DNA from: Odiellus spinosus
Lineage: Eukaryota; Arthropoda; Arachnida; Opiliones; Phalangiidae
Direction of reading: 5' to 3'
DNA length: 64,000 nucleotides
NCBI GenBank assembly: GCA_963920705.1
Contig: CAWUCO010000289.1
Location: 806,001 to 870,000, forward strand
The translations under genes were made by a program, and so were the position numbers. The notes under the pieces were generated by a model that worked only from the letters and a program-made list of their open reading frames with translations, was not told where the DNA came from and did not search any database. This document shows positions 1 through 64,000 of the stretch, one piece after another. Within the stretch, counting starts at the first letter, position 1, and every line of letters begins with the position of its first letter.

Positions 1-102
1 ACTAGTTACTTATATTCTAACTTTGCCCAAATTACCATATTTTAAACGGAATATCGTGACCTTCACCCATCTCAGGGATTTTCAAAACCACACCCAGATG
101 AG

Positions 103-110
103 TATATAAA
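103..110 (+). promoter_or_regulatory. TATA box of the first rightward provirus gene
   Basis: TATATAAA lies 85 bases before the ATG at 195, followed by a purine-rich stretch. Spacing suits an RNA polymerase II promoter with a leader of about 55-60 bases. It mirrors a TATA box at the other end of the element. Confidence 0.55.
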
Positions 111-194
111 GACGGGAAATTCAGGCAAACCTCACAAACGTTTCCAGCTCTCATCTCTTCAAGTCTTCACAACCTTAAAGTGATCCTGTAACTC

Positions 195-1563
195 ATGGCT
201 GCTAATTCATCATCGAATAAACGCAAGGTAACCGACTTCTTTGATTCTTTACCTGATCTCTCAGATAATTTGGATTGGAAAGATGAATTAATATCGCATA
301 TTAATACAGTTAAAGAAGGAAGTACTATTCAAAATCAAGGCGGCCTAGTTCCAAAATACGACGTCAAAGAAGACTCGGCCTCTTACTCTATAAGTTTACC
401 CGCTCAAGTCGGAGATTACTACATTGATATCCAAATTTACGACTACAACAAGATTAAGAATTTACCAGCCAATGAAATTTGGATGGCCGATGGTCGAAGA
501 CTACGTTTCTTTGCCCAAGAGAACAGCAAGGAGTGTAAACTGATAAACTCTATTGTCACCCAAATTGCTAAAGATATGAGGGAGAATTCGTATAAGTCCA
601 TCAGTCCAGCGACAAAAGGGTCAAAAAGTAAGTCAATGACTTTTCAATTTCTAACCCGGTTTACGACTTCGAAACGAATTACGGCCTTGCTCTTAAAAGT
701 AAAGTATGAACCCAACCAGTTTGGTTATAACGGCGCTGAATTCGGGCTTAATTTATGGTCAATCACGTTTATTCTTCATGTTAAAATTCAACAAAAACCT
801 CGTCAAAGCCATTTACAAAAAACATTATAATTTTTGCAAGTACTTAACTTTGTTGGAAAATTTGGAATGGATTGAAAGGTACCCTGATAATATTACAAGA
901 AGGTCCTATTATAATGGGTTCTATATATGGAAAGTTAAATGCTTCAAATCCATTACCATCAATCACCCCTGGATGGAGGAATATGACTTTTGGCGATTCT
1001 TTCCAAGCCCGAACGACGAAATGAGTCGTTTAAATACCTTATCTCTCAAACATTGGAAAGTCGAAGGATTTCCGAGTTATATTAACGGGCATTTTTTTGA
1101 GGATGAGAAATTGGTGGAATACGTTCTGCATAGTCTCAATAAACAACTTACAGAAAAATACCAATCTCTAAAAAATGAATATAACTTTAATGAACAATAT
1201 AGTAGTTATTTAGGTGACGGGTGGTGGTATGTCCTCGACAAAGATAGTAAGCGTGAAAATCTCGATGTAAGTGATCTCGAAGTAGATTTTATGTCCCAGA
1301 GTTTCAAGTTTTCCTACGACTATATGATTTTTACGAGATTCATTAAGGGATACATTTCTTGCATTTTTAATCTCTTAACTCTACAAGTTCCCGATTGCTC
1401 GCATTTATCAGGCTTTGTCTCGTATACGGAAGAAGAATCAATGAACTTTATATATGAAGTCTTGGAACAAAGAAAGAAAAGATCATTAAAAAAAGCCCCC
1501 TTACGTATATTTCGGGGTTTGTCGACTTTGGAGGTTGACATTATATTGGCCCATCGCCGTTAA
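195..1563 (+). pseudogene. Unknown first gene of the provirus, frameshifted
   Basis: I do not recognise this protein. Two open frames overlap: 195-830 (211 codons from the first ATG after the TATA box) and 706-1563 (frame +1). They most likely form one gene of about 450 codons with a one-base shift between about 700 and 790. The tail of the first frame looks non-coding in character (KIQQKPRQSHLQ), while the second frame is rich in aromatic residues through to its stop. The first part is soluble and mixed in charge; the second has several WW/FY clusters but no clear membrane segment. It is followed 38 bases later by the polymerase ATG. An early or accessory role is only a guess from its first position. 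Confidence 0.6.
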
Positions 1564-1601
1564 AAGCGAGCCGCGTTTTAACTTTCAAAACATTTCGAGT
1601 C

Positions 1602-4600
1602 ATGAGTAGCCAAGAATCGGACAGCGATCAGGATGAACAGCCCTTAGATTTAAGTTTAAAAAGTAACCCAAAACAATTTTATTCTATTGATAAAATTCTA
1701 GCTAAACACTCGCGGAAATACAAATGTCAGCAGATAGAAGGTAAAGTGCGATTCATAAATTTGGATCAAATTAAACTGACTGAAATTCACGAAACTTTTG
1801 TCAGGATTATAAACTCTTTACTGTACGAATTGTTACGGGACTACCATGGGTACAATCGAGTACGTTTCTGTATTCGCTCGGATGAATTTGATAGCCCGAT
1901 TAACCTGGCCTTTATGAACATAAATGACCTAACAGCCGAAAGAGTTATTCGAGCTATTAGTCAAGTAGCGCAATCGAACCAAAATTTTCATCTTGAGAGT
2001 TCACTAACCTTTGACGTGGTTCTATTACAATGTGAGGTCCCAGTTGGAACTCTCCAAAAAGGTTTGAATCGTCGAAATATTGTCCCTTTTGATACGTTTA
2101 TTAAAATCAATCCCAATTACATTTATCTGGAAAATGATGATCATTTATGTTTCGGCCGAGCTTTGGCTATTGGTATCTTTTTAGCCGACCTCCGGGTCGA
2201 GAAAAGAAAGAACAAAGTCTTCAAACCGAGCAAAGACCAGACGTATTACTTTAGGGAACTTAAAGAAAGTACGAAGGATTTACAGAAACAAGAAGCTCTA
2301 CGCTTATACCATAATGCCAAAATCGAACCAGGGGCTGTTAACTTGAAGAGTATCGAAAAATTCCAAAACTTTCTGCTCGACTATCAAATTGTCATTATTC
2401 GATTAGAAAATATTAATGAATTTTATTTTCGCGGTCCCTGGCGTGAAAAACAAATTTTTATGGTTATTGTAAACGATCACGTGCATATATTGAAGGATTA
2501 TCATTGTCTGAAGGGTGGCCAGTCCTATTGTCCAAAATGCTTAACTCGAAATAGTCAAATTAAAGAACACGATTGCGAGACGCGAGTGAATTGTAGTCGT
2601 TGTCGTATGTTAAACGTTTTCCACGAGGAAATTAACATTCCGTTACAGAGATGTCGCGACTGTGGGCGTTACTTTAGAGGTCCAGATTGCTTCAATTTAC
2701 ATTTAGCTAACGGCACGTGTAAAAATTTTAAACGATGTGTAAAATGCGGATTAGAATTGAAAGACAATCACGAATGTTCGAGACCCTGTAAAAATTGTCC
2801 GAGAAAACACGAAAAAAACCGTTGTTACGTCATGCCTTTGGATACCAAGTACGATAAGAGACGTTATTGTTATTTTGACACTGAGACTGTGACCAAAAAT
2901 AACGAACATGTCCCAGTTCTGTTGGTTAGCGCCATGGAAAATGAAGAAGACGGAGAATACACCTACAGTATATTTCGAGGGTTTGACTGCATTGACCAGT
3001 TTATGACGTACCTCTTCCAAACGAAAGATACCTATATTCAACACGCCACGAAACGTACGAAGAAAACTGTTCCAGTCTTTGAAGACGTCACCCTGGTATC
3101 GCATAATGGCATGAACTTTGACTCATTCTTCATTTTAAACGCCTTATTAAAAATGTCCATTACCCCTGATGTTGTCTTTAAAGGTAGCAAGCTGCTGGCC
3201 ATCTTTCTGAAACAACAGAAAATGAAATTCTTGGATTCCTTTAATTTTGTGGCTCAACCTTTAAGATCATTTCCCGCCACGTTTTCATTGGGGGAAAGCA
3301 AAAAAGAATTTTTCCCCTATATTTTTCATACTGAAGATACGTTAGATTACGTCGGACCTCTCCCTAGCAAAGACTATTTTCAACCTGAATACATGAAAGA
3401 AAAAGATTACGCCGAGTTTAGTCAGTGGTACGAAGAGAAGAAAAAGCAATCAGTCTATAATTTACGCGAAGAATTGGAGTATTACACAATCATGGATGTC
3501 AAGGTGTTACAACAAGGAATGGATACCTTTCGACGATTATTCCAGCAAGAAACCGCTTACGACGTTATGAACATGAATGCTTTGACCATTGCCGGGGCTT
3601 GTACTAACATATTTCTGCACAAGTACCTGGAAGAATTTAGTTTAGGCGTTGTTCCGGCAAACGGATATGGAAACAATATCAATCAAAGTCAAGCCGCATT
3701 AAAGTGGTTGGCCTGGGAAGCTGAGCAACGTAACATCGACATACAAACCACCCTATCGTTGGGAGGTGAAAAGAAAATTGGTCGTTTTCCGGTTGACGGG
3801 GATTTTTTTCACGGATGCCCGCTTCATACAAAGGGTAGCCAGTGGAATCCTTTGTTAGAAGATTCTTTCAAAAACCTGTACGAAAGAACTTTAGATCGGG
3901 ATGACGCCATCAAAGCCGACGCCCCCAATGCCGAATACGTCCGAATCTGGAGCTGCGAATGGGAAGAGATGTTGAAGACTAACCATGAGTTAAAAACATT
4001 CTGCAAATCTTTATCTTTTCGCGAACCAATTGGTCCGAAATCCGCTTTATACGGCGGTCGGACGGAAGGTCTCGTTTTGTATCGAAAGGCTCAACCGGAT
4101 GAGAAGATCTTATTCTACGATATAATGAGTCTTTACCCCTTTGTCTGTAAGTACCGTGACTATCCAAAGTTACACCCGGAAGTAATTAAAAAACATTTTA
4201 ATTACGAAACAAATTTTTATTTTGGATTAATGTCTTGCAAGATTTTGGCACCAAAAAACGCCTATATACCAGCCTTACCTTTTCGAACAAGGGGTAAACT
4301 TTTCTTTGCCTTATGTAAGACATGCGTGGAAAACGATTTTGAGTCTTGCACCCTCAGTGATCAAGAAAGGGCTTTCGACGGCTGCTGGACGAGTGTTGAA
4401 ATATACAATGCCGTGGAATTTGGATACGTCATAATGTAAATTTTCGAAGTTCATCACTACGTTGAAAGCTACCGCTACGTTAAAGGGGAGGATCCAGGTT
4501 TCTTTGGAGGGTACATCAATACCTTTTTGAAGCTGAAAATTCAAAATTCGGGATGGCCGAGAGATGTGAAAACGGAAGCCGAAAAATCGGAATATTTGAA

Positions 4601-5386
4601 GGCGATCAAGGAGAGGGAAGACATTGATATTAAAGCTGAGGATGTGACGTGCAACACCCCTCTCCGAACTCTTGCTAAGCTAGCACTGAACTGTAATTGG
4701 GGACGTCCCTGCATGTCCCACGACAAGCCCAAGAGGTCTTTGTCAAAACCTACGAAGCCTACATATCCATTGTCACAGACCCGACTATCGAACTGACCGA
4801 TATGCGACCTTTCAATGACGAAGTTTGTATGTTGTCTTACAAGTTCAAGAAAGATTTTTGTCCGACGTACTACAAAGGCTCGCCAGTGGTTGGTTGCTTC
4901 GTTAGCTCCTATGGCCGCATTGTCTTGTTTCAAACTTTGCAACAGTTGGGCACCAGGATTTTATATTATGACACGGATAGTGTATTTTTTGTCCGAAAGA
5001 ACAATGACGAAACAAATTTTCCACCCCTCGGTCAATTTATGGGAGACTGGACCGACGAAGTTCCGGGTACTTATATCACTGAATTTGTGTGTTCAGGACC
5101 CAAATCGTATAGCTACAAAACAGCCGACGGTAAAAGCGTCACGAAAATGAAAGGCATTTCCCTCAATCGAAAAAATGAAGAAATCATCAATTTTGATTCG
5201 ATAAAAGCGGCCTTGGACAAACCAGAAACCACGTACTCGGTGGAGGTCCCCTTTAACGTGGTGCGCAACAAGAGTCAGGCGAAGCTTTTTCTGGGTAATT
5301 TAAAGAAGACTTTTGGTGTTACCTTTAATAAAAGAATTATCAAAGATGATTACTCGACAGTGCCCTTTGGATATTCGAACGAATAA
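1602..5386 (+). pseudogene. polB: Protein-primed family B DNA polymerase (broken)
   Basis: Would replicate the linear element using a protein primer. An N-terminal domain carries DDHLCFGRALAIG (about residue 180), then a Cys-rich zinc region (residues about 306-406). The 3'-5' exonuclease follows with FDTET (about 423), SHNGMNFDSF (about 500) and YTIMDVKVL (about 628). An endonuclease-like insert with VDGDFFHGCP and IWSCEWEEML (about 730-790), typical of Polinton polymerases, comes before GGRTEG and motif A FYDIMSLYP (about 838). TAA at 4437-4439 interrupts the frame; coding continues in the same frame to about 4720, then shifts by one base, with motif B near the shift. Motif C YYDTDS lies near 4965. 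The C-terminus ends at 5386, one base before the BIR gene. One nonsense codon and one frameshift make it inactive. Confidence 0.93.
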
Positions 5387-5387
5387 G

Positions 5388-5807
5388 ATGTATCGTGAAA
5401 GTAAAAGATTGGAGACCTTTAACAATATCAATTGGTTGACGGCCTCGAAACCTTTGCCACGCCACTCGTATCTAGCTTCGGAACTAGCTGAAGCGGGTTT
5501 TTTCTACTTGAACGTAGGTTGTAAGACTAGATGTTTCTGTTGTCACATTGAATTTGACTGGAGCGAAAGCAGTAGCGATGAATATCCACTGAACGTACAT
5601 CAAAGAGAAACCCCGTTTTGCGCCTTTTTACTCGATCAGGATAAAACTAATTTGAAAGCGTACGAAGAAACCCATCAAGAAAAATTGGCCAAGGAAGCTG
5701 TGGAAAAACTGACCATTTTGATGAAAAACAAACATATTTTGAGGTTTGTGGAAGCATTACGCGAGGTGGTATTAGATGGATTTGGAAAAGAGTATAAAAA
5801 AAGGTGA
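5388..5807 (+). CDS. BIR-domain (inhibitor-of-apoptosis-like) protein
   Basis: An intact 139-codon frame whose ATG starts one base after the polymerase stop codon. Residues about 7-81 form one BIR domain: an RLETF start, a W16 region, AGFFY (36-40), then zinc ligands C49, C52, H71 and C78. The C-x2-C and H-x6-C spacings are standard; the loop between C52 and H71 is two residues longer than the usual 16. No RING finger follows; the tail is Lys/Glu-rich and helical. BIR proteins bind caspases or IAP antagonists, so a role in blocking host cell death is likely but inferred. BIR is not a core Polinton gene, so this is probably captured host or viral cargo. It is one of the few undamaged genes here. 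The same frame is open upstream to 5313 inside polB, but the ATG at 5388 fits the domain start. Confidence 0.88.
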   Translation: MYRESKRLETFNNINWLTASKPLPRHSYLASELAEAGFFYLNVGCKTRCFCCHIEFDWSESSSDEYPLNVHQRETPFCAFLLDQDKTNLKAYEETHQEKLAKEAVEKLTILMKNKHILRFVEALREVVLDGFGKEYKKR

Positions 5808-5925
5808 CATTTGACGAGATAACAGTTATTTGGTATATCTCTGTCGAGGATCGGACCAGTTGGAATTTTGTTAATCATTTCCGTTTTAAAAAGAGAATTA
5901 AAGATTTTGAGCTTAAATTTCAAAA

Positions 5926-6579
5926 ATGTCGTGTCGAATCAAATTTCAAGCCCCAATGCAGCTGTTGGTGAGTGGTCCAACCATGTGTGGTAAAACCACC
6001 TGGATATTTAACCTTTTAAAAAACGCCGAGACTTTAATTGAACCTCCACCCAATAGGATCGTGTACTGTTATAAAGAGTACCAATCAAAATTTAAAGACA
6101 TGCAGAAAGAAATAAGAAATTTAGAGTTTATTGAGGGATTGCCCCCAGAAGATCCCAATTTTTGGGATGAAAATTTGCATAATTTTTTAATTATTGATGA
6201 CTTGGCCTTTACCTGCTATAATAACGCCCACATTGCTAATATCTATTGTGTTTCCTCGCACCATAAAAATGTGTCAGTGGCTTTGTTAACTCAAAATCTA
6301 TTTGGGCAAGGAAAAGAAAGCCGAACAATTAGCCTTAATTCCTCGTATATCATATGTTTCAAAAATCCTCGCGATGGAAGTCAAATAAACTACTTGAGTA
6401 GAAAAATATTTCCCCATAACAAAAATCTCGTGGCCAAAGCTTTTCATCTAGTGACGGCTGCTAATCCATTTTCTTACTTGTGTATAGATTTAAAACAAAA
6501 TATGCCTGACGAGTCACGTTTAAGAAGTAACCTATTCCCTCACGAAGGTAATATGATCATTGTTTGCAATGTCAAATAA
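5926..6579 (+). CDS. FtsK/HerA-type genome-packaging ATPase
   Basis: An intact 217-codon frame. Walker A is GPTMCGKTT (residues about 18-26), Walker B is FLIIDD (about 87-92), and LLTQNLF is the usual glutamine-containing sensor strand. The NPRD segment near residue 145 is a likely arginine-finger region. In Polintons and related viruses this enzyme pumps DNA into the capsid. The length matches the family. It sits 118 bases after the BIR gene, and that gap holds no reading frame of note. AATAAA follows the stop codon at about 6596, a possible poly(A) signal. Confidence 0.93.
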   Translation: MSCRIKFQAPMQLLVSGPTMCGKTTWIFNLLKNAETLIEPPPNRIVYCYKEYQSKFKDMQKEIRNLEFIEGLPPEDPNFWDENLHNFLIIDDLAFTCYNNAHIANIYCVSSHHKNVSVALLTQNLFGQGKESRTISLNSSYIICFKNPRDGSQINYLSRKIFPHNKNLVAKAFHLVTAANPFSYLCIDLKQNMPDESRLRSNLFPHEGNMIIVCNVK

Positions 6580-6632
6580 ATAAACTTGTTTCTTCAATAA
6601 AAGTGTTATTACAGATCTTGACTTTAAAATAA

Positions 6633-7097
6633 CATGTTTTGAAAACGTACCTCAAGACGTTTGCGGAGCAAGCGAAAACCAATATCATTACTGAAGTTTT
6701 ATTACGGAACGCACAGAGGGCCTTACGGACCCAAAATAGATTTACCAGACAACGGCATCCCCTGAAGAAACACTTGCCTTTCTTATGAAGGTTGGTCAAC
6801 GTTAGTCAAAAAGGAGGTGGAAAACTAGAGCAGTTTTTGAAAAGAGCCAAGGCCCCTCAAATTAAATCAATCAACAAAACGTTTTTTAACTTGTTACGCG
6901 GTAACATTGAGATACCTGAGGAAGCCCGGTTGTACCTAAGACAGCACCGAGGTCTTGTCCGTCAATTAGGCAGTAAACGGGGGACCACCAAAACGAATCG
7001 GAAATTGTATATAAAACAAGCTGGAGGTCTGTTGCCCGGTTTAATCGGTGCTCTGGTACCGACCCTGATTTCAACCATTTCTTCTCTGGTACGATGA
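6633..7097 (+). pseudogene. pX-like basic/hydrophobic small virion protein, interrupted
   Basis: The part from about 6792 to 7097 is open and matches the arthropod Polinton pX-type protein in layout: a basic middle with LLRGNIEI and RQHRGLVRQL, then a hydrophobic tail AGGLLPGLIGALVP. In adenovirus-like systems such proteins act in core packing or membrane disruption; that role is inferred here. The same frame is open upstream from 6633 with plausible coding content (LLRNAQRALRTQNR), but TGA at 6786-6788 separates the halves and no ATG starts the upstream part. Its stop codon overlaps the next ATG as ATGA at 7094-7097. Confidence 0.68.
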
Positions 7098-7788
7098 AGC
7101 GAATGGTTTTGTTACCAGAAACGGCTCTTTCCTCGGAAACGGGTAAAGAAGCCTTAGCTCTTGATCGTGAAATAAAGAGGATTTTGAAAATGAACATGTC
7201 ACCCGAATACAAACTTCGACACTACAACAATTTTTGACCATGAAAAGTTTAATAGAATCCCCCTCCGTCAACGTGCAGAACTTTCCAACCAGTCTGACGG
7301 CACCAATATCAACACCAGCGCCACCATTGACCGGACCGACGCAAATTACACCTACACCGAGCTGGTTTCCATGTTTTACAACTTCTCCCGCCTTAGCGTT
7401 GTCGTCAACTGGTACGTCTACACCGCTTGCTACTATATCACGGACTCCTACCCCTCCACCTCAGATATCAGCCGGAGCATCAAGCAGTCAGACCCAGCGT
7501 TTGTCACAAGCGATATCGAATCTGTTGACTTCGCAAGCGGCGTCCTCTTTACCTGCGCTACAAGTTGCTCACCTGCCTCCGAAGCGTAGCGCGAGCAGCG
7601 TGGCCAAAAAACTATTGGCGAAAAATCGAGAAGAGAAACGAGAGCATCAAAGGTACGCCCGTCGTACGCTTACTTTGAAAGATGCTACTGATATTGCCGA
7701 TGATGAGGATGTGCCACCCCGAATGACTATGAGAAAAAATCCCAAAAAGACTAAACAATCGGGTAAAGGAACATTACTTTGGGAGTAA
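7094..7788 (+). pseudogene. Ser/Thr/Pro-rich provirus protein, frameshifted
   Basis: A 47-codon frame starts at the ATG at 7094 (MKRMVLLPETALSS) and stops at 7235. A second frame runs from about 7234 to 7788. The N-terminal piece resembles the conserved start of a Polinton structural gene, which usually continues with helical LYNQ/LQ-type sequence; the second frame takes that up just past the break. A one-base shift near 7215-7230 is the simplest explanation. The middle is low-complexity Ser/Thr/Pro (residues about 20-100 of the second frame). The C-terminus is basic and charged (KNREEKREHQRYARR). Function unknown. Confidence 0.6.
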
Positions 7789-7794
7789 TTGACA

Positions 7795-8247
7795 ATGATT
7801 TATTCTATCGCGAAAAAGTTTGCTAAACTGGTTTTATGCATAGTAATAATTTTGATCATTACGTTTTGGTTAATTTTATTTTTACCCATTTTGTTACTTT
7901 GCCTTTTATATACCAAGTTTAAGCATAGGAATTCAATCTGTTGCGAATGTCCCGGATTAGTCCGTCTTTATTTTCACGATTCGCAGTTTCGTCGAGCATA
8001 TTTTTTTATTTGGTGTAATTCTTTACACTTTATTATTTTTCTTGTAAAAGCCCTATTATCATTTAATCTTAAAAAAGTAAAAATGCTGTATTATTCAGCT
8101 TTGTTTGTCTTAACTTCTGTTTTAGGCGCTGGTTACGGTGGTTTTTGTAATTATTGTCATAAACGTATAAAAAGTAATAAAATGTTTTTTATTCAAGACA
8201 AGATTGATTATTATGATTCCATAAATGTATATGCATATTTAACATAA
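7795..8247 (+). CDS. Small membrane protein of the provirus, unknown function
   Basis: A 150-codon frame starting at the ATG at 7795, six bases after the previous stop. Residues about 12-40 are a long run of Leu/Ile/Val/Phe, enough for one or two membrane spans. A cysteine pair follows (ICCEC), then a second hydrophobic stretch around residues 65-85, a third near residues 96-115, and CNYCHK. I do not recognise the family. Its last 59 bases overlap the end of the convergent protease gene. The small membrane protein at the opposite end (13591-13920) is similar in character but not clearly homologous. Confidence 0.6.
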   Translation: MIYSIAKKFAKLVLCIVIILIITFWLILFLPILLLCLLYTKFKHRNSICCECPGLVRLYFHDSQFRRAYFFIWCNSLHFIIFLVKALLSFNLKKVKMLYYSALFVLTSVLGAGYGGFCNYCHKRIKSNKMFFIQDKIDYYDSINVYAYLT

Positions 8248-8668
8248 TTATAGCGTCGTTGCACGTTTTGTCATTCTTGTTGTACATATCTTGAAGGATA
8301 TCTTCGAAAGAAATTCCGGAGCACAGGTTTGTCAGAACAAAAATGACGTGTCCGCCGCAGGAGAAAGATTTGGTTGGCTGCAGTTGTGTAAGATTGTGTT
8401 TCCAGTTTGAGGTGTATCTCGACAAATCTAATCCGTAAAAATCCGGTTCTTTCCCGTAAGAACAAAATAAAATGCCGTCATCATTTTTATCTACGTAGAC
8501 GCCCATCCAATGCAATCCACTTTCAGTCGAAGGTTGCGAGTTGATGACGAAACAAAAGGGTGTAAAATCTGGTTTCTTGGGTAGAATATCTTGAGGGTAC
8601 ACCCCGATAAAAAATGGTCTAGTACGGGGATCGCATTGCAAAAAGCGTTGTAAATCTTCGGTATTCAT
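8189..8668 (-). CDS. Adenain-like cysteine protease
   Basis: An intact 159-codon frame. GLHWMGVYV carries the catalytic histidine, and KSFSCGGHVIFVL carries the catalytic cysteine with a helix after it, as in adenovirus-type maturation proteases of the Ulp1/C48-C5 fold. Between them, where the family normally has an acidic residue just before a SYG/FG turn, this copy reads LFCSYG. The acidic member of the triad therefore appears replaced by cysteine. The ATG overlaps the integrase stop codon as ATGA (8668-8665). The role is cleavage of capsid precursors. The open frame suggests recent function, but the substitution may have disabled it. Confidence 0.85.
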   Translation of the reverse strand: MNTEDLQRFLQCDPRTRPFFIGVYPQDILPKKPDFTPFCFVINSQPSTESGLHWMGVYVDKNDDGILFCSYGKEPDFYGLDLSRYTSNWKHNLTQLQPTKSFSCGGHVIFVLTNLCSGISFEDILQDMYNKNDKTCNDAIIMLNMHIHLWNHNNQSCLE

Positions 8669-9616
8669 AATTCGATTTTTTGAAGCTCGGGTGCGTAAAA
8701 GCTACCCTTAATTATTTCAACATTTTCGTCTTGTATGACGTAAGCGGGCGGATCTCGAAATAAGACTTTTTTAATAACAAAAATTTCCGTTGTCCAGTAC
8801 CCAGTATAACCTTTAGCAAAAACCCTTTTATCAGCCGCTATTCTAACCAAATCACCGACTCGTAACTTTGGGACTTTTCTTTTTACGCTTCTATTCATGT
8901 ATAATCTTTTCCAGACAAGATGTTCGTTATTTATAGTAACATTTTTGGGTGACATCCCAATGGTTGAATGGACAGTTTGATTGTAACCATCAACCAATTT
9001 TTGTAAATGTTTCGAGTAATTATAATCCTGGTTCTTGGTCATAAGTCAAAACATTCGGCTTTTTAAAGTTCTATTCGAACGTTCTATGATACCACATTTT
9101 ATATTACCATAACTAGCGTACCAGAGGATCCCTTTTCGTTTTAAATAAGTTTGAACTTCTTTATTAATAAATTCGGTACCCGCGTCTGTATTAAACTTTA
9201 AAGGAGTTCTTCTCGAAAAATTGATTCGAGAGCCGGAATAATTTCGTTAGCTGTTTTTTTCATGAGTGGTTTAGCCCAAGCGTAGCGCGATAGCACATCA
9301 ATAACCGTTAAAATATATCGATATCTATTGTTGAATTTGGCCAACTGGGGTAGATCTACCAGATCCGCTTGGAATATTTCGTCTTTAGTATTAACAAAAG
9401 TTTTATTTCTCGGAAACCTTTTTCTTCGATTTCTATGTTTTGTATAGGCTGGTTGAGACCTTGACCAGGTGATGACGTCTCGAGTCTTAACACGAGGGAG
9501 AGCTGATTGCAGTTTTTTTAACGACCCTAAACTAGCGGGGTGTTGCGGATCGTAATATATCCGGGCCAGATCTTGAGCTACGCGTTTCGCGACCATAGTA
9601 TGTGTAATAATGACAT
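8665..9616 (-). pseudogene. Polinton integrase (rve superfamily), broken
   Basis: Retrovirus-type integrase that would insert the element. The likely start is the ATG at 9596. The N-terminal part has YYDPQHPASLG, the usual Polinton lead-in. The first catalytic Asp is in QADLVDL (about 9360), the second in FNTDAGTEF (about 9185) and the Glu in IIERSN (about 9083). A frameshift near 9200-9215 separates the first Asp from the second, and a TGA at 9048-9046 stands where the family has tryptophan. The C-terminal chromodomain-like part (KVPKLRVGDLVRI) is open from 9042 to 8665. These two lesions inactivate the gene. Confidence 0.9.
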
Positions 9617-9652
9617 CAAACAATCAAATAGGTTATTTTATATCTTTTATTT

Positions 9653-10526
9653 TTATCCAACACAATCGCAAAAAACATGGTTTTTCAAGTCTACAATATC
9701 ATTAATTATTTCCATATACCATTCTTCAAAGTTGTCGGATCCGTATTTTCCAAGAAACTCAAACCTGATATCTTCCCGGTTTAAAGCTTGAACGGCCTCG
9801 ATCAAATCTTTCTCACGTCTTTTGTCATATTCTAGACTTCTGTTGTAAGGATAAGGAAATTCCTGGGCTAACTTCCCAGCCTTTTCTTCGAAGAGATAAT
9901 GTCCAATTTTGTCGACAATCAGATCTTTCAAACCATTCTTTCTCGTTATTTGAGTTTGAATTTGACGTTCTTCATCCAGTTCCGGTTTCAGCTGTTTCAG
10001 TCTGAGCCAAGTATCTTTTCTAAAGGTAAATCCGTTCAATGTAGCAAACCAGGAGTCGCAGAATTTTGTGTCATCGGGAGTATATTGACGAATATCAATA
10101 AACTTCATTCCGCTTCCCGAAATATGCCCTTCGAGTTGAAAGTTCTCCACTAATCGAGTATGAAAGCGTGGTAACACGTCTTCGAAGAAATCGTTAACAA
10201 CGTCTCTTAAGCTCCAGATATTTTCACAGACCGAGAATTGAAGATGAACAACGGATTTGGCGTCATTCCGACGAATAAAGAAATTTTCGCCAGAAGCGCT
10301 TATTCCAATCGTTTGTTTGTCGGAGAGAAAATATTCTTGCGGCATGATAACGCGAGATCCGCCATCGATATGATTCAAAAAGTTCTTTTTAAACTTCTTT
10401 TAAGGCTTTTTTCATCTCTTGGAAATTCCAACAGGATCGAATAAATCCGACTTCTCTAAGATTGTTTCGAACTGTCACCACCAGGTTTAGTTCCTTTCGT
10501 TGAGAAAAGAAAACGTACTCGTCCAT
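9653..10526 (-). pseudogene. Unknown provirus gene between capsid and integrase
   Basis: The main frame (10378-9653, 241 codons) has no ATG at its start. Just upstream, an ATG at 10526 opens a 45-codon frame (MDEYVFFSQRKELNLVV) that stops near 10391, close to a run of A's. One gene of about 285 codons with a single shift is likely. That start lies 5 bases after the inferred end of the major capsid gene, matching the tight packing elsewhere. The protein is charged, soluble and has no membrane segment. NHIDGGSRVIMPQEYFLSD and FQLEGHISGSGMKF look like conserved segments, but I cannot name a family. Its place in the capsid operon suggests a virion or assembly role. Confidence 0.6.
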
Positions 10527-10530
10527 CCTC

Positions 10531-11844
10531 TTACTCTAACTTGTAAAGAATGGTTCGATCTTTCGTTATCAACATTTGGTTCTCAAACTCGCCGTAGACG
10601 ATAACTGTGACATTGTTAAGCGTAAACTACCGTGTTTTTCCAAAGAAAAATGTTCGCCACTACCTCCCTCTTCTGCTGTTAAATCCAACGCCAGTAAACA
10701 ATTGCCCTGGGGGTATTCCTCGTACGAGATATCATTACCTTTATTTTTACCGTAAAAATCTAAAGCCGTGAACAGGGATTGGTATTCGCGACAATAGCGT
10801 TTTTCAGCAAAATTTGGTTGAAAAGGTTGATCGGGATAATTTTTATTTCCGACCGTAACGGCTAAATACGTGAAATCCAAGTGCTCGAAATTAAAAGGAT
10901 TTTCAGTTAAATCTCCGTTGAAGGCTGATGTCTTTACGAAAGCAATTATAATTCTATTTGGGATTCTACCCAAGAAGACATTTTCTTTCGTCGTGTCAGT
11001 ATTACCTCTTTCTATCCCAAAGTACTTTGCCACAGTCTGATTAATCGGGTAGACGCAGGGTGTTTTTTCCAAAACCATGGCGTGGGCTAACATTAAGTCT
11101 GGGTTTAACTTAATTTTCCTAACGTAGAGCGAAGCATCGCTGATGACGAATCTATATTGAGTGGCAGCTGGGGGCAGCGCGGGCGGGGCTGGAAGTGGTT
11201 CTCGCGATATAATGGGAAACGACATTCCTGATCTAATAAATTTAAATTTTACATCTACATTGTTTAAGAGGAATTTATTCATTTTACAAATATCCAGATG
11301 GAGTTTCCCTATCATTTCACATACTTGAGATGGATCAACGCGCTGTTTTCTCAGTTTCATTCCTTGATTAGACGCGTCAAAAATATCCTCGGGTTTTATC
11401 TTGGTATCTTTGTAAAACATTTCCAAAGCTATTTGCGTCTCTTTGGCATCTTTCCCGTAATTTAACAATGTTTCGAAATAAGCGATATACGGAGCTAAAT
11501 TATTAACGGTTTGTACTAGCGTATCATTTAACATTGCTTCTATTTGAGAAAATAAAGCCCATAAGAGTAAATTCACAGGTCCAACTGTGTCTACCGCCGC
11601 CGTCATATCTTCCCAAGCATTATTCGTCGTGTTTTTTTTTTAATAATTTAACGTTAAGCTTTAATCTGGTTTTTGATAAATCGACATAGTGTTCCGGAGT
11701 ACCGGGGACGAAAAATTCGATTGGTCCTCCATCCGTAATTGAATTGACGGGTTTTAATTCAATATCATTACTAGCCAAAATATTATAATTACTAACAGGT
11801 TTGACGAACAAGTCGGCTTCAGACATCATACCTTCAGACCCCAT
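10531..11844 (-). pseudogene. Double-jelly-roll major capsid protein, frameshifted
   Basis: Would form the trimeric capsomer. The start ATG is at 11844. The N-terminal piece has the family hallmark SITDGGPIEFFVPG and YVDLSKTRLKL. It stops at 11620 next to a run of ten A's on the coding strand (11641-11632), where the frame shifts. The main part (11606-10569) contains PNRIIIAFVKTSAFNGDL, NPFNFEHLDFTYLAV and a C-terminal GNDISYEEYPQGNCLLALDL, all typical of the second jelly roll. A second shift near 10610-10640 replaces the true C-terminus; the conserved ending continues in another frame to a stop at 10531. About 430 residues in all, somewhat short for the family. Confidence 0.9.
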
Positions 11845-11905
11845 CTTGTCGCGTTAGATAACTACAACTAAAGCCGATGCCGGCAAGATCCGGCTATTTA
11901 TATCC

Positions 11906-12289
11906 CTAGGATAAAAAATCGGTTTTCTTTCTTCGTTTTACTTTACGACCCTTTAGACTTTTTCTTTTACGTTTACCAGTGCCGTATTGCGAATTGAGAA
12001 CTTTGTCACCAGCTGTGTGTAATAGATTAGATCCAGCAATTTTAATATTCCTTTTTAAAGCTGATTTTGGATCTTGCCCCGCTGAAATATCACCGATCCA
12101 GCGACTTCCAACACCAATCGCTTCCCGACCTAAGGCCTTGGCCGCTGGCTTTATAATTGGGGTAATGAATAGAACTAGACTCTTAAAAATTGAACCTAAC
12201 CCGTTACCTCGTTGAAAAACGGGACCTCGGAAGCCTCCTCCTCCAGCTTGCTGCAGGTAATAGTAATAATACCTATTTCGCGACGCCAT
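11906..12289 (-). CDS. Small basic core-like virion protein
   Basis: An intact 127-codon frame starting 5 bases after the minor capsid stop. The N-terminus is Tyr-rich then Gly-rich (QQAGGGGFRGPVFQRGNG), as in many Polinton and adenovirus small core or cement proteins. The middle is helical and Ala-rich (PIIKPAAKALGREAIG). The C-terminus is strongly basic (GTGKRKRKSLKGRKVKRRKK), suited to DNA binding or nuclear import. It lies between the two capsid genes, where Polintons usually carry such a protein. A DNA-condensing or capsid-lining role is inferred. Confidence 0.72.
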   Translation of the reverse strand: MASRNRYYYYYLQQAGGGGFRGPVFQRGNGLGSIFKSLVLFITPIIKPAAKALGREAIGVGSRWIGDISAGQDPKSALKRNIKIAGSNLLHTAGDKVLNSQYGTGKRKRKSLKGRKVKRRKKTDFLS

Positions 12290-12294
12290 TTTTT

Positions 12295-13545
12295 TTACCT
12301 TCGTCTAAAATGTAATGTGGTCACTGTTTTCCCGAGTTTGAAAGGAATTTTACTGCCCGAATCAGTGGCAATTTCTATATCAACCACGTTAAAATTCGGT
12401 GTTCTGACGGGGTAATAATTAATCGGGTTAAACGTTAACTCGTAGGGGGTATTATACTTATTGTTCTCTGGTCTGGGTATTGTACGTAATAGACCTCCCC
12501 AAGCGTCACCTATAACCTGAGGGTATATGAGACTGGTATAAACGAATAAACCCTGGACACCTCTATTTATATCAGCGATATGTTCACCATGGCTCTTGTG
12601 CGTTAACCCTTTCTCAATTTGTTTGGTATCAAAACCCAGCATAAGACCTAAACCAGGATTGGATTTGGGAAAGCGAATGGTAAAACTGTCTCGCAAATTT
12701 TTTTGTTGATCCGTGAGAAGATAATCGGGTTTTGCTTCATCAATTAACCCTAGACCACAAAGTAGCGTTACCGTCCCATTGTTATTTTGCTCAAAATCAA
12801 AATAAGGCCTCATTCTCGGGGATAAACAGTCTCTCATTCCTTTTAACACCTTCTCTATAGTTTCGTACGTACCGTGTGGTTTGATATAAAAGATTTTCGA
12901 CTCGTTCGTTACTCGTTAATTTTATGGTCTTGTCTCTTTTGAAAATCTGCCGAACATAAAAAGGGGGATATTTGGAGGTGTCGAGTTTGATCCTGTTCTG
13001 GTCTAAAGCTCGTGTTCCAACAATGGTTGTCCCCGTTATCCATTTTTCACAATCCCGCGCTTCTAAACCTAATAATTCGCAATACATTCTGGGAAATTTA
13101 ACGAAGGTTTCACCATTGGGATCTTTAAATTCAATAAGAAAACGTTCCTGACCGTTGACGATCCCGATTTGAAATTCTAACTTGTCTTTTACTTGTTGTT
13201 GAGTAATAGACGCCTGCATCTGATTAATAATTTTATGATAAATATTTCATTCGTATTTTTAATTATTGTACTTTTATCGTTTACGGTTCCCTGACCCGTT
13301 TCGTATTTTAAATCTAAATCAACCATTCTAACGACTAAAGTATCGAAAAAGTCGGTAATATTATCCCATTTCGAAGGCATACTAATGCCCGATAAACCGA
13401 CTTCCCAATGTCCTTCAGATAAATCAAATGACGTGGGTAATTGCGTCGTGTAACTGGTTTTTGTGTTTTTTGGGTATTGAGTCATGGAGGCGTTACTCGG
13501 GAGAGTCAAGTCGAACGTATCGTAGATGGGAGCGAGCATCGTCAA
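12295..13545 (-). pseudogene. Minor capsid (penton-type) protein in three frames
   Basis: Three overlapping frames run in order: 13545-13189, 13219-12797 and 12849-12295. The first has FDLTLPSNASMTQYP and GHWEVGLSGISMP, the usual start of the Polinton minor capsid protein. The third has FVYTSLIYPQVIGDAWGG, then PFKLGKTVTTLHF at the C-terminus, the standard ending. The middle frame carries the linking part (FVKFPRMYCELLGL). Two frameshifts, near 13190-13220 and 12800-12850, explain the split. In this virus lineage the protein forms the capsid vertices. The core-protein ATG follows immediately. Confidence 0.85.
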
Positions 13546-13590
13546 ACAGAGTTGAAGGATAACAATGACGATGAAACAAGCTGGTCAGAC

Positions 13591-13920
13591 TTATTTATCC
13601 TTCCTTTTGAGAGGAATTAACCCGTCGCACCAGCGGCATATATGGTTTAAAGGTTTCAACTCGTAGATCTCCCAATAATACGGTAAAATAAAGATTAGCC
13701 CGAGAATATCGTACCATGGGGCCAGAACGAATCGGGAATTTCGAGTAATAATTGAACGAATAAGACCAATGGGGACCGTGATCGGAGTCAAGAGGACTCT
13801 AAGCCAGTATTTACAATGGCGAAGAGTGTAAGAATCGTGAAAAAACCAACGCTTCCAGATACAGCATTGGCATTTCTGTAATTGAACGCGAGCACTTTCC
13901 CTCGTTACCCGTAAATCCAT
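13591..13920 (-). CDS. Small Cys-rich membrane protein, first leftward gene
   Basis: A 109-codon frame at the right end of the provirus. It has a Cys cluster (CQCCIW, residues about 18-23), two hydrophobic segments (LLTPITVPIGLI, about 43-54; ILGLIFILPYYW, about 71-82) and a C-terminal HICRWC pair. I do not recognise it. Two TATA-like sites lie upstream on the same strand. A site on virion or host membranes is inferred from composition only. Confidence 0.5.
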   Translation of the reverse strand: MDLRVTRESARVQLQKCQCCIWKRWFFHDSYTLRHCKYWLRVLLTPITVPIGLIRSIITRNSRFVLAPWYDILGLIFILPYYWEIYELKPLNHICRWCDGLIPLKRKDK

Positions 13921-14021
13921 TTTAAGCTGACTTTAGGATCGAGTCTTTTATATGATATCCTTCTCCCCTAGTGAGTGAATGAGTCATTGGCCCCCCCAGT
14001 CTTTTTGGCTATAGAATCCCC

Positions 14022-14029
14022 CTTTTATA
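14022..14029 (-). promoter_or_regulatory. TATA box for the leftward provirus genes
   Basis: TATAAAAG on the minus strand, about 100 bases before the ATG at 13920, similar in spacing to the TATA box at 103-110. A second TATAAAAG at 13952-13945 lies only 24 bases from that ATG, so it would start transcription at or inside the gene. Confidence 0.45.
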
Positions 14030-14099
14030 TCCGGAATCATGCAGAAAAATAAAGGAGCAGGGAGGGAAAAAATAAAAAATAAAGGAGCAGGGACGTAAA

Positions 14100-14430
14100 A
14101 ATGAAAAATTGTTTCAGTCCTCCTTGAAAATGGGTTTTTCGACCGGGGGTTAGGCCGGGTCAGACTGGCGGGGTTAATTAGGCCAATTTATGGACGGATG
14201 AGGTCATTTGTTGACGGATGAGCTGTTGACGGATGCGCTGTTTGTTGATTTTGGGGGCGGGGCTAATTAGGTAAATTTGTAGCCTTTGGGGGCGGGGATG
14301 ATGCGAGTATTGTTGACGGATGACGTCATTTGTTGTTTTTAGGGGCGGGGATGATGCTAATTTGTTGATTTGATGACGTCATGGGTTGTTTTGGAGGGGG
14401 GGTGGAAAGATAAGTGTTTTCCCCCTCCTA
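14100..14430. promoter_or_regulatory. Array of GC boxes and CRE sites at the right end of the provirus
   Basis: G-rich strand with GGGGCGGGG near 14252, 14288 and 14342, two perfect TGACGTCA sites (14321-14328 and 14374-14381), and repeated TTGTTGACGGATGA-like units between 14208 and 14325. These are the classic binding sites of Sp1-type and CREB/ATF-type factors. The cluster lies upstream of the leftward genes and may be an enhancer or part of the terminal repeat. Nearby, 14041-14100 holds two copies of a short AAAGGAGCAGGG unit. Confidence 0.45.
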
Positions 14431-14467
14431 GAAGTACAGGAATAAACTACTTATACACACGTTTTTA

Positions 14468-14530
14468 CAAGATGGTTAAGCGCATAGGATAGCTACACTA
14501 GGCAATGATGTAGACTGCAAAAGAAGGGGC
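14468..14530. repeat. Short dispersed repeat shared with 49046-49110
   Basis: Both sites begin CAAGATGGT, AAGC-CATAGGA, ATAGCTA with few differences. Here it immediately follows the provirus; at 49046 it follows a 94-bp duplicated block. It may mark the insertion site of the provirus or an unrelated repeat. Confidence 0.4.
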
Positions 14531-14880
14531 GCCTTATACACAGTATTATCGTAAAAACATACACCCTAAAATCTGTATAAATATTTTTCAGTCAACTTTT
14601 TCGAGTTCACAGTCACTTTTATCTCTTTTCGTGTTCACTGTCACTTTGGTTTTACGCCACTACATACTTTTCGTCATTTCCAACGGGCGCGATCCTATGG
14701 GAGGGCACGTAGCTAAACATTCTTCACCTATTTCCACGGTTGAGGCCTATATCTTTCTTCACTATGAAGTCCCGTTGCCACTTCATTCAAAAAACATCTA
14801 CCCCACCATGAAAATCAGTAACCGGTTTCAGTTGACAGTGGTAACTGAATAGATGGCTCTATGAAGAATCATATACACTA
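14531..14880. other. No gene seen
   Basis: AT-moderate sequence with a 73-codon chance frame at 14631-14852 that has no recognisable features. Confidence 0.5.
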
Positions 14881-14885
14881 ATATA

Positions 14886-15092
14886 GAAACGGATAAAAGA
14901 GCCGTTAAAAAGCACCCATTTGTATTGCTAATGTTGCCTTTTTAAAAGGTTAGTTTAAAATATAGGATTTTCTATACTTTTGCCAACCTCGAAACTAACA
15001 AAAAGAGTCGTTAAATAGAACCCCTTTCTACGACAGATGTTGCCTTTTGTCAAGGGTGGAACGTATATAGGGTTCATAGATTCAACTATTGC
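14886..15092. repeat. Diverged tandem pair, unit about 107 bp
   Basis: Two units start near 14887 and 14994. Both have an AAAAGAG-CGTTAAA block, CCC then TT, an ATGTTGCCTTTT block about 45 bases on, and a closing ATATAGG. Many mismatches show an old duplication. Confidence 0.5.
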
Positions 15093-15313
15093 GATCCTAA
15101 TGGCTCTCTGCTATGACTCCCCTTTCCAATAGCGCACTACTTACTTCTTTATGAGATTAAGCATTATGAAACCATCCCCGTTAGGTTCTCCCCTTGCGCC
15201 AGCTTAGCTTGAAAATTTATAGTTTATCACAAACACATCTCCAACTCTCCGAGGATCTAGCTCACAGTTTTGTAATATCGCCACCAATAGAGACGTTTAT
15301 CATTAGAAATAAA

Positions 15314-16255
15314 ATGCCATTTAGTCGGAAACGAAAACGTTCGAGCACCGAATTTTTTGATATAAATATATCCTACCATGAAAGTTCTGACGTTGACGAA
15401 TGTACTTCAAGCAGTGATGATGGAAATGAATGCGGTGAAAGAGAAGTTAGCGATAACGAAGGTTTCAAATTTGAAGATTCAAGCGATGAATCATTTACAA
15501 GTGAAGATGGAAGTGAGACTGGAAAATATACCTTATCGAACAATTGGAGGCAGGTCCGAAACTGTTATTCAAATGGGGATGACGTTAAGACGGCCCAAAT
15601 CATTGCAAAGGTAAATATTTTAGACTATTTTAAGATCTTAAAGCAATATAGAATGGTATAGTTGTTATTATTTCTATTATTTACTAAATTTCCAGAATCT
15701 GAGGATGAAAATCGTGATCATGGTGATAGTGATCGTGGGGTTCGTGATCTTGGAGGTATTGTTAGTGACCACGGTGATAGTGGCCGGCGTAGTAGTAGTG
15801 ATCACGGTGATAGTGGCCGCCACAGTAATAGTGATCACGGTGATAGTGATCACGGTGATAGTGATAATGGTGATAGTGATGAAGAGAGTATTAATAATGA
15901 TAATGAAAATTGTGATGATGAGCTTTTGTATTTAAATGCCCCAATCAAGGTGCAAGAAAGCGCGTTGGCAATTATATTCTTCGCCTTGCGTTATGCTCTA
16001 ACCAAGGAAGCTTTTAACTCTCTGCTTCAACTAATTAGTTTGCATAAACCCGATGAAAATCTTTTGCTGAAGTCCCTTTATTTATTTCAAAAACTATTTA
16101 AAAGTTCAATCAGGAGAAATTACAACAGGTACTGCTCAGCTTGTTTCTCATCAATGGATGGTAACAAGCTGAGCTGTACAAATTGTGGTAAAGAGTTTAA
16201 TAAAATGTACCAAGTTTTTAAGGCTAGCACCAAATATAGGATTTCCCCAATCTAG
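15314..16255 (+). CDS. Transposon-type protein fragment with one intron
   Basis: Exon 1 (15314-15610) encodes a basic start (MPFSRKRKRSS) and an acidic Ser/Asp/Glu-rich stretch. It ends at AAG before a GTAAAT donor. A 3' site TTTCCAG ends at 15695, but only the next AG at 15703 keeps the frame; this small offset may be real splicing or an indel. Exon 2 starts with DHGDS-type repeats, then a helical block (APIKVQESALAIIFFALRY; LLQLISLHKPDENLLLKS), and a four-cysteine zinc ribbon (CSACFSS and CTNCGKE). The helical block plus zinc ribbon resembles the N-terminus of a large transposon protein family found in several animals, which I cannot name with confidence. The coding sequence ends at 16255, so the catalytic part is missing. 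Confidence 0.5.
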
Positions 16256-16635
16256 GAACCAACAAATACTGCCATTAGATAGAGCCTGTTCAATCCTGGA
16301 GCCACGGTCCCTTTGTATACCAGACTAGAAAAGAACTCGTTTTCCAGAATTGTAATGGTTCAAGGTCTGAGTTTGAGTTTGAGTTTATTTCAATAAATAG
16401 ATACACAAAGATAGCTCGGGGCTAAGTCACAAAGCGACTTGTAAGCCCCGCTTAATAAGGAGTAGAATTGTAAATAAAGAAAATTTAGTAAAAATTATAT
16501 AAATATATAAATAACAAGTGCTAATCATAACGCAAGATTAACAATTTTTTTTAAAAACAGTATACGATTAGTAAATCCAGATTATTATGCATTTTGCTGT
16601 ATTGAAAGATAAAAACATGATTATGGCTAATTAGC

Positions 16636-18621
16636 CTACAATTCTTCTTCAAGAATCATTTTCCTCACCCGTTTCTTGAAACACTTAAGGGAGTTTTTTA
16701 AGTTTTGGATTTCTGCTGATAGCTTATTAAATAATATAACCCCACCGTAGTAGATGGACGTCAATTTTTTAGTGGTTTTACACAATGGTAATTTTAACAG
16801 TTCTATAGTTCTAGTACTTCTAGTTATTTCTTTTTTAGTAAATGTGTTTGTATTGTTTTTTAAATCTGTAAGTATATAACAGAGTTTATAAAATTTAAAA
16901 CATTCTTTAACATTGAGTAATTTTGCTCGTTTAAAATACTCGATGGTATGGTGTCTGGAGGGAAGGTTGAATATACTACGAACGATTCTTTTTTGGAGGG
17001 TCTGAATACGATTAATATTATTATTGGAAGTGCAACCCCAAAATTGTAAACCGTACGTCATAATTGGGTAAAAAAGAGCAAAGTAAATCTCAAATAAGAT
17101 TTTTCGCGGTATCATGTTTTTGCAATAAAACATCATTCCACAGGCTCTACAGAGAGTACTACTTATTTTAGTTATGTGGCAGTCCCATGTTAGATGCGTA
17201 TCGAACCAGATACCCAAGTATTTGTATCTATCTACCCGTTTTATCTCAATATCATTAATTTTGACTTTTTTTTTAATGCCCTCTACATTTTTGCCTCGAT
17301 TGCGAAAGAGAATATGTTCCGTTTTATTAATATTGAGCCGTAGCCCGTTAATAGATAGCCAATTGTATATTATATTCAAGTAGTTGTTAGCAGAAGTAAT
17401 GGCCGAATCAGATATAAGTGATTTACATAACAGGAGTGCATCATCGGCGTACATATATAGTAATCCCAGAGGGATTTGATTTATGAGGTCATTAATATAT
17501 AAATTGAAGAGTAGAGGGGAGATTACTGAGCCCTGTGGGACACCTGATAATAGATACTGGGCCTCGGATAATTTTTCATCAACTCTCGTAAAACATGGCC
17601 TTCTTGACAAATAACTCTTCAACCAATCCCCCGCGACTCCCCGAATTCCAAAGCGATATAGTTTACTAATAAGTCTATCATGTTCCACACTATCGAATGC
17701 CTTCCTCAAATCCAGGAACACACCCACGCATACTTGACTGGAGTCCAGCGCATCCAAGATAAATTTATACGCTCCGGATATGGCATTCATAGTGCTACGG
17801 CCGGGTCGGAACCCAAATTGATATTCAGATAAAAGGTTATTCGCTTCAGTAAATTTTTTGAGCCGATTAAAGAAAGCCTTATCAAAAATCTTGGAAACGA
17901 AGGAAAGGAGGGAGATCGGGTGATAGTTACCGGGGCACGTAATACTGCTTTTTTTAAATATGGGAATAATAACAGTGTTCTTAAGCTTATCTGGGTAAGT
18001 ACCACTTTGGAAAGATAGATTTACCAGAAATGTTAAAGGTAAGAGGAGGTACTGTATGGCGTGTTTCATAGGCCTAGAGTGAAGATTATCAAAGCCTGGA
18101 GCAGAGCTTGCAGAAATGGAGTTTGAGATTTTAAAGATCTCTTCTTCATCAATAGGAAAAAGGGCCATAGTATGACGGTTAGATTCTAAGTATATGTTGG
18201 GATCTCCCTGATCATCTAATGCTTCGTTATTTGTAAAGAAGTTATTCAAGATATTAGGTTCAATATTTATTCGCGGGGAGCTTTTCTCACTTCTGCCCAA
18301 TAACTGATTAACGATTTTCCATTTGGATTTGGGCGTATCTGTATTCATCAGGTTCTGGTAGTAGAATGAATTACGTTTATTTCTAATTAAGTTATTACAA
18401 TGATTTCTAATTTGGAAGTAATTTACTTTGTTTGTTTGAGTTGGGGATCGTTTGTATATTTTTTGGAGGTGATGTTTTTGTCGAATTAAAGTTTTGATGT
18501 GAGGACTAATGTAGGACTGAGAAGCAGTATTATTTTTTATTTTTCTAATTTCGAAGCATCTATTATATTCGGCCGTAAGCTTTTCTTCGAAATAGTTGTA
18601 AGCATGGTTTATATTAGTCAT
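16636..18621 (-). CDS. LINE reverse transcriptase (ORF2 C-terminal part)
   Basis: 661 open codons. The fingers and palm are clear: SAPGFDNLHSR (about 170-180), GNYHPISLLS, FGFRPGRSTMNAI, VFLDLRKAFDSVEHD (motif A), SGVPQGSVISPLLFNLYIND (motif B) and YMYADDALLL (motif C, coded near 17455-17441). A thumb and C-terminal region with ILFEIYFALFYPIMTYG follows. Priming and copying of element RNA at the target is the family role. The ATG used here is internal; the polyprotein originally began at 19351. Confidence 0.9.
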   Translation of the reverse strand: MTNINHAYNYFEEKLTAEYNRCFEIRKIKNNTASQSYISPHIKTLIRQKHHLQKIYKRSPTQTNKVNYFQIRNHCNNLIRNKRNSFYYQNLMNTDTPKSKWKIVNQLLGRSEKSSPRINIEPNILNNFFTNNEALDDQGDPNIYLESNRHTMALFPIDEEEIFKISNSISASSAPGFDNLHSRPMKHAIQYLLLPLTFLVNLSFQSGTYPDKLKNTVIIPIFKKSSITCPGNYHPISLLSFVSKIFDKAFFNRLKKFTEANNLLSEYQFGFRPGRSTMNAISGAYKFILDALDSSQVCVGVFLDLRKAFDSVEHDRLISKLYRFGIRGVAGDWLKSYLSRRPCFTRVDEKLSEAQYLLSGVPQGSVISPLLFNLYINDLINQIPLGLLYMYADDALLLCKSLISDSAITSANNYLNIIYNWLSINGLRLNINKTEHILFRNRGKNVEGIKKKVKINDIEIKRVDRYKYLGIWFDTHLTWDCHITKISSTLCRACGMMFYCKNMIPRKILFEIYFALFYPIMTYGLQFWGCTSNNNINRIQTLQKRIVRSIFNLPSRHHTIEYFKRAKLLNVKECFKFYKLCYILTDLKNNTNTFTKKEITRSTRTIELLKLPLCKTTKKLTSIYYGGVILFNKLSAEIQNLKNSLKCFKKRVRKMILEEEL

Positions 18622-18689
18622 TAAGAAAAGCTCTGTCCAACTTAGCTTAGAAAGATTAGCGCAGAATTTGAGGGTGTTAGATTTACTGA

Positions 18690-19351
18690 GGTTGCGAATT
18701 TTGATTTCCGGTGTGATATGTTTTATATTGATAGTTCTAATAAGGATAGGAAAGTGATCAGTTATATATGTTTAAGAACTTCTGGGGTTCCATCATAATT
18801 GGAAAACACATTGTCAATACATGTGGAGCTCGTTGAGGTGACTCTAGTCGGTTCAAATATGGTTTGTTTAAGGTCATAGCTCAGTAATGTGTCGATCAGA
18901 GCTAATGCGCAAGGTGAGTTCTTTAATAGGTCTACGTTAAAATCTCCTAGGATAGTTTTGTTTACCTTGGCAGAGCCCAAAGATACTGCAATGTGCTCGA
19001 GTGAGGCTATGAAGGAGTCATATACTGCAGTATGGGGTTTATAAATGATTGCAAAGTAATCGCCTGTATTTGTATCCTTGATGACAAAGCTTTCAATGTC
19101 ATCAGTGAACCAGCATAAGTCAGTAATAATTGTAAAACTAAGATTATCTCTGTAATAGAATCCCACACCACCCCCAGTCTATTCCCAATTCCTACAAATT
19201 TATAATTCGGAAGATATAAGCGATAACTGTCACGAAACCATGTTTCCGTTAAAGCAATGATTTCAGGATTTATTCCAAGAGTTGAAATAGTTGTCATAAG
19301 GGTTGGAAGATTACAATTTGCACTTCTTATATTTGCATAAATTAGTGTCAT
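18690..19351 (-). pseudogene. LINE apurinic-type endonuclease domain, frameshifted
   Basis: Start of ORF2. MTLIYANIRSANCNLP and LTETWF are in frame from 19351; a frameshift near 19165-19190 leads to the frame at 19166-18762 with GDFNVDLL. A further shift near 18765 is needed to reach TDHFPIL, just before the RT frame. These are the conserved blocks of the APE-like nuclease that nicks target DNA. Two breaks make it inactive. Confidence 0.78.
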
Positions 19352-19439
19352 TTTAGTCTATATATTTTTTAGTAGATAGTTATACAAATTGATATTTTCT
19401 AAACTATTGTTTAGGCTCTACGCAAGCTTTAGATTCGTT

Positions 19440-20132
19440 AAAATAATATTTGATTTCACCTATTTGTACTAAGAAATGAGAAATAAACTTTCCATTTCCA
19501 TTGCCTGGTTTTTTAAGAAATGTTCTTAGATAATAACGTGCGCGTTCTTGCTTAGGGGTAAAGTCGTGCGATATATATATAGCGGATCCCTTAAGTTGAT
19601 AAGCATTTTTTAATATCGAGGATTTTTCAGCAGCATCTCTAAGTATTAAAACAATTTTCCGATTTTTCTCCTCGGCGGAATACCTGATTAGGTCGAATTG
19701 TACCCGTGTAACCCAGTAGACCTTTTAAGATATCACTAGTTTCATTGGCAAGTTTATTGCGGTCCTCACCAGGTTTTCTGGTAGACCTGAGATGACCAAA
19801 TTATTTCGCCGTCTATCCATTTCTAATAAGTCCTGTTTAGCCTTAAGTTCAGAAATTTCTAGGTCTTTCTTTTCAAGTTTACTTTCCGTTTCTTTTTTTA
19901 TGCTATCAAGTTCAAATTTGATGTATTCAATTAACTCACTGCTTTTTTCCAATTTTCCTATTCGATCTTCATGATCATTGACTTTTTTAAGTATTTTTTC
20001 CATTTTAGTATTAGATTCTTTAAGTGAATATTTTATGTTATCAACATTTTTAGCTACTGCGTGTACTTCATTTGAAACGACTGTTTTCATGTCCCTCATT
20101 TTCTTAAGTAGGTGTTTGAGAGATGGTTCCAT
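19440..20132 (-). pseudogene. LINE ORF1 protein (coiled coil), frameshifted
   Basis: Starts at the ATG at 20132 (MEPSLKHLLKKMRD). Residues about 10-110 are a heptad-rich coiled coil, followed by RRRNNLVISGLPE, the start of the RRM-like domain of this ORF1 class. The frame then fails at about 19740. Related sequence (LANETSDILKGLLG, IRPNQVFRRG) continues in other frames toward 19440, broken by stops. ORF1 proteins bind and package the element RNA. Confidence 0.7.
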
Positions 20133-20399
20133 AATTATTTAGTTGTATAAGTTATTTAGTTGTATAGTTGTATAGGAGCACCAGTGATAATGTAAGGATA
20201 TATAGAATACCGATATTACCTGTAATATCAAAATATTTGGAGATTAGTTCTAGTAGGCAATCACTGGCGCTCTGATGAGATAGTGGTGTTGATTGTCGTA
20301 AAGAAAACTCGGTCCGGAAGTGTCCCAAGAAAAAACGAGGAGGAAAGTCCACACTAGTCAGGCGTTGACGTGGTTCTTTTAGATAACTAAAATTTTTTT

Positions 20400-20800
20400 C
20401 GAGGCACGCCGATAGCTACGTCATGCGAGTCGCACTTTTTATTTTTAAATTTCGCTGGAGGATCTTTTCGTTAACTGATACTGTTTTTATTTTTATTCCG
20501 GAGTTTTGGCGAGCGTTAGCGATCAGCCAGTGATCTTAGGCAGCGATGTTGTTGGTAGAGGTGACTAGTACAAGCGTTGATCCAAAATTATGCCGCAAAC
20601 CCCTGGGTTTAAAGTGAACGCTGAACGTCCGGACCAGTCTTCATTGTTATTAAGACAAAAACCGGTTAATACGCAATTCTTCACCGGACGCGAGCTTTTA
20701 AAATGGCCGTTGCTGCCCGCGATAATAGTCCGTCAACATTTTCGCCAAGTCCGTTCGTCGTTCACCGCCGCCCATAGGGTAACGAAAGTCTTATACGTAG
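20400..20800. other. CpG-rich segment, possible 5' end of an unseen transcript
   Basis: CpG dinucleotides are denser than in the flanks. A frame from the ATG at 20590 runs 79 codons, and another ATG at 20704 opens MAVAARDNSPSTFSPSP. A GGTAACG site at 20779 could be a splice donor. No family is recognisable, and it could equally be LINE 5' untranslated sequence. Confidence 0.25.
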
Positions 20801-20834
20801 ACGTACGAGGTGTTTGTTTGTTTGTTTAATTACT

Positions 20835-21150
20835 CATCCTTTTACTCTCGGGTGCAAAAACACATCTATCGGTTTCAACACGAGGTTGGAGATCAGCTGC
20901 AGGAAAATGGTCTTCAATCACGATTGTGAGCTTGCGTAAATCCAGGCTCTCAATATCCCTATAAATAAACAGAGCTAACGGATACCGTAGGTTTGTACGC
21001 GCTGCAAACTTTATGTTGGATTCAAATAAAGAAACTTTGTTGTAAACTGTAGATCTCATAAAGTATTCCAAAAAGGGTAAAAAAAATAACAAACGACCTT
21101 GTACTATTATTTTCCTAGCGCTTTACTGGGTTTTGAGAGGAATATTTTGT
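20835..21150. repeat. Interspersed repeat family R1, copy 1
   Basis: Contains CTATAAATAAACAGAG, AACGGATA, then ACGACCTTGTACTATTATTT, CGCTTTACTG and ATATTTTGTAC in that order. The same order of blocks recurs at 21200-21680 and 59165-59465. No coding frame. Confidence 0.65.
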
Positions 21151-21199
21151 ACCGGCACGGACCGTTTATATACCGGAGGAGAAAATCAAGTTTTTCTAC

Positions 21200-21680
21200 C
21201 TCCATACACCGATTCTCTATAGGGCCCAGATTGTAACGGTACAAAGGTCATCGTTTTACTCAGCAACACTCCCTTCATTAATAAGTAAACAATTTTCAGA
21301 GATAAAGGAAAGAGTAGGTTTATACGCGCTGCCAAATTAAATTGAATTAAAGAGAGTGAACCAGCTGCGGGCAAATGTTCACCAAACGTGATGGTCATCA
21401 CGCGAGGCCCTCAAAACCCTATAAATAAAGTATTCGTAAGGATAACGGATAGAGAAATTGTGTACGCACTGTAATCGGTGGTGGAAAGACTACTGGCTTC
21501 CTAGAATGGAAGCCTTATTGTAAATACTCAGAAATTACGCGGATCACGTGGTATACCACTTTGACGGAGGGACAAAACCACCTTGTATTACTATTTTTTC
21601 GCGCTTTACTGACCCGATGCTTTGAGAAGGATATTTTGTTCTGTTGAAGCATCTTCCTACACCACTGCCACCTATGGCAA
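21200..21680. repeat. Interspersed repeat family R1, copy 2 with inverted part
   Basis: 21412-21640 repeats the direct order of copy 1 (CTATAAATAAAG, ATAACGGATAGAG, CCACCTTGTATTACT, CGCGCTTTACTGA, ATATTTTGTTC). 21280-21410 carries related sequence in the opposite orientation (CAGCTGCGGGCAAATG versus the CAGCTGCAGGAAAATG of copy 1). Confidence 0.55.
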
Positions 21681-21689
21681 GAAAATTTA

Positions 21690-22300
21690 CAATTATGTTT
21701 AACAAAAAAAAAGTTTAGATAAATTTTATCAAATTTTGAGTATTATAAAGGTAAACATTTTGTATAAGAAAAGTAAGTTTATCTAAACACAAATAAAATA
21801 AATTTTAAAATTAATAATATGATAGAATAAGAGTAAAGCCATCTATCAGACTTTATTAGCCATATTTATTTAAATAATCATAAAATTATATGAATAAAAC
21901 AATTAATTAATATAAGTAAATGAACCTTAAAACTAAATTAAGTAATTGGGTGAGTAAGTCCTATTAAATTTTGCTGAACTTGTAGAAAAAAGATAAAAAA
22001 GGCGCTATAGTGCTGCCATCTTAGAAGTTCAATTGTAATTTATCATTTTAATAATAATTAATGACATATTCTAATATCCCAAAGTGATCTATCAATTAAT
22101 TAGGCAAGAGTACCTAAAACTGATAAGTTACATTTTGCTTACAAAATAATTTATCATCTCGTGACTTTGAGTCTCTGAACCTGTAACAAAAATGGAGGAA
22201 TAGTTTTCCTTCCTCGCTCGTGCAATATTAATCCTTTCGAGTGATATATATTCTTGGTGCCATGTGATATATGAAAATAATTAGCTATGTGTCGAACAGT
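21690..22300. other. AT-rich intergenic sequence, nothing seen
   Basis: Poly-A and poly-T rich, full of stops in all frames, no repeats I could align. Confidence 0.6.
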
Positions 22301-22304
22301 TTTA

Positions 22305-22660
22305 CCTTCATGCAGTTCTATCTCTATGAAAAAAAGCTTTGATTTTTGTCTTTTCCGCTGAACTCTTAGCCTGCCTCAATATTTAAACAATTTTCGGGTA
22401 ATTTTATGTTCAATTTTTGGTTGGGCTATTTTTAATTGATTGAAAGCAATTTTTGGACAGTTCCATTTTAATATAAATCGTCAAAACCACTATCGACTTT
22501 CGTGCAGATCTATCTCTATTATAAAATCTTTTTTCGCTGAATTACTCTCCGCAGGTCTAAATAGTTACACCCAATGTTTCGGTTGCTTTTGGTTGCGTGA
22601 TTTTTAAATGATTTAATAGCAACTTTTCGACCCTTCAATTTCAGTATAAATCGAAAAAAG
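22305..22660. repeat. Diverged tandem pair, unit about 180 bp
   Basis: Both units run through GCAG-TCTATCTCTAT, TTTTCGCTGAA, TCTAAAT/TCAATATTTAAA, TTTTGGTTG, TTTTTAA-TGATT, AGCAA-TTTT and ATATAAATCG. The second starts near 22490. Confidence 0.6.
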
Positions 22661-22669
22661 GTTAACAAA

Positions 22670-23900
22670 TCTGGTTGTGCTTGGTAGCTTGAGAGTTGCT
22701 ACAAAAACAGATGGTAGCTCTAAAGTTGTGTGAGAGATGCCTACTCGTTGCGTTGCATTTTCGTAAGGGAAATTCTAAGGATTTCGCCCTTTTCACGGCT
22801 GCATCGATTTTTAAAAGCCGCAATCAAAATATATGCTTTGCAAATTAGTTTATCTTCCTAAGCAGGTAACATAATTTTAGGGTGATAAGTTTTTAAGTTC
22901 AAAATTAAATATGAACGTAAGATTGTGAAAAGCTTTTTCGCGTACAATTTGGTGCTTCAACCATTAACTAGTGTAAGTTTCGAAATTTTGGGAGAGAAGT
23001 TTTCCTGCCGTTTTCCAAATGTCGTTCAAATTTAATTTTAATTCATTTTCTACTGTGTCTGTATAATTGTATTTTTCTTTATAATTGTATTTCTTCTCGC
23101 AACCACCCATAATAGGCTACGCCTTTGTCGTTGCCTACAGGGTTAGGTTATGTTTCTCGGAGAGATAATTATTTGGTTACTCAACTTGTTAATACAACTT
23201 ACAATGATACGTTCACACATGTCACTTTAAATGAAAACGTTTTCGAATTTTTTTCAACATTAAAATATTTTGCAACGCAATTATTTTTTTTTATTGACAA
23301 ACTAACTCTAAAGTTCACCCAGACTACTTTTTACAAAGGGACAAATATTAGTTGAAATGCCTTGTTGCCACGAAACAAATAGGAAAAGGTTACCTTTAAC
23401 GTAAGTACTACCCTTACGAAAATAATTTGCTCTAAAATAGCTCTTTTCTTGCTCTTTTAACTCCTAAACAAGTCTGATATTGCTCTTAGCCGATTGGGAG
23501 TTTATATTTTCATCCGCAAGACCAAAATCAGTCGTTTGACAGACCTCTTTATATGCTTTTATTTTTAGATGATTCTTACTTTCAGACCAAATTAACATTA
23601 ATGTTTCATCTAATCAAAGCTTCAATCAAGGACATTTCCAGATGGTCTGGTTGGAAGACCTCTTTCCTGCTCTTATAACCTCTTAAACTCATCACTCATA
23701 CTTAAGGATTTTTGCACAATCTTATACGAAGACCAAAATAGTGTTCTTCTTGAAAACTTAAAAACTCAATTTTGAAGAACTCTTTCGATAAGACGTGTTA
23801 AGACGATCTTTCTAACTGTCAGATTCTAGCCTTAAATATTTTAAAAGATCTAACTTAAAGAACTATTACACAAAGATGTAAAAAGACTATTTACGTATAC
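22670..23900. other. Intergenic sequence, nothing firm
   Basis: AT-rich. A 76-codon frame at 23125-23355 has no recognisable features. From about 23560 short AAGACC/TTAAGA-type words become frequent, a degenerate lead-in to the satellite that follows. Confidence 0.5.
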
Positions 23901-23929
23901 GATTTCAGACTATAAAGACCCATATTTAA

Positions 23930-24780
23930 GATCTCTTAACAAAAAGACCTTAAAAGTCCTGATTTTAGTTTATTTAGCTTTACATTCTGTAAGGCCTAGT
24001 TTTAAGACATCTTACAAAAAGACCCTTTAAGATGCATTCATTTTAGAGACTGTAAGGTCTATCTTGAAGACTTCTGACAAAAAGATCTCTAATACCTTTT
24101 AAGATGCGTTCATGTTAGAGACAAAAAGCTCTGTCTTTAAGACCTCTTACAAAAGCCTATTTAAAGACCATTTAAGATGCATTCATTATAGTCACTGAAA
24201 GGCCTATTTATAAGACCTCTTACAAAAATACCCTAAATACTTTTTAAGATGAATTCATTTTAGAGATTGAAACGTCTATCTATAAGACCTCTTACAAAAA
24301 TACCTTTTAAGATGCATTCATGTTAGAGAAAACAAGGTCTATATTTAAGTCCTCCTGCAAATACACATTTAAAGACCCTTTAAGATGCATTCACTTTTGG
24401 GACTGAAAGGCCTATTTATAAGACCTCTTGCAAAAAGACCCTACAGACATTTTAAGATGCATTCATTTAACAGATTGAAACGTCTATCTATAAGACCTTT
24501 TACAAAAAGACCTTTTTTGATGCATTCATGTTAGAGAAAACAAGGTCTATATTTAAGACCTCTTGCAAAAACACATTTAAAGACCCTTTAAGATGCATTC
24601 ATTTTAGAGACTGAAAGGCCTTATTTATAAGACCTCTTGTAAAAATCCCCTAAAGACCTTTCAAGATGCATTCATTTTAGAGATTGAAAGGCCTATCTAT
24701 AAGATTTCTTATAAAAATACCTTTTAAGACCTTTTAAAATGCATTCATTTTAGATACTGAATTATTAATAAAAAAGTTTT
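23930..24780. repeat. Satellite with 208-bp higher-order period of three monomers
   Basis: Monomers of 63-73 bp centre on GATGCATTCAT and AAGACCTCTTACAAAAA. GATGCATTC-type sites are at 24031, 24103, 24176, 24248, 24311, 24384, 24456, 24519, 24592, 24665 and 24738. Spacings run 72, 73, 72, 63, 73, 72, 63, 73, 73, 73. The distinctive monomer with ATGTTAGAGA then ACAAGGTCT (24103, 24311, 24519) recurs exactly every 208 bp, so the array amplified as a three-monomer unit. Confidence 0.88.
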
Positions 24781-24799
24781 TTAAGACTTCAAAGATGTA

Positions 24800-26930
24800 T
24801 TCGCGTTTTCGTAAACAAAGAACTAACGTCAAAAAGATTCAGCGCTCTAAGCATTTAACTTCCTGCTGGTCTATCATATTCTTGGCTTAATGGTGATCGT
24901 TTATTTCGATTCATTTTTTATTTTAGCTTATCATTCCTACGTACAATAATTGCTAGTACATGTATTTGATTTTATATGTTGAATGTTCTACACGTTGTAT
25001 TGATTAAACTTTTGGGTTTTTTTGTCTATCCATAATCAAAGGTCTATTAAATTATAGTTTAATTGAACCGAGGGAAATATATTCACGACCATCAATATTC
25101 TAATTCATCTCACTAAATTCTCTCAATAAAATGTACCTTGGATTAGCATTTTCACGACCCGATCATACTTTTAATGAATCAGTGGAATATAGGCAATCCT
25201 CAGAAAATTTTAACTTGGCCTAACTAGTCTTTGGCTAAGTGCTAAATTTCCCATGACCCCTGCCATTCGCTCTTTTTGTTTGTAAGAAATTTTTGTTCGT
25301 TCCCACGGGTCATAGTTTAGGGCGAGAAAGAACCAGTTCGAGAGAACATCGTCGTTCGGCGTACAATTAATTGTCATTATTTATGCCTATAAAGATTAAA
25401 CTATGTCAATACTTCGGTTAATAATATATCATCCAAGGATGAAGGTATAAACGATTTAAAATTTTTGCTATGTCTATCGTTATATACAAACTTGGTTGGG
25501 GTAACTAAATCCCTGGGAGATATTTTTTTAACAAAGAGCAGCTAAAGACACGTACGCATTTACTCTACCCCCTTTTCCTCTAGTACCAAAACCCAACCGA
25601 TTTTTATCCCCAATCAAAGTTCAAAAAACACAAGAGTTTAAAAGGAGACTAATTTTAGATCATTTTAGCCTTATTAGTTCTAACACCTCTTTGAAAAAGA
25701 CGCTTTTTTCCCGCCAAACTTATTGCGCACGCGCACAAAAGGGGCGTCAGAGTACAGAGCTACCTCGTTGACCTCGCCAGTTGCCATAGTTCAGAAGGGA
25801 AAGAGAGTCGCGCTGAGAAAAGTTCGTTTTTAAAAGCGCTCTAATCGTAACTAAAACGATCTTATTAAATCACTATTTTAATATGTAGGAATTCGCAGTT
25901 TCTAATTATTGAACTATACAAGCTCTTTTCGCCGCCACTTAATTCCAGTTGTCTTAGCAAATACAGTATATCAAAGCAAGCAATTGTCGAGTGGGTTAGG
26001 AACAAAAGCCTGAGTATAGTCGCTTAATTATTGATAAGGCGGGCAGAGTTTTTGGGAAGAAAACTTGTGAAACGGAATAAAAACGTATCAAGCAGAAGTA
26101 CTTAAAATAAGCGGTAAGTCAAAATTTATAATATATTTTCAAATTGTATTCTAGGAGTGGCTAAATGAGCGCTTCTTTTCTGGGGAGCGAAGCCAGGTTT
26201 AATCAATTTAATTTAGGTTTAGGACAGGGTGGGTTAAGTAAACACGGTCTTCTCGAACTCTCCTCGAGTCTATTTTCACCACATTTTGTTTTCATTCCCC
26301 AGAAAAAAAGTGCACATTTTTCAACTTGTTATATTTCTTGTATTTATCATTAACTTGGTTCGTATTCTTGGTTGAATACTCCTATCAAGAATCCTAAAGA
26401 TAACACGAATCAAACAAAGAATTCACTACAAAAGACCAAGAATTAAGTCTCAAAAGGAAAGGAAAAGTGCAACTGAAAAGGAAGTAATTTTGTTCAACAG
26501 TCAGAAACTGAACGAAGTCTTAAAAATGGCATCACTCCAGGATACGTTTAAAGATACACCGTATAATTAATCTCTTCGAAAAGAAACCACCGATCACAGC
26601 CCGTGACAGACTATCCCCGAAATTTAAAATATTCGTTAAGAATTTGGAAGACGTGCTTTTAGGCCTAAAACTGCAACCTTGAAACATTCGATATCAATTA
26701 ACCAGGACGTTTTGTTTAGTTTAATTAATATCCTTAGACTTCTATTAACATATGCCATCGAATAAAATTTACTTGTTTCGATATTTCATTCTTCATTTAA
26801 ACAAATATGGTGCGTGACTATTAAAATTTTATTTCAAACTAGTAATTTAAAATGCTTTGATTGTTGAATTGAATTAAAGGATTCAAATTGTTAAATGTAA
26901 TTAATTTTAATAAATAAAGAATTTTGTAGC
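24800..26930. other. Long intergenic stretch without a recognisable gene
   Basis: AT-rich. 25690-25860 is more GC- and CpG-rich with a GCGCACGCGCAC run and could be a promoter or first exon, but I see no coding frame. A 62-codon frame at 26165-26353 looks like chance. Confidence 0.5.
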
Positions 26931-26937
26931 AGCCTAA

Positions 26938-27518
26938 TAGTCTTTTGAACATCTCCAAAACAGACGTCTTTTGAACATCTCCAAAACAGACGTCTTTTGA
27001 ACATCTCCGAAACAGACGTCTTTTGAACATCTCCGAAACAGACGTCTTTTGAACATCTCCGAAACAGACGTCTTTTGAACATCTCCAAAACAGACGTCTT
27101 TTGAACATCTCCAAAACAGACGTCTTTTGAACATCTCCGAAACAGACGTCTTTTGAACATCTCCGAAACAGACGTCTTTTGAACATCTCCGAAACAGACG
27201 TCTTTTGAACATCTCCGAAACAGACGTCTTTTGAACATCTCCAAAACAGACGTCTTTTGAACATCTCCAAAACAGACGTCTTTTGAACATCTCCGAAACA
27301 GACGTCTTTTGAACATCTCCGAAACAGACGTCTTTTGAACATCTCCGAAACAGACGTCTTTTGAACATCTCCGAAACAGACGTCTTTTGAACATCTCCGA
27401 AACAGACTTAAATAGACGTCTTTTGAACATCTCTTAAACAGACGTCTTTTGAACATCTCTTAAACAGACGTCTTTTGAACATCTTTAAAACAGACGTCTT
27501 GTGAACAGCTCTATATTA
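26938..27518. repeat. 26-bp minisatellite, about 22 units
   Basis: The unit contains GACGTCTTTTGAACATCTCC followed by GAAACA or AAAACA. In order the variants read A A G G G, A A G G G G, A A G G G G G, so blocks of units were copied together and then grew by one. An irregular unit occurs at 27405, then two units with TTAAACA, then decay. 26 is not a multiple of three and the minus strand has no stops in any frame, which creates long meaningless frames of 144-205 codons with a 26-residue period. Confidence 0.95.
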
Positions 27519-27648
27519 GACGTTCGTTTCGACTGGGAGATCTTAAAATAAGACGCCTGAAGATGGTCTTCAAATTAGGCTCGTGTAGATCATTATTCTA
27601 AAGGCTTTAAAAGAAGCACTAAAGAGCTCTATTACCAAGAAGTATATG

Positions 27649-27786
27649 GTCTTTTCGGAGTAAGAGGTTCAAAAAAAAGTTAGACGTCTAGAAGAGCGCT
27701 AGAATCGCTCTTGTAGCGCTCTTCTAGCGCTCTTCTAGACGTCTTACATTTTTTGAACCTCTAACTCGGAAACGCTCGGAAAAGAC
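27649..27786. repeat. Hairpin (inverted repeat, arms about 55 bp)
   Basis: Left arm 27649-27704 (GGTTCAAAAAA, TTAGACGTCTAGAAGAGCGC) pairs with 27722-27786 around an 18-bp loop. It adjoins the GACGTC minisatellite and shares the GACGTC word, so the two may have a common origin. Confidence 0.85.
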
Positions 27787-27799
27787 CTTTTAGTTCTAA

Positions 27800-28200
27800 A
27801 CTGCAGATTAATTATTTTCGTAAGGGAATTAACCATAGTTTTTATAACTGCGGATCTAATGACCGATAGCGGAATTATGGTTAAGATAATTTATTATTTA
27901 ACGTTCTTCGCATTTATCTACCAGGGCAAGAAATTAAGAGTTATGAATTTGTTTAAGTTTTATCCCTTCAGTGTTTGGAGTATTTACTGTTTGATTTTTT
28001 ATAACTTTTATTAAAGTATTTAAGTTTTTTCTAAATTTAATAAATTTTAACTTTAATTTAGTATTAAATGGTTCTTTTAAACATTTTAGCTTTAATTTAT
28101 CTCAAATTTTTATCGCCGTTACCAATCCTAATGTCATCAAGGGTTTTTTAAATTTAACATTTAAATTTCTTCTTATATCGCGTTTAAGAGTTGAGGCTAC
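27800..28200. other. AT-rich sequence, nothing seen
   Basis: No coding frame or repeat recognised. Confidence 0.6.
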
Positions 28201-28204
28201 TTTT

Positions 28205-28350
28205 ATGGTATCGTGCCAATTGATCGACTTTTAAGTGATCGAAACCAGTTTTTTGGATTAAATGATCGAAATATTTAGATTAGGTTAGGTTAGGTTAGTT
28301 TTTTAACTCAATCGATCATATGAAATTCGATCATTTCGACCCAAATCAAT
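28205..28350. repeat. TGATCGA-motif segment, left block
   Basis: Several GATCGA or GATCATT words flank a TTAGG run. The same vocabulary fills 30431-31640 on the far side of LINE 2, so both may be parts of one element split by that insertion. Confidence 0.5.
28280..28298 (+). repeat. TTAGG run (four units)
   Basis: Three full TTAGG units plus TTAG. A matching CCTAA run in the opposite orientation lies at 31189-31213. TTAGG is the insect-type telomere repeat; here it is internal. Confidence 0.8.
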
Positions 28351-28493
28351 TTTATATAGAGATTGAGTGAATCCAAAAAAAAATTCCAGGGCAAAGTTTA
28401 CATTTGTCGATTTGTAAACAGTTAGCCATTTTTCAAACTGGAGTAAAAAGTGAAGTTATCGTAATCTATTTTAGTATGTAATTTCAGTTTATT

Positions 28494-28763
28494 TCAGTCG
28501 CGTGGTAATTCTAAATCACATTTTGCATTAATAATGATTGGATAATGATCTGTTATATTAGTTTCAAGTATAAAACTCTTAAAGTCAATATTATTTTTAG
28601 ATTTAACAAAACAATGGTCACTACATGTTTTTGAATGTTCCGAATTTCTAGTATAATTATGTATAAGAGGTACATAGTCATGTAGACTTAAAATATCTAG
28701 ATACTCAATACTGCCATCCTTCATTTCTGGTGAGATAATATTTATATTAATGTCTCCTATCAA
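28494..28763 (-). pseudogene. LINE 2 endonuclease fragment
   Basis: GDININIISPE, SDHCFVK and TDHYPIIINA are the late blocks of the LINE APE-type nuclease. Earlier blocks between 28763 and about 29270 are degenerate, and nothing of the RT follows. Confidence 0.65.
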
Positions 28764-29306
28764 ATACGTATTTAATATGTTGAATTTATTAAGTCAGTTA
28801 GCAGTTGGTCTAGCTTCGGTAAAAAGTTACTCGTCGGTGAGCGATATGCATAGATAAATCGGTGAGCTATACGATTATTATGTCTAAAATATAGGTAAAT
28901 AGCATTTACTCCACCTATGTCTACTTCGGTGGATTTTTGTAAAAACTAATATTCCATCATTTTGATTATTAAATTTTTATGTATAGGAATTTTGATAATC
29001 ATTTAGTTTAAATAAATCTAGGTTTTTACCTTCTAGCCAGCATTCAGTCTAAACTATGATATCAAAGTCGAGACCGAGGTTGTTTAATAACAGACTTAGT
29101 TCATCAAAATTTTGGTGATGCTACGAATGTTATGATGAAAGACTTTTAACCCGAATTTATGATTTTTTATTTTCTTACAGCAATCATTTGTTTTTAAATT
29201 GTGAGGATAACGCTCTGCAGTAGGGAAATTTATTTGGTTTGAGAGGTCAAAGTTTGAAACGAAGTTCATAAAATTATATAATTTTTTTTATTATTATTAT
29301 TATTTT

Positions 29307-29510
29307 TTATCGTATTTGTTTAAGATCTCTAATAGATGTAATTCTGTGTATTTTCGCGTTTTCCTCTTTTCTAAGCAAAATTCTACAATCGTTTACACAG
29401 ACAAATTTGAAATTATGTTCTTTAGCATACATTTTGGTTTCAAATCGCAATTTTTTGAGATATAAAGAGAACATATTATCTCTCATTTTTAAAAGTTTGA
29501 ATTTTATCAC
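29307..29510 (-). pseudogene. LINE 2 ORF1, C-terminal domain
   Basis: AKEHNFKFVCVNDCRILLRK and HRITSIRDLKQI match the C-terminal domain shared by baculovirus FP proteins and many LINE ORF1 proteins. The frame ends at 29307. Confidence 0.65.
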
Positions 29511-29912
29511 AAAATAGGTTATTCTTATTATTTTTTACAGCATCGATTACACTATCTCTAACTAGTGTATCTCGAAATTTAATTACAATCGGGTTAATCT
29601 TTTTTTAGAATTAGTACTATTAAATTTTTTTACGATAACATTTTATTATATCATTAGGTTTTATGGATAAAGATAAGGATTTACTATTATTCAACAATCT
29701 GAATCGGATTTTCGTTTCAGGTTTCTGGAATACCAGAAAATTCAAGCGAATCTTCAGTTTGTTGAAATTCAAGGTCAGCTACTTTTACTTCTAAATAAGC
29801 TACCTTCGATTATTTTTTGAAATTCGTTTTTTATGGTTGTGATAGAGTGAGTCGTGTCTTTCATTCCTTCATTAAAATCGTCTATTTTGTTACAACAAAA
29901 TTTAACCGATTC

Positions 29913-30206
29913 TTATATATCAGTAATATTTTTCTCAATAGAATTTAATTTGTCCAATTTCTGAGAAATATTCGTAATTAAGTTCATTATTGTATATAAA
30001 GTAGGTTGTTGACTTACTAGGTCGTCTTCTTTGGCGGCTATTTTACAGCTTTGCCTTTTGGAGCCCAGTTTTCGTAGGTTTTCTTCGTTTTTGAGATTTG
30101 TGCATTTTGTGTGGAAGAATTCTTGACAAGAACCAGAGCATTGAAGCACATCTTTAACAGAGGCAGTCGTTAATAACTCGTTACATCCAGCACAGCAATT
30201 TGCCAT
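29913..30206 (-). pseudogene. LINE 2 ORF1, PHD finger part
   Basis: From the ATG at 30206, CAGCNELL, LQCSGSCQEFFHTKCTNL gives the Cys/His pattern of a PHD-type finger. A helical region with KLDKLNSIEKN follows to a stop at 29913. Sequence between this and 29510 continues in broken frames. Confidence 0.68.
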
Positions 30207-30276
30207 AGCGAAATCAAAACACCGTTTGATATCTTAATCGAAAATAAAATTTCAGTGGGAATCACCGCTCTCCAAG

Positions 30277-30345
30277 GAGGCGGGTGGAATATCCATAGAG
30301 GCGGGTGGAATATCCATAGAGGCGGGTGGAATATCCATAGAGGCG
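30277..30345. repeat. 21-bp tandem repeat, about 3.3 units
   Basis: GAGGCGGGTGGAATATCCAT recurs at 30277, 30298, 30319 and partly at 30340 with no mismatches, right at the 5' end of LINE 2. It may be that element's repeated promoter region. Confidence 0.85.
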
Positions 30346-30430
30346 ACAATCTAAAATTTCGGAGGGGGCAAGTTCGAAATTGCGTGGGGCAATCGAATTT
30401 ATTGCAGGGGGCAAGATCAATGGCTTAGTA

Positions 30431-30724
30431 CCATTGGATCGAAATTCATTTGATTGACACAGGGTCCATTAGATCGAAATTCAATGGATCGACATGCAGA
30501 ACCAAATGATCGACACTTAAAAAAAGAAGACTCAAATGATCGAAAGGTAAAAAAGATTGAATGTAATAGACATGCAGTACCATTGGATCGAAATTCATTT
30601 GATCGACACAGGGTCCATTAGATCGAAATTCAGTGGATCGACATGCAGAACCAAATGATCGACACTTACAAAAAGAAGATTCAAATGATCGACAGTTAAA
30701 AAAGATTGAGTGGAATCAGAAGCC
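30431..30724. repeat. 149-bp tandem pair rich in GATCGA
   Basis: Units start at 30431 and 30580 (CCATTGGATCGAAATTCATT). Each holds about six GATCGA/GATTGA words at near-regular spacing. Confidence 0.8.
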
Positions 30725-31043
30725 GATGAAACCCTCCTTTGAAGTCTACTACTCTAATGTTCCATATAGCGCTCCTCTCTGTATGGGTACAATTCCCAAT
30801 TTTACGAGATCGGAGGGGTCCTACTTCATACCCCCTGTCTACGGAAAATTAGAAATTCTCTCTCTCACAAGCGACGACGTTTTTTGACGAACTCCAAGGC
30901 TGCTAGAGATATTCGCTAGACGAACTCCCGCTCCGAAATTATCTACCGTTAGGAGGCGTACGAATCGCGCTTTTTGAAACTAACCCATACAGAGAGGGGT
31001 TGACAAGACCCGGGAGTAATAGACTTCAAAGGAGGGTTTCATC
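30725..31043. mobile_element. MITE with about 62-bp terminal inverted repeats
   Basis: Left end GATGAAACCCTCCTTTGAAG pairs with the right end CTTCAAAGGAGGGTTTCATC, and the match continues inward through CCTCTCTGTATGGGT. It is nested in the GATCGA array: the array word CATGCAGAACCAAATGATCG resumes right after it. No coding capacity and no clear target duplication. Confidence 0.85.
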
Positions 31044-31094
31044 AACATGCAGAACCAAATGATCGAAAATATCAAATAAAATTCAAAAAGACTT

Positions 31095-31166
31095 GATACT
31101 GCATAGATTTAAAAATCGATTAGTTTATTTAAAATCTATCGATTTTTAAATCCATGCAATATTAAG
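31095..31166. repeat. Small hairpin
   Basis: TGCATAGATTTAAAAATCGAT pairs with ATCGATTTTTAAATCCATGC across a short AT loop. Confidence 0.7.
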
Positions 31167-31188
31167 TATTTTTAAAATTAATTTAATA

Positions 31189-31213
31189 ACCTAACCTAAC
31201 CTAACCTAACCCT
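31189..31213 (-). repeat. CCTAA run (four units)
   Basis: Inverted relative to the TTAGG run at 28280. Both lie inside GATCGA-motif sequence. Confidence 0.8.
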
Positions 31214-31358
31214 ACAAAACCCAATAATTTTATTTATTAACCAAATAATTTAGATTATTTAACACACCATTTTCACGATGCGGATTCAAACTCAGTATCT
31301 TTTTACAATCCATGCGGGCTACCCTTCCGGGCAACGGGTCACGGCATCTCAATTAAAA

Positions 31359-31640
31359 CGAGAGAGACTGTCGATCAAATAAATTTCGATCAAATGGGGC
31401 TATTCCGTCGATCAAATGAGACACACTGTCGATCAGATAAATTTCGATCCAATGGACCCTTTGTCGATCGAATGAATTTCTATCTATAGGTAAAAATCGA
31501 GAGAGACTGTCGATCAAATAAATTTCGATCAAATGGGGCTATCCCGTCGATCAAATGAGACACACTGTCGATCAGATAAATTTCGATCCAAAGGACCCTT
31601 TGTCGATCGGATGAATTTCTATCTATTGGTAATATCCCAG
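31359..31640. repeat. 139-bp tandem pair, inverted relative to 30431-30724
   Basis: Units start at 31359 and 31498 (CGAGAGAGACTGTCGATCAA). Words such as GGACCCTTTGTCGATCG are the reverse complement of those in the 149-bp pair, so the two arrays could be the inverted ends of one transposon. Confidence 0.75.
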
Positions 31641-31659
31641 ATCGGTATTGGAGGGGCAA

Positions 31660-32170
31660 TGCCCCCTGTGCCCCCTCTAGTTGGTTTATTTATTGAAATA
31701 GATTGTTGTAAACCGAATAGCCGTGAAATTTCTAACTAATATGCTTGACTCATCCTCTTAGTTTTGGTTTTCAAGTTGTTGACTAATAATTACTATGTAA
31801 GAAACCACTGCACTAAACATCTGCAAAAAATAATAATTTAAACATTTGTAAGCTTCACAACGAACCCGTAGAGACTTACATTTATAATTGAAGAATTGTT
31901 TATGACAAACATGTGAAGAAAAGTAAACCCGGGGGGCTCACTCAAGAGGCTCGTCATACCCGAAATTATCTGAAAACAAAGACGTAACTTTTTTGTGACG
32001 TTCATAGAGTATTGCTATTGCGGCTAATATTAATCGTTCGAATTGAGAGTTGGTAAAATAATTTCTCTACAAATGCAATACCAGCCTAACGAATACAAGG
32101 TGGATATGTAAACAAAGCCGACGAGCCAGGTTCAGGAAAAAATGGTCTCCTTGATCGACCTTGATGACTA
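31660..32170. other. Intergenic, nothing seen
   Basis: No coding frame; the end adjoins the TA target of the palindromic transposon. Confidence 0.5.
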
Positions 32171-32468
32171 CATACAGGGTGGTAAAGATCAGACAACACC
32201 TATCTTTGTGGACGTCCCCCAATAGTTCCGTCGGATGACGTCACTATACTACAGTGTAGACCTCGTATACAGGGTGTAATTAAATACGTGTCATTGAAAC
32301 GAACTGAGATTTTTCTATGGATTTTATAGCGTAAATGCCTGATGGCTAGAAACATTGCAGTGCCACAGATCTAAGCCTCGTAATTCACTAAATGACATAA
32401 CTCCGAGACAATTTAATAACTTTAATAATAAGATCATGATTGAATTGAATCGACGCGAGGCCTGAAAC

Positions 32469-33277
32469 TCAAAGTTGAATCCGTATGGTAAGCATAACAT
32501 CGTAAATGCTCCATGTATGGTCGTTCAACCATTGATGAACATTGTCCGCCCAATGCGGTGGGGCTCCATCCTGCTGAAACCACGTGCTGCGAATCACTGC
32601 TAATGTCAATGCGTCTATCGCGTCACTAAACTCGTCGAAGTACAGTTCTCCAGTAATGTTCGCATCGAAGAAAAAGAGACCGATAATTCGGTTCCCAAGA
32701 ATGCCAACCCAGGCATTTACCTTCCATCGAATTTGAGGGTACTGGTGTCGTAACCAATAGGGATTGTGATGGGTCCAGTAACGCATGTTATGACGGTTTA
32801 CCGTATCATTTCTGTGAAATGTAGTATCGTCCGAAAACAGCACCTTTTGCAAAAATAGTGGATCGGCTGCAATTAGGTCACGCATTGTAAGACAAAGGTC
32901 TTGCCGTCTTAGTTAATCGTCGTCTGTTAAGGCTTCATGGAGGTGGATATGACAAGGCCAGTAGTGGTGCGATGTAAAATGGCAAGAGCAGTAGCTTGGC
33001 TTAGTCCAACCTTGTGTGCGACCGTTCTACTAATGGTATGAATATTGGCTTCAAAACCTGCTCCAATATCCACTTCTCGGTCCTCATTACCGAGTACACG
33101 GTCTCGCCTACGTTCACAGTCCTCCACGACGAACCCACCGAACTCGAGAAGGTTGTCTCTAATGTCAGTGAAGGTGCTTCGAACCTGATGGCGTCGGTGG
33201 TGGAAGCGTTTTGCATAAAACACTGCCGCTCGACGTACGTTATCTTGACATTCACCCAAAATAAACATAATGTCCAA
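32469..33277 (-). pseudogene. Transposase copy 1 (DUF4817 HTH plus DDE), deleted
   Basis: The N-terminal DUF4817 helix-turn-helix (FILGECQDNVRRAAVFYAKR) starts at 33277 and its frame ends at 32927. The catalytic part (32885-32469) has LFSDDTTFH, YWLRHQYPQ, WVGILGNRIIGLFF and the second Asp in WFQQDGAPPHW. Relative to copy 2 it lacks about 270 bases after WLNDH, which removes the third catalytic residue. It is dead. Confidence 0.85.
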
Positions 33278-33647
33278 TTTTTTCTGGTTGGAATAGGCTG
33301 GTATTCGACTATAACACGAGTCTTATTACCGTAACACGATCTTAGATGATACCTTAGCGAGCAAACGTTTGAATTAACGATGTTCTTTCTTCGCGTCAAA
33401 CGGAACTTTGGCCTTCTACTTCAAAAATCTTTCTAACGAATGTGTTTTATTATTGGCCACTCATTATTGGACTAAGTTTTTTCTGCAGTGATGTTTGTTA
33501 CAACACGCCTGCTAAAGATCAGATGTTGTAAAAAAAATACTGTAGCAATAATGTGTGACCAATAATAAAACACGTTTGGTGGAGATAATAAATCAAACGA
33601 GGTATGTTTTCTACAACATTTCATCTTAAGACTCGTTTTGTATTCGA

Positions 33648-34707
33648 ATGCCAGCCTATTTGAACCACGAAAAATTGGACATAATGTTTGTTTTGGGTGA
33701 ATGTCAAAGTAACGTACGTCGAGCGGCAGTGCTTTATGCAGAACGCTTCCCCCACCGACGCCATCCGGCTCGAAGCACCTTCACCGACATTAGAGACAAC
33801 CTTATCGAGTTCGTTGGGTTCGTCATGCATTACCGTGAACGTAGGCGAGACCGTGTACTCGGTAATGAAGACCGAGAAGTGGATATTGTAGTACGTTTTG
33901 AAGCCAATCTTAATCAGCCATGCTACTGATCTTGCTATTTTACATCGCTCCACTACCGACCCTATCATATCCACCTCCATCAAATCTAAACAGACGACGA
34001 TTACCTAAGACAGCAAGACCTTTGTCTTACCATGCGTGACCTAATTGCAGCCGATCCACTGTTTTTGCAAAAGATGCTGTATTCGGACGAGACTACATTT
34101 CACAGGGATGGTACGGTAAACCGTCATAACATGCATTACTGAACCCATCACAATCCCTATTGGTTACGACACCATTACCATCAAATTCGAGGGAAGGTAA
34201 ATGTCTGGGTTGGCATTCTGGGAACCGAATTATCGGTACCTTTTTCTTTGATGCAAACATTACTGGAGTACTGTACTTGAACTTCCTGCGTCACAAGTTT
34301 AGTGCCATTAGAAGTGATTCGCGACATGTGGTTCCAACAGGATGGAGCCCCACCACATTGGGCGGTCGATGTTCGTCAAATGGCTGAACGACCTCTTTTC
34401 TAACCGTTGGATAGGTAGAGGTGGACCAATTCCGTTGCCAGCACTGTCTCCTGACCTTACCCTATGGAGTTATGTCAAGGGCGTCGTTTACGAAGCAGAA
34501 CCGATGGTCGCAAAAGACTTAAAGGACCGGATTCGAGCCGCATTCAATGGAATCACTCCTCAAAGGCTGGCAAATGCATTGCAAGATCTGGAAAGTAGCC
34601 TTGAAGAGTGCCTACACCACGATGGTAGACACATCGAAAATTTACGCTTATGTACTTATCGTACGGATTCAGTTTTGGCGTTTCAGGGCTCGTGTCGATT
34701 CAATTGA
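33648..34707 (+). pseudogene. Transposase copy 2 (DUF4817 HTH plus DDE), frameshifted
   Basis: HTH part 33648-33929 (FVLGECQSNVRRAAVLYAER), then broken frames, including catalytic blocks at 34033-34150 with the first Asp region. 34160-34387 and 34342-34707 follow in different frames. The last holds RWIGRGGPIPLPALSPDLTL with the third catalytic Asp and a complete C-terminus. At least three frameshifts. Confidence 0.85.
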
Positions 34708-34999
34708 ACCATTATCTTATTATTGAAGTGGTTAAATAAATTGTCTCGGAGTTAAGTCATCTAGTGAATTACTACGCTTAGATCTGTGCAACTACAATGT
34801 TTCTAGACATCAGGCATTTACCCTGTTAAACCCATAGAAAAATCTCATTTGTTTTCAATGACACGTATTTACTTACACCCTGTATACGAGATCTACACTC
34901 TAGTATAGTGACGTCATCCGACGGCATTATTGGGGGACGTCCACAAAGATGGGTGTTGGTCTGATCTTTATCACCCTGTATAAAGACATCTTTTTCAAT

Positions 35000-36090
35000 T
35001 ATCACTCAAAGTTTGCCGAAAAGAGGCTTTTCCTACTGGTCTAACTATTTAAAAGGAGAGTGGAACCTAAAAACAAGTGATTTCTTAGTGATCTACTGAT
35101 TTTATCCTAAAATATCAAAGTTTTATTAACAAATTTATTCTGAAATATAACTCGGGTTTAACTAAAATTCCTTTTGAGGCGTATATTAAATCAATCATAA
35201 GAACCATTTTACGCGTCGATCCCGTTAATTTATAACTTACTGTAAGTTTATGCTCCGCTTTCATGGGAATCAAAGATATTCCATAAAGTTTAAAACTTAT
35301 CTTCTGAGCCTGAAATAAAACAAATATTATCATTTATAATAGACATGTCTAAGAATCTGGTAGGAATCCCACGTGACAATGTTCTTTTCATAGTTTCAGG
35401 AGTACATAAACGAAAGTAATTAAAATTTACCCCTTATTTGCGTATGTTTTCCCGATAAGGGAAAGAAAGAGGCTCCATAGTCTCTTAGCCTAGGATGTAC
35501 TTCTAAATCATGGTGGAAATAATTATTTTATATAATATCTAAATACACATGCATAAACACTCTCTGTATTTTTGAGCAAAGAGAATTTTCCAAATTTATA
35601 AAGTTTAGGTTTATTGGTGCACAATGCTAAACTTCATGAAAAGAAAAATTCGTCAATCAAATGAAATATTAAGTAGAGATATGTGTGTTTTTCGCCTTTA
35701 TCATGTGGGAGCCGTGTGGGCAAATAACATCGCTCTATTTTAACTCTTGCCTTTCATCCGGTACTTTTTTCAATATCGCAGTATCTTAAATAGATGCCTC
35801 GAAATACAGATGTAGTTGGGGGAAGGAACGTAGCTTTCAACGCGTTTGTTCCAATTGTTGTCGCTCCTTAAAAAGGGCATATTTTCGTGTAACGTCGCGG
35901 TGTTCCCTCTTCGCGTTGCGGCCTTCGACACAACGTTGGTCAACAAATTTTGTGTAAAGGCCCATGCATTGTATTTCCCTTCATTTTTGGATTTTATGTC
36001 CGCAAAATAGTATGTCAGTTTAATTTTTAATTTTTTAGAGTTACATAAGTTTAATTTTTAATTTTTTAGAGTTACATAAGTTAAAATCGA
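35000..36090. other. Intergenic with a faint repeat relic
   Basis: 35040-35090 (GGAGAGTGGAACCTAA, AACAAGTGATTT) resembles the end of the TTAA-flanked foldback at 58725. The words TTTAATTTTTAATTTTTTAG recur twice at 36019-36077. No gene seen. Confidence 0.45.
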
Positions 36091-36099
36091 GGGGACTGA

Positions 36100-36360
36100 C
36101 ACTTAGGGAATTCGTCAGAACTCCGCGAACTCTTTTAAACTTACGCTAACTCACTTCTACTCTCATAATTTTTATGCGAAGTCTTTCAAATTTTCAAAAC
36201 TCTGGGAAATATTGGAAACTTCCACGAACTCCACTCGCGAGAACTCTCTCGAATTCGCCCCAACTCTTTCGAATCTGTAAGGGAGAACTCAAAAAATTGG
36301 AACGAATTCGAAGAACTCACGCGAACTCCAGGAACTACTGTGAACTCAAGTGTAGGTTTC
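36100..36360. repeat. Degenerate GAACTC/GAATTCG-rich cluster
   Basis: GAACTC or close variants occur more than ten times at irregular spacing of 10-25 bases. It creates a 71-codon chance frame at 36174-36389. Confidence 0.55.
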
Positions 36361-36393
36361 CATCTTTTCGGTTAGAAATGGAAATATAAGGGT

Positions 36394-37010
36394 ATGTGCC
36401 TATTAGCGCAGTTCATATTAGCGCCATCCCCATTAGCGCAATTCCTATAAGCGCAGTTTCCGATAGGGAGATAAACGTTTTTTTAGTTGAGTAGCCGTGA
36501 TTCGTAGCGGGGAGGTTAGCATAGACGGCTTTTAACCAGAAGATAGTGAGTTCGAGCCTACTTTCGGAAAATGGTATGTTATAGTTTTCGATTTATTTGG
36601 TTTTAATTGTTGTTAGCAAATTCAGATAATATTGAAAAAAAAAAAACTAAATAGGTCATTTTTGCCTACGTGTTTCTGTAGAGTTTGGCATGATTTTGCT
36701 AATTTCCGTGTTGTGGGTCAGTTTTGTAAATTTTGCGGCGGTTTTATTAAAGATTTAATTTTAATAAGGCTCAATTTTTTATGCTAAAATAAAGGACAAA
36801 GTGTTACTACTAAATTACAAATTTTCCATTTAGATAATGCTCATTTGTTAATTCTCTTTTAGAAAACTTCGTTTTTGAATGCGATTTAGTGGTTAAGGTT
36901 AGGTTAGTTCTTCTGGGACATTATAATGGGAAACTGCGCCAATGGGAACGGCGCTTATAGGAATTGCGCTAATGGGAAACTGTGCAAGTGGGAACTGCGC
37001 TAATGGGCAT
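36394..37010. mobile_element. MITE with repeated ATTAGCGCAGTTCC-type ends
   Basis: The left end TATGTGCCTATTAGCGCAGT pairs with the right end ACTGCGCTAATGGGCATA. Each end holds four to five tandem 14-17 bp units based on ATTAGCGCA. The interior contains a tRNA-like segment and AT-rich filler. No protein coding. Confidence 0.85.
36491..36567 (+). tRNA. Degenerate tRNA-like sequence inside the MITE (Lys-TTT-like loop)
   Basis: An A-box-like start (GTAGCGGGGAGGTTAGCATA), a CTTTTAA seven-base loop that would place anticodon TTT, and a B-box-like GAGTTCGAGCC sit at tRNA spacing. Stems pair poorly, so it is a relic or a SINE-type promoter and not a working tRNA gene. Confidence 0.35.
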
Positions 37011-37444
37011 AATTCAATATAAGTAGGGTAAAACCTTTTCCCGTAATGATTTTTTAAGAATCATTTTTTACCGTTTCCATGGTCCTTTTAGAACTACGTT
37101 TTATGTACTCCTGATGGTCGCCCACGATTTCACCCAATTCCCATTAACCCATTTACATTTCCCTTAAAATGACTGAAATTTAATATATACAGTGTAAATA
37201 GACTATATATAATGAGAAAGTATGGTTTGGCGTACAACTAAATATTTTTCCGTTCCTTGTAGTAGCAATTCAAAATGTGAAACTAATTTTCAAGGCTAAA
37301 ATTTCTCTTTGAAAGTGGCTTTGGTTGAACGGGAATTGGGTCTTATGTATTTGGGTGAAACGAGAAATAATACTTTGGGTAAAAAGATAACCATTATTAA
37401 ATCTCGTTTTGGGTAAAATATGAAGAACCATCCGGGTTGTTTAC

Positions 37445-39144
37445 ATTGTTTGGTATAGCTGCTGCGCTGAACAGTAAAATACACTGGTAAATGGCCAAAC
37501 CAATCGTCCACAAGCCAGTGATTACTTTGGACACAATTTCCATTTTTACCTTCATTAACTGAAAGATTAGAAAGCAAAATAGCGGAGTATGGATGGTAAT
37601 AATAGAGGCAGCGTAGTATTTCATAAAGGCGTTCATTTCTCCACACAAATTTGTTACGCGGTAATGATGTCTCATCACGTCAGTAATGGCGCGGATTGGG
37701 CTGATCCGAAAATCGTGGTCATCGAAGCTTTCGTTCATGACACGATTGATGTCATTGTACTTAATCTTGACGAGAAATCCCAATATAAGAAACCAATGAA
37801 GTGACAAACACCACACGGCGGAAGTGTAAAGGGCGGCGAGACAGTTCATGCCAAACCAGACGTAGGGCAAGGTACCACCTTTCGAAGACTTTAAAGCCAT
37901 GCCACTGAGCACGATTTGGCTTGACATGAAGACAATCGTCAGGCAAACGAAAATTACCAAGAAAATAGTCTTGATTAAAGAGAAAGAAAGTTTAGAGGAC
38001 ATGATTTATTTAAGTGTGGACAGCCACACTTAAATAAAAAAGATGGGATAGTCACAGATCATCTTAAAAGTCTCTTACTTAAAATTTAAGTAAGACACTT
38101 TTAAGATGCTCTGTGACTATCCCATCTTTTTATCGAAGGATTTTTGATTTTTTGGCGGTTATATACTATTTTAAACTAAAGCTTGATGCGTATTTTGGAT
38201 TTAAATTAAAATTGCCAAAAAATATACAAATTTGAATATAGTTTAACGGGATTGTCAAGTATTTTTACTAAAAACAAAATTCTTTAAGCTGTTATTTCCT
38301 AATTAGTGAAGCAACCATAGTGACTTATTGTAGAATTATGTGTCATATATATGAATTTGACAGTCATTTTTATCTTTCCGAAATTGCTACTTAACTTATA
38401 TTTAGTTTCAAGAGAAAACTTTGACCTTTTAGACCAGGCAGTATCGTTGATGATAGTTAATTAAAAATCGTTTTAAATATTTTAAAATACAATAAAAAAA
38501 AATTTTGTTGGGAAAAATTAATGCAGCATTTCGGCCCCACCGATTAATTTCTTAAGGAATATTTAAAAGTAGCTTACTTGCGCCTTGCGAAATCTTTTGA
38601 TCCATCGATCATCGCACTCATCACCTTCACTTCTATCTTTCTGAACTTCCTCGAAACGTTTGTGCAGTTTTTTATAGAAATCAACTCGTTTCAGAGAGAA
38701 AACGTAAAACAAGATGCTAAGAACGCTGCAAATCCCGGTATAAGAGATTGAGTTCACAACACTAACAGTCCGGGATCCTTTAAAAGTCGCGAAAAAATTT
38801 CCCCAGAGCTCGATAGAAGCTTGAGGTTCGTATAATGTTGAAATTGACAGGCGAAGAAAGTTTAAAAATAGAACTATCATGACGAAAAAATGGTAACAAG
38901 ATGTGAAGGAGAATCTATCGCTGCAGACTTTTTCACGCGGTGAACATTTATAAACGGATATTCCCAAAAATCTAAGGGTTCGCAAGGTTGGCCCTAACAG
39001 ATCGCATAAGTGATAATTAACGGTTATACGTGGTAAAACTGAAACCTTGGACATCGCGAATTCTGGCCGATACGGAATAGGGATACGCATTCGAGGTCGA
39101 CGAATTTTATACGTTTTTAAAGACATAAAATAATGTACGTACAA
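37445..39144 (-). CDS. Gustatory receptor-like gene, two exons, C-terminal exon not found
   Basis: Exon 1 (39144-38578; an alternative ATG begins MSLKTYK) ends CAA before GTAAGC. Exon 2 (37969-37445) starts after TTTCTTTCTCTTTAATCAAG and ends AAT before GTAAAC. Both junctions are phase 0, as is usual for arthropod gustatory receptors. Exon 1 has LGPTLRTLRFLGIS, a typical N-terminal start, and two membrane helices near FVMIVLFLNFLRL and SYTGICSVLSILFY. Exon 2 has four: TIFLVIFVCLTIVFMSS, TSAVWCLSLHWFLILGF, ASIITIHTPLFCFLIF and GLWTIGLAIYQCILLF. That makes six of seven helices. The last helix should be in a further exon below 37440, which I could not find, so the gene may be a pseudogene or continue beyond a long intron. 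Confidence 0.68.
38033..38130. repeat. Near-perfect hairpin in the receptor intron
   Basis: AAAAAGATGGGATAGTCACAG through TCTTACTTAAA pairs with TTTAAGTAAGAC through GTGACTATCCCATCTTTTT, arms about 47 bp with almost no loop. It lies about 65 bases upstream of the exon 2 acceptor on the coding strand and looks like a young foldback MITE. Confidence 0.88.
38140..38560. other. Rest of the receptor intron, nothing seen
   Basis: AT-rich with no repeats recognised. Confidence 0.5.
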
Positions 39145-39426
39145 CGTAGAGAGAACTGGTCAGCGTAAAACGCGTGTTAGTGTGTTACGAATGTTTAATT
39201 TTTTTCGAGTCTGATCGATAACCTTTAAAATAAACCTATTTTAATCGATACGTCGTTTATTTAAAGTTATGAATTGGACGGCAACACGACACTGTACAAA
39301 GAAAGTAAATAAAACATATCAAATGAGTACAATAGAATAGTGGATAATCTTTAAAAGGGATAGTACCGTTAAGCAATATGGATAAATATCTTAATAGATA
39401 CAGATATATAACAAAACCTTGCATTG

Positions 39427-39985
39427 ATAAGCGTCATCTTTCGCCAAACAATGGCAAAAGTAGTAACTCGTGCGTGTCTGCCTCTTCTTTACCCCTAGCA
39501 GACACGCACGAGGTGGGTGGAGGAGTTTGTTCTGGGTCGATCCGAGCGAGGGCCGAATGGCACTTGACGCGAGAATCATGACCAAGAGTGACCAACTCCT
39601 ATCAACGGTTTCTGGCGTGCCAGTTGTTGAAAGTAGGAATCAGCCCTTCGTTAAACAGTCCCAATTAGTACTGAACTATCATGTCCATGGCTATGATAGT
39701 AGAGATATAGAGGGCACGGTGCAACTGTTGCGATAGGGAGCCTCCGATTCTCTTGTTAGCCTAACACGAGACGACAGGCTCATTCAGTGCGCGTGATTGG
39801 TTCGCTCTGCTCCACACCCGTAAAGCCCGGGCTGTTGTGTAGCTGGAATTGACCATCTCGGTCTAATGATCACGCGATGAGATGACCGGCGGAAAATGCT
39901 GTTATGTAAGAAACAGTGCTACACAGTAGAAGTCAATAACCGGCGTTCCTACTTTTGCCATTGTCGGCCGTTAGAAGACGCTTAC
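39427..39985. mobile_element. GC-rich inverted-repeat element with internal hairpins
   Basis: Ends pair: TAAGCGTC, then CAATGGCAAAAGTAG at the left, against CTACTTTTGCCATTG, then GACGCTTA at the right. The interior is much more GC-rich than its surroundings. It contains a perfect 15-bp hairpin (CTCGTGCGTGTCTGC at 39467 with GCAGACACGCACGAG at 39497) and a smaller one near 39680. Frames of 64-88 codons cross it but look like chance. It could be a MITE or a structured RNA locus. Confidence 0.6.
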
Positions 39986-39989
39986 AAAG

Positions 39990-41480
39990 GCTACGATTAG
40001 TTATTCATCTTAATCAAGATTTTTGTCCATTGGCTATACACCTGGGTACCATGACATTTAAGAATTAGTTTTATTAGAGTGGAATAACTGGCAACGGAAT
40101 TTTAGTAATTGGCACGAGCCTTTCTGTTGCATTTAAAATTTGATATCGCAATGTTTATTTTCCAGCGATATATATCTTACGATTACGTCCGATTAAGAAG
40201 GGTCACGATCCAAAATATCTCGTACGATAAGCAGTTTTAGAAATATACTACGTGGTTTTCTCTGTATTTATTTTTATCAAAGTGTAGGTGACTCTTCGAG
40301 GATCAAGATAAAAGTCAGTTAGGCGGCCGATTCCCATTCGACAGAATACTCTCTAGTGCGGCGGTGCCAATTAACATACATTATCAGTTGCCTAAGATGA
40401 TGGTAGAAATATATATCCAACACTTTTTGGCAAACACAAAAATTGCGGTGTACTTACAAGGAACTATACCTAACATTTCCGCTAATATTTTCCTGTAAAA
40501 TGAAACGTGTCTCGTCACAATAACATTTTGATAAGATCGTGGTACTAGAGTTGGTATAATTTTTAATAATTGGATAAAATGTACTTAATTCTGCTATATA
40601 GTATATTAACTGTCTGATTAAAAAAAGATTTTTTTTTTCATTCGAGTTAACTTATTCAAAAATAATCTATGAAACATAATCCATTTCCGTTTTTATCCAA
40701 AACATGGCCTTTGGAATTCTGTATTTATATTCGTAAAAAATCATGAAGAAAAAATTGATTTAAAATCTTAGTTTCGTTGTTTTATTTATATTCTTCAAAT
40801 TAAAAGTCAATTTGAAATATTTTTCTTATATTTTAGACTAATTCTGGAAATGTGAATTTTGGTATCCATCGTCATGTTTAAACACGAATAATTTGTTCGT
40901 AGATAAATTGCCATTCGGGTAAACCTCATACATTTAACAATTATACGAATAAACAAATTTCATTTTTTAGTTACATACAATTTTTTTTTAAAATAAAATA
41001 TCTGGAAATATACAAATGGATATCCGATTCATAGCTCTACGTGATACTCTCCTTTAAATACAATTCATTCATTATATATAAAGATCGATAAATCATTATA
41101 AGCTTCTTAAGTTTGACTTTTTTAAGTAAAGGAAGCCGTAAAAAGGTGCGGTTGGCTGAGGGAGGCTAAATAATTGATTTTGAGGGAGTGGTCAGTTTTA
41201 AAGAGTAGTAAAATAAAATAAATTTTCCAATGGAGGTTTCCTTACCGATGTTTTATTAACGAAACTTGAGTAAAAGAAAGAAAGTTCGAAAACCTTCCCT
41301 AAGGGAATTGCGCTCAGCCTTACACCGTAAAATTCTGTTTATCCCAAAAAATCTTGGGAAATATTTTTTAATAATTTAGCCGAATTTTTGCGTCTAGAGC
41401 TATTAGGTGAATAGAAAACCATAGACATTAACTGGTAGATTATAATGTCTCGGCTACCCATAATGCCAAGAATAGATTTA
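39990..41480. other. Long AT-rich intergenic stretch, nothing seen
   Basis: Many short homopolymers; no coding frame, hairpin or repeat I could support. Confidence 0.6.
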
Positions 41481-41560
41481 ACACAAGTTGGGAAACCAAA
41501 ATATTACCTCCCCGACAACGTTAACCTGACCTAGCCCTACTTTAAATAAAAGATGGACGT
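41480..41560. repeat. Dispersed repeat R2, copy 1 (inverted copy at 48875-48955)
   Basis: ACAAGTTGGGAAACCAAAAT, then CCTCCCCGAC, GTTAACCTGACC, CCCTAC and AAATAAA. The reverse complement of 48875-48955 has the same blocks in the same order. Confidence 0.7.
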
Positions 41561-41756
41561 ATGTAAAGAATTTGGATGAGTATTTTGACCAGGATGCTTT
41601 TCATTGCCAGGATTTTATTTTCCCTCTATGTTACAGTGTATAACAATTTTTCACTATACTCAGAGTACTCAAATTTCCCATGTCCTTATTTTATGTCAGG
41701 TCGTAGGATGAGCAGAGACACGCACAATGAAATGTTTATTTTAAATGTAAATAAGT

Positions 41757-41822
41757 GAAATACAAATAAAATAAATACATCGGCATACAAATAAAATAAA
41801 TACATCGGAATACAAATAAATA
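41757..41822. repeat. Short tandem repeat, unit about 25 bp
   Basis: ATACAAATAAAATAAATACA followed by TCGG occurs twice, then a partial third copy that leads into the foldback element. Confidence 0.75.
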
Positions 41823-42276
41823 AATTAATACAAAACTTAGTTGCTAGGCAACTAGAAGGTAGTTTTATTTGTGTCCCAGTTGTAAATTACAACTTGAAAT
41901 GGACAGATATAATGAGTCCTTAATCAAAGTTACAACTTGGAATGGACATATATTCTCGTTTTAAATCGTCAGTGCCATTCATCGAAAGCTAGCTTTCACG
42001 AATAACTCTGCCAAAATTTATGTTTAAATAGTCTTTTTTCCAGCATGATTAAATAATAATGTAAAATTCAGTCAATTTTGGCAGAGTTATTCGTGAAAGC
42101 TAGGTTTCGATGAATGGCACTGACGATTTAAAACGAGAATATATGTCCATTCCAAGTTGTAACTTTGATTAAGGACTCATTATATCTGTCCATTTCAAGT
42201 TGTAATTTACAACTGGGACACAAATAAAACTACCTTCTAGTTGCCTAGCAACTAGGTTTTGTATTAATATTTGACG
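41820..42276. mobile_element. Foldback element, arms about 200 bp
   Basis: The left arm 41820-42020 and right arm 42074-42276 are near-perfect inverted copies (for example TTAGTTGCTAGGCAACTAGA and AAACGAGAATATATGTCC), with a 53-bp AT-rich loop. Only a few mismatches, so it is young. No coding capacity. Confidence 0.93.
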
Positions 42277-42329
42277 CTTTGTAAGAACAAAAGTGTGGAT
42301 GAACTGCCAAGAAGGATAATTGTTAGCTT

Positions 42330-42850
42330 GGAAAGTTTATTTAAACATTCTAAACGTTTTGGAAACGATTTCGGAGTGACTATTGTGAACGTATCTTTAA
42401 ACCAAACCCAATTAATACGAAACGTAACATTACTCTTCGACGTTCTTTGAAGGCGAATATTGGAAACGGCTTGAAACCGCTTTCAAAGTGACTAACGCGA
42501 ACGTACCTTTAAACCGAACCCACCATATTTCTACGAAACGTAACTTTACTCTCTTCGACGTTCTTTGTAGGCGAATATTCCATGTCTTGAAACTGCTTTC
42601 TATGTGACTAGCGTGAACGTACCTTTAAACTAAACCTATAGCTAAGGAACGTATTACGTAACCTTACTCTTCGACGTACTTGAAGCCGAATATATGAATT
42701 AGTTCGAAACCGGTTTAAAAGTGACAACTGTTAACGTAGCTTTAATTGGAACGCAACCTATTGCGAGGAAACTTAACCTTATCTTTACTAGTTCCATTAA
42801 AAATTGTTAACTGAATATTTAAAACGGTTTGCAAACGGTGGCTATAGAAA
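42330..42850. repeat. 115-bp tandem satellite, four to five diverged units
   Basis: GAACGTACCTTTAAACC-type sites at 42387, 42499, 42615 and 42731 give spacings of 112, 116 and 116. Each unit also has TACTCTTCGACGTTCTTTG, GGCGAATAT and GAAACCG blocks. Divergence is about a quarter of positions by eye. Confidence 0.82.
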
Positions 42851-42859
42851 CAAAAATTA

Positions 42860-43530
42860 TTTCAAACTCTTTTGGTAATCAATTAAATTAAGAAATAAAA
42901 ATCATAATATAGTCTTAAAAATTTATTAATGTTGCATTAAAATTATAATCAAAATAGTAGTGAACTTAGATGACGCTCAGACGCTGTAATAGGCCGAGAC
43001 AAAGGTCAAAGAAAGCCGTCTGCCAAAACAGGTTCATTTACACATGTTTTATCCAAGTTTTAAATGTTCTATTCGAAACACCAACTTGCTAAACAGTTTG
43101 GTTTTAAAATAAATTAAATGAAAACAATGATTTTTAATGATCATTCTTACGCCAAAAGAAAAAAAAAAACTGTTACTAAGACACAAGCCTTATTCATATT
43201 TGCTATTTTGAGCAAGCAGCCTAATTTAGGATTGAAATTTATAACAAAACGGGCGTTTTAGAAGACTCCTTTCACCTTCAACCCTCATGAACCTTGGAGC
43301 CCCAGAGCCCTTTCTTGCCTTTTTCTACAGTTATTATTATATATTTCCAGTTAGCAATCAGCGAACATGATAGCGCTAAAAACCGGTTTTACTTTCTCAA
43401 CCCTAGGTAGTCACACAGTTCGCGCGCGGTTTCGTATTACGCATCCTCCCCCCTTAATAACTATCTATAATGCCAACATCTCTAATCCAATAAAAGCATG
43501 ACTCAAATATTTATAGCTCTCTTAATACCT
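42860..43530. other. Intergenic, nothing seen
   Basis: No coding frame. The phrase TATAGCTCTCT recurs at 43511 and 43530. Confidence 0.5.
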
Positions 43531-45000
43531 TATAGCTCTCTAACAAAGTTCACTGGACACGCCTGCTTTTTAAATGATTTTTCTGGGAAATGTTTTCCGG
43601 CTTTATAGTGTAGATAACTGAAGCTTTTTATTTTAGATTTGATTTCTCCAACATCAGATGCGCATTGTTTTATTCAAATATAGACTGTTGGTTTTTTTAA
43701 ACACAAGAAACCTACTATACCTCAAAGAGAATTTTCATGACTATCATTTTTGTGATGATTTCTAACGTTAAGTATCAATCCGCCTCAGCTTTAAATTTTA
43801 TATTTCCATTCCGCTTGAACTGGTTATATTTACTACGAGTATATTCGATCTATCAACTAAAGTATAGTAGTAGAATTGTGCTTAGATGATCCAAACCACA
43901 TTTTGTTTGCAGCAAGCCTAAGCTTACACTTCCTTCGCTTGAACTTAGGCGCGTGCTGAACACTCAAGTTGGTATTTAACATACCATGTGATATTTAATC
44001 CCTAGACCTTTCATTGTGTAATGTTCTTACAGAGACGTAATATATTAAATTAGCAACATTTCTAAGTAATGCGATTTAAATTCAATCGCCTTGGTTTATT
44101 CGAGTACTCTACCCAAAATATCGTGAGAAAGAGGCCTCTTATCACCGAAATATAGGCGAGAAACGATTGCCGACACAATCGAAGACGACACCATCGCGCA
44201 AGGGAGAGGGTTCGCCACAATTCTAAACGCTAACGTAAACCACCCATTGGAGCAGTGCATCTATGAGTAGCGAATCCTTAAATCTCCTTTGTGTAGGCCG
44301 AGAAGAGATATATTATTAAAGTTAAAAAATCAAATGATAAGAAAATCTTGCCTACTTTTTAATTACGGTGAATTAAGGTGAATTTAATGGGGTACTCATG
44401 ATATAATATAATAGTCAAATTTAAAGGGCTGAAGAGGGCTACCCGAGTAGAAGAACCCATTGAATGGAATTTCAGTTATCGATAAAAAATACCATGAAAA
44501 ATAGCTTATCTACTGTTTCATAAATAAAATTTTTGTTCATCAATTTAGAACCACTTAATAAAGCTAGGCTAGGTTTATGTATTATCCTTTTCGTAACCCC
44601 TTCAGCCACCTTTCTCTCTATTACTTCATATACTTTATCAAACTTTCGTTATTGAAATCTTTGTTTAACCAAGAGAAGCACTCGTACTCAATAAACTATA
44701 CCTTCTCTCTATTAACTCGAATTCAATGGATATTCCTTATCATTCTACTGTTTTAGAAATAAAATTTTTGTTTACCATTTTGAAGCAATTAATGAAGCTC
44801 GGCTAAGCTTTTGATTTCCCCCTTTTGTAAATAATTCAGCACCTTACTTTCTATTAAAACCGGGCCGTTGCCGGCCTGGTTTATTTATAGGTCTCTCACA
44901 ATTTCATCAGAAACGTCTATGGAGATTACCCTATGAGGTGGTAAACTTTTTCGACTTGATAACTGGAATCTTCGTCTCCTACGTCTCCCGACCGCGAGCC

Positions 45001-45461
45001 GTTTCATTGAGAGTTTGCATTCGAGAGAGAACAATATGTTAGGATCATGGGGGTACTCTATATTTTTCTATACGTTTCGGATGAATACTAAGACTGAGAT
45101 AACAAAAGCTTTATAGATAACGTTGAAACACCGTGAAAGACGGCGTTTCACTGGGAGTTTGCATTCGAAAGAGATAAATTTGCTAGAATCATGAAGGTGC
45201 TCTATATTTTTCTATACGTTTCGGATGAATACTGAGACTGAGATAACAAAAGCTTTAGATAATGTTGAAACACCATGAAAGACGGCGTTTCATTGGGAGT
45301 TTGCATTAGAAAGAGAGAAATGTGTTAGATTTACAAGGGTGTTATATTATACTTTTATTGTACTTTTATTATGTTGAATACTAAGACTGAATAACAGTAG
45401 CTTTGATAACATTGGAAAGAAAGACGAAAAAAATGATAACGTTGGTGGATGAAGTTGAATA
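45001..45461. repeat. 143-bp tandem repeat, three units
   Basis: GTTTCATTGAGAGTTTGCAT-type starts at 45001, 45145 and 45287. The first two units are close; the third has diverged and ends with a 94-bp block that is found again at 48951. Confidence 0.88.
45369..45461 (+). repeat. 93-bp block duplicated at 48953-49045
   Basis: From ATTATGTTGAATACTAAGAC to GGATGAAGTTGAATAA I found no difference between the two sites. The copy at 48953 follows repeat R2 directly, so a very recent copying event moved this block. Confidence 0.9.
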
Positions 45462-46009
45462 AAAATCTTGTGTCTAATTAAATATAAATAATAAAGCAAA
45501 ACGCGAGAGATACAAACGATATATGTTTTGGTTTAAAAGATATGGGACGATGCCTAGAATTCTACGTATTGAGTCTAATGCAAAACAGTGTTTTTAACGT
45601 TTATAGTGCGAACTGTTTTTTTTTATCAATGATTATAAGCCGCAGGGTAAATAAACTTGGAAATTATACATTAGCTCAAATGGTATATAACGGTAAGATT
45701 TTGAAATGTCTTAGAAAATGGACTCTGAGACAGACGTACAACAAATTGATTTATTTATAAAAGTTGGCGGGAAATTTAAATTATGCTGCAGAATTTAAAG
45801 GAGTCTAGAAAGGATACGGATATAAGAACAAAATTGGACACACGCGCGATAGGACACAATAACGATGGGATATAATATCGATGGGACGCAATCTCGACAG
45901 AACATAATGTCGATGCGACACAATCTTGATAGACCATAATTTTCATGTACATAATCTCAAGTGGAATCTTTATCCGATAGTTCACAACCTCGAATGGACT
46001 TTTTACCTC

Positions 46010-46945
46010 CCCGACTGAACTTTAGTTCAGGGGGAGGTATTACACTGGTCGTGTCTGTGTGTGTGTCTGTGTGTGTGTGTCACTTCCTGTGTAAGCGGAT
46101 ATCACGTGACCGAGCTCGTGGAGCCAAAAGTCTAGAGACATTATCATACCCGCTTATCTTTCAATTCCGTTTAACGAGAATTACCTCCTTTAAGAGTGGC
46201 TGCCACATTAAGTTTCAAGTGTCGTGCAATGATATGCAACAGGACGTCTCCAATTGCATATTATCACCTTCCACCATCCACTTTACGGTCAAACCTCGAT
46301 GCTGGACATTTGAAGGCGATTATACGCAATGGGACGTCTCCCACTGTTATAATCACCTCCGACCATCCCCACACCAAGGTCCAACCTCCAGTGTCCGATC
46401 TCAGCGGGCCATACTAGCGAGGCGTCCCTCACTAATATGGTCAACATCAACCTTCCACTCTCCAAATATCGCCCCGCCAATGGGTAAATTAGCTTTGCAT
46501 ACCAAGCGCCTAGAGATCAAGAATCGTCTGGACATTGAAGGGAGGGGGTTTTCCTCCCAACTTCATGGCCACATTGCTCGATTAACAAAGCCCTTCGAAG
46601 TGTTTATATACTACCTTTATGAAGTGAATGCAAATGAGCCTTATGGTGTGATATCGTTTAGGTAAATGAAACGCAATATTAATTTATATTATATTTAAAA
46701 ATATCAAAATGGTTCAACTTAATCTAATTAATAATGTAGCCGAAAAATCAATTTAAAATTCGAGATATTTTAGAAGTTATTTAAGAAATTGTCTAAAAAT
46801 TTAGAGAAATTTGACCGTTTAATAACCAGCTTGAGTTGGCAGCATACGCTAAGCAGTTTTCCATACATCATTTAGTCCAAAAAGCAAAGGTGTAACGGCC
46901 AGTATGGGCTTAGTCTTGCTGCAAACTTGGGGTGGATGAAGAATC
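46010..46945 (+). repeat. Interspersed repeat R3, copy A (about 940 bp)
   Basis: It opens with an inverted repeat (CTCCCCGACTGAAC, then GTTCAGGGGGAG), then a TGTGTCTG microsatellite, AAGCGGATATCACGTGACC, repeated GGGACGTCTCCCACTG-type words, and ends near TTGCTGCAAACTTGGGGTGGA. Copy B at 62690-63675 has the same blocks in order. A frame of 234 codons in it has no counterpart in copy B, so it is not a gene. Confidence 0.88.
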
Positions 46946-47949
46946 TAAATAAAAGTGCGTTTACACGGGTATCCAAGATCACACCGTCCACTGAATTAGA
47001 ATTAATAAAGACAAAGGTACTTCGACAAAATTTGATAAGACTTCTTTCGGTACGTGAGTAGCTCTAGTTAAACATAGATTTAAATGATGAAATATTGATA
47101 AAGTATATGAAGTAATAAAAAGTAAGGTGCATGAATTGGTTACAAAAGGGTGAGATCATAAGCTTAGCCGATTTTTATTAATTGCTTCAAAATGGTAAAC
47201 AAAAATTTTATTTCTTAAACAGTAGAATGATAAGGAATATCCATTGAATTCGAGTTAATAGAGAGAAAGTATATTTTATTGTTTACGAATGCTTCTCTTG
47301 GCTAAACAAAGATTTCTATAATGAAAGATTGATAAGATATATGAAGTAATAGAGAGAAAGGTGGCTGAATGGGTTACGAAAAGGTTAAAACATAAACCTA
47401 GAGAGCTTTATTAAGTGGTTCTAAATTGATGAACAAAATTTTATTTATTAAACAGTAGATAAGCTATTTTTAATGGTATTTTTTATCGATAACTGAAAAT
47501 TACATTCACAGGGTTCTTCTACTGGGGTAGCCCTCTTCAGCCCTTTAATTTTGACTATTATATTATATCATGAATATCCCATTAAATTGACCTTAAATGA
47601 AGGTGCGTTTACACGGGCATCCAAAATAGAAACGACATAAGATCTAAAGCTGAGGCTGATTGATTCAAAATGTTAAAAATGATAGTCGGGAAAACTCTCC
47701 TTGAACAGAAGTACAGTAGGTTTCCCGTGTTTAAAAAACAACAATTTTGAATAAAAAGTGGATATCTGATGTGGAAAAAAAATAGGCTTCAGTTTCTCCG
47801 CTATAAAACCAAGAAACATTTCCGATAATTTTCATAAGCAAAAGTAGCCGTGTTTAGTGAACTTCGTTAGCAGACCCGGAGACGAATCGAAAGCAGATCA
47901 GACGAAAGAACGCTATAATAACTTTAGTGAGATAATCAACCAGCGCAGA

Positions 47950-48605
47950 ATGTCATCACCATTTGAAGTCAACAGAGCAAGGACACAGCTTTCACTTATC
48001 ACAAGAAAGAGACGACCTGGCTACGAAGAATTGACACATGCAAGCAGTGAACTCGTGTTTTCGGACTCGACTTATGAGATACCTACAGTCAGTAAAAGTT
48101 GGACAGTTCTTCATAAGCCTCGTTATTCTAAACATAAAAGGAGCTATTCAAGTATAAATATTAACGGTATGGAAATTAGTCTACATTCAGTCTTTAAGAT
48201 ATTTTTTTTATCATAGGAGTGGAAACTAACGTCTTGTCAGCCGGTTGGGAAAATGACCTCTCGACCAGCTCCATCCTTGGATTCTTCCAATGACTGGGAT
48301 CTCTCGTATAATGAAATATCAGTAATGGTCGTCAAACAAGAACTTCAGACGAAAACTGTACCGGAAGTAATTACCAATCATCTACCGACAATGGGTTGTG
48401 AATGGAACATTCAGCCTATAATATTTTCTGGTTTGTCCAAGAGGAACTTGCTACCAAATCTTCGACGTTTTAATTCCTTGTCTTCCTTGCCATCCCAGAC
48501 TAAATCCTTCGTCTTTATCAAAGATAATCACACAGTACAGCCTATGCTCAAGTGTTAACTTATATTACAAGAATTTGTATTTTACATATTTACTTTGAAA
48601 ATAAA
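47950..48605 (+). CDS. Possible small host gene, two exons
   Basis: The ATG at 47950 (MSSPFEVNRARTQLS) sits in a frame with non-repetitive, Ser/Arg/Lys-rich coding. A GT donor near 48152 (TCAAGTATAAAT) or 48166 could join the acceptor TTTTTTTATCATAG ending at 48218. Either donor joins into a short frame ending at a TGA near 48291. Alternatively the frame at 48253-48558 (101 codons, MTSRPAPSLDSSNDWDLS) is used. AATAAA lies at 48598. I do not recognise the protein. It starts immediately outside the long inverted repeat that ends at 47872. Confidence 0.35.
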
Positions 48606-48609
48606 CAGT

Positions 48610-48741
48610 TCATTTGGTGTGTCTATTAAGAAGTCTACGCCATGCCGCATATAATTATAGTTAACGCAGGACATATCATTTGGTGTGTCTATTAAAAAGT
48701 CTACGACCTGCCGCAAATAATTATGAGTAATGCAGCACACT
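48610..48741. repeat. 66-bp tandem pair
   Basis: TCATTTGGTGTGTCTATTAA begins both units (48610 and 48676), followed by AAGTCTACG, CTGCCGCA-AT and AATTAT. Confidence 0.88.
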
Positions 48742-48874
48742 CTTTTGCATTTTCTGAATCCTTGAGGTTAAAAGAAAATACTTACACTTCGTAACGTGGA
48801 TGGGAAATAAAGAAGTGTGAATCAATGTGAAGCTTCTACAATTCCAATACTCTACATTACTTTTCATCATTTAT

Positions 48875-48955
48875 TTTAGGTAGGGTTAGGTTAGATTATT
48901 TTACCTTAACGTCGGGGTCGGGGAGGTTATATTTTGGTTTCCCAACTTGTATTAT
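48875..48955. repeat. Dispersed repeat R2, copy 2 (inverted)
   Basis: Reverse complement of 41480-41560 in block order; contains GGTAGGGTTAGGTTAG, GTCGGGGAGG and TTGGTTTCCCAACTTGT. Confidence 0.7.
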
Positions 48956-49109
48956 GTTGAATACTAAGACTGAATAACAGTAGCTTTGATAACATTGGAA
49001 AGAAAGACGAAAAAAATGATAACGTTGGTGGATGAAGTTGAATAACAAGATGGTCAAGCCCATAGGAATAGCTAGACCCCTGACAGTTAAAAACGCATGA
49101 CGTCATTCA

Positions 49110-49860
49110 ATTATGTCACCGTGACATTAGTCACATGTAGTTTGTCACAAACACTTCTTATATGTACTTATTGAAGTTTTTTTAGAAAAACATGGTTTTC
49201 AAATGTTTTTAGCCACACTTTAGTCCAAAAAGTCTAATAAAAAACCAGGTAATATCCAAAAATATACACTAGTACTGCAACCTTTACTCCTCAAATTAAT
49301 ATTTAATTTTACTATCTCGTAATTTAAACTACCACTTTGTCTGCGGCGTAGGCGTCGTGCAAGAAGACGATTACATATACACCGCTGAAATAATAGTCGC
49401 GTTTGTTTAAACCGAAAATAACCTTTATTTTTTAGAAAATAAATTAAATGAATTACATTCTTCAACACATCCTCCATTTTAAGAGCGTTTTTGAAGATCG
49501 ATGATATTAGTATTATTATTATTATTATTATATTTATTAACCATTTTCCGAACCACCTAAAGAGGTAAGGTTATAGTCGGCACCTATTAAGTATTCTTTA
49601 GTGTGCAATTAAATGCCCTTTTTTATTGGGGTGCTCCGAATGCTTCCGAAGCATTCGGATATTCATTGTAAGAATGCTTCTAGAGTGCTTCGGAAAGAGT
49701 CTTTACTTTAGAATACGAGAAGGTACCGACGAAGGCGCGTTGTTTTTACCAGGAGGTCTCCCCAGTCGGCCTACATCCTCCTCCAGCACTTGATGCTGGC
49801 CCGACACTCACTTATGGGAATGCCGGGGCGTAAACATTTATGTTTACTTTTTGTAATTTT
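49110..49860. other. Intergenic, minor repeats only
   Basis: A TTA microsatellite at 49507-49535 and a hairpin of CCGAATGCTTCCGAAGCATTCGG at 49646-49668. No gene recognised. An 85-codon frame at 49477-49220 looks like chance. Confidence 0.5.
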
Positions 49861-49869
49861 TCACCTTAC

Positions 49870-50270
49870 CTTAAGTTATTTATGGGCCGAGCTTAAGAGA
49901 CCATTCAGCCGTGCGCTCTAGGGTTGTTTCACCCACAGTTAAGGGATCTTTCACCCACGCTTAAGTTATCGAACGCCCGCACTTTTGGGATCTTTCACCC
50001 GTGCGCTTAAGGGATCTTTCACCCACAGTTAAGGGATCTTTCACCCAAGCTTAAGTTATATTGCCTTTGCCCGCGCTATCGGTATTTCCACCCGTGCGCT
50101 TAAGGGATCTTTCACCCACAGTTAAGGGACCTTTTACCCAAGCTTAACTTATCTTACGCCCGCGCTCTCGGGATTTTTCACCCGTGCGCCTAAGGGAGCT
50201 TTCACCTAGCACGGTTAAGGCCTCTTTCACCCAATCTTTACTTATGTTAAGGGTTCCTGTACTCAAGCCT
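49870..50270. repeat. 91-bp satellite of TTTCACCC-type units
   Basis: GTGCGCTTAAGGGATCTTTC-type starts at 49911, 50001, 50094 and 50184 (spacings 90, 93, 90). Each unit contains three shorter sub-units built from AAGGGATCTTTCACCCA, so it is a repeat within a repeat. Confidence 0.88.
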
Positions 50271-50447
50271 AACTTTTCGCTCAAAATTGATAAATAAACT
50301 TCCACCTGGAAACGTTCCACCAAAGTAAACCGCTCAGTAAGGCCAAGGATCAATTGTACAATATTGATAAAGGACATTTAACCGTGATTAGCGGATGAAT
50401 GTTTTTATTAAAATTCTAAAATTAATTCTACCTCAATCGGTTTACTC

Positions 50448-50715
50448 GCAAGGCAATGGGCTTTCGCCCTCACTTAAGGGAATCTTTCATCCCACCAACT
50501 AAGGCCAAGAATCATTCAAAAAGGTGAATTTTATTCACATTGAAGAACAATTCTCCCTCAGTTACCTCGCAGACGTCAAAGCAAGGCAATGGGCTTTCGG
50601 CCTCACTTAAGGGAATCTTTCATCCCACCAACTAAGGCCAAGAATCATTAAAAAATGTGAATTTTATTCACAATGAAAAACAATTCTCCCTCTGTTACCT
50701 CGCAGACCACAAAGG
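50448..50715. repeat. 133-bp tandem pair
   Basis: GGCAATGGGCTTTCG starts at 50452 and 50585; the units are nearly identical through CTCCCTC-GTTACCTCGCAGAC. It keeps the TTAAGGGAATCTTTCA word of the neighbouring 91-bp satellite. Both adjoin the 3' side of the Helentron. Confidence 0.88.
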
Positions 50716-50960
50716 AGCATAATATTTGGTAATATTTGCTTAAGGGAATCTTTCACCCAATCTGCCACAGCCGATTGACATCGAAATGAAAATCTTTCAC
50801 TGCACTTTGCATTCAGTCTGGCTAGTTTCCAAAGTAGGGTCTGGGATATCTTCCAGCTCACTTATTTCTGGCATAAGCATACCACCCTGCTTTAGCTTAG
50901 CTCATAAGCCTGACAATCATAGAATTTCCCTTCATCTGTCAAAGAATATTTTTACGGCAT

Positions 50961-53360
50961 TTATTTCGGCTTCTTATAAATGCAAATTGACTTATGATAA
51001 GAATAAGTCGATTCTCGGTAATCTGCCTTATATCTCTCTATAAATGGCTTGTTACCAAAAGCCAAGTCAAGTTGAGTTCCAAGATTGGTGGATACCTTGT
51101 TTCTCAATCCTGGCATTAGTTCAAATTCCAAAGTCGAAAAGAAGTTTGTCAAAGCTACACTTCTTTTCAGATAATCAACGTTAAAATCCCCGATAACCAA
51201 CGTTGGTACTTCCGGGTCGTATTTTTCAGATAACAGGGGAGTTAAGTCATCGAGGACCAGTTTTAAACTGGCTTGCGGCGACTTATATAATAGCACCACC
51301 GGTATTTTATCATCTTCTAGCTTACAATCGAGCCAAATTCGCTCTAAACGGGCAATAGGCGAGATTTGGCCGTTTGGAAGCTTAGCCTGGGACACTTTAC
51401 AATCTAAGGATTGTTCAGTCACCTTTTTGTTCCCGTAAATAGTAGACCCGTACGATTTCCGCTCGGGCGCATTATCAGGCAAAAGTATTCCTCCCAGACT
51501 TAAAAAATCTGGGATGCTTATATCGTCTGATACCTTCGCTCTTACTTCCACGAATAAAAGCAAATCCGCGTTCGTGATGAAATCATCATGAATTACGTCC
51601 CGCAAATGACCTCGTAAAGATTCAGGATTATGAAAAAACATAATAGGCCGAGATTGCAATGTGGGAATTAAGATTTGATTGTCCCTTTGCATTCTCTCCA
51701 TTTCCAATCTAACGGCATCAGTTGCGCTCGGAGGCATAGGCGGGACGAAATCGCCAGCAATATATAGCCCTTGCGCGGAAGTAGCTCTGCTGCAAGCGAC
51801 ATACAACATAGACCGTTCCATGCGCCGCTTCGTACTAATATGAACCACCACGCATTTGTAAGTGTCCCCTTGACTCTTATGGATAGTGATAGCTTCCGCC
51901 ATTTGCAACGGAAATTGCTTTCTAGAAACAACAACATTTTTGTTAGAGTGCCGAAGACTAAATGATTTAACCGTCTTTTCAAGCGGAGTCCACGAAGGAT
52001 TGACCTTTGCAGCTGCTAATAAGCCTGCACTCTTGGCTCTTATGTCCTTACCCACTCTTTCGTGGTCAAAAGACAACCACGCTCTTAAGGGAACGCGATC
52101 CCCATTCGGACGGACCCCGTAGTCGATTTGCCGGATTCTACCAGTGGCGCCATTAACAATTCCATCTTGGATGTCTATATTATTGGTCACCATATACCGA
52201 CCACCAATTTGCAACCGAATCTCTTTGCTTAAACCGTAAGTGGCGTTAGGTTTCAGGTCTTTTGCTCTAGTCAGAATATTTTGACGTATTTCCCCTTGGA
52301 AATCCCCTTTGACGTTATCGAGAGCCAAAGAGTTGCAACACTCTGTACCCATTTGCCCGAGTCGCAGGTTGTTGAACTCTTCCGCCTCTTTGTTCGTGGC
52401 GTAGAGGTGTACAGCGTCCAGAGGAGGCTCTCCTTTCACACTAATCCGCTGACTTTCAATTAACGAAATGTCACCCCATTCCATCTTTCCCACGGCCATA
52501 CGATTCAAAGCTATGGCGAAGGCCTTATCTTCCTTTTGTCGCATGATCTCCGTCAAAGAAAAAATCTTAAACTCTTCCCAAAGCGGATTATTACAAAGCA
52601 ATCCGGCATAACAGCTGTCTCGAGCTTTCGGAATTTGAAAAGCGAAGCTGTCACCAACTGGTTTCAATTGGTTAAAGTCACCCACAACTAAAATTGAGAG
52701 TCCCCCGAAAGAATCTTGGGAACCCATGATTTCTTGGCATCGGGAATTCACTTTCATGAGGATTCCCACGCCAGCCATTGATTATTATCAACTTTAGGTC
52801 CTTCCAAGCAACCCTCATTTTGTTCAACATTTCCGATTCCATCCTCGACATAGGACCTCGGTATTGGCTTACGGGAAGAGAGAACGCCGTATGTAGGGTT
52901 GTTCCTCCAATGTTGAAACCAGCTTTTCCCGTGTAAGCGCACTTTAAGGCAATTATGTTAGAGTTGTCAGCCCCTGGTTGTTTGTGAAAATGTCTGGTAA
53001 CTCCCTCGTACACGGAGTTGATCAAGACACTTTTTCCGACTCCAGCCCCACCGGTGACAAAAAGACGAAGAGGCTGGTTCACTTTGGTTTTGAAATGACC
53101 AAGAATATACCCAAACACTTCTCTTTGTTTGTTGTTCAAACTCTGAACCATTTTGGCATACTCGTTGTCCTCAACGTAACGGACAGTTTGTACTATTGTA
53201 TAATCAGGTGTTGTTCCATCGGGTAATTCTCGCCCAATATCAGCACCTCCTTCTCGCAAGGATAAAATGGCAAATTCGGGGTCATCCACCGTGAATTCGC
53301 GATCAATTTGGGCTTCGTTTTCTAGGTATTCTGTTCTCGCCCGCTCAAAATCACCTTCAT
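50961..53360 (-). pseudogene. Helentron Pif1-type helicase fused to AP-like endonuclease, broken
   Basis: The N-terminal frame (through 52678) carries NKQREVFGYILGHF, Walker A TGGAGVGKSVLI (about 53045) and AYTGKAGFNIGGTTLHTAF. Just after DLKLIII near 52785, where Walker B DE should be, it reads NGWRGN and the frame is lost. The second frame (52778-50961, 605 codons) continues with ILVVGDFNQLKPV, TEIMRQ, NNIDIQDGIVNGATGRI, ITIHKSQGDTYKCVVV and YVACSRATS, the later helicase motifs. After residue about 380 comes the nuclease: LLFVEVRAKVSDD, VVLLYKSPQASLK, TLVIGDFNVDYL and LGTQLDLAFGN, with HKSICIY at the end. Confidence 0.88.
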
Positions 53361-53361
53361 C

Positions 53362-53544
53362 TAAAGGCCCGTTTACAAAAGAGCGGAAAGCTGAAGCGTA
53401 AGCCGATGCATGGAACAATAACAAGAGGAGGCATAGTTTCCAAAATCTCATTTTTAAACGATGTATGAACCTATGTCTCCTGTTGTTATTGCTCCATGCA
53501 TCGGCTTACGCTTCAGCTTTCCGCTCTTTTGTAAACGGGCCTTA
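53362..53544. repeat. Palindrome inside the Helentron coding region
   Basis: Arms of about 78 bp (53364-53441 and 53466-53543) with a 24-bp spacer. The right arm continues the Rep frame (RPVYKRAES) into a stop, while the left arm is its inverted copy and replaces the Rep-helicase linker. A frame start within it looks like a signal peptide (MRFWKLCLLLLLFHAS) but is an artefact of reading the inverted copy. Confidence 0.9.
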
Positions 53545-56500
53545 ACTGATTCACGAATTCGCATCTTTTCAGCGAAATCAGTTCCAAATTTGTCTCGTAA
53601 ATTTCTTTGAATTCCTTTTCCATGATATCAGTCGCCTCATTGCGCCACGGAAAATACAGAAGAATTTGTTCTCGGTAGAAATCTAGAGTATCCTTTTCGA
53701 TACCATAATTTCTAAATCGAATGATTTTTGCGATCGTACGTTTGCGTACGAAACCCTTCGAATTTTTCAAAGGCAGCCAAACAGCGGGAACATCAGGTTC
53801 TTCCTCACTATCCGACCCTTCATCGTGGTTAGGATTTGGAACAGCAGCGGCTCTGCCTTTTTTCTTGTTGTATTCGTACCAAACCGCAAATTCAGAGAGA
53901 CAAACTGAATCCATGGTATCTGGCCTTAAGGGATAACGCTCCAATAAACCATCTGCGAAAATTTCCGTACTATCCTCCGGCAGGTCATCCAGCTGAGACT
54001 TCGGCCGGAGAATGTGGACGCGTTTTTCGGGATGGTTAGTGTTGATATACACCGAAGCACGGCTCGCCTTGGACACCGGGATCTGAAGAGACAAATACGC
54101 CGCTTCTTGAGCAGATACTTCTTGGCCACTGAGAAATTTATTGGCGATAATTTTGAGCCTTTCTTTGACAGTGGATCCCGCCTGCCTCGCGGCTCTCATG
54201 GCTTCCAGCAATAATTGAGAGATTCCTCGTTGCGATTTTCCAATGTACGCGATGATGTACACTATGCAAGCGTACGCGTCAAGGACAAATTGAATGTCCA
54301 TATTGGCTCTCCATAATCTGAGAACGTCCTTGTTATAAGCGTTAACTTTCACTTCTCGTGGAGATCTCTTGAGAAGAATGGCCTTTTTCTTCATTTTGAG
54401 AGTAACGCAGTCAATGTAAATTTGTTCGGTAATTCTAAGGGGACTGAAAAATTCCTCGAAGGTTTCGGGAGCTGTTTCGGGAGTCAAAGCAGCGATGGCT
54501 TTTTCTACTCTTTCTGATTCTTTTTCAATAAATTCACCGTAAGTCTTGGTCCATTTCCTCAAATCTGGGTCGTAAACGTACGTCCTAGGCATTGGGGGCC
54601 ATGGAATTCCAAATCGACAAATTGTCGTTTCACCCCGCTTTACCTTACACGTTTTTGTGTGTTTGTGCGTCTGAAGTGGAATTAGACCAGCAAGTATGTC
54701 GTCTTGGGACTTCGCGCAAGATATGAAATAGTCAACGAAGGCTTGAACTTCAGTAGCATTCGAGCCATCTGCTTTCAGTTTTGGGGCTCCGGACACCCAA
54801 ATTAAACTGTGGATATGAGGACTTCCTCGATGCTGAAATTCCACCCTATAGTAGAAGTCCACAATGGACCCTAAAGGCGCGGCTTTGCTTCTCAGGAACT
54901 TGAACAAAGCTCGAAACCGGTGATCCAAATATCGCGCGCAAGTAATTGGGTCGTTTTGAATCAAGGTTGCTTTGTCTTTGAAAGGCATACTTTCAATTTC
55001 GTGGTCAGTCAATTGGCTTTTACCAGCAGTAACGAGAAAAGCGTTGAGCAAATCTGGCCAGCGTGTCTCTGCCGCGCTTACCGTCAAAAAGAACGACGGA
55101 ATGCCAAGTTGTCTTGCCATGGCTAAAAGTTCTCTGCTTTTACTTTGCCAAAAAGCGGGAGAGTTTCTTATATTCTCCAATATGCGAAACCCATCGTCAT
55201 GATTAATAAGTGTTTCTAGGCCACCTACCGCTCTTAACCTGCCTGCGGTAAAACTTCGCCCATCTGATGCCTTAGCTTTACGCAAACAAATTTGAATTGC
55301 TTGGCTCGCTTTCAAAGTCTCAATTTTAAACCACTTGAAAAAAATATTCGTAACGTCAGTGGCGCACCTTCTATCGGCAGAAAGTAATTCCCATTTGACA
55401 AGGTCCTGGTAGCTGTATTTAACAATAATTTTCCGTTTTTGACCCCCATAAATACGAGTGAAAGAAAGTTCTTCGCAATCCTCGTCGAACAACAAGGAAG
55501 CCGGGCGGCTTCCTTCCCCTGGGGCAAATGTAATCGTGACGTCAGTACTCGGGATGAGATCGTCAGCGGAAAGTAGCAAAGAATCCCTATTACCGCAATT
55601 AACCGTTTCTTCATCTCTTTCCTCGTTCCATTCTTCGTCACTATCTACTTCTGGTACGTTAGATATTTTAGGGTGGGGATTTTGAGTTTCAGGCGGATTA
55701 GTAACGGTCGACGAAACCTCGATGGCTCGAGCTTCGTCCTCTAATATATTTCTATCATCTTCGTTCACGACAAAATCAACAGTGTCTTCTACGATAGCGG
55801 ACAAAAGCTCTTCGGAAAGAGTGACGTCATTTTTTCTATAAAGTGGCGCACCTACTAAGAATTTAAGGGCTTCTAAAATTTGCCTTGGGCGCACGGTTTC
55901 AAATAAAAACGGGTTTGCGTACTGCATTCGCCGCATCAATTTTATTTGAATTGTATGCGTGTTATGAGGCAGCCTTGGCAAAACTGAGCAGGACGTGTCG
56001 ACGCTACATGGGACGTTTACAACCGTGCCCTTAGATCCCTTTTGCGAATCACACCCGAGAGATTTTATCGATATGAATGGAATTCTCGGACTAACGAGAC
56101 GTTGCTCGAGATTGGATAACTCAGTCACAATCGCAGGAACGTCGGGAAAACTAAAACCTTTCAATGGACTATACTTCGGTATCTGCCCCTTAGATATGGC
56201 TGCGTAGCAAGCCTTGCATAAAATGACAACCGCCGATAAAATATTATACACATGCCCTACACGAGCCTGAAAAGCATCGTTAGACATTGAAGTCGTACTA
56301 TTTCTGAAACAAAGTCTAGAACAAATTTCGCACCTGTGAGTAGGAATGTCTCTTATCTGTTCGGAATACAAATGCTCCAGATATCTGGGATCACCTTTTT
56401 TTATTGACTTTCCTAATCTTTCCCTCTCCCGAAATTCTGGATCTTCTCTGCGCATAGCCTTATCGTCGCGGTCTGCGGCTCTAAAAGCGGGGTTCGTTCT

Positions 56501-57010
56501 TTTTGTAGCCTTAACTAATTGTTCCCTCTCCCGAAATTCGGAATCTTCTCAGCGCATAGCCTTATCGTCGCGGTCTGCGGCTCTAAAAGCGGGGTTCGCT
56601 CTTTTTGCAGCCTTAACCAATCGTTCCCGCTCCCGAAATTCGGGATCTTCTCTGCGCTTAGCCTTATTTATTCTTTCCTTATCACGGAATTGGGGGTCTA
56701 GCCTACGATCACACCTTCCCCTTTTTTTAGGAGTCCTCTCACTATTATTATCATCCAAATTTTCAACTACTGAAGTTGTTCGATTTTCCCTCCCCAAATC
56801 ACTTGGATTTTGAAAGCTGCCAGCTCCCGGAATACTAGTCGGAGCTTCACTCGCTTTTTGCTTATCTCTTTTGAGCTTGTATAGCTCCCTGCGTCTAGCA
56901 TTGCGCTTGTCCCTTGCATCGGGAGTCTCCAATTTTGAAGCTCGTACTTTCCTATCTTTATCATTTTTGTCGTTTGAAGCCTCTTCTTCCTTTTTCTGGC
57001 GGTCAGACAT
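53544..57010 (-). pseudogene. Helentron Rep (HUH) part with one internal stop
   Basis: A single frame from the ATG at 57010 to 53513, broken once by TGA at 56551-56549. The N-terminus is highly charged with three 34-residue repeats (REDPEFRERER, then NPAFRAADRDDKAMR), caused by 102-bp tandem DNA repeats; the stop lies in the middle one. CEICSRLCF and VVILCKACY are Cys pairs. A DUF6570-like block follows (LPHNTHTIQIKLMRRM, VRPRQILEALKFL), then the Helitron_like_N domain and FQHRGSPHIHSLIWV, the HUH motif, coded near 54810. YIIAYIGKSQ near 54255 holds the paired catalytic tyrosines. The enzyme would nick and join DNA strands in rolling-circle transposition. Confidence 0.88.
56420..56680. repeat. 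102-bp tandem repeat in the Rep gene
   Basis: CGCATAGCCTTATCGTCGCG occurs at 56451 and 56553, and CGCTTAGCC begins a third partial unit at 56655. The unit equals 34 codons, so the frame is kept. Confidence 0.9.
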
Positions 57011-57019
57011 TCTATCCAG

Positions 57020-57290
57020 AATATTTATTATTAGTATAAAGAGTATGTATGAACTAAAGACTTAGACCGGTTTGCCAATCTTGAGTGAAAAACTATATTT
57101 GCAAACCATTATTAAGAAAATTACACGCATTATTTTTTCTCACTTTTTTCGTTCAGAATAAAGGAAGCTATTCTACAATCTACCCGCTTTTGTTACCGTA
57201 TTAAATCAACGTTGAATAACGTTCGCGGAAATATATTCTTCGCCGAGGCAGTGATCGAAATCATCGCCTGTTTTATATCGTGAACACGAA
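57020..57290. other. Upstream flank of the Helentron, nothing firm
   Basis: AT-rich leader that may hold the transposon promoter and its 5' end; no TATA box or terminal motif I could support. Confidence 0.4.
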
Positions 57291-57688
57291 AACCGTTACG
57301 GGGCCTTCCGCGTTACTAAGCCTAAGCTCACTGGTCTCGCGCTTATTCCGTTCAGCCTAAAGTCGGATTCACACAGACCTATTTTCACGCGTTTCACACT
57401 CGAGCACTAATAGGTCTGTGTGCATCCGGCTTAAAGCTTCATTTTCATGCTCTCTAGTAGCGGGTAAAAAACCTAAAAAAATCGACCTCCGCTACAAGCT
57501 TGCATCGATTTCATGCTTGCTAAAGGCGAAATAAATCGCGGAAAAATCCAAAATTAGCGGATTTTCACTAGCCGATCTGTTTGAAACAGATATTTTCCGC
57601 CTCCGCTAAGCGGACCCGCGTAACTTCAAAACGCACGCTAAAATTGTTCGCTACTAGCGAACAAGAAAATGAAGCTTAAGGCAGCCTA

Positions 57689-57913
57689 GGCGCAACGAAA
57701 TAAGCGCGAGAGTAGTGCCTGTCTGATTCGGCGTGTTGCCAATGTTTGAAAGTCGAAAAACCCACAGTCACTTACCAAATTTTTAGGCAGCCAATTATCC
57801 AGCGCCGAACTCTCCTAGATCCTTTAGTAAACGACTGTGGGTTTTTCGACTTTCAAACATTGGCAATACGCCGAATCCGACAGACACTACTCTCGCGCTT
57901 ATTTCGTTGCGCC
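57689..57913. repeat. Palindrome with about 85-bp arms
   Basis: GGCGCAACGAAATAAGCGCG through GCCAATGTTTGAAAGTCG pairs with the inverted copy ending GCGCC at 57913. The loop is about 60 bp. Confidence 0.88.
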
Positions 57914-58149
57914 TAATTTTCATGCTCGCTAGTAGCGGGTAAAAAACCGAAAAATCCGCCTCCGCTACACGCGTGTTTCGTTTTCATGCTTGTTAAAGCC
58001 GAAATAAATCGCGGAGAAGTACAAATTTCAGCGGATTTTCACTTTCTGTTTGAAACAGATATTTCCCGCTTCCGCTAGGAGGACCCGCGGAACTTGAAAA
58101 CGCTCGCTAAAATTGTCCGCTACTAGCGACCATGAAAACGGGGCTTTAA

Positions 58150-58299
58150 CCCTCTTTAGACGAGGCCTAATTAGCCGTGGTTTGATCAGATTTAACCGAG
58201 GTTTAAGTAGCCTTCTCAGTTCAAAAAACTTCGGTTAACTGTGATTAAACCTCGGTTAAATCTGATTAAACCGGCTAGTTACGCCTCGTCTGAAAAGGG
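58150..58299. repeat. Hairpin element, arms about 58 bp
   Basis: CCCTCTTTAGACGAGGCCTA through AACCGAGGTTTA pairs with TAAACCTCGGTT through GCCTCGTCTGAAAAGGG. Confidence 0.85.
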
Positions 58300-58724
58300 T
58301 ATAAGGCTGCCTTAAGCCGGATTCACACAGACCTATTTTCACGCGTGTGTGCTCATAGAAGTAACATTGGCGCGCGAGCGTAAAAATAGGTCTGTGTGAA
58401 TCCGGCTTTAGGCAGAACGGAATAAACGCGAGATCAGCGAACTCTCCGTATACCAAGGAATATTCATATTCCTTGCGTATACCACTAAATTTACCCGCCA
58501 AACCCGCACCCTATTTTAGCTCCGCCTCCTCTTAAAAGTTAAGGGAAAAAACGTTCAATATTTTTTCCATGAGGCCCTAGGACTATTTATTTTTTTATTA
58601 TTAATCAAGATCGTCAGACCAGCTCAATTTTACCCGCTAATTTTCCTTGGATGGCTTGCAACAGTCCTTTTTAAATTTTCTCTAAGCACTTGAGGTTTTA
58701 AAAAGTTTTGCCCAATTTCCTTAA

Positions 58725-59157
58725 AGGGAGAATGCAACCTAACAACAAGTGATTTTTTATCGATTCCTTATTGTTTAAATATGCCTAATCCACTACTGAA
58801 AATATTTACAAACAAATATTAAACTAGAAATAAATTTAAAACTTACCCAGAAAATAGGCTTAGTGGGATTCATGGAGGTCCTGTTTTCCTCGCGTGTAAG
58901 GTCTAGCGACCAATCGCACGCGACGTAAGTCTCGTGGAGATCTCGCGTGAACGACGGGCCTTTGCTCATTGGTCGCTAGACCTTACACGGACGCGATTCA
59001 GGATCTCCATGAATCCCGCTAAGCCTATTTTCAGGGTAAGTTTTAAATTTATTTCTAGTTTAATATTTGCATTGTAAACTTTTTATCGGTGGATTAGGCC
59101 TATTTAAACGATAAGGAATCGATAAAAAATCACTTGTAATTAGGTTGCATTCTCCCT
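58725..59157. mobile_element. Foldback MITE at a TTAA target (piggyBac-like)
   Basis: Flanked by TTAA at 58721-58724 and 59158-59161. Ends read AGGGAGAATGCAACCTAA inward on both sides. Arms of about 190 bp pair almost fully (GATTTTTTATCGATTCCTTA; AAACTTACCC; TTGGTCGCTAGACCTTACAC). TTAA duplication is the hallmark of piggyBac-type insertion; no transposase is present. Confidence 0.87.
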
Positions 59158-59164
59158 TTAACTA

Positions 59165-59465
59165 ACCTCTCAGAGTTATATGTGGTGCCAAATTAAGGTG
59201 AACTACAGATAATCAACCAGCTGCATTTAGAAGACATTCAAACATGATAGCATGCGTAAAGGTAGGCTCTCAATATCATAATAAACAAACAATTGACAGA
59301 GATAACGGATAGCATAAGTTTGTGGCACCCCCACTGTGAATATTTCCAAAAGTACAGAAATTTCACTGACCGAGGGGAAATAACTAAAAGAACGACCTTG
59401 TACTCTTATTTTTCCTCGCGGTTTACTGAATTACAGTGAATTAGATACTTTGTACTGTAGAAAGC
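59165..59465. repeat. Interspersed repeat family R1, copy 3
   Basis: Same block order as at 20835 and 21200: CAGCTGCA, GGCTCTCAATATC, AGAGATAACGGATAG, AACGACCTTGTACTCTTATT, CGCGGTTTACTGA and ATACTTTGTAC. Confidence 0.65.
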
Positions 59466-59503
59466 AAGCGAATTCTGGTCAAGCTTGAAAAATATTTTGG
59501 GTA

Positions 59504-59522
59504 AAAAAAAAAAAAAAAAAAA
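59504..59522. repeat. Poly(A) run
   Basis: Nineteen or so consecutive A's; it is followed by a small palindrome of AATCCCACAATGTGGGATT. Confidence 0.8.
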
Positions 59523-59563
59523 TCCCTTAATCCCACAATGTGGGATTTACCCCACACATTGGC

Positions 59564-59885
59564 AGGGTTTCCACAGGTCAGGGAAAACAGGGAAAAGTCA
59601 GGAAATTTGAAAAAGAACAAAAAAGTAAAGGAATTTAAAGATCTTTCAAGAAGCCAGGAAATTAGAATAATTATCTGCGGAAAAGATTCTCAGCTGACCG
59701 TGTCAGTTGTATAGATTAGAACAAAGATACGCGTGCGAAAAGTTTGGCGAGTGCAATTATAAATATAAAAGGTTCAAAATTGGGTAGTATTAGCTGAAAC
59801 GGTCAGGAATAATCGTTGGAAAAGGTCAGGGAAAAACCTGGAAAAATCAGGGAATTTTAATCTGAAAAAACTGTGACAACCCTGA
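59564..59885. mobile_element. hAT-like MITE
   Basis: Ends are CAGGGTTTCCACAG and the inverted CTGTGACAACCCTG. The interior repeats GTCAGGGAAAA-type words near both ends, common in hAT non-autonomous elements. No clear 8-bp target duplication, so the family call is tentative. Confidence 0.65.
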
Positions 59886-59949
59886 ATTAAGGCTGTCGTC
59901 CGTCTTGACGAAAAACGAGTTCTGGAGGAGAGAGCATCGCCGCTCTCCG

Positions 59950-60060
59950 TAGTCGTTCACCAACGGGCGATAGGCTAAAATTAGGCTTAGGCGGAGCTGA
60001 ATAAGCTCGAGCGCGAAACCAGCGAGCTTAGGCTTACTAACGCGGAAGGCCCCGCTCCCC
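59950..60060. repeat. Segment inverted relative to 57296-57350
   Basis: GAGCTTAGGCTTACTAACGC and CGGAAGGCCCCG are the reverse complement of 57296-57330. The pair may bracket a larger composite element from 57296 to 60060. Confidence 0.6.
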
Positions 60061-60716
60061 CGAAACGCGAGAAGTGAAAGAACAACAGCAACTCCCCATA
60101 AGAGTCTGGGTCCACGTAATGTTAAAAATTTTCGTCTCTTTTATGATAAATTCGTATTATATTATTAAAATAGGGTAGTTGGGGGATAATTTAAAGCTAA
60201 AATTCGAGCTCACAACTGTAAATTTTGGGAATTACAACGAATGGAAGGTTTCTTCCATAATGTAAAGAATAGGAAGAATCTATGACTTCCGTGCCGGATA
60301 TGAAAGCCTTCCCCCACACGAAAATCTTGAACGGTTATTATTTTAGATTCATAATTATGTTAGGAAAATATTAGGAAAGAATTATTTTGTAACTGCCACG
60401 GGTATAGTGCTGGCGGCAAAATGAAATTGGTATATTTTTGGTCTACTATGCCTCGAAATCCTCGAAAACGCCTGTAGAAGTGTTCCACTTGTCAAGCATT
60501 CATGCAGTAGGCTTTTGCTAGCTTTACAGGGGCCGTGCAAAGACTATATAGCTTACTTGAATAGTCTTTGGTGTATAAGAAACTCGAAAAATAAATAGAG
60601 AAATCATACCAATTAGAAGATACTGGAGTAGTATCTTTAATTTTTATTTCATATTAAACAAAACACACTTGTATAAAACGGACAAATTATTCATTTAACG
60701 CTAAGGTTTTCTACGT

Positions 60717-61693
60717 TTAACGTATGTCTGGTAGTTCAAGCTCAGTGGCATCTTCACACACTACACGCAATTTTGACTGGTACCAACTGCCTCGATCTTC
60801 ATGGCGACGATAACCAAGATACCAGATTACGCTGCTAACGTGAACACAAGTACCTATCGTCAAACTACCACCTTTGCAATTGCAATACCAGCCTTTAATG
60901 GCATTTGCACCTGTCCCGTTCGGTACATAACGAATTAGAGCTTGGTGAACAGCTGAGGTGGAAAATTGACCAGGCACGCGTATACGAATTAAGTCATGTT
61001 CAACTTTGGACACTTCGACGCTGAAAGAGCCGGATTTCTCTATAGTCAACGCCACATAAGATTCAGCGCGTTTCGTTTTAAAGTCGCTCATTACCACCTC
61101 ACGTACATCACTTTCACGAAGTACAGGGAAGTCTTGAAATTCACTATCCTCAATTCGTTGCCATTGAGGATTTTCTTTCGTAGAGACTGCCAGCATTTTT
61201 TCGACGGAGTCTTCCCAGGAACCTTTAAGATGTAACTCCGGGTGGTAGGCGTTCAACAGCGCAGCAGCAATTTGAAGAAGTTCCGGAACTAATGGTAACA
61301 TATGCACAGGTATACGGTTTTGAAAAAAACGATACACCGTCTGCAAATGCCCATTCCTAACTTCAACCGGCCACCTGAAGTACGTTACTTGTCGGGAACG
61401 ATTAACTTCTTGCGTGTTTACTTGCGTCTCGCCTTTAGACAAGAACGAAGGCATTTGTAAATCCACACCCAGTTCAGTCAGTACGCTGTTGGAGTCTCGA
61501 AACCGCGGTCTGCCAGTACAACGTCACCAACTTGAAAGAAAGACTGGAGTTTTTCTCTCTTTTTGATAGAATGGTTTAAAATGCGCGCGTCGTTATTGCG
61601 GACATTAGCAAAGTAGGGTCCGATTATATCTATTATGTAACCCGTAGTTGTTACCATTAACATTGGCTTGAGGATATGCTGGCCTTTGTGCAC
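60717..61693 (-). pseudogene. DDE transposase with SWIM zinc finger, 5'-truncated
   Basis: The frame at 61693-61478 has HKGQHILKPMLMVTTTGYII and VVLADRGFE with a catalytic Asp. A one-base shift near 61480 leads to 61466-60717: DLQMPSFLSKGETQ, then FRWPVEVRNGHLQ with the catalytic Glu, LPLVPELLQIAAALLNAYHP, a variable region, and GWYCNCKGGSLTIGTCVHV, a SWIM-type C-x-C/C-x-H finger. DDE plus SWIM fits the IS4EU (ISL2EU) group. The N-terminus with the first Asp is absent. Confidence 0.8.
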
Positions 61694-61724
61694 ACAGAAG
61701 GATTTGTGAAGAACGGTATAGTCC

Positions 61725-62135
61725 TTGGATAGTGAATTTCAAGACTTCCCTGTACTTCGTGAAAGTGATGTACGTGAGGTGGTAATGAGCGACTTTAAAA
61801 CGAAACGCGCTGAATCTTATGTGGCGTTGACTATAGAGAAATCCGGCTCTTTCAGCGTCGAAGTGTCCAAAGTTGAACATGACTTAATTCGTATACGCGT
61901 GCCTGGTCAATTTTCCACCTCAGCTGTTCACCAAGCTCTAATTCGTTATGTACCGAACGGGACAGGTGCAAATGCCATTAAAGGCTGGTATTGCAATTGC
62001 AAAGGTGGTAGTTTGACAATAGGTACTTGTGTATCTTGGTTATCGTCGCCATGAAGATCGAGGCAGTTGGTACCAGTCAAAATTGCGTGTAGTGTGTGAA
62101 GATGCCACTGAGCTTGAACTACCAGACATACGTTA
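61725..62135 (+). pseudogene. Inverted duplicate of the transposase C-terminal part
   Basis: Codes DSEFQDFPVLRESDVREV through NCKGGSLTIGTCV on the plus strand, the same as the minus-strand gene at 61140 to 60830. It lacks about 20 bases at the finger histidine (61131-62032 comparison), which shifts the frame. Confidence 0.88.
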
Positions 62136-62689
62136 AACGTAGAAAATCTAAGCGTTAAATGAATAATTTGTCCGTTTTATACAAGTGTGTTTTGTTTAAT
62201 ATGAAATAAAAATTAAAGATACTACTCCAGTATCTTCTAATTGGTATGATTTCTCTATTTATTTTTCGAGTTTCTTATACACCAAAGACTATTCAAGTAA
62301 GCTATATAGTCTTTGCACGGCCCCTGTAAAGCTAGCAAAAGCCTACTGCATGAATGCTTGACAAGTGGAACACTTCTACAGGCGTTTTCAAGGATTTCGA
62401 GGCATAGTAGACCAAAAATATACCAATTTCATTTTGCCGCCAGCACTATACCCGTGGCAGTTACAAAATAATTCTTTCCTAATATTTTCCTAACATAATT
62501 ATGAATCTAAAATAATAACCGTTCAAGATTTTCGTGTGGGGGAAGGCTTTCATATCCGGCACGGAAGTCATAGATTCTTCCTATTCTTTACATTATGGAA
62601 GAAACCTTCCATTCGTTGTAATTCCCAAAAATTTACAGTTGTGAGCTCGAAATTTAGCTTTAAATTATCCCCCAACTACCCTATTTTTA

Positions 62690-63675
62690 CCTCCCCGAGT
62701 GAACTTGTTCACGGGGAGGTTTTACGTTCGTCGTGTCTGTGTGTCTGTGTGTCTGTGTGTCTGTGTGTCTGTGTGTCTGTGTGTCTGTGTGTCTGTGTGT
62801 CTGTCACTTCCGGTGTAAGCGGATATCCTGTGTAACCGGATATCACGTGACCTAGCACGTAGAGCAAAAATCTTGGGACTCAAGACGTAAACATGCCATT
62901 TTATCGTTCAATTCCGTTCAACGGGAATTCCTATAATCAGGCTGCCACATGGATGGTGTCGTGCGATTTTATGCAACCGTGGACGTCTCCCATTGCATAT
63001 TATCGCCTTCCACCATCCACATCAAACCTCGATGCTGGGCAGTTGAAGGCGATTATACACAATGGGACGTCTCCCACTGTTATAATCACCTCCGACCATC
63101 CAAACGCACCAAGGTCCAACCTTCAGTTTCCGATCTCAGCGGGCCATATTAGCGAGGCGTCCCTCACTAATATGGTCCACATCAACCATCAACTCGCCCC
63201 CTCTACGGGTCAGATTTTCGTTCGTAGCTACACTGAGCGCCTGGTGTAATAACTACCTCCAGACATTGAACAGGGGGTGGGTTCCCCTTTCTTCACAGCT
63301 TTAAGTTACAGATACCTAATAATGTTTTTCGATCGCCTTATATACCACTTTTTTTACACTAACGCGTTGTAGCCTTATGGCGTGGTATCTTTCAGTGAAT
63401 TGAAACGAAATGCTCATTTAAACTATAATTAAAATTTCTTAAATTACTTAACTTAGTCTAATTAATAATTTCGCTGAAAATTAAATTAAAATTAAATGTT
63501 ATTTTAGAAGATATTTAAGAAATTGTCTAAGAATTTTGTGAAATTTGTGTGTTCAATACCAGCTCGAGTTGGCAGCACGCGTTAAGCTATTTTCCATGTA
63601 CCATTTAGTCCAAAAACATAGGTATAAAGGTATTGTAGGCTTAGGCTTGCTGCAAACTCAGGGTGGATTGGAAAA
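62690..63675 (+). repeat. Interspersed repeat R3, copy B
   Basis: Same order as copy A at 46010. It begins with a perfect hairpin (CCTCCCCGAGTGAAC with GTTCACGGGGAGG), then a TGTGTGTC microsatellite, GCGGATATCACGTGACCTAG, the GGGACGTCTCCCACTG words, and an AT-rich tail ending CTTGCTGCAAACTCAGGGTG. It starts 7 bases after the palindromic transposon. Confidence 0.88.
62735..62804. repeat. TGTGTGTC microsatellite, about 8 units
   Basis: Uninterrupted octamer repeat within R3 copy B; copy A has a shorter, TG-interrupted version. Confidence 0.93.
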
Positions 63676-63808
63676 CTAATACAGTTCAACTTCTACGCAT
63701 ATGGAAGTAGTCTTGTTTTTTATCTATTTTAATTGATTGATTTAATTTTTTAGCTTAGCCTCAGTTATTAAAATGTGTAGGTGTTTTTTTTTTATTTTGT
63801 TTATCGCA

Positions 63809-63842
63809 TATATAAAAGCGTGAAATACTATTTCGGCCGTCA
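63809..63842 (+). promoter_or_regulatory. Candidate TATA promoter at the window edge
   Basis: TATATAAAAG at 63809-63818, with GTCAGAG (an initiator-like CA start near 63842) about 32 bases later, followed by GC-rich sequence to the window end. It could drive a gene or an LTR-type element beyond the window. Confidence 0.35.
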
Positions 63843-64000
63843 GAGAAAAAGCTGGGATCGAAGAGCTGGTTACCTTTTCGCTCGCCGTACCAATTCACTA
63901 GTGTGATGGTAATTCGACAGCGGCTCTTAGCTGCTTCGACTGGCGTTTCTCTCCGTGGAGTGATACCTCCTTTACCTCGGTGTCGAGGAGAGCTAATACA

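Follow-up and report, generated by a model that had tools for sequence, protein, structure and literature searches.

A RING-less single-BIR gene carried under purifying selection by a Polinton clade of Odiellus spinosus

A 64,000-nucleotide stretch of the Odiellus spinosus genome (hereafter the window, meaning the whole of the DNA analysed) contains a short BIR gene inside a decayed Polinton. The locus raises the questions of whether this gene belongs to the element or is a stray capture, whether selection has acted on the element or on the inserted copy, and what a lone BIR domain might do for a Polinton. Viral IAPs are themselves well known in insect DNA viruses; the main interest here is that a Polinton clade carries such a gene as a regular component, maintained by selection.

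The gene lies at positions 5388-5807 of the plus strand and encodes 139 amino acids plus a stop. Its assignment is supported by matches across the genome, by the BIR fold and by a PF00653 match at E = 1.8e-11 (44.9 bits against a curated Pfam cut-off of 22.9). The BIR domain spans residues 7-81 (5406-5630, plus strand) and carries CCHC zinc ligands (Cx2C...Hx6C) at C49, C52, H71 and C78, invariant in 8/8 family rows. It is followed by a C-terminal tail, residues about 90-138 (5655-5801, plus strand), in which the predicted structure model of the window protein places helices at 90-113 and 115-138 and which the family alignment also supports. PF00653 is matched by all eight Polinton BIR family members. 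Pfam found no RING in the window protein, nor was a RING among the families matched by the eight members; a DUF494 match under the cut-off (E = 0.02) was taken as chance. These data confirm what the first-pass annotation had described from the letters, namely a BIR (IAP-type) protein without a RING, encoded by a 139-codon frame that starts one base past the polymerase stop. An unrelated zinc protein is ruled out by the Pfam and fold matches. The window gene thus encodes a single-BIR, RING-less protein of the element.

On the plus strand, the element begins with an open reading frame in two frames (195-830 and 706-1563; 195-1563 overall) that has no Pfam match. PolB follows in at least two pieces. 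The first open piece (1602-4439, with a same-frame stop at 4437-4439) matches DNA_pol_B_2 at E = 3.7e-35, the protein-primed type of polymerase expected of a Polinton/Maverick. The C-terminal piece (4802-5386, plus strand) lies in another frame, ends one base before the BIR ATG and has no Pfam match of its own; it is assigned from the PolB sequence found upstream of BIR in other loci. Past the BIR gene, an open, putative A32/FtsK-like packaging ATPase (5926-6579, plus strand) has the P-loop GPTMCGKTTW, and its Pfam matches are all below cut-off (Pox_A32, 0.0036; Adeno_IVa2, 0.015). On the minus strand, the open frame at 8189-8668 is a candidate adenain-type cysteine protease; it has no Pfam match and a weak PDB match to the ASFV protease S273R (E = 0.4). 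A broken integrase-like gene (8665-9596, minus strand) consists of pieces at 8665-9042 and 9198-9596, the second with an rve match below cut-off (E = 0.011); a PDB match was not found. The remaining minus-strand frames in 9653-13539 (9653-10345, 10569-11606, 11906-12289, 12295-12837, 12797-13219 and 13189-13539) are putative capsid genes, judging by the usual Polinton gene order. Several look broken, none has a Pfam match above cut-off, and one has no meaningful PDB match. Terminal inverted repeats were found neither in window positions 1-20000 nor when the 2 kb left of the window were used, and comparison of 1-1500 with 11000-20000 gave one 21-base chance match only.

The rest of the window holds other features. 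To the right of the Polinton, a 661-aa reverse transcriptase frame (16636-18621, minus strand; RVT_1 E = 1.1e-43) is probably a non-LTR retrotransposon. A Helitron at 50961-57010 (minus strand) comprises Rep-like and helicase frames (Helitron_like_N E = 1.5e-27, PIF1, UvrD_C_2); where the helicase frame ends there is a further match, endonuclease-like but under the cut-off. A short tandem repeat of the MFKRRLFRRCSKDV type keeps three overlapping frames open at 26839-27456 (minus strand). A frame at 60717-61454 (minus strand) is weakly similar to DDE_Tnp_4 (E = 3.2e-5, just below cut-off), and two frames at 37397-39126 (minus strand) look by eye like insect-type chemoreceptors and have no Pfam match at E<=0.01.

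We searched the home genome (443 Mb, 286 contigs) with the BIR protein and found at least 150 matches (150 scored among 273 candidates), a count that further duplicate pairs like the one described below may inflate. A first cluster comprises 69 matches at 91-96% identity to the window protein, and a second comprises 52 at 39-45%, of which 45 have no stop inside the frame. Another 25 matches at 74-90% are partial or broken, a few being pieces of one copy, and single matches stand at 64% (locus L065) and 54%.

The neighbours of these matches are mostly constant. When the ATPase was used as the query (716 candidates, 150 scored), a listed BIR match lay within 1000 bases upstream on the same strand at 118 of the 150 ATPase places, most commonly at a distance of 124 bases (48/118). 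As for the remaining 32 places, BIR sequence, open or decayed, was present in 9/9 sampled slots. PolB sequence precedes BIR in 83 of 84 loci (the exception is L048), and ATPase sequence follows it in 70 of the 72 long loci (exceptions L038 and L062), the other 12 of the 84 being too short to reach the ATPase side. At the PolB-BIR junction, 60/69 first-cluster loci have TAAGATG, in which a single base separates the stop from the start. With 74 of 84 loci left unparsed by the script for PolB-stop/BIR-start distances, the PolB stop was placed 11-26 bases past the BIR start in nine loci and one base before it in one first-cluster locus. The copy number and the fixed position between PolB and the ATPase indicate that the gene is not a stray capture, and its proposed membership of a Polinton is thereby borne out. 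One adintovirus-like Polinton clade of this genome carries it as a regular accessory gene.

The window BIR gene also has an identical twin on contig C9. The element and its flanks are present twice, at G000:C9:1096500-1117600 and G000:C280:804000-825165, and are essentially identical in the four pieces compared: 100% over 2001, 1501 and 1936 bases, with one mismatch in 3417 bases around BIR. Because the identity in these pieces runs on past both ends of the element, the C9 copy is ruled out as an independent insertion and belongs to a duplicated stretch, either through recent segmental duplication or because the assembly left a haplotype uncollapsed.

We used the many natural copies to examine selection during spread and decay after insertion separately. 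The variant test used first-cluster copies without indels, 49 of the 67 that span BIR. Variants present in one copy comprised 65 replacement, 10 stop and 25 silent changes, where the transition bias observed would give about 3.5 non-silent changes per silent one under neutrality. Variants present in five or more copies comprised 2 replacement and 6 silent changes, a significant difference from the single-copy class (Fisher P = 0.0067), although it rests on eight common variants among copies that are related, in some cases duplicates, and thus non-independent. Variants in two to four copies, duplicates included, were intermediate (18 replacement plus 2 stop to 15 silent). The same pattern was found in the ATPase (rare variants 81+3 : 31, common variants 2 : 8; P = 0.0014) and in the PolB piece (21+4 : 16 against 1 : 8; P = 0.009). 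Within the second cluster, dN/dS was 0.063-0.266 in 16 pairs with dS of 0.5-1.1, the pairs not being independent; between the clusters dS is saturated, so no ratio is given. Common variants are thus mostly silent and rare ones neutral-like, which indicates that constraint acted on the replicating element and that inserted copies drift near-neutrally. As regards the element, the earlier proposal that the BIR gene is under selection therefore holds: dN/dS is well under one where measurable, whereas a value near one had been named as evidence against it.

The proposal had gone further, holding that the inserted copy may still be selected because it is open amid broken neighbours. This part is not supported. 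Among 55 compared copies, the changes private to the window copy and its twin are 5 replacement and 0 silent; the chance of no silent change in five under neutrality is about 0.26 by our arithmetic, so these changes fit neutrality and give no sign of constraint. The rare variants across copies, including the ten stops, likewise look neutral. The loci were picked by BIR similarity, which favours intact BIR copies; among them BIR is intact in 34/66 spanning copies and the longer ATPase in 31/52, which gives BIR about double the loss rate (1.60 against 0.79 losses per kb). The PolB count (20/53 intact, 1.67 losses per kb) is unreliable since the window's own broken piece served as the reference. 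By our count from the frames, some eight breaks are spread over about 11.4 kb of the element's coding sequence, a density at which a 420-base gene stays open by chance with probability 0.74. Other frames of the element are open too, and openness alone is therefore no sign of selection. Selection on the window copy is rejected on the private changes, the variant test and the loss rates, and we read the copy as a decaying fossil of the element's gene.

Comparison of the clusters indicates that the BIR protein diverges faster than its neighbours. BIR identity between the window and 12 second-cluster loci is 41-44%, whereas the PolB piece is 77% and 68% identical, and the ATPase 71% and 72%, to those of the loci L083 and L084. 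One further locus, L065 (G000:C2:30784859-30789272), has a mosaic appearance. In 120-base windows its identity to L083 is 93-100% throughout PolB as far as the BIR start, 57-67% across BIR, and about 75-93% in and after the ATPase. Its BIR is 64-66% identical to the first cluster against 45-47% to the second, whereas its ATPase is 92% identical to L083 against 74-75% to the first cluster. At the DNA level L065 is an even 72-74% identical to the first cluster in all three pieces, so the second cluster's BIR may be the odd member. This pattern suggests either that the BIR slot was exchanged or that recombination ended between PolB and BIR and BIR then evolved fast, though it is found at one locus of 72 compared, where an assembly error is possible. 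A second candidate mosaic, L069, proved to be an ordinary first-cluster copy with frame breaks.

What the protein resembles bears on what it might do. In an eight-row alignment of the lineages, the four zinc ligands, A34, A36-G37-F38 and Y40-L41-N42 are invariant, as are L108, L111, N114, I117, L118 and D130 in the tail. Cellular BIR proteins for comparison, 190 in all, came from two profile searches, the first started from vertebrate NAIP fragments and the second from a mixture of BIR fragments (the best 120 of 291 matches, and 73 matches); because of these seeds and a length limit, the sample is biased to vertebrates and short proteins. The Polinton BIR profile matches all 190 and reaches tail position 115 in two, weakly. 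Within this sample none clearly shares the helical tail, which therefore appears specific to the Polinton family. The best pairwise match among the 190 is P0145, a RING-bearing IAP, with 45% identity over residues 3-82. The best single-domain match of the family profile is XIAP BIR1 (49.2 bits), followed by the best single NAIP domain (37.8) and mouse survivin (33.6); the window protein alone likewise prefers XIAP BIR1 (E = 1.3e-6) to survivin (E = 0.004). XIAP BIR1 is matched in the PDB as 2pop, a structure solved with the adaptor TAB1.

A quick 94-row tree of 70 columns, with 86 representative cellular domains (of 212 usable and 217 found) and 8 Polinton rows, recovers the Polinton BIRs as one clade (SH-aLRT 97) and gives that clade no settled place among cellular BIRs. 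A grouping with unrelated zinc proteins had been named as the outcome that would count against a BIR identity, and the tree does not give it, but its rows are BIR domains only and the Pfam and fold matches are the stronger evidence on this point. A fold search of BFVD returned 23 viral proteins at E<=0.001, 21 of them named IAPs or apoptosis inhibitors; all 23 come from viruses of arthropods or molluscs and are 19-32% identical. A search of a protein collection with BIR alone gave 14 candidates, none at E<=0.001. IMG/VR, queried with BIR, PolB and two BIR alignments, yielded no confirmed relative, and neither did phages. The gene is therefore not tied to a known infectious virus.

We favour, with a probability of roughly 0.6, the reading that the element encodes a single-BIR, RING-less accessory protein of one Polinton clade that would tie up a host protein of death or immune signalling, serving as a decoy or blocking an adaptor. 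During replication of the element or infection, the BIR face would bind such a host protein, and the helical tail might dimerise or dock the BIR protein. The host cell would be kept alive, allowing the element to replicate and spread. With no RING, the protein would act by occupancy rather than by ubiquitylation. A decoy or adaptor block is favoured over direct caspase inhibition by the match to XIAP BIR1, with its TAB1 complex, and by a hint from the groove. BIRs that bind caspases or antagonists (type II, IBM-binding) are marked by a Gly after the zinc knuckle and a Trp three residues past the zinc His. Neither marker occurs in any of the 77 parsed Polinton copies (7 of 84 unparsed): CxxC is followed by H or R, and the third position past the zinc His holds E, L, Q, I, V or K. 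Among 204 parsed cellular BIRs (13 of 217 unparsed), W is present in 51, G in 129 and both in 33; since 153 of the 204 lack the Trp as well, its absence in the Polinton protein is weak evidence and serves as a hint only.

The alternatives differ in what the protein would bind and for whom. Baculovirus and insect IAPs bind caspases or IAP antagonists through the BIR groove, and a protein of the element blocking apoptosis directly by the same binding of IBM peptides would fit its nearest BFVD folds, which are viral IAPs of arthropod and mollusc viruses, and the RING-bearing P0145 as best pairwise match. We nevertheless judge this unlikely given that both groove markers are missing from every parsed copy, an argument tempered by the absence of these residues from many cellular BIRs too. 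Still less likely is a part in replication or packaging, in which BIR would be a zinc-binding partner of PolB or the ATPase. Its tight place between the two, the TAAGATG junction and the nine loci where the PolB stop overlaps the BIR start speak for this. Core replication partners are, however, expected to co-evolve, whereas BIR diverges much faster than its neighbours, and L065 combines a sharply different BIR with a PolB about 99% identical to that of L083.

A survivin-like protein, acting on mitosis or chromatin instead of death, would share the layout of one BIR and a long helical tail in 139 aa. Against survivin the family profile does extend from position 10 to 108 (1m4m, E = 4e-7) and from 25 to 113 (1f3h, E = 3.4e-6), deeper into the tail than in the XIAP rows. 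In Foldseek, human survivin superposes over 136-143 columns at rmsd 7.6-8.6, and mouse survivin over 113 columns at 5.3. With superpositions this loose any likeness of the tails is tentative, and survivin ranks below XIAP BIR1 and NAIP with the family profile and far below XIAP BIR1 with the window protein, so we hold this reading to be quite improbable. Least probable by a wide measure is a host-domesticated gene kept by selection at the window site. The open frame inside a broken element invites it; the private changes are all replacements, the frame would often be open by chance, the loss rate per kb is higher for BIR than for the ATPase, and the only identical copy is part of a duplication that takes in the flanks as well.

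The preferred role remains that of a decoy or adaptor block, and a bolder version of it is conceivable, though we would bet against it: Polintons of Odiellus spinosus may keep a dedicated counter-defence slot between PolB and ATPase, filled by a fast-evolving, exchangeable BIR cassette that acts as a RING-less decoy of host death or immune adaptors and not as a caspase inhibitor. If so, selection on such "transposons" would, as in viruses, favour getting through the responses of the host cell, with this module swapped between lineages, and, a step further, some dispersed one-exon BIR "host" genes in animals may be Polinton genes. Whether animal Polintons are transposons or viruses is a standing question. 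A BIR gene that plausibly targets host death or immune machinery and is kept by purifying selection across diverged lineages of one genome is what would be expected of an element surviving in cells that it could kill or be killed by.

Among the matches listed in the literature searched, passages of PMC11071296, PMC8363768, PMC4061559, PMC6431247, PMC10675110, PMC11071308, PMC8905726, PMC5803895 and PMC7831173 included, no Polinton was described as carrying a BIR gene. Anti-apoptotic homologues and/or candidate oncogenes have been noted as apparently present in most adintoviruses associated with mammals (PMC11071296), and bidnavirus NS3-like proteins have been suggested to be a separate family of apoptosis inhibitors (PMC4061559). 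A survey of Spodoptera cells that found Mavericks used a query set without viral proteins that have close cellular homologues, including apoptosis inhibitors (PMC5803895); filtering of this kind is one way in which BIR genes in Mavericks could go unnoticed.

Compared with known systems, the window element has PolB and putative integrase-, ATPase- and protease-like genes, as do Adintoviridae and Polintons (Mavericks). Its BIR protein shares its fold, and its occurrence in DNA elements of arthropods, with viral IAPs (baculovirus IAPs, entomopoxvirus, iridovirus 193R and nudivirus IAP), but it differs from them in having only one BIR domain, in lacking a RING, in the helical tail peculiar to its family, and in being borne by a Polinton. 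The BIRs of XIAP (BIR1) and NAIP are its best sequence and structure matches, and XIAP BIR1 also shares the CFSCH-type zinc knuckle and the absent groove Trp, although both are cellular multi-domain proteins. Survivin/BIRC5 is likewise short, with one BIR and a long C-terminal helix, but scores lower and superposes loosely over its whole length (rmsd 5.3-8.6). The Burro giant retroelements of planarians are also mobile elements with a BIR domain in an ORF; theirs sits in an LTR retrotransposon polyprotein of 4,873 aa, unlike the separate Polinton gene (PMC6431247). The single-BIR IAP genes of the hard clam are also dispersed, one-exon, BIR-only and present in many copies. In one IAP clade 42/49 genes are intronless and single-BIR and were read as retrocopies, and that text explains them by retroposition with no mention of Polintons, Mavericks or viruses (PMC7831173). 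About 31-35 Mb of the hard clam genome is annotated as Maverick in another report (PMC8905726). A Polinton origin may be a candidate rival to retroposition for reported bursts of one-exon BIR genes such as these.
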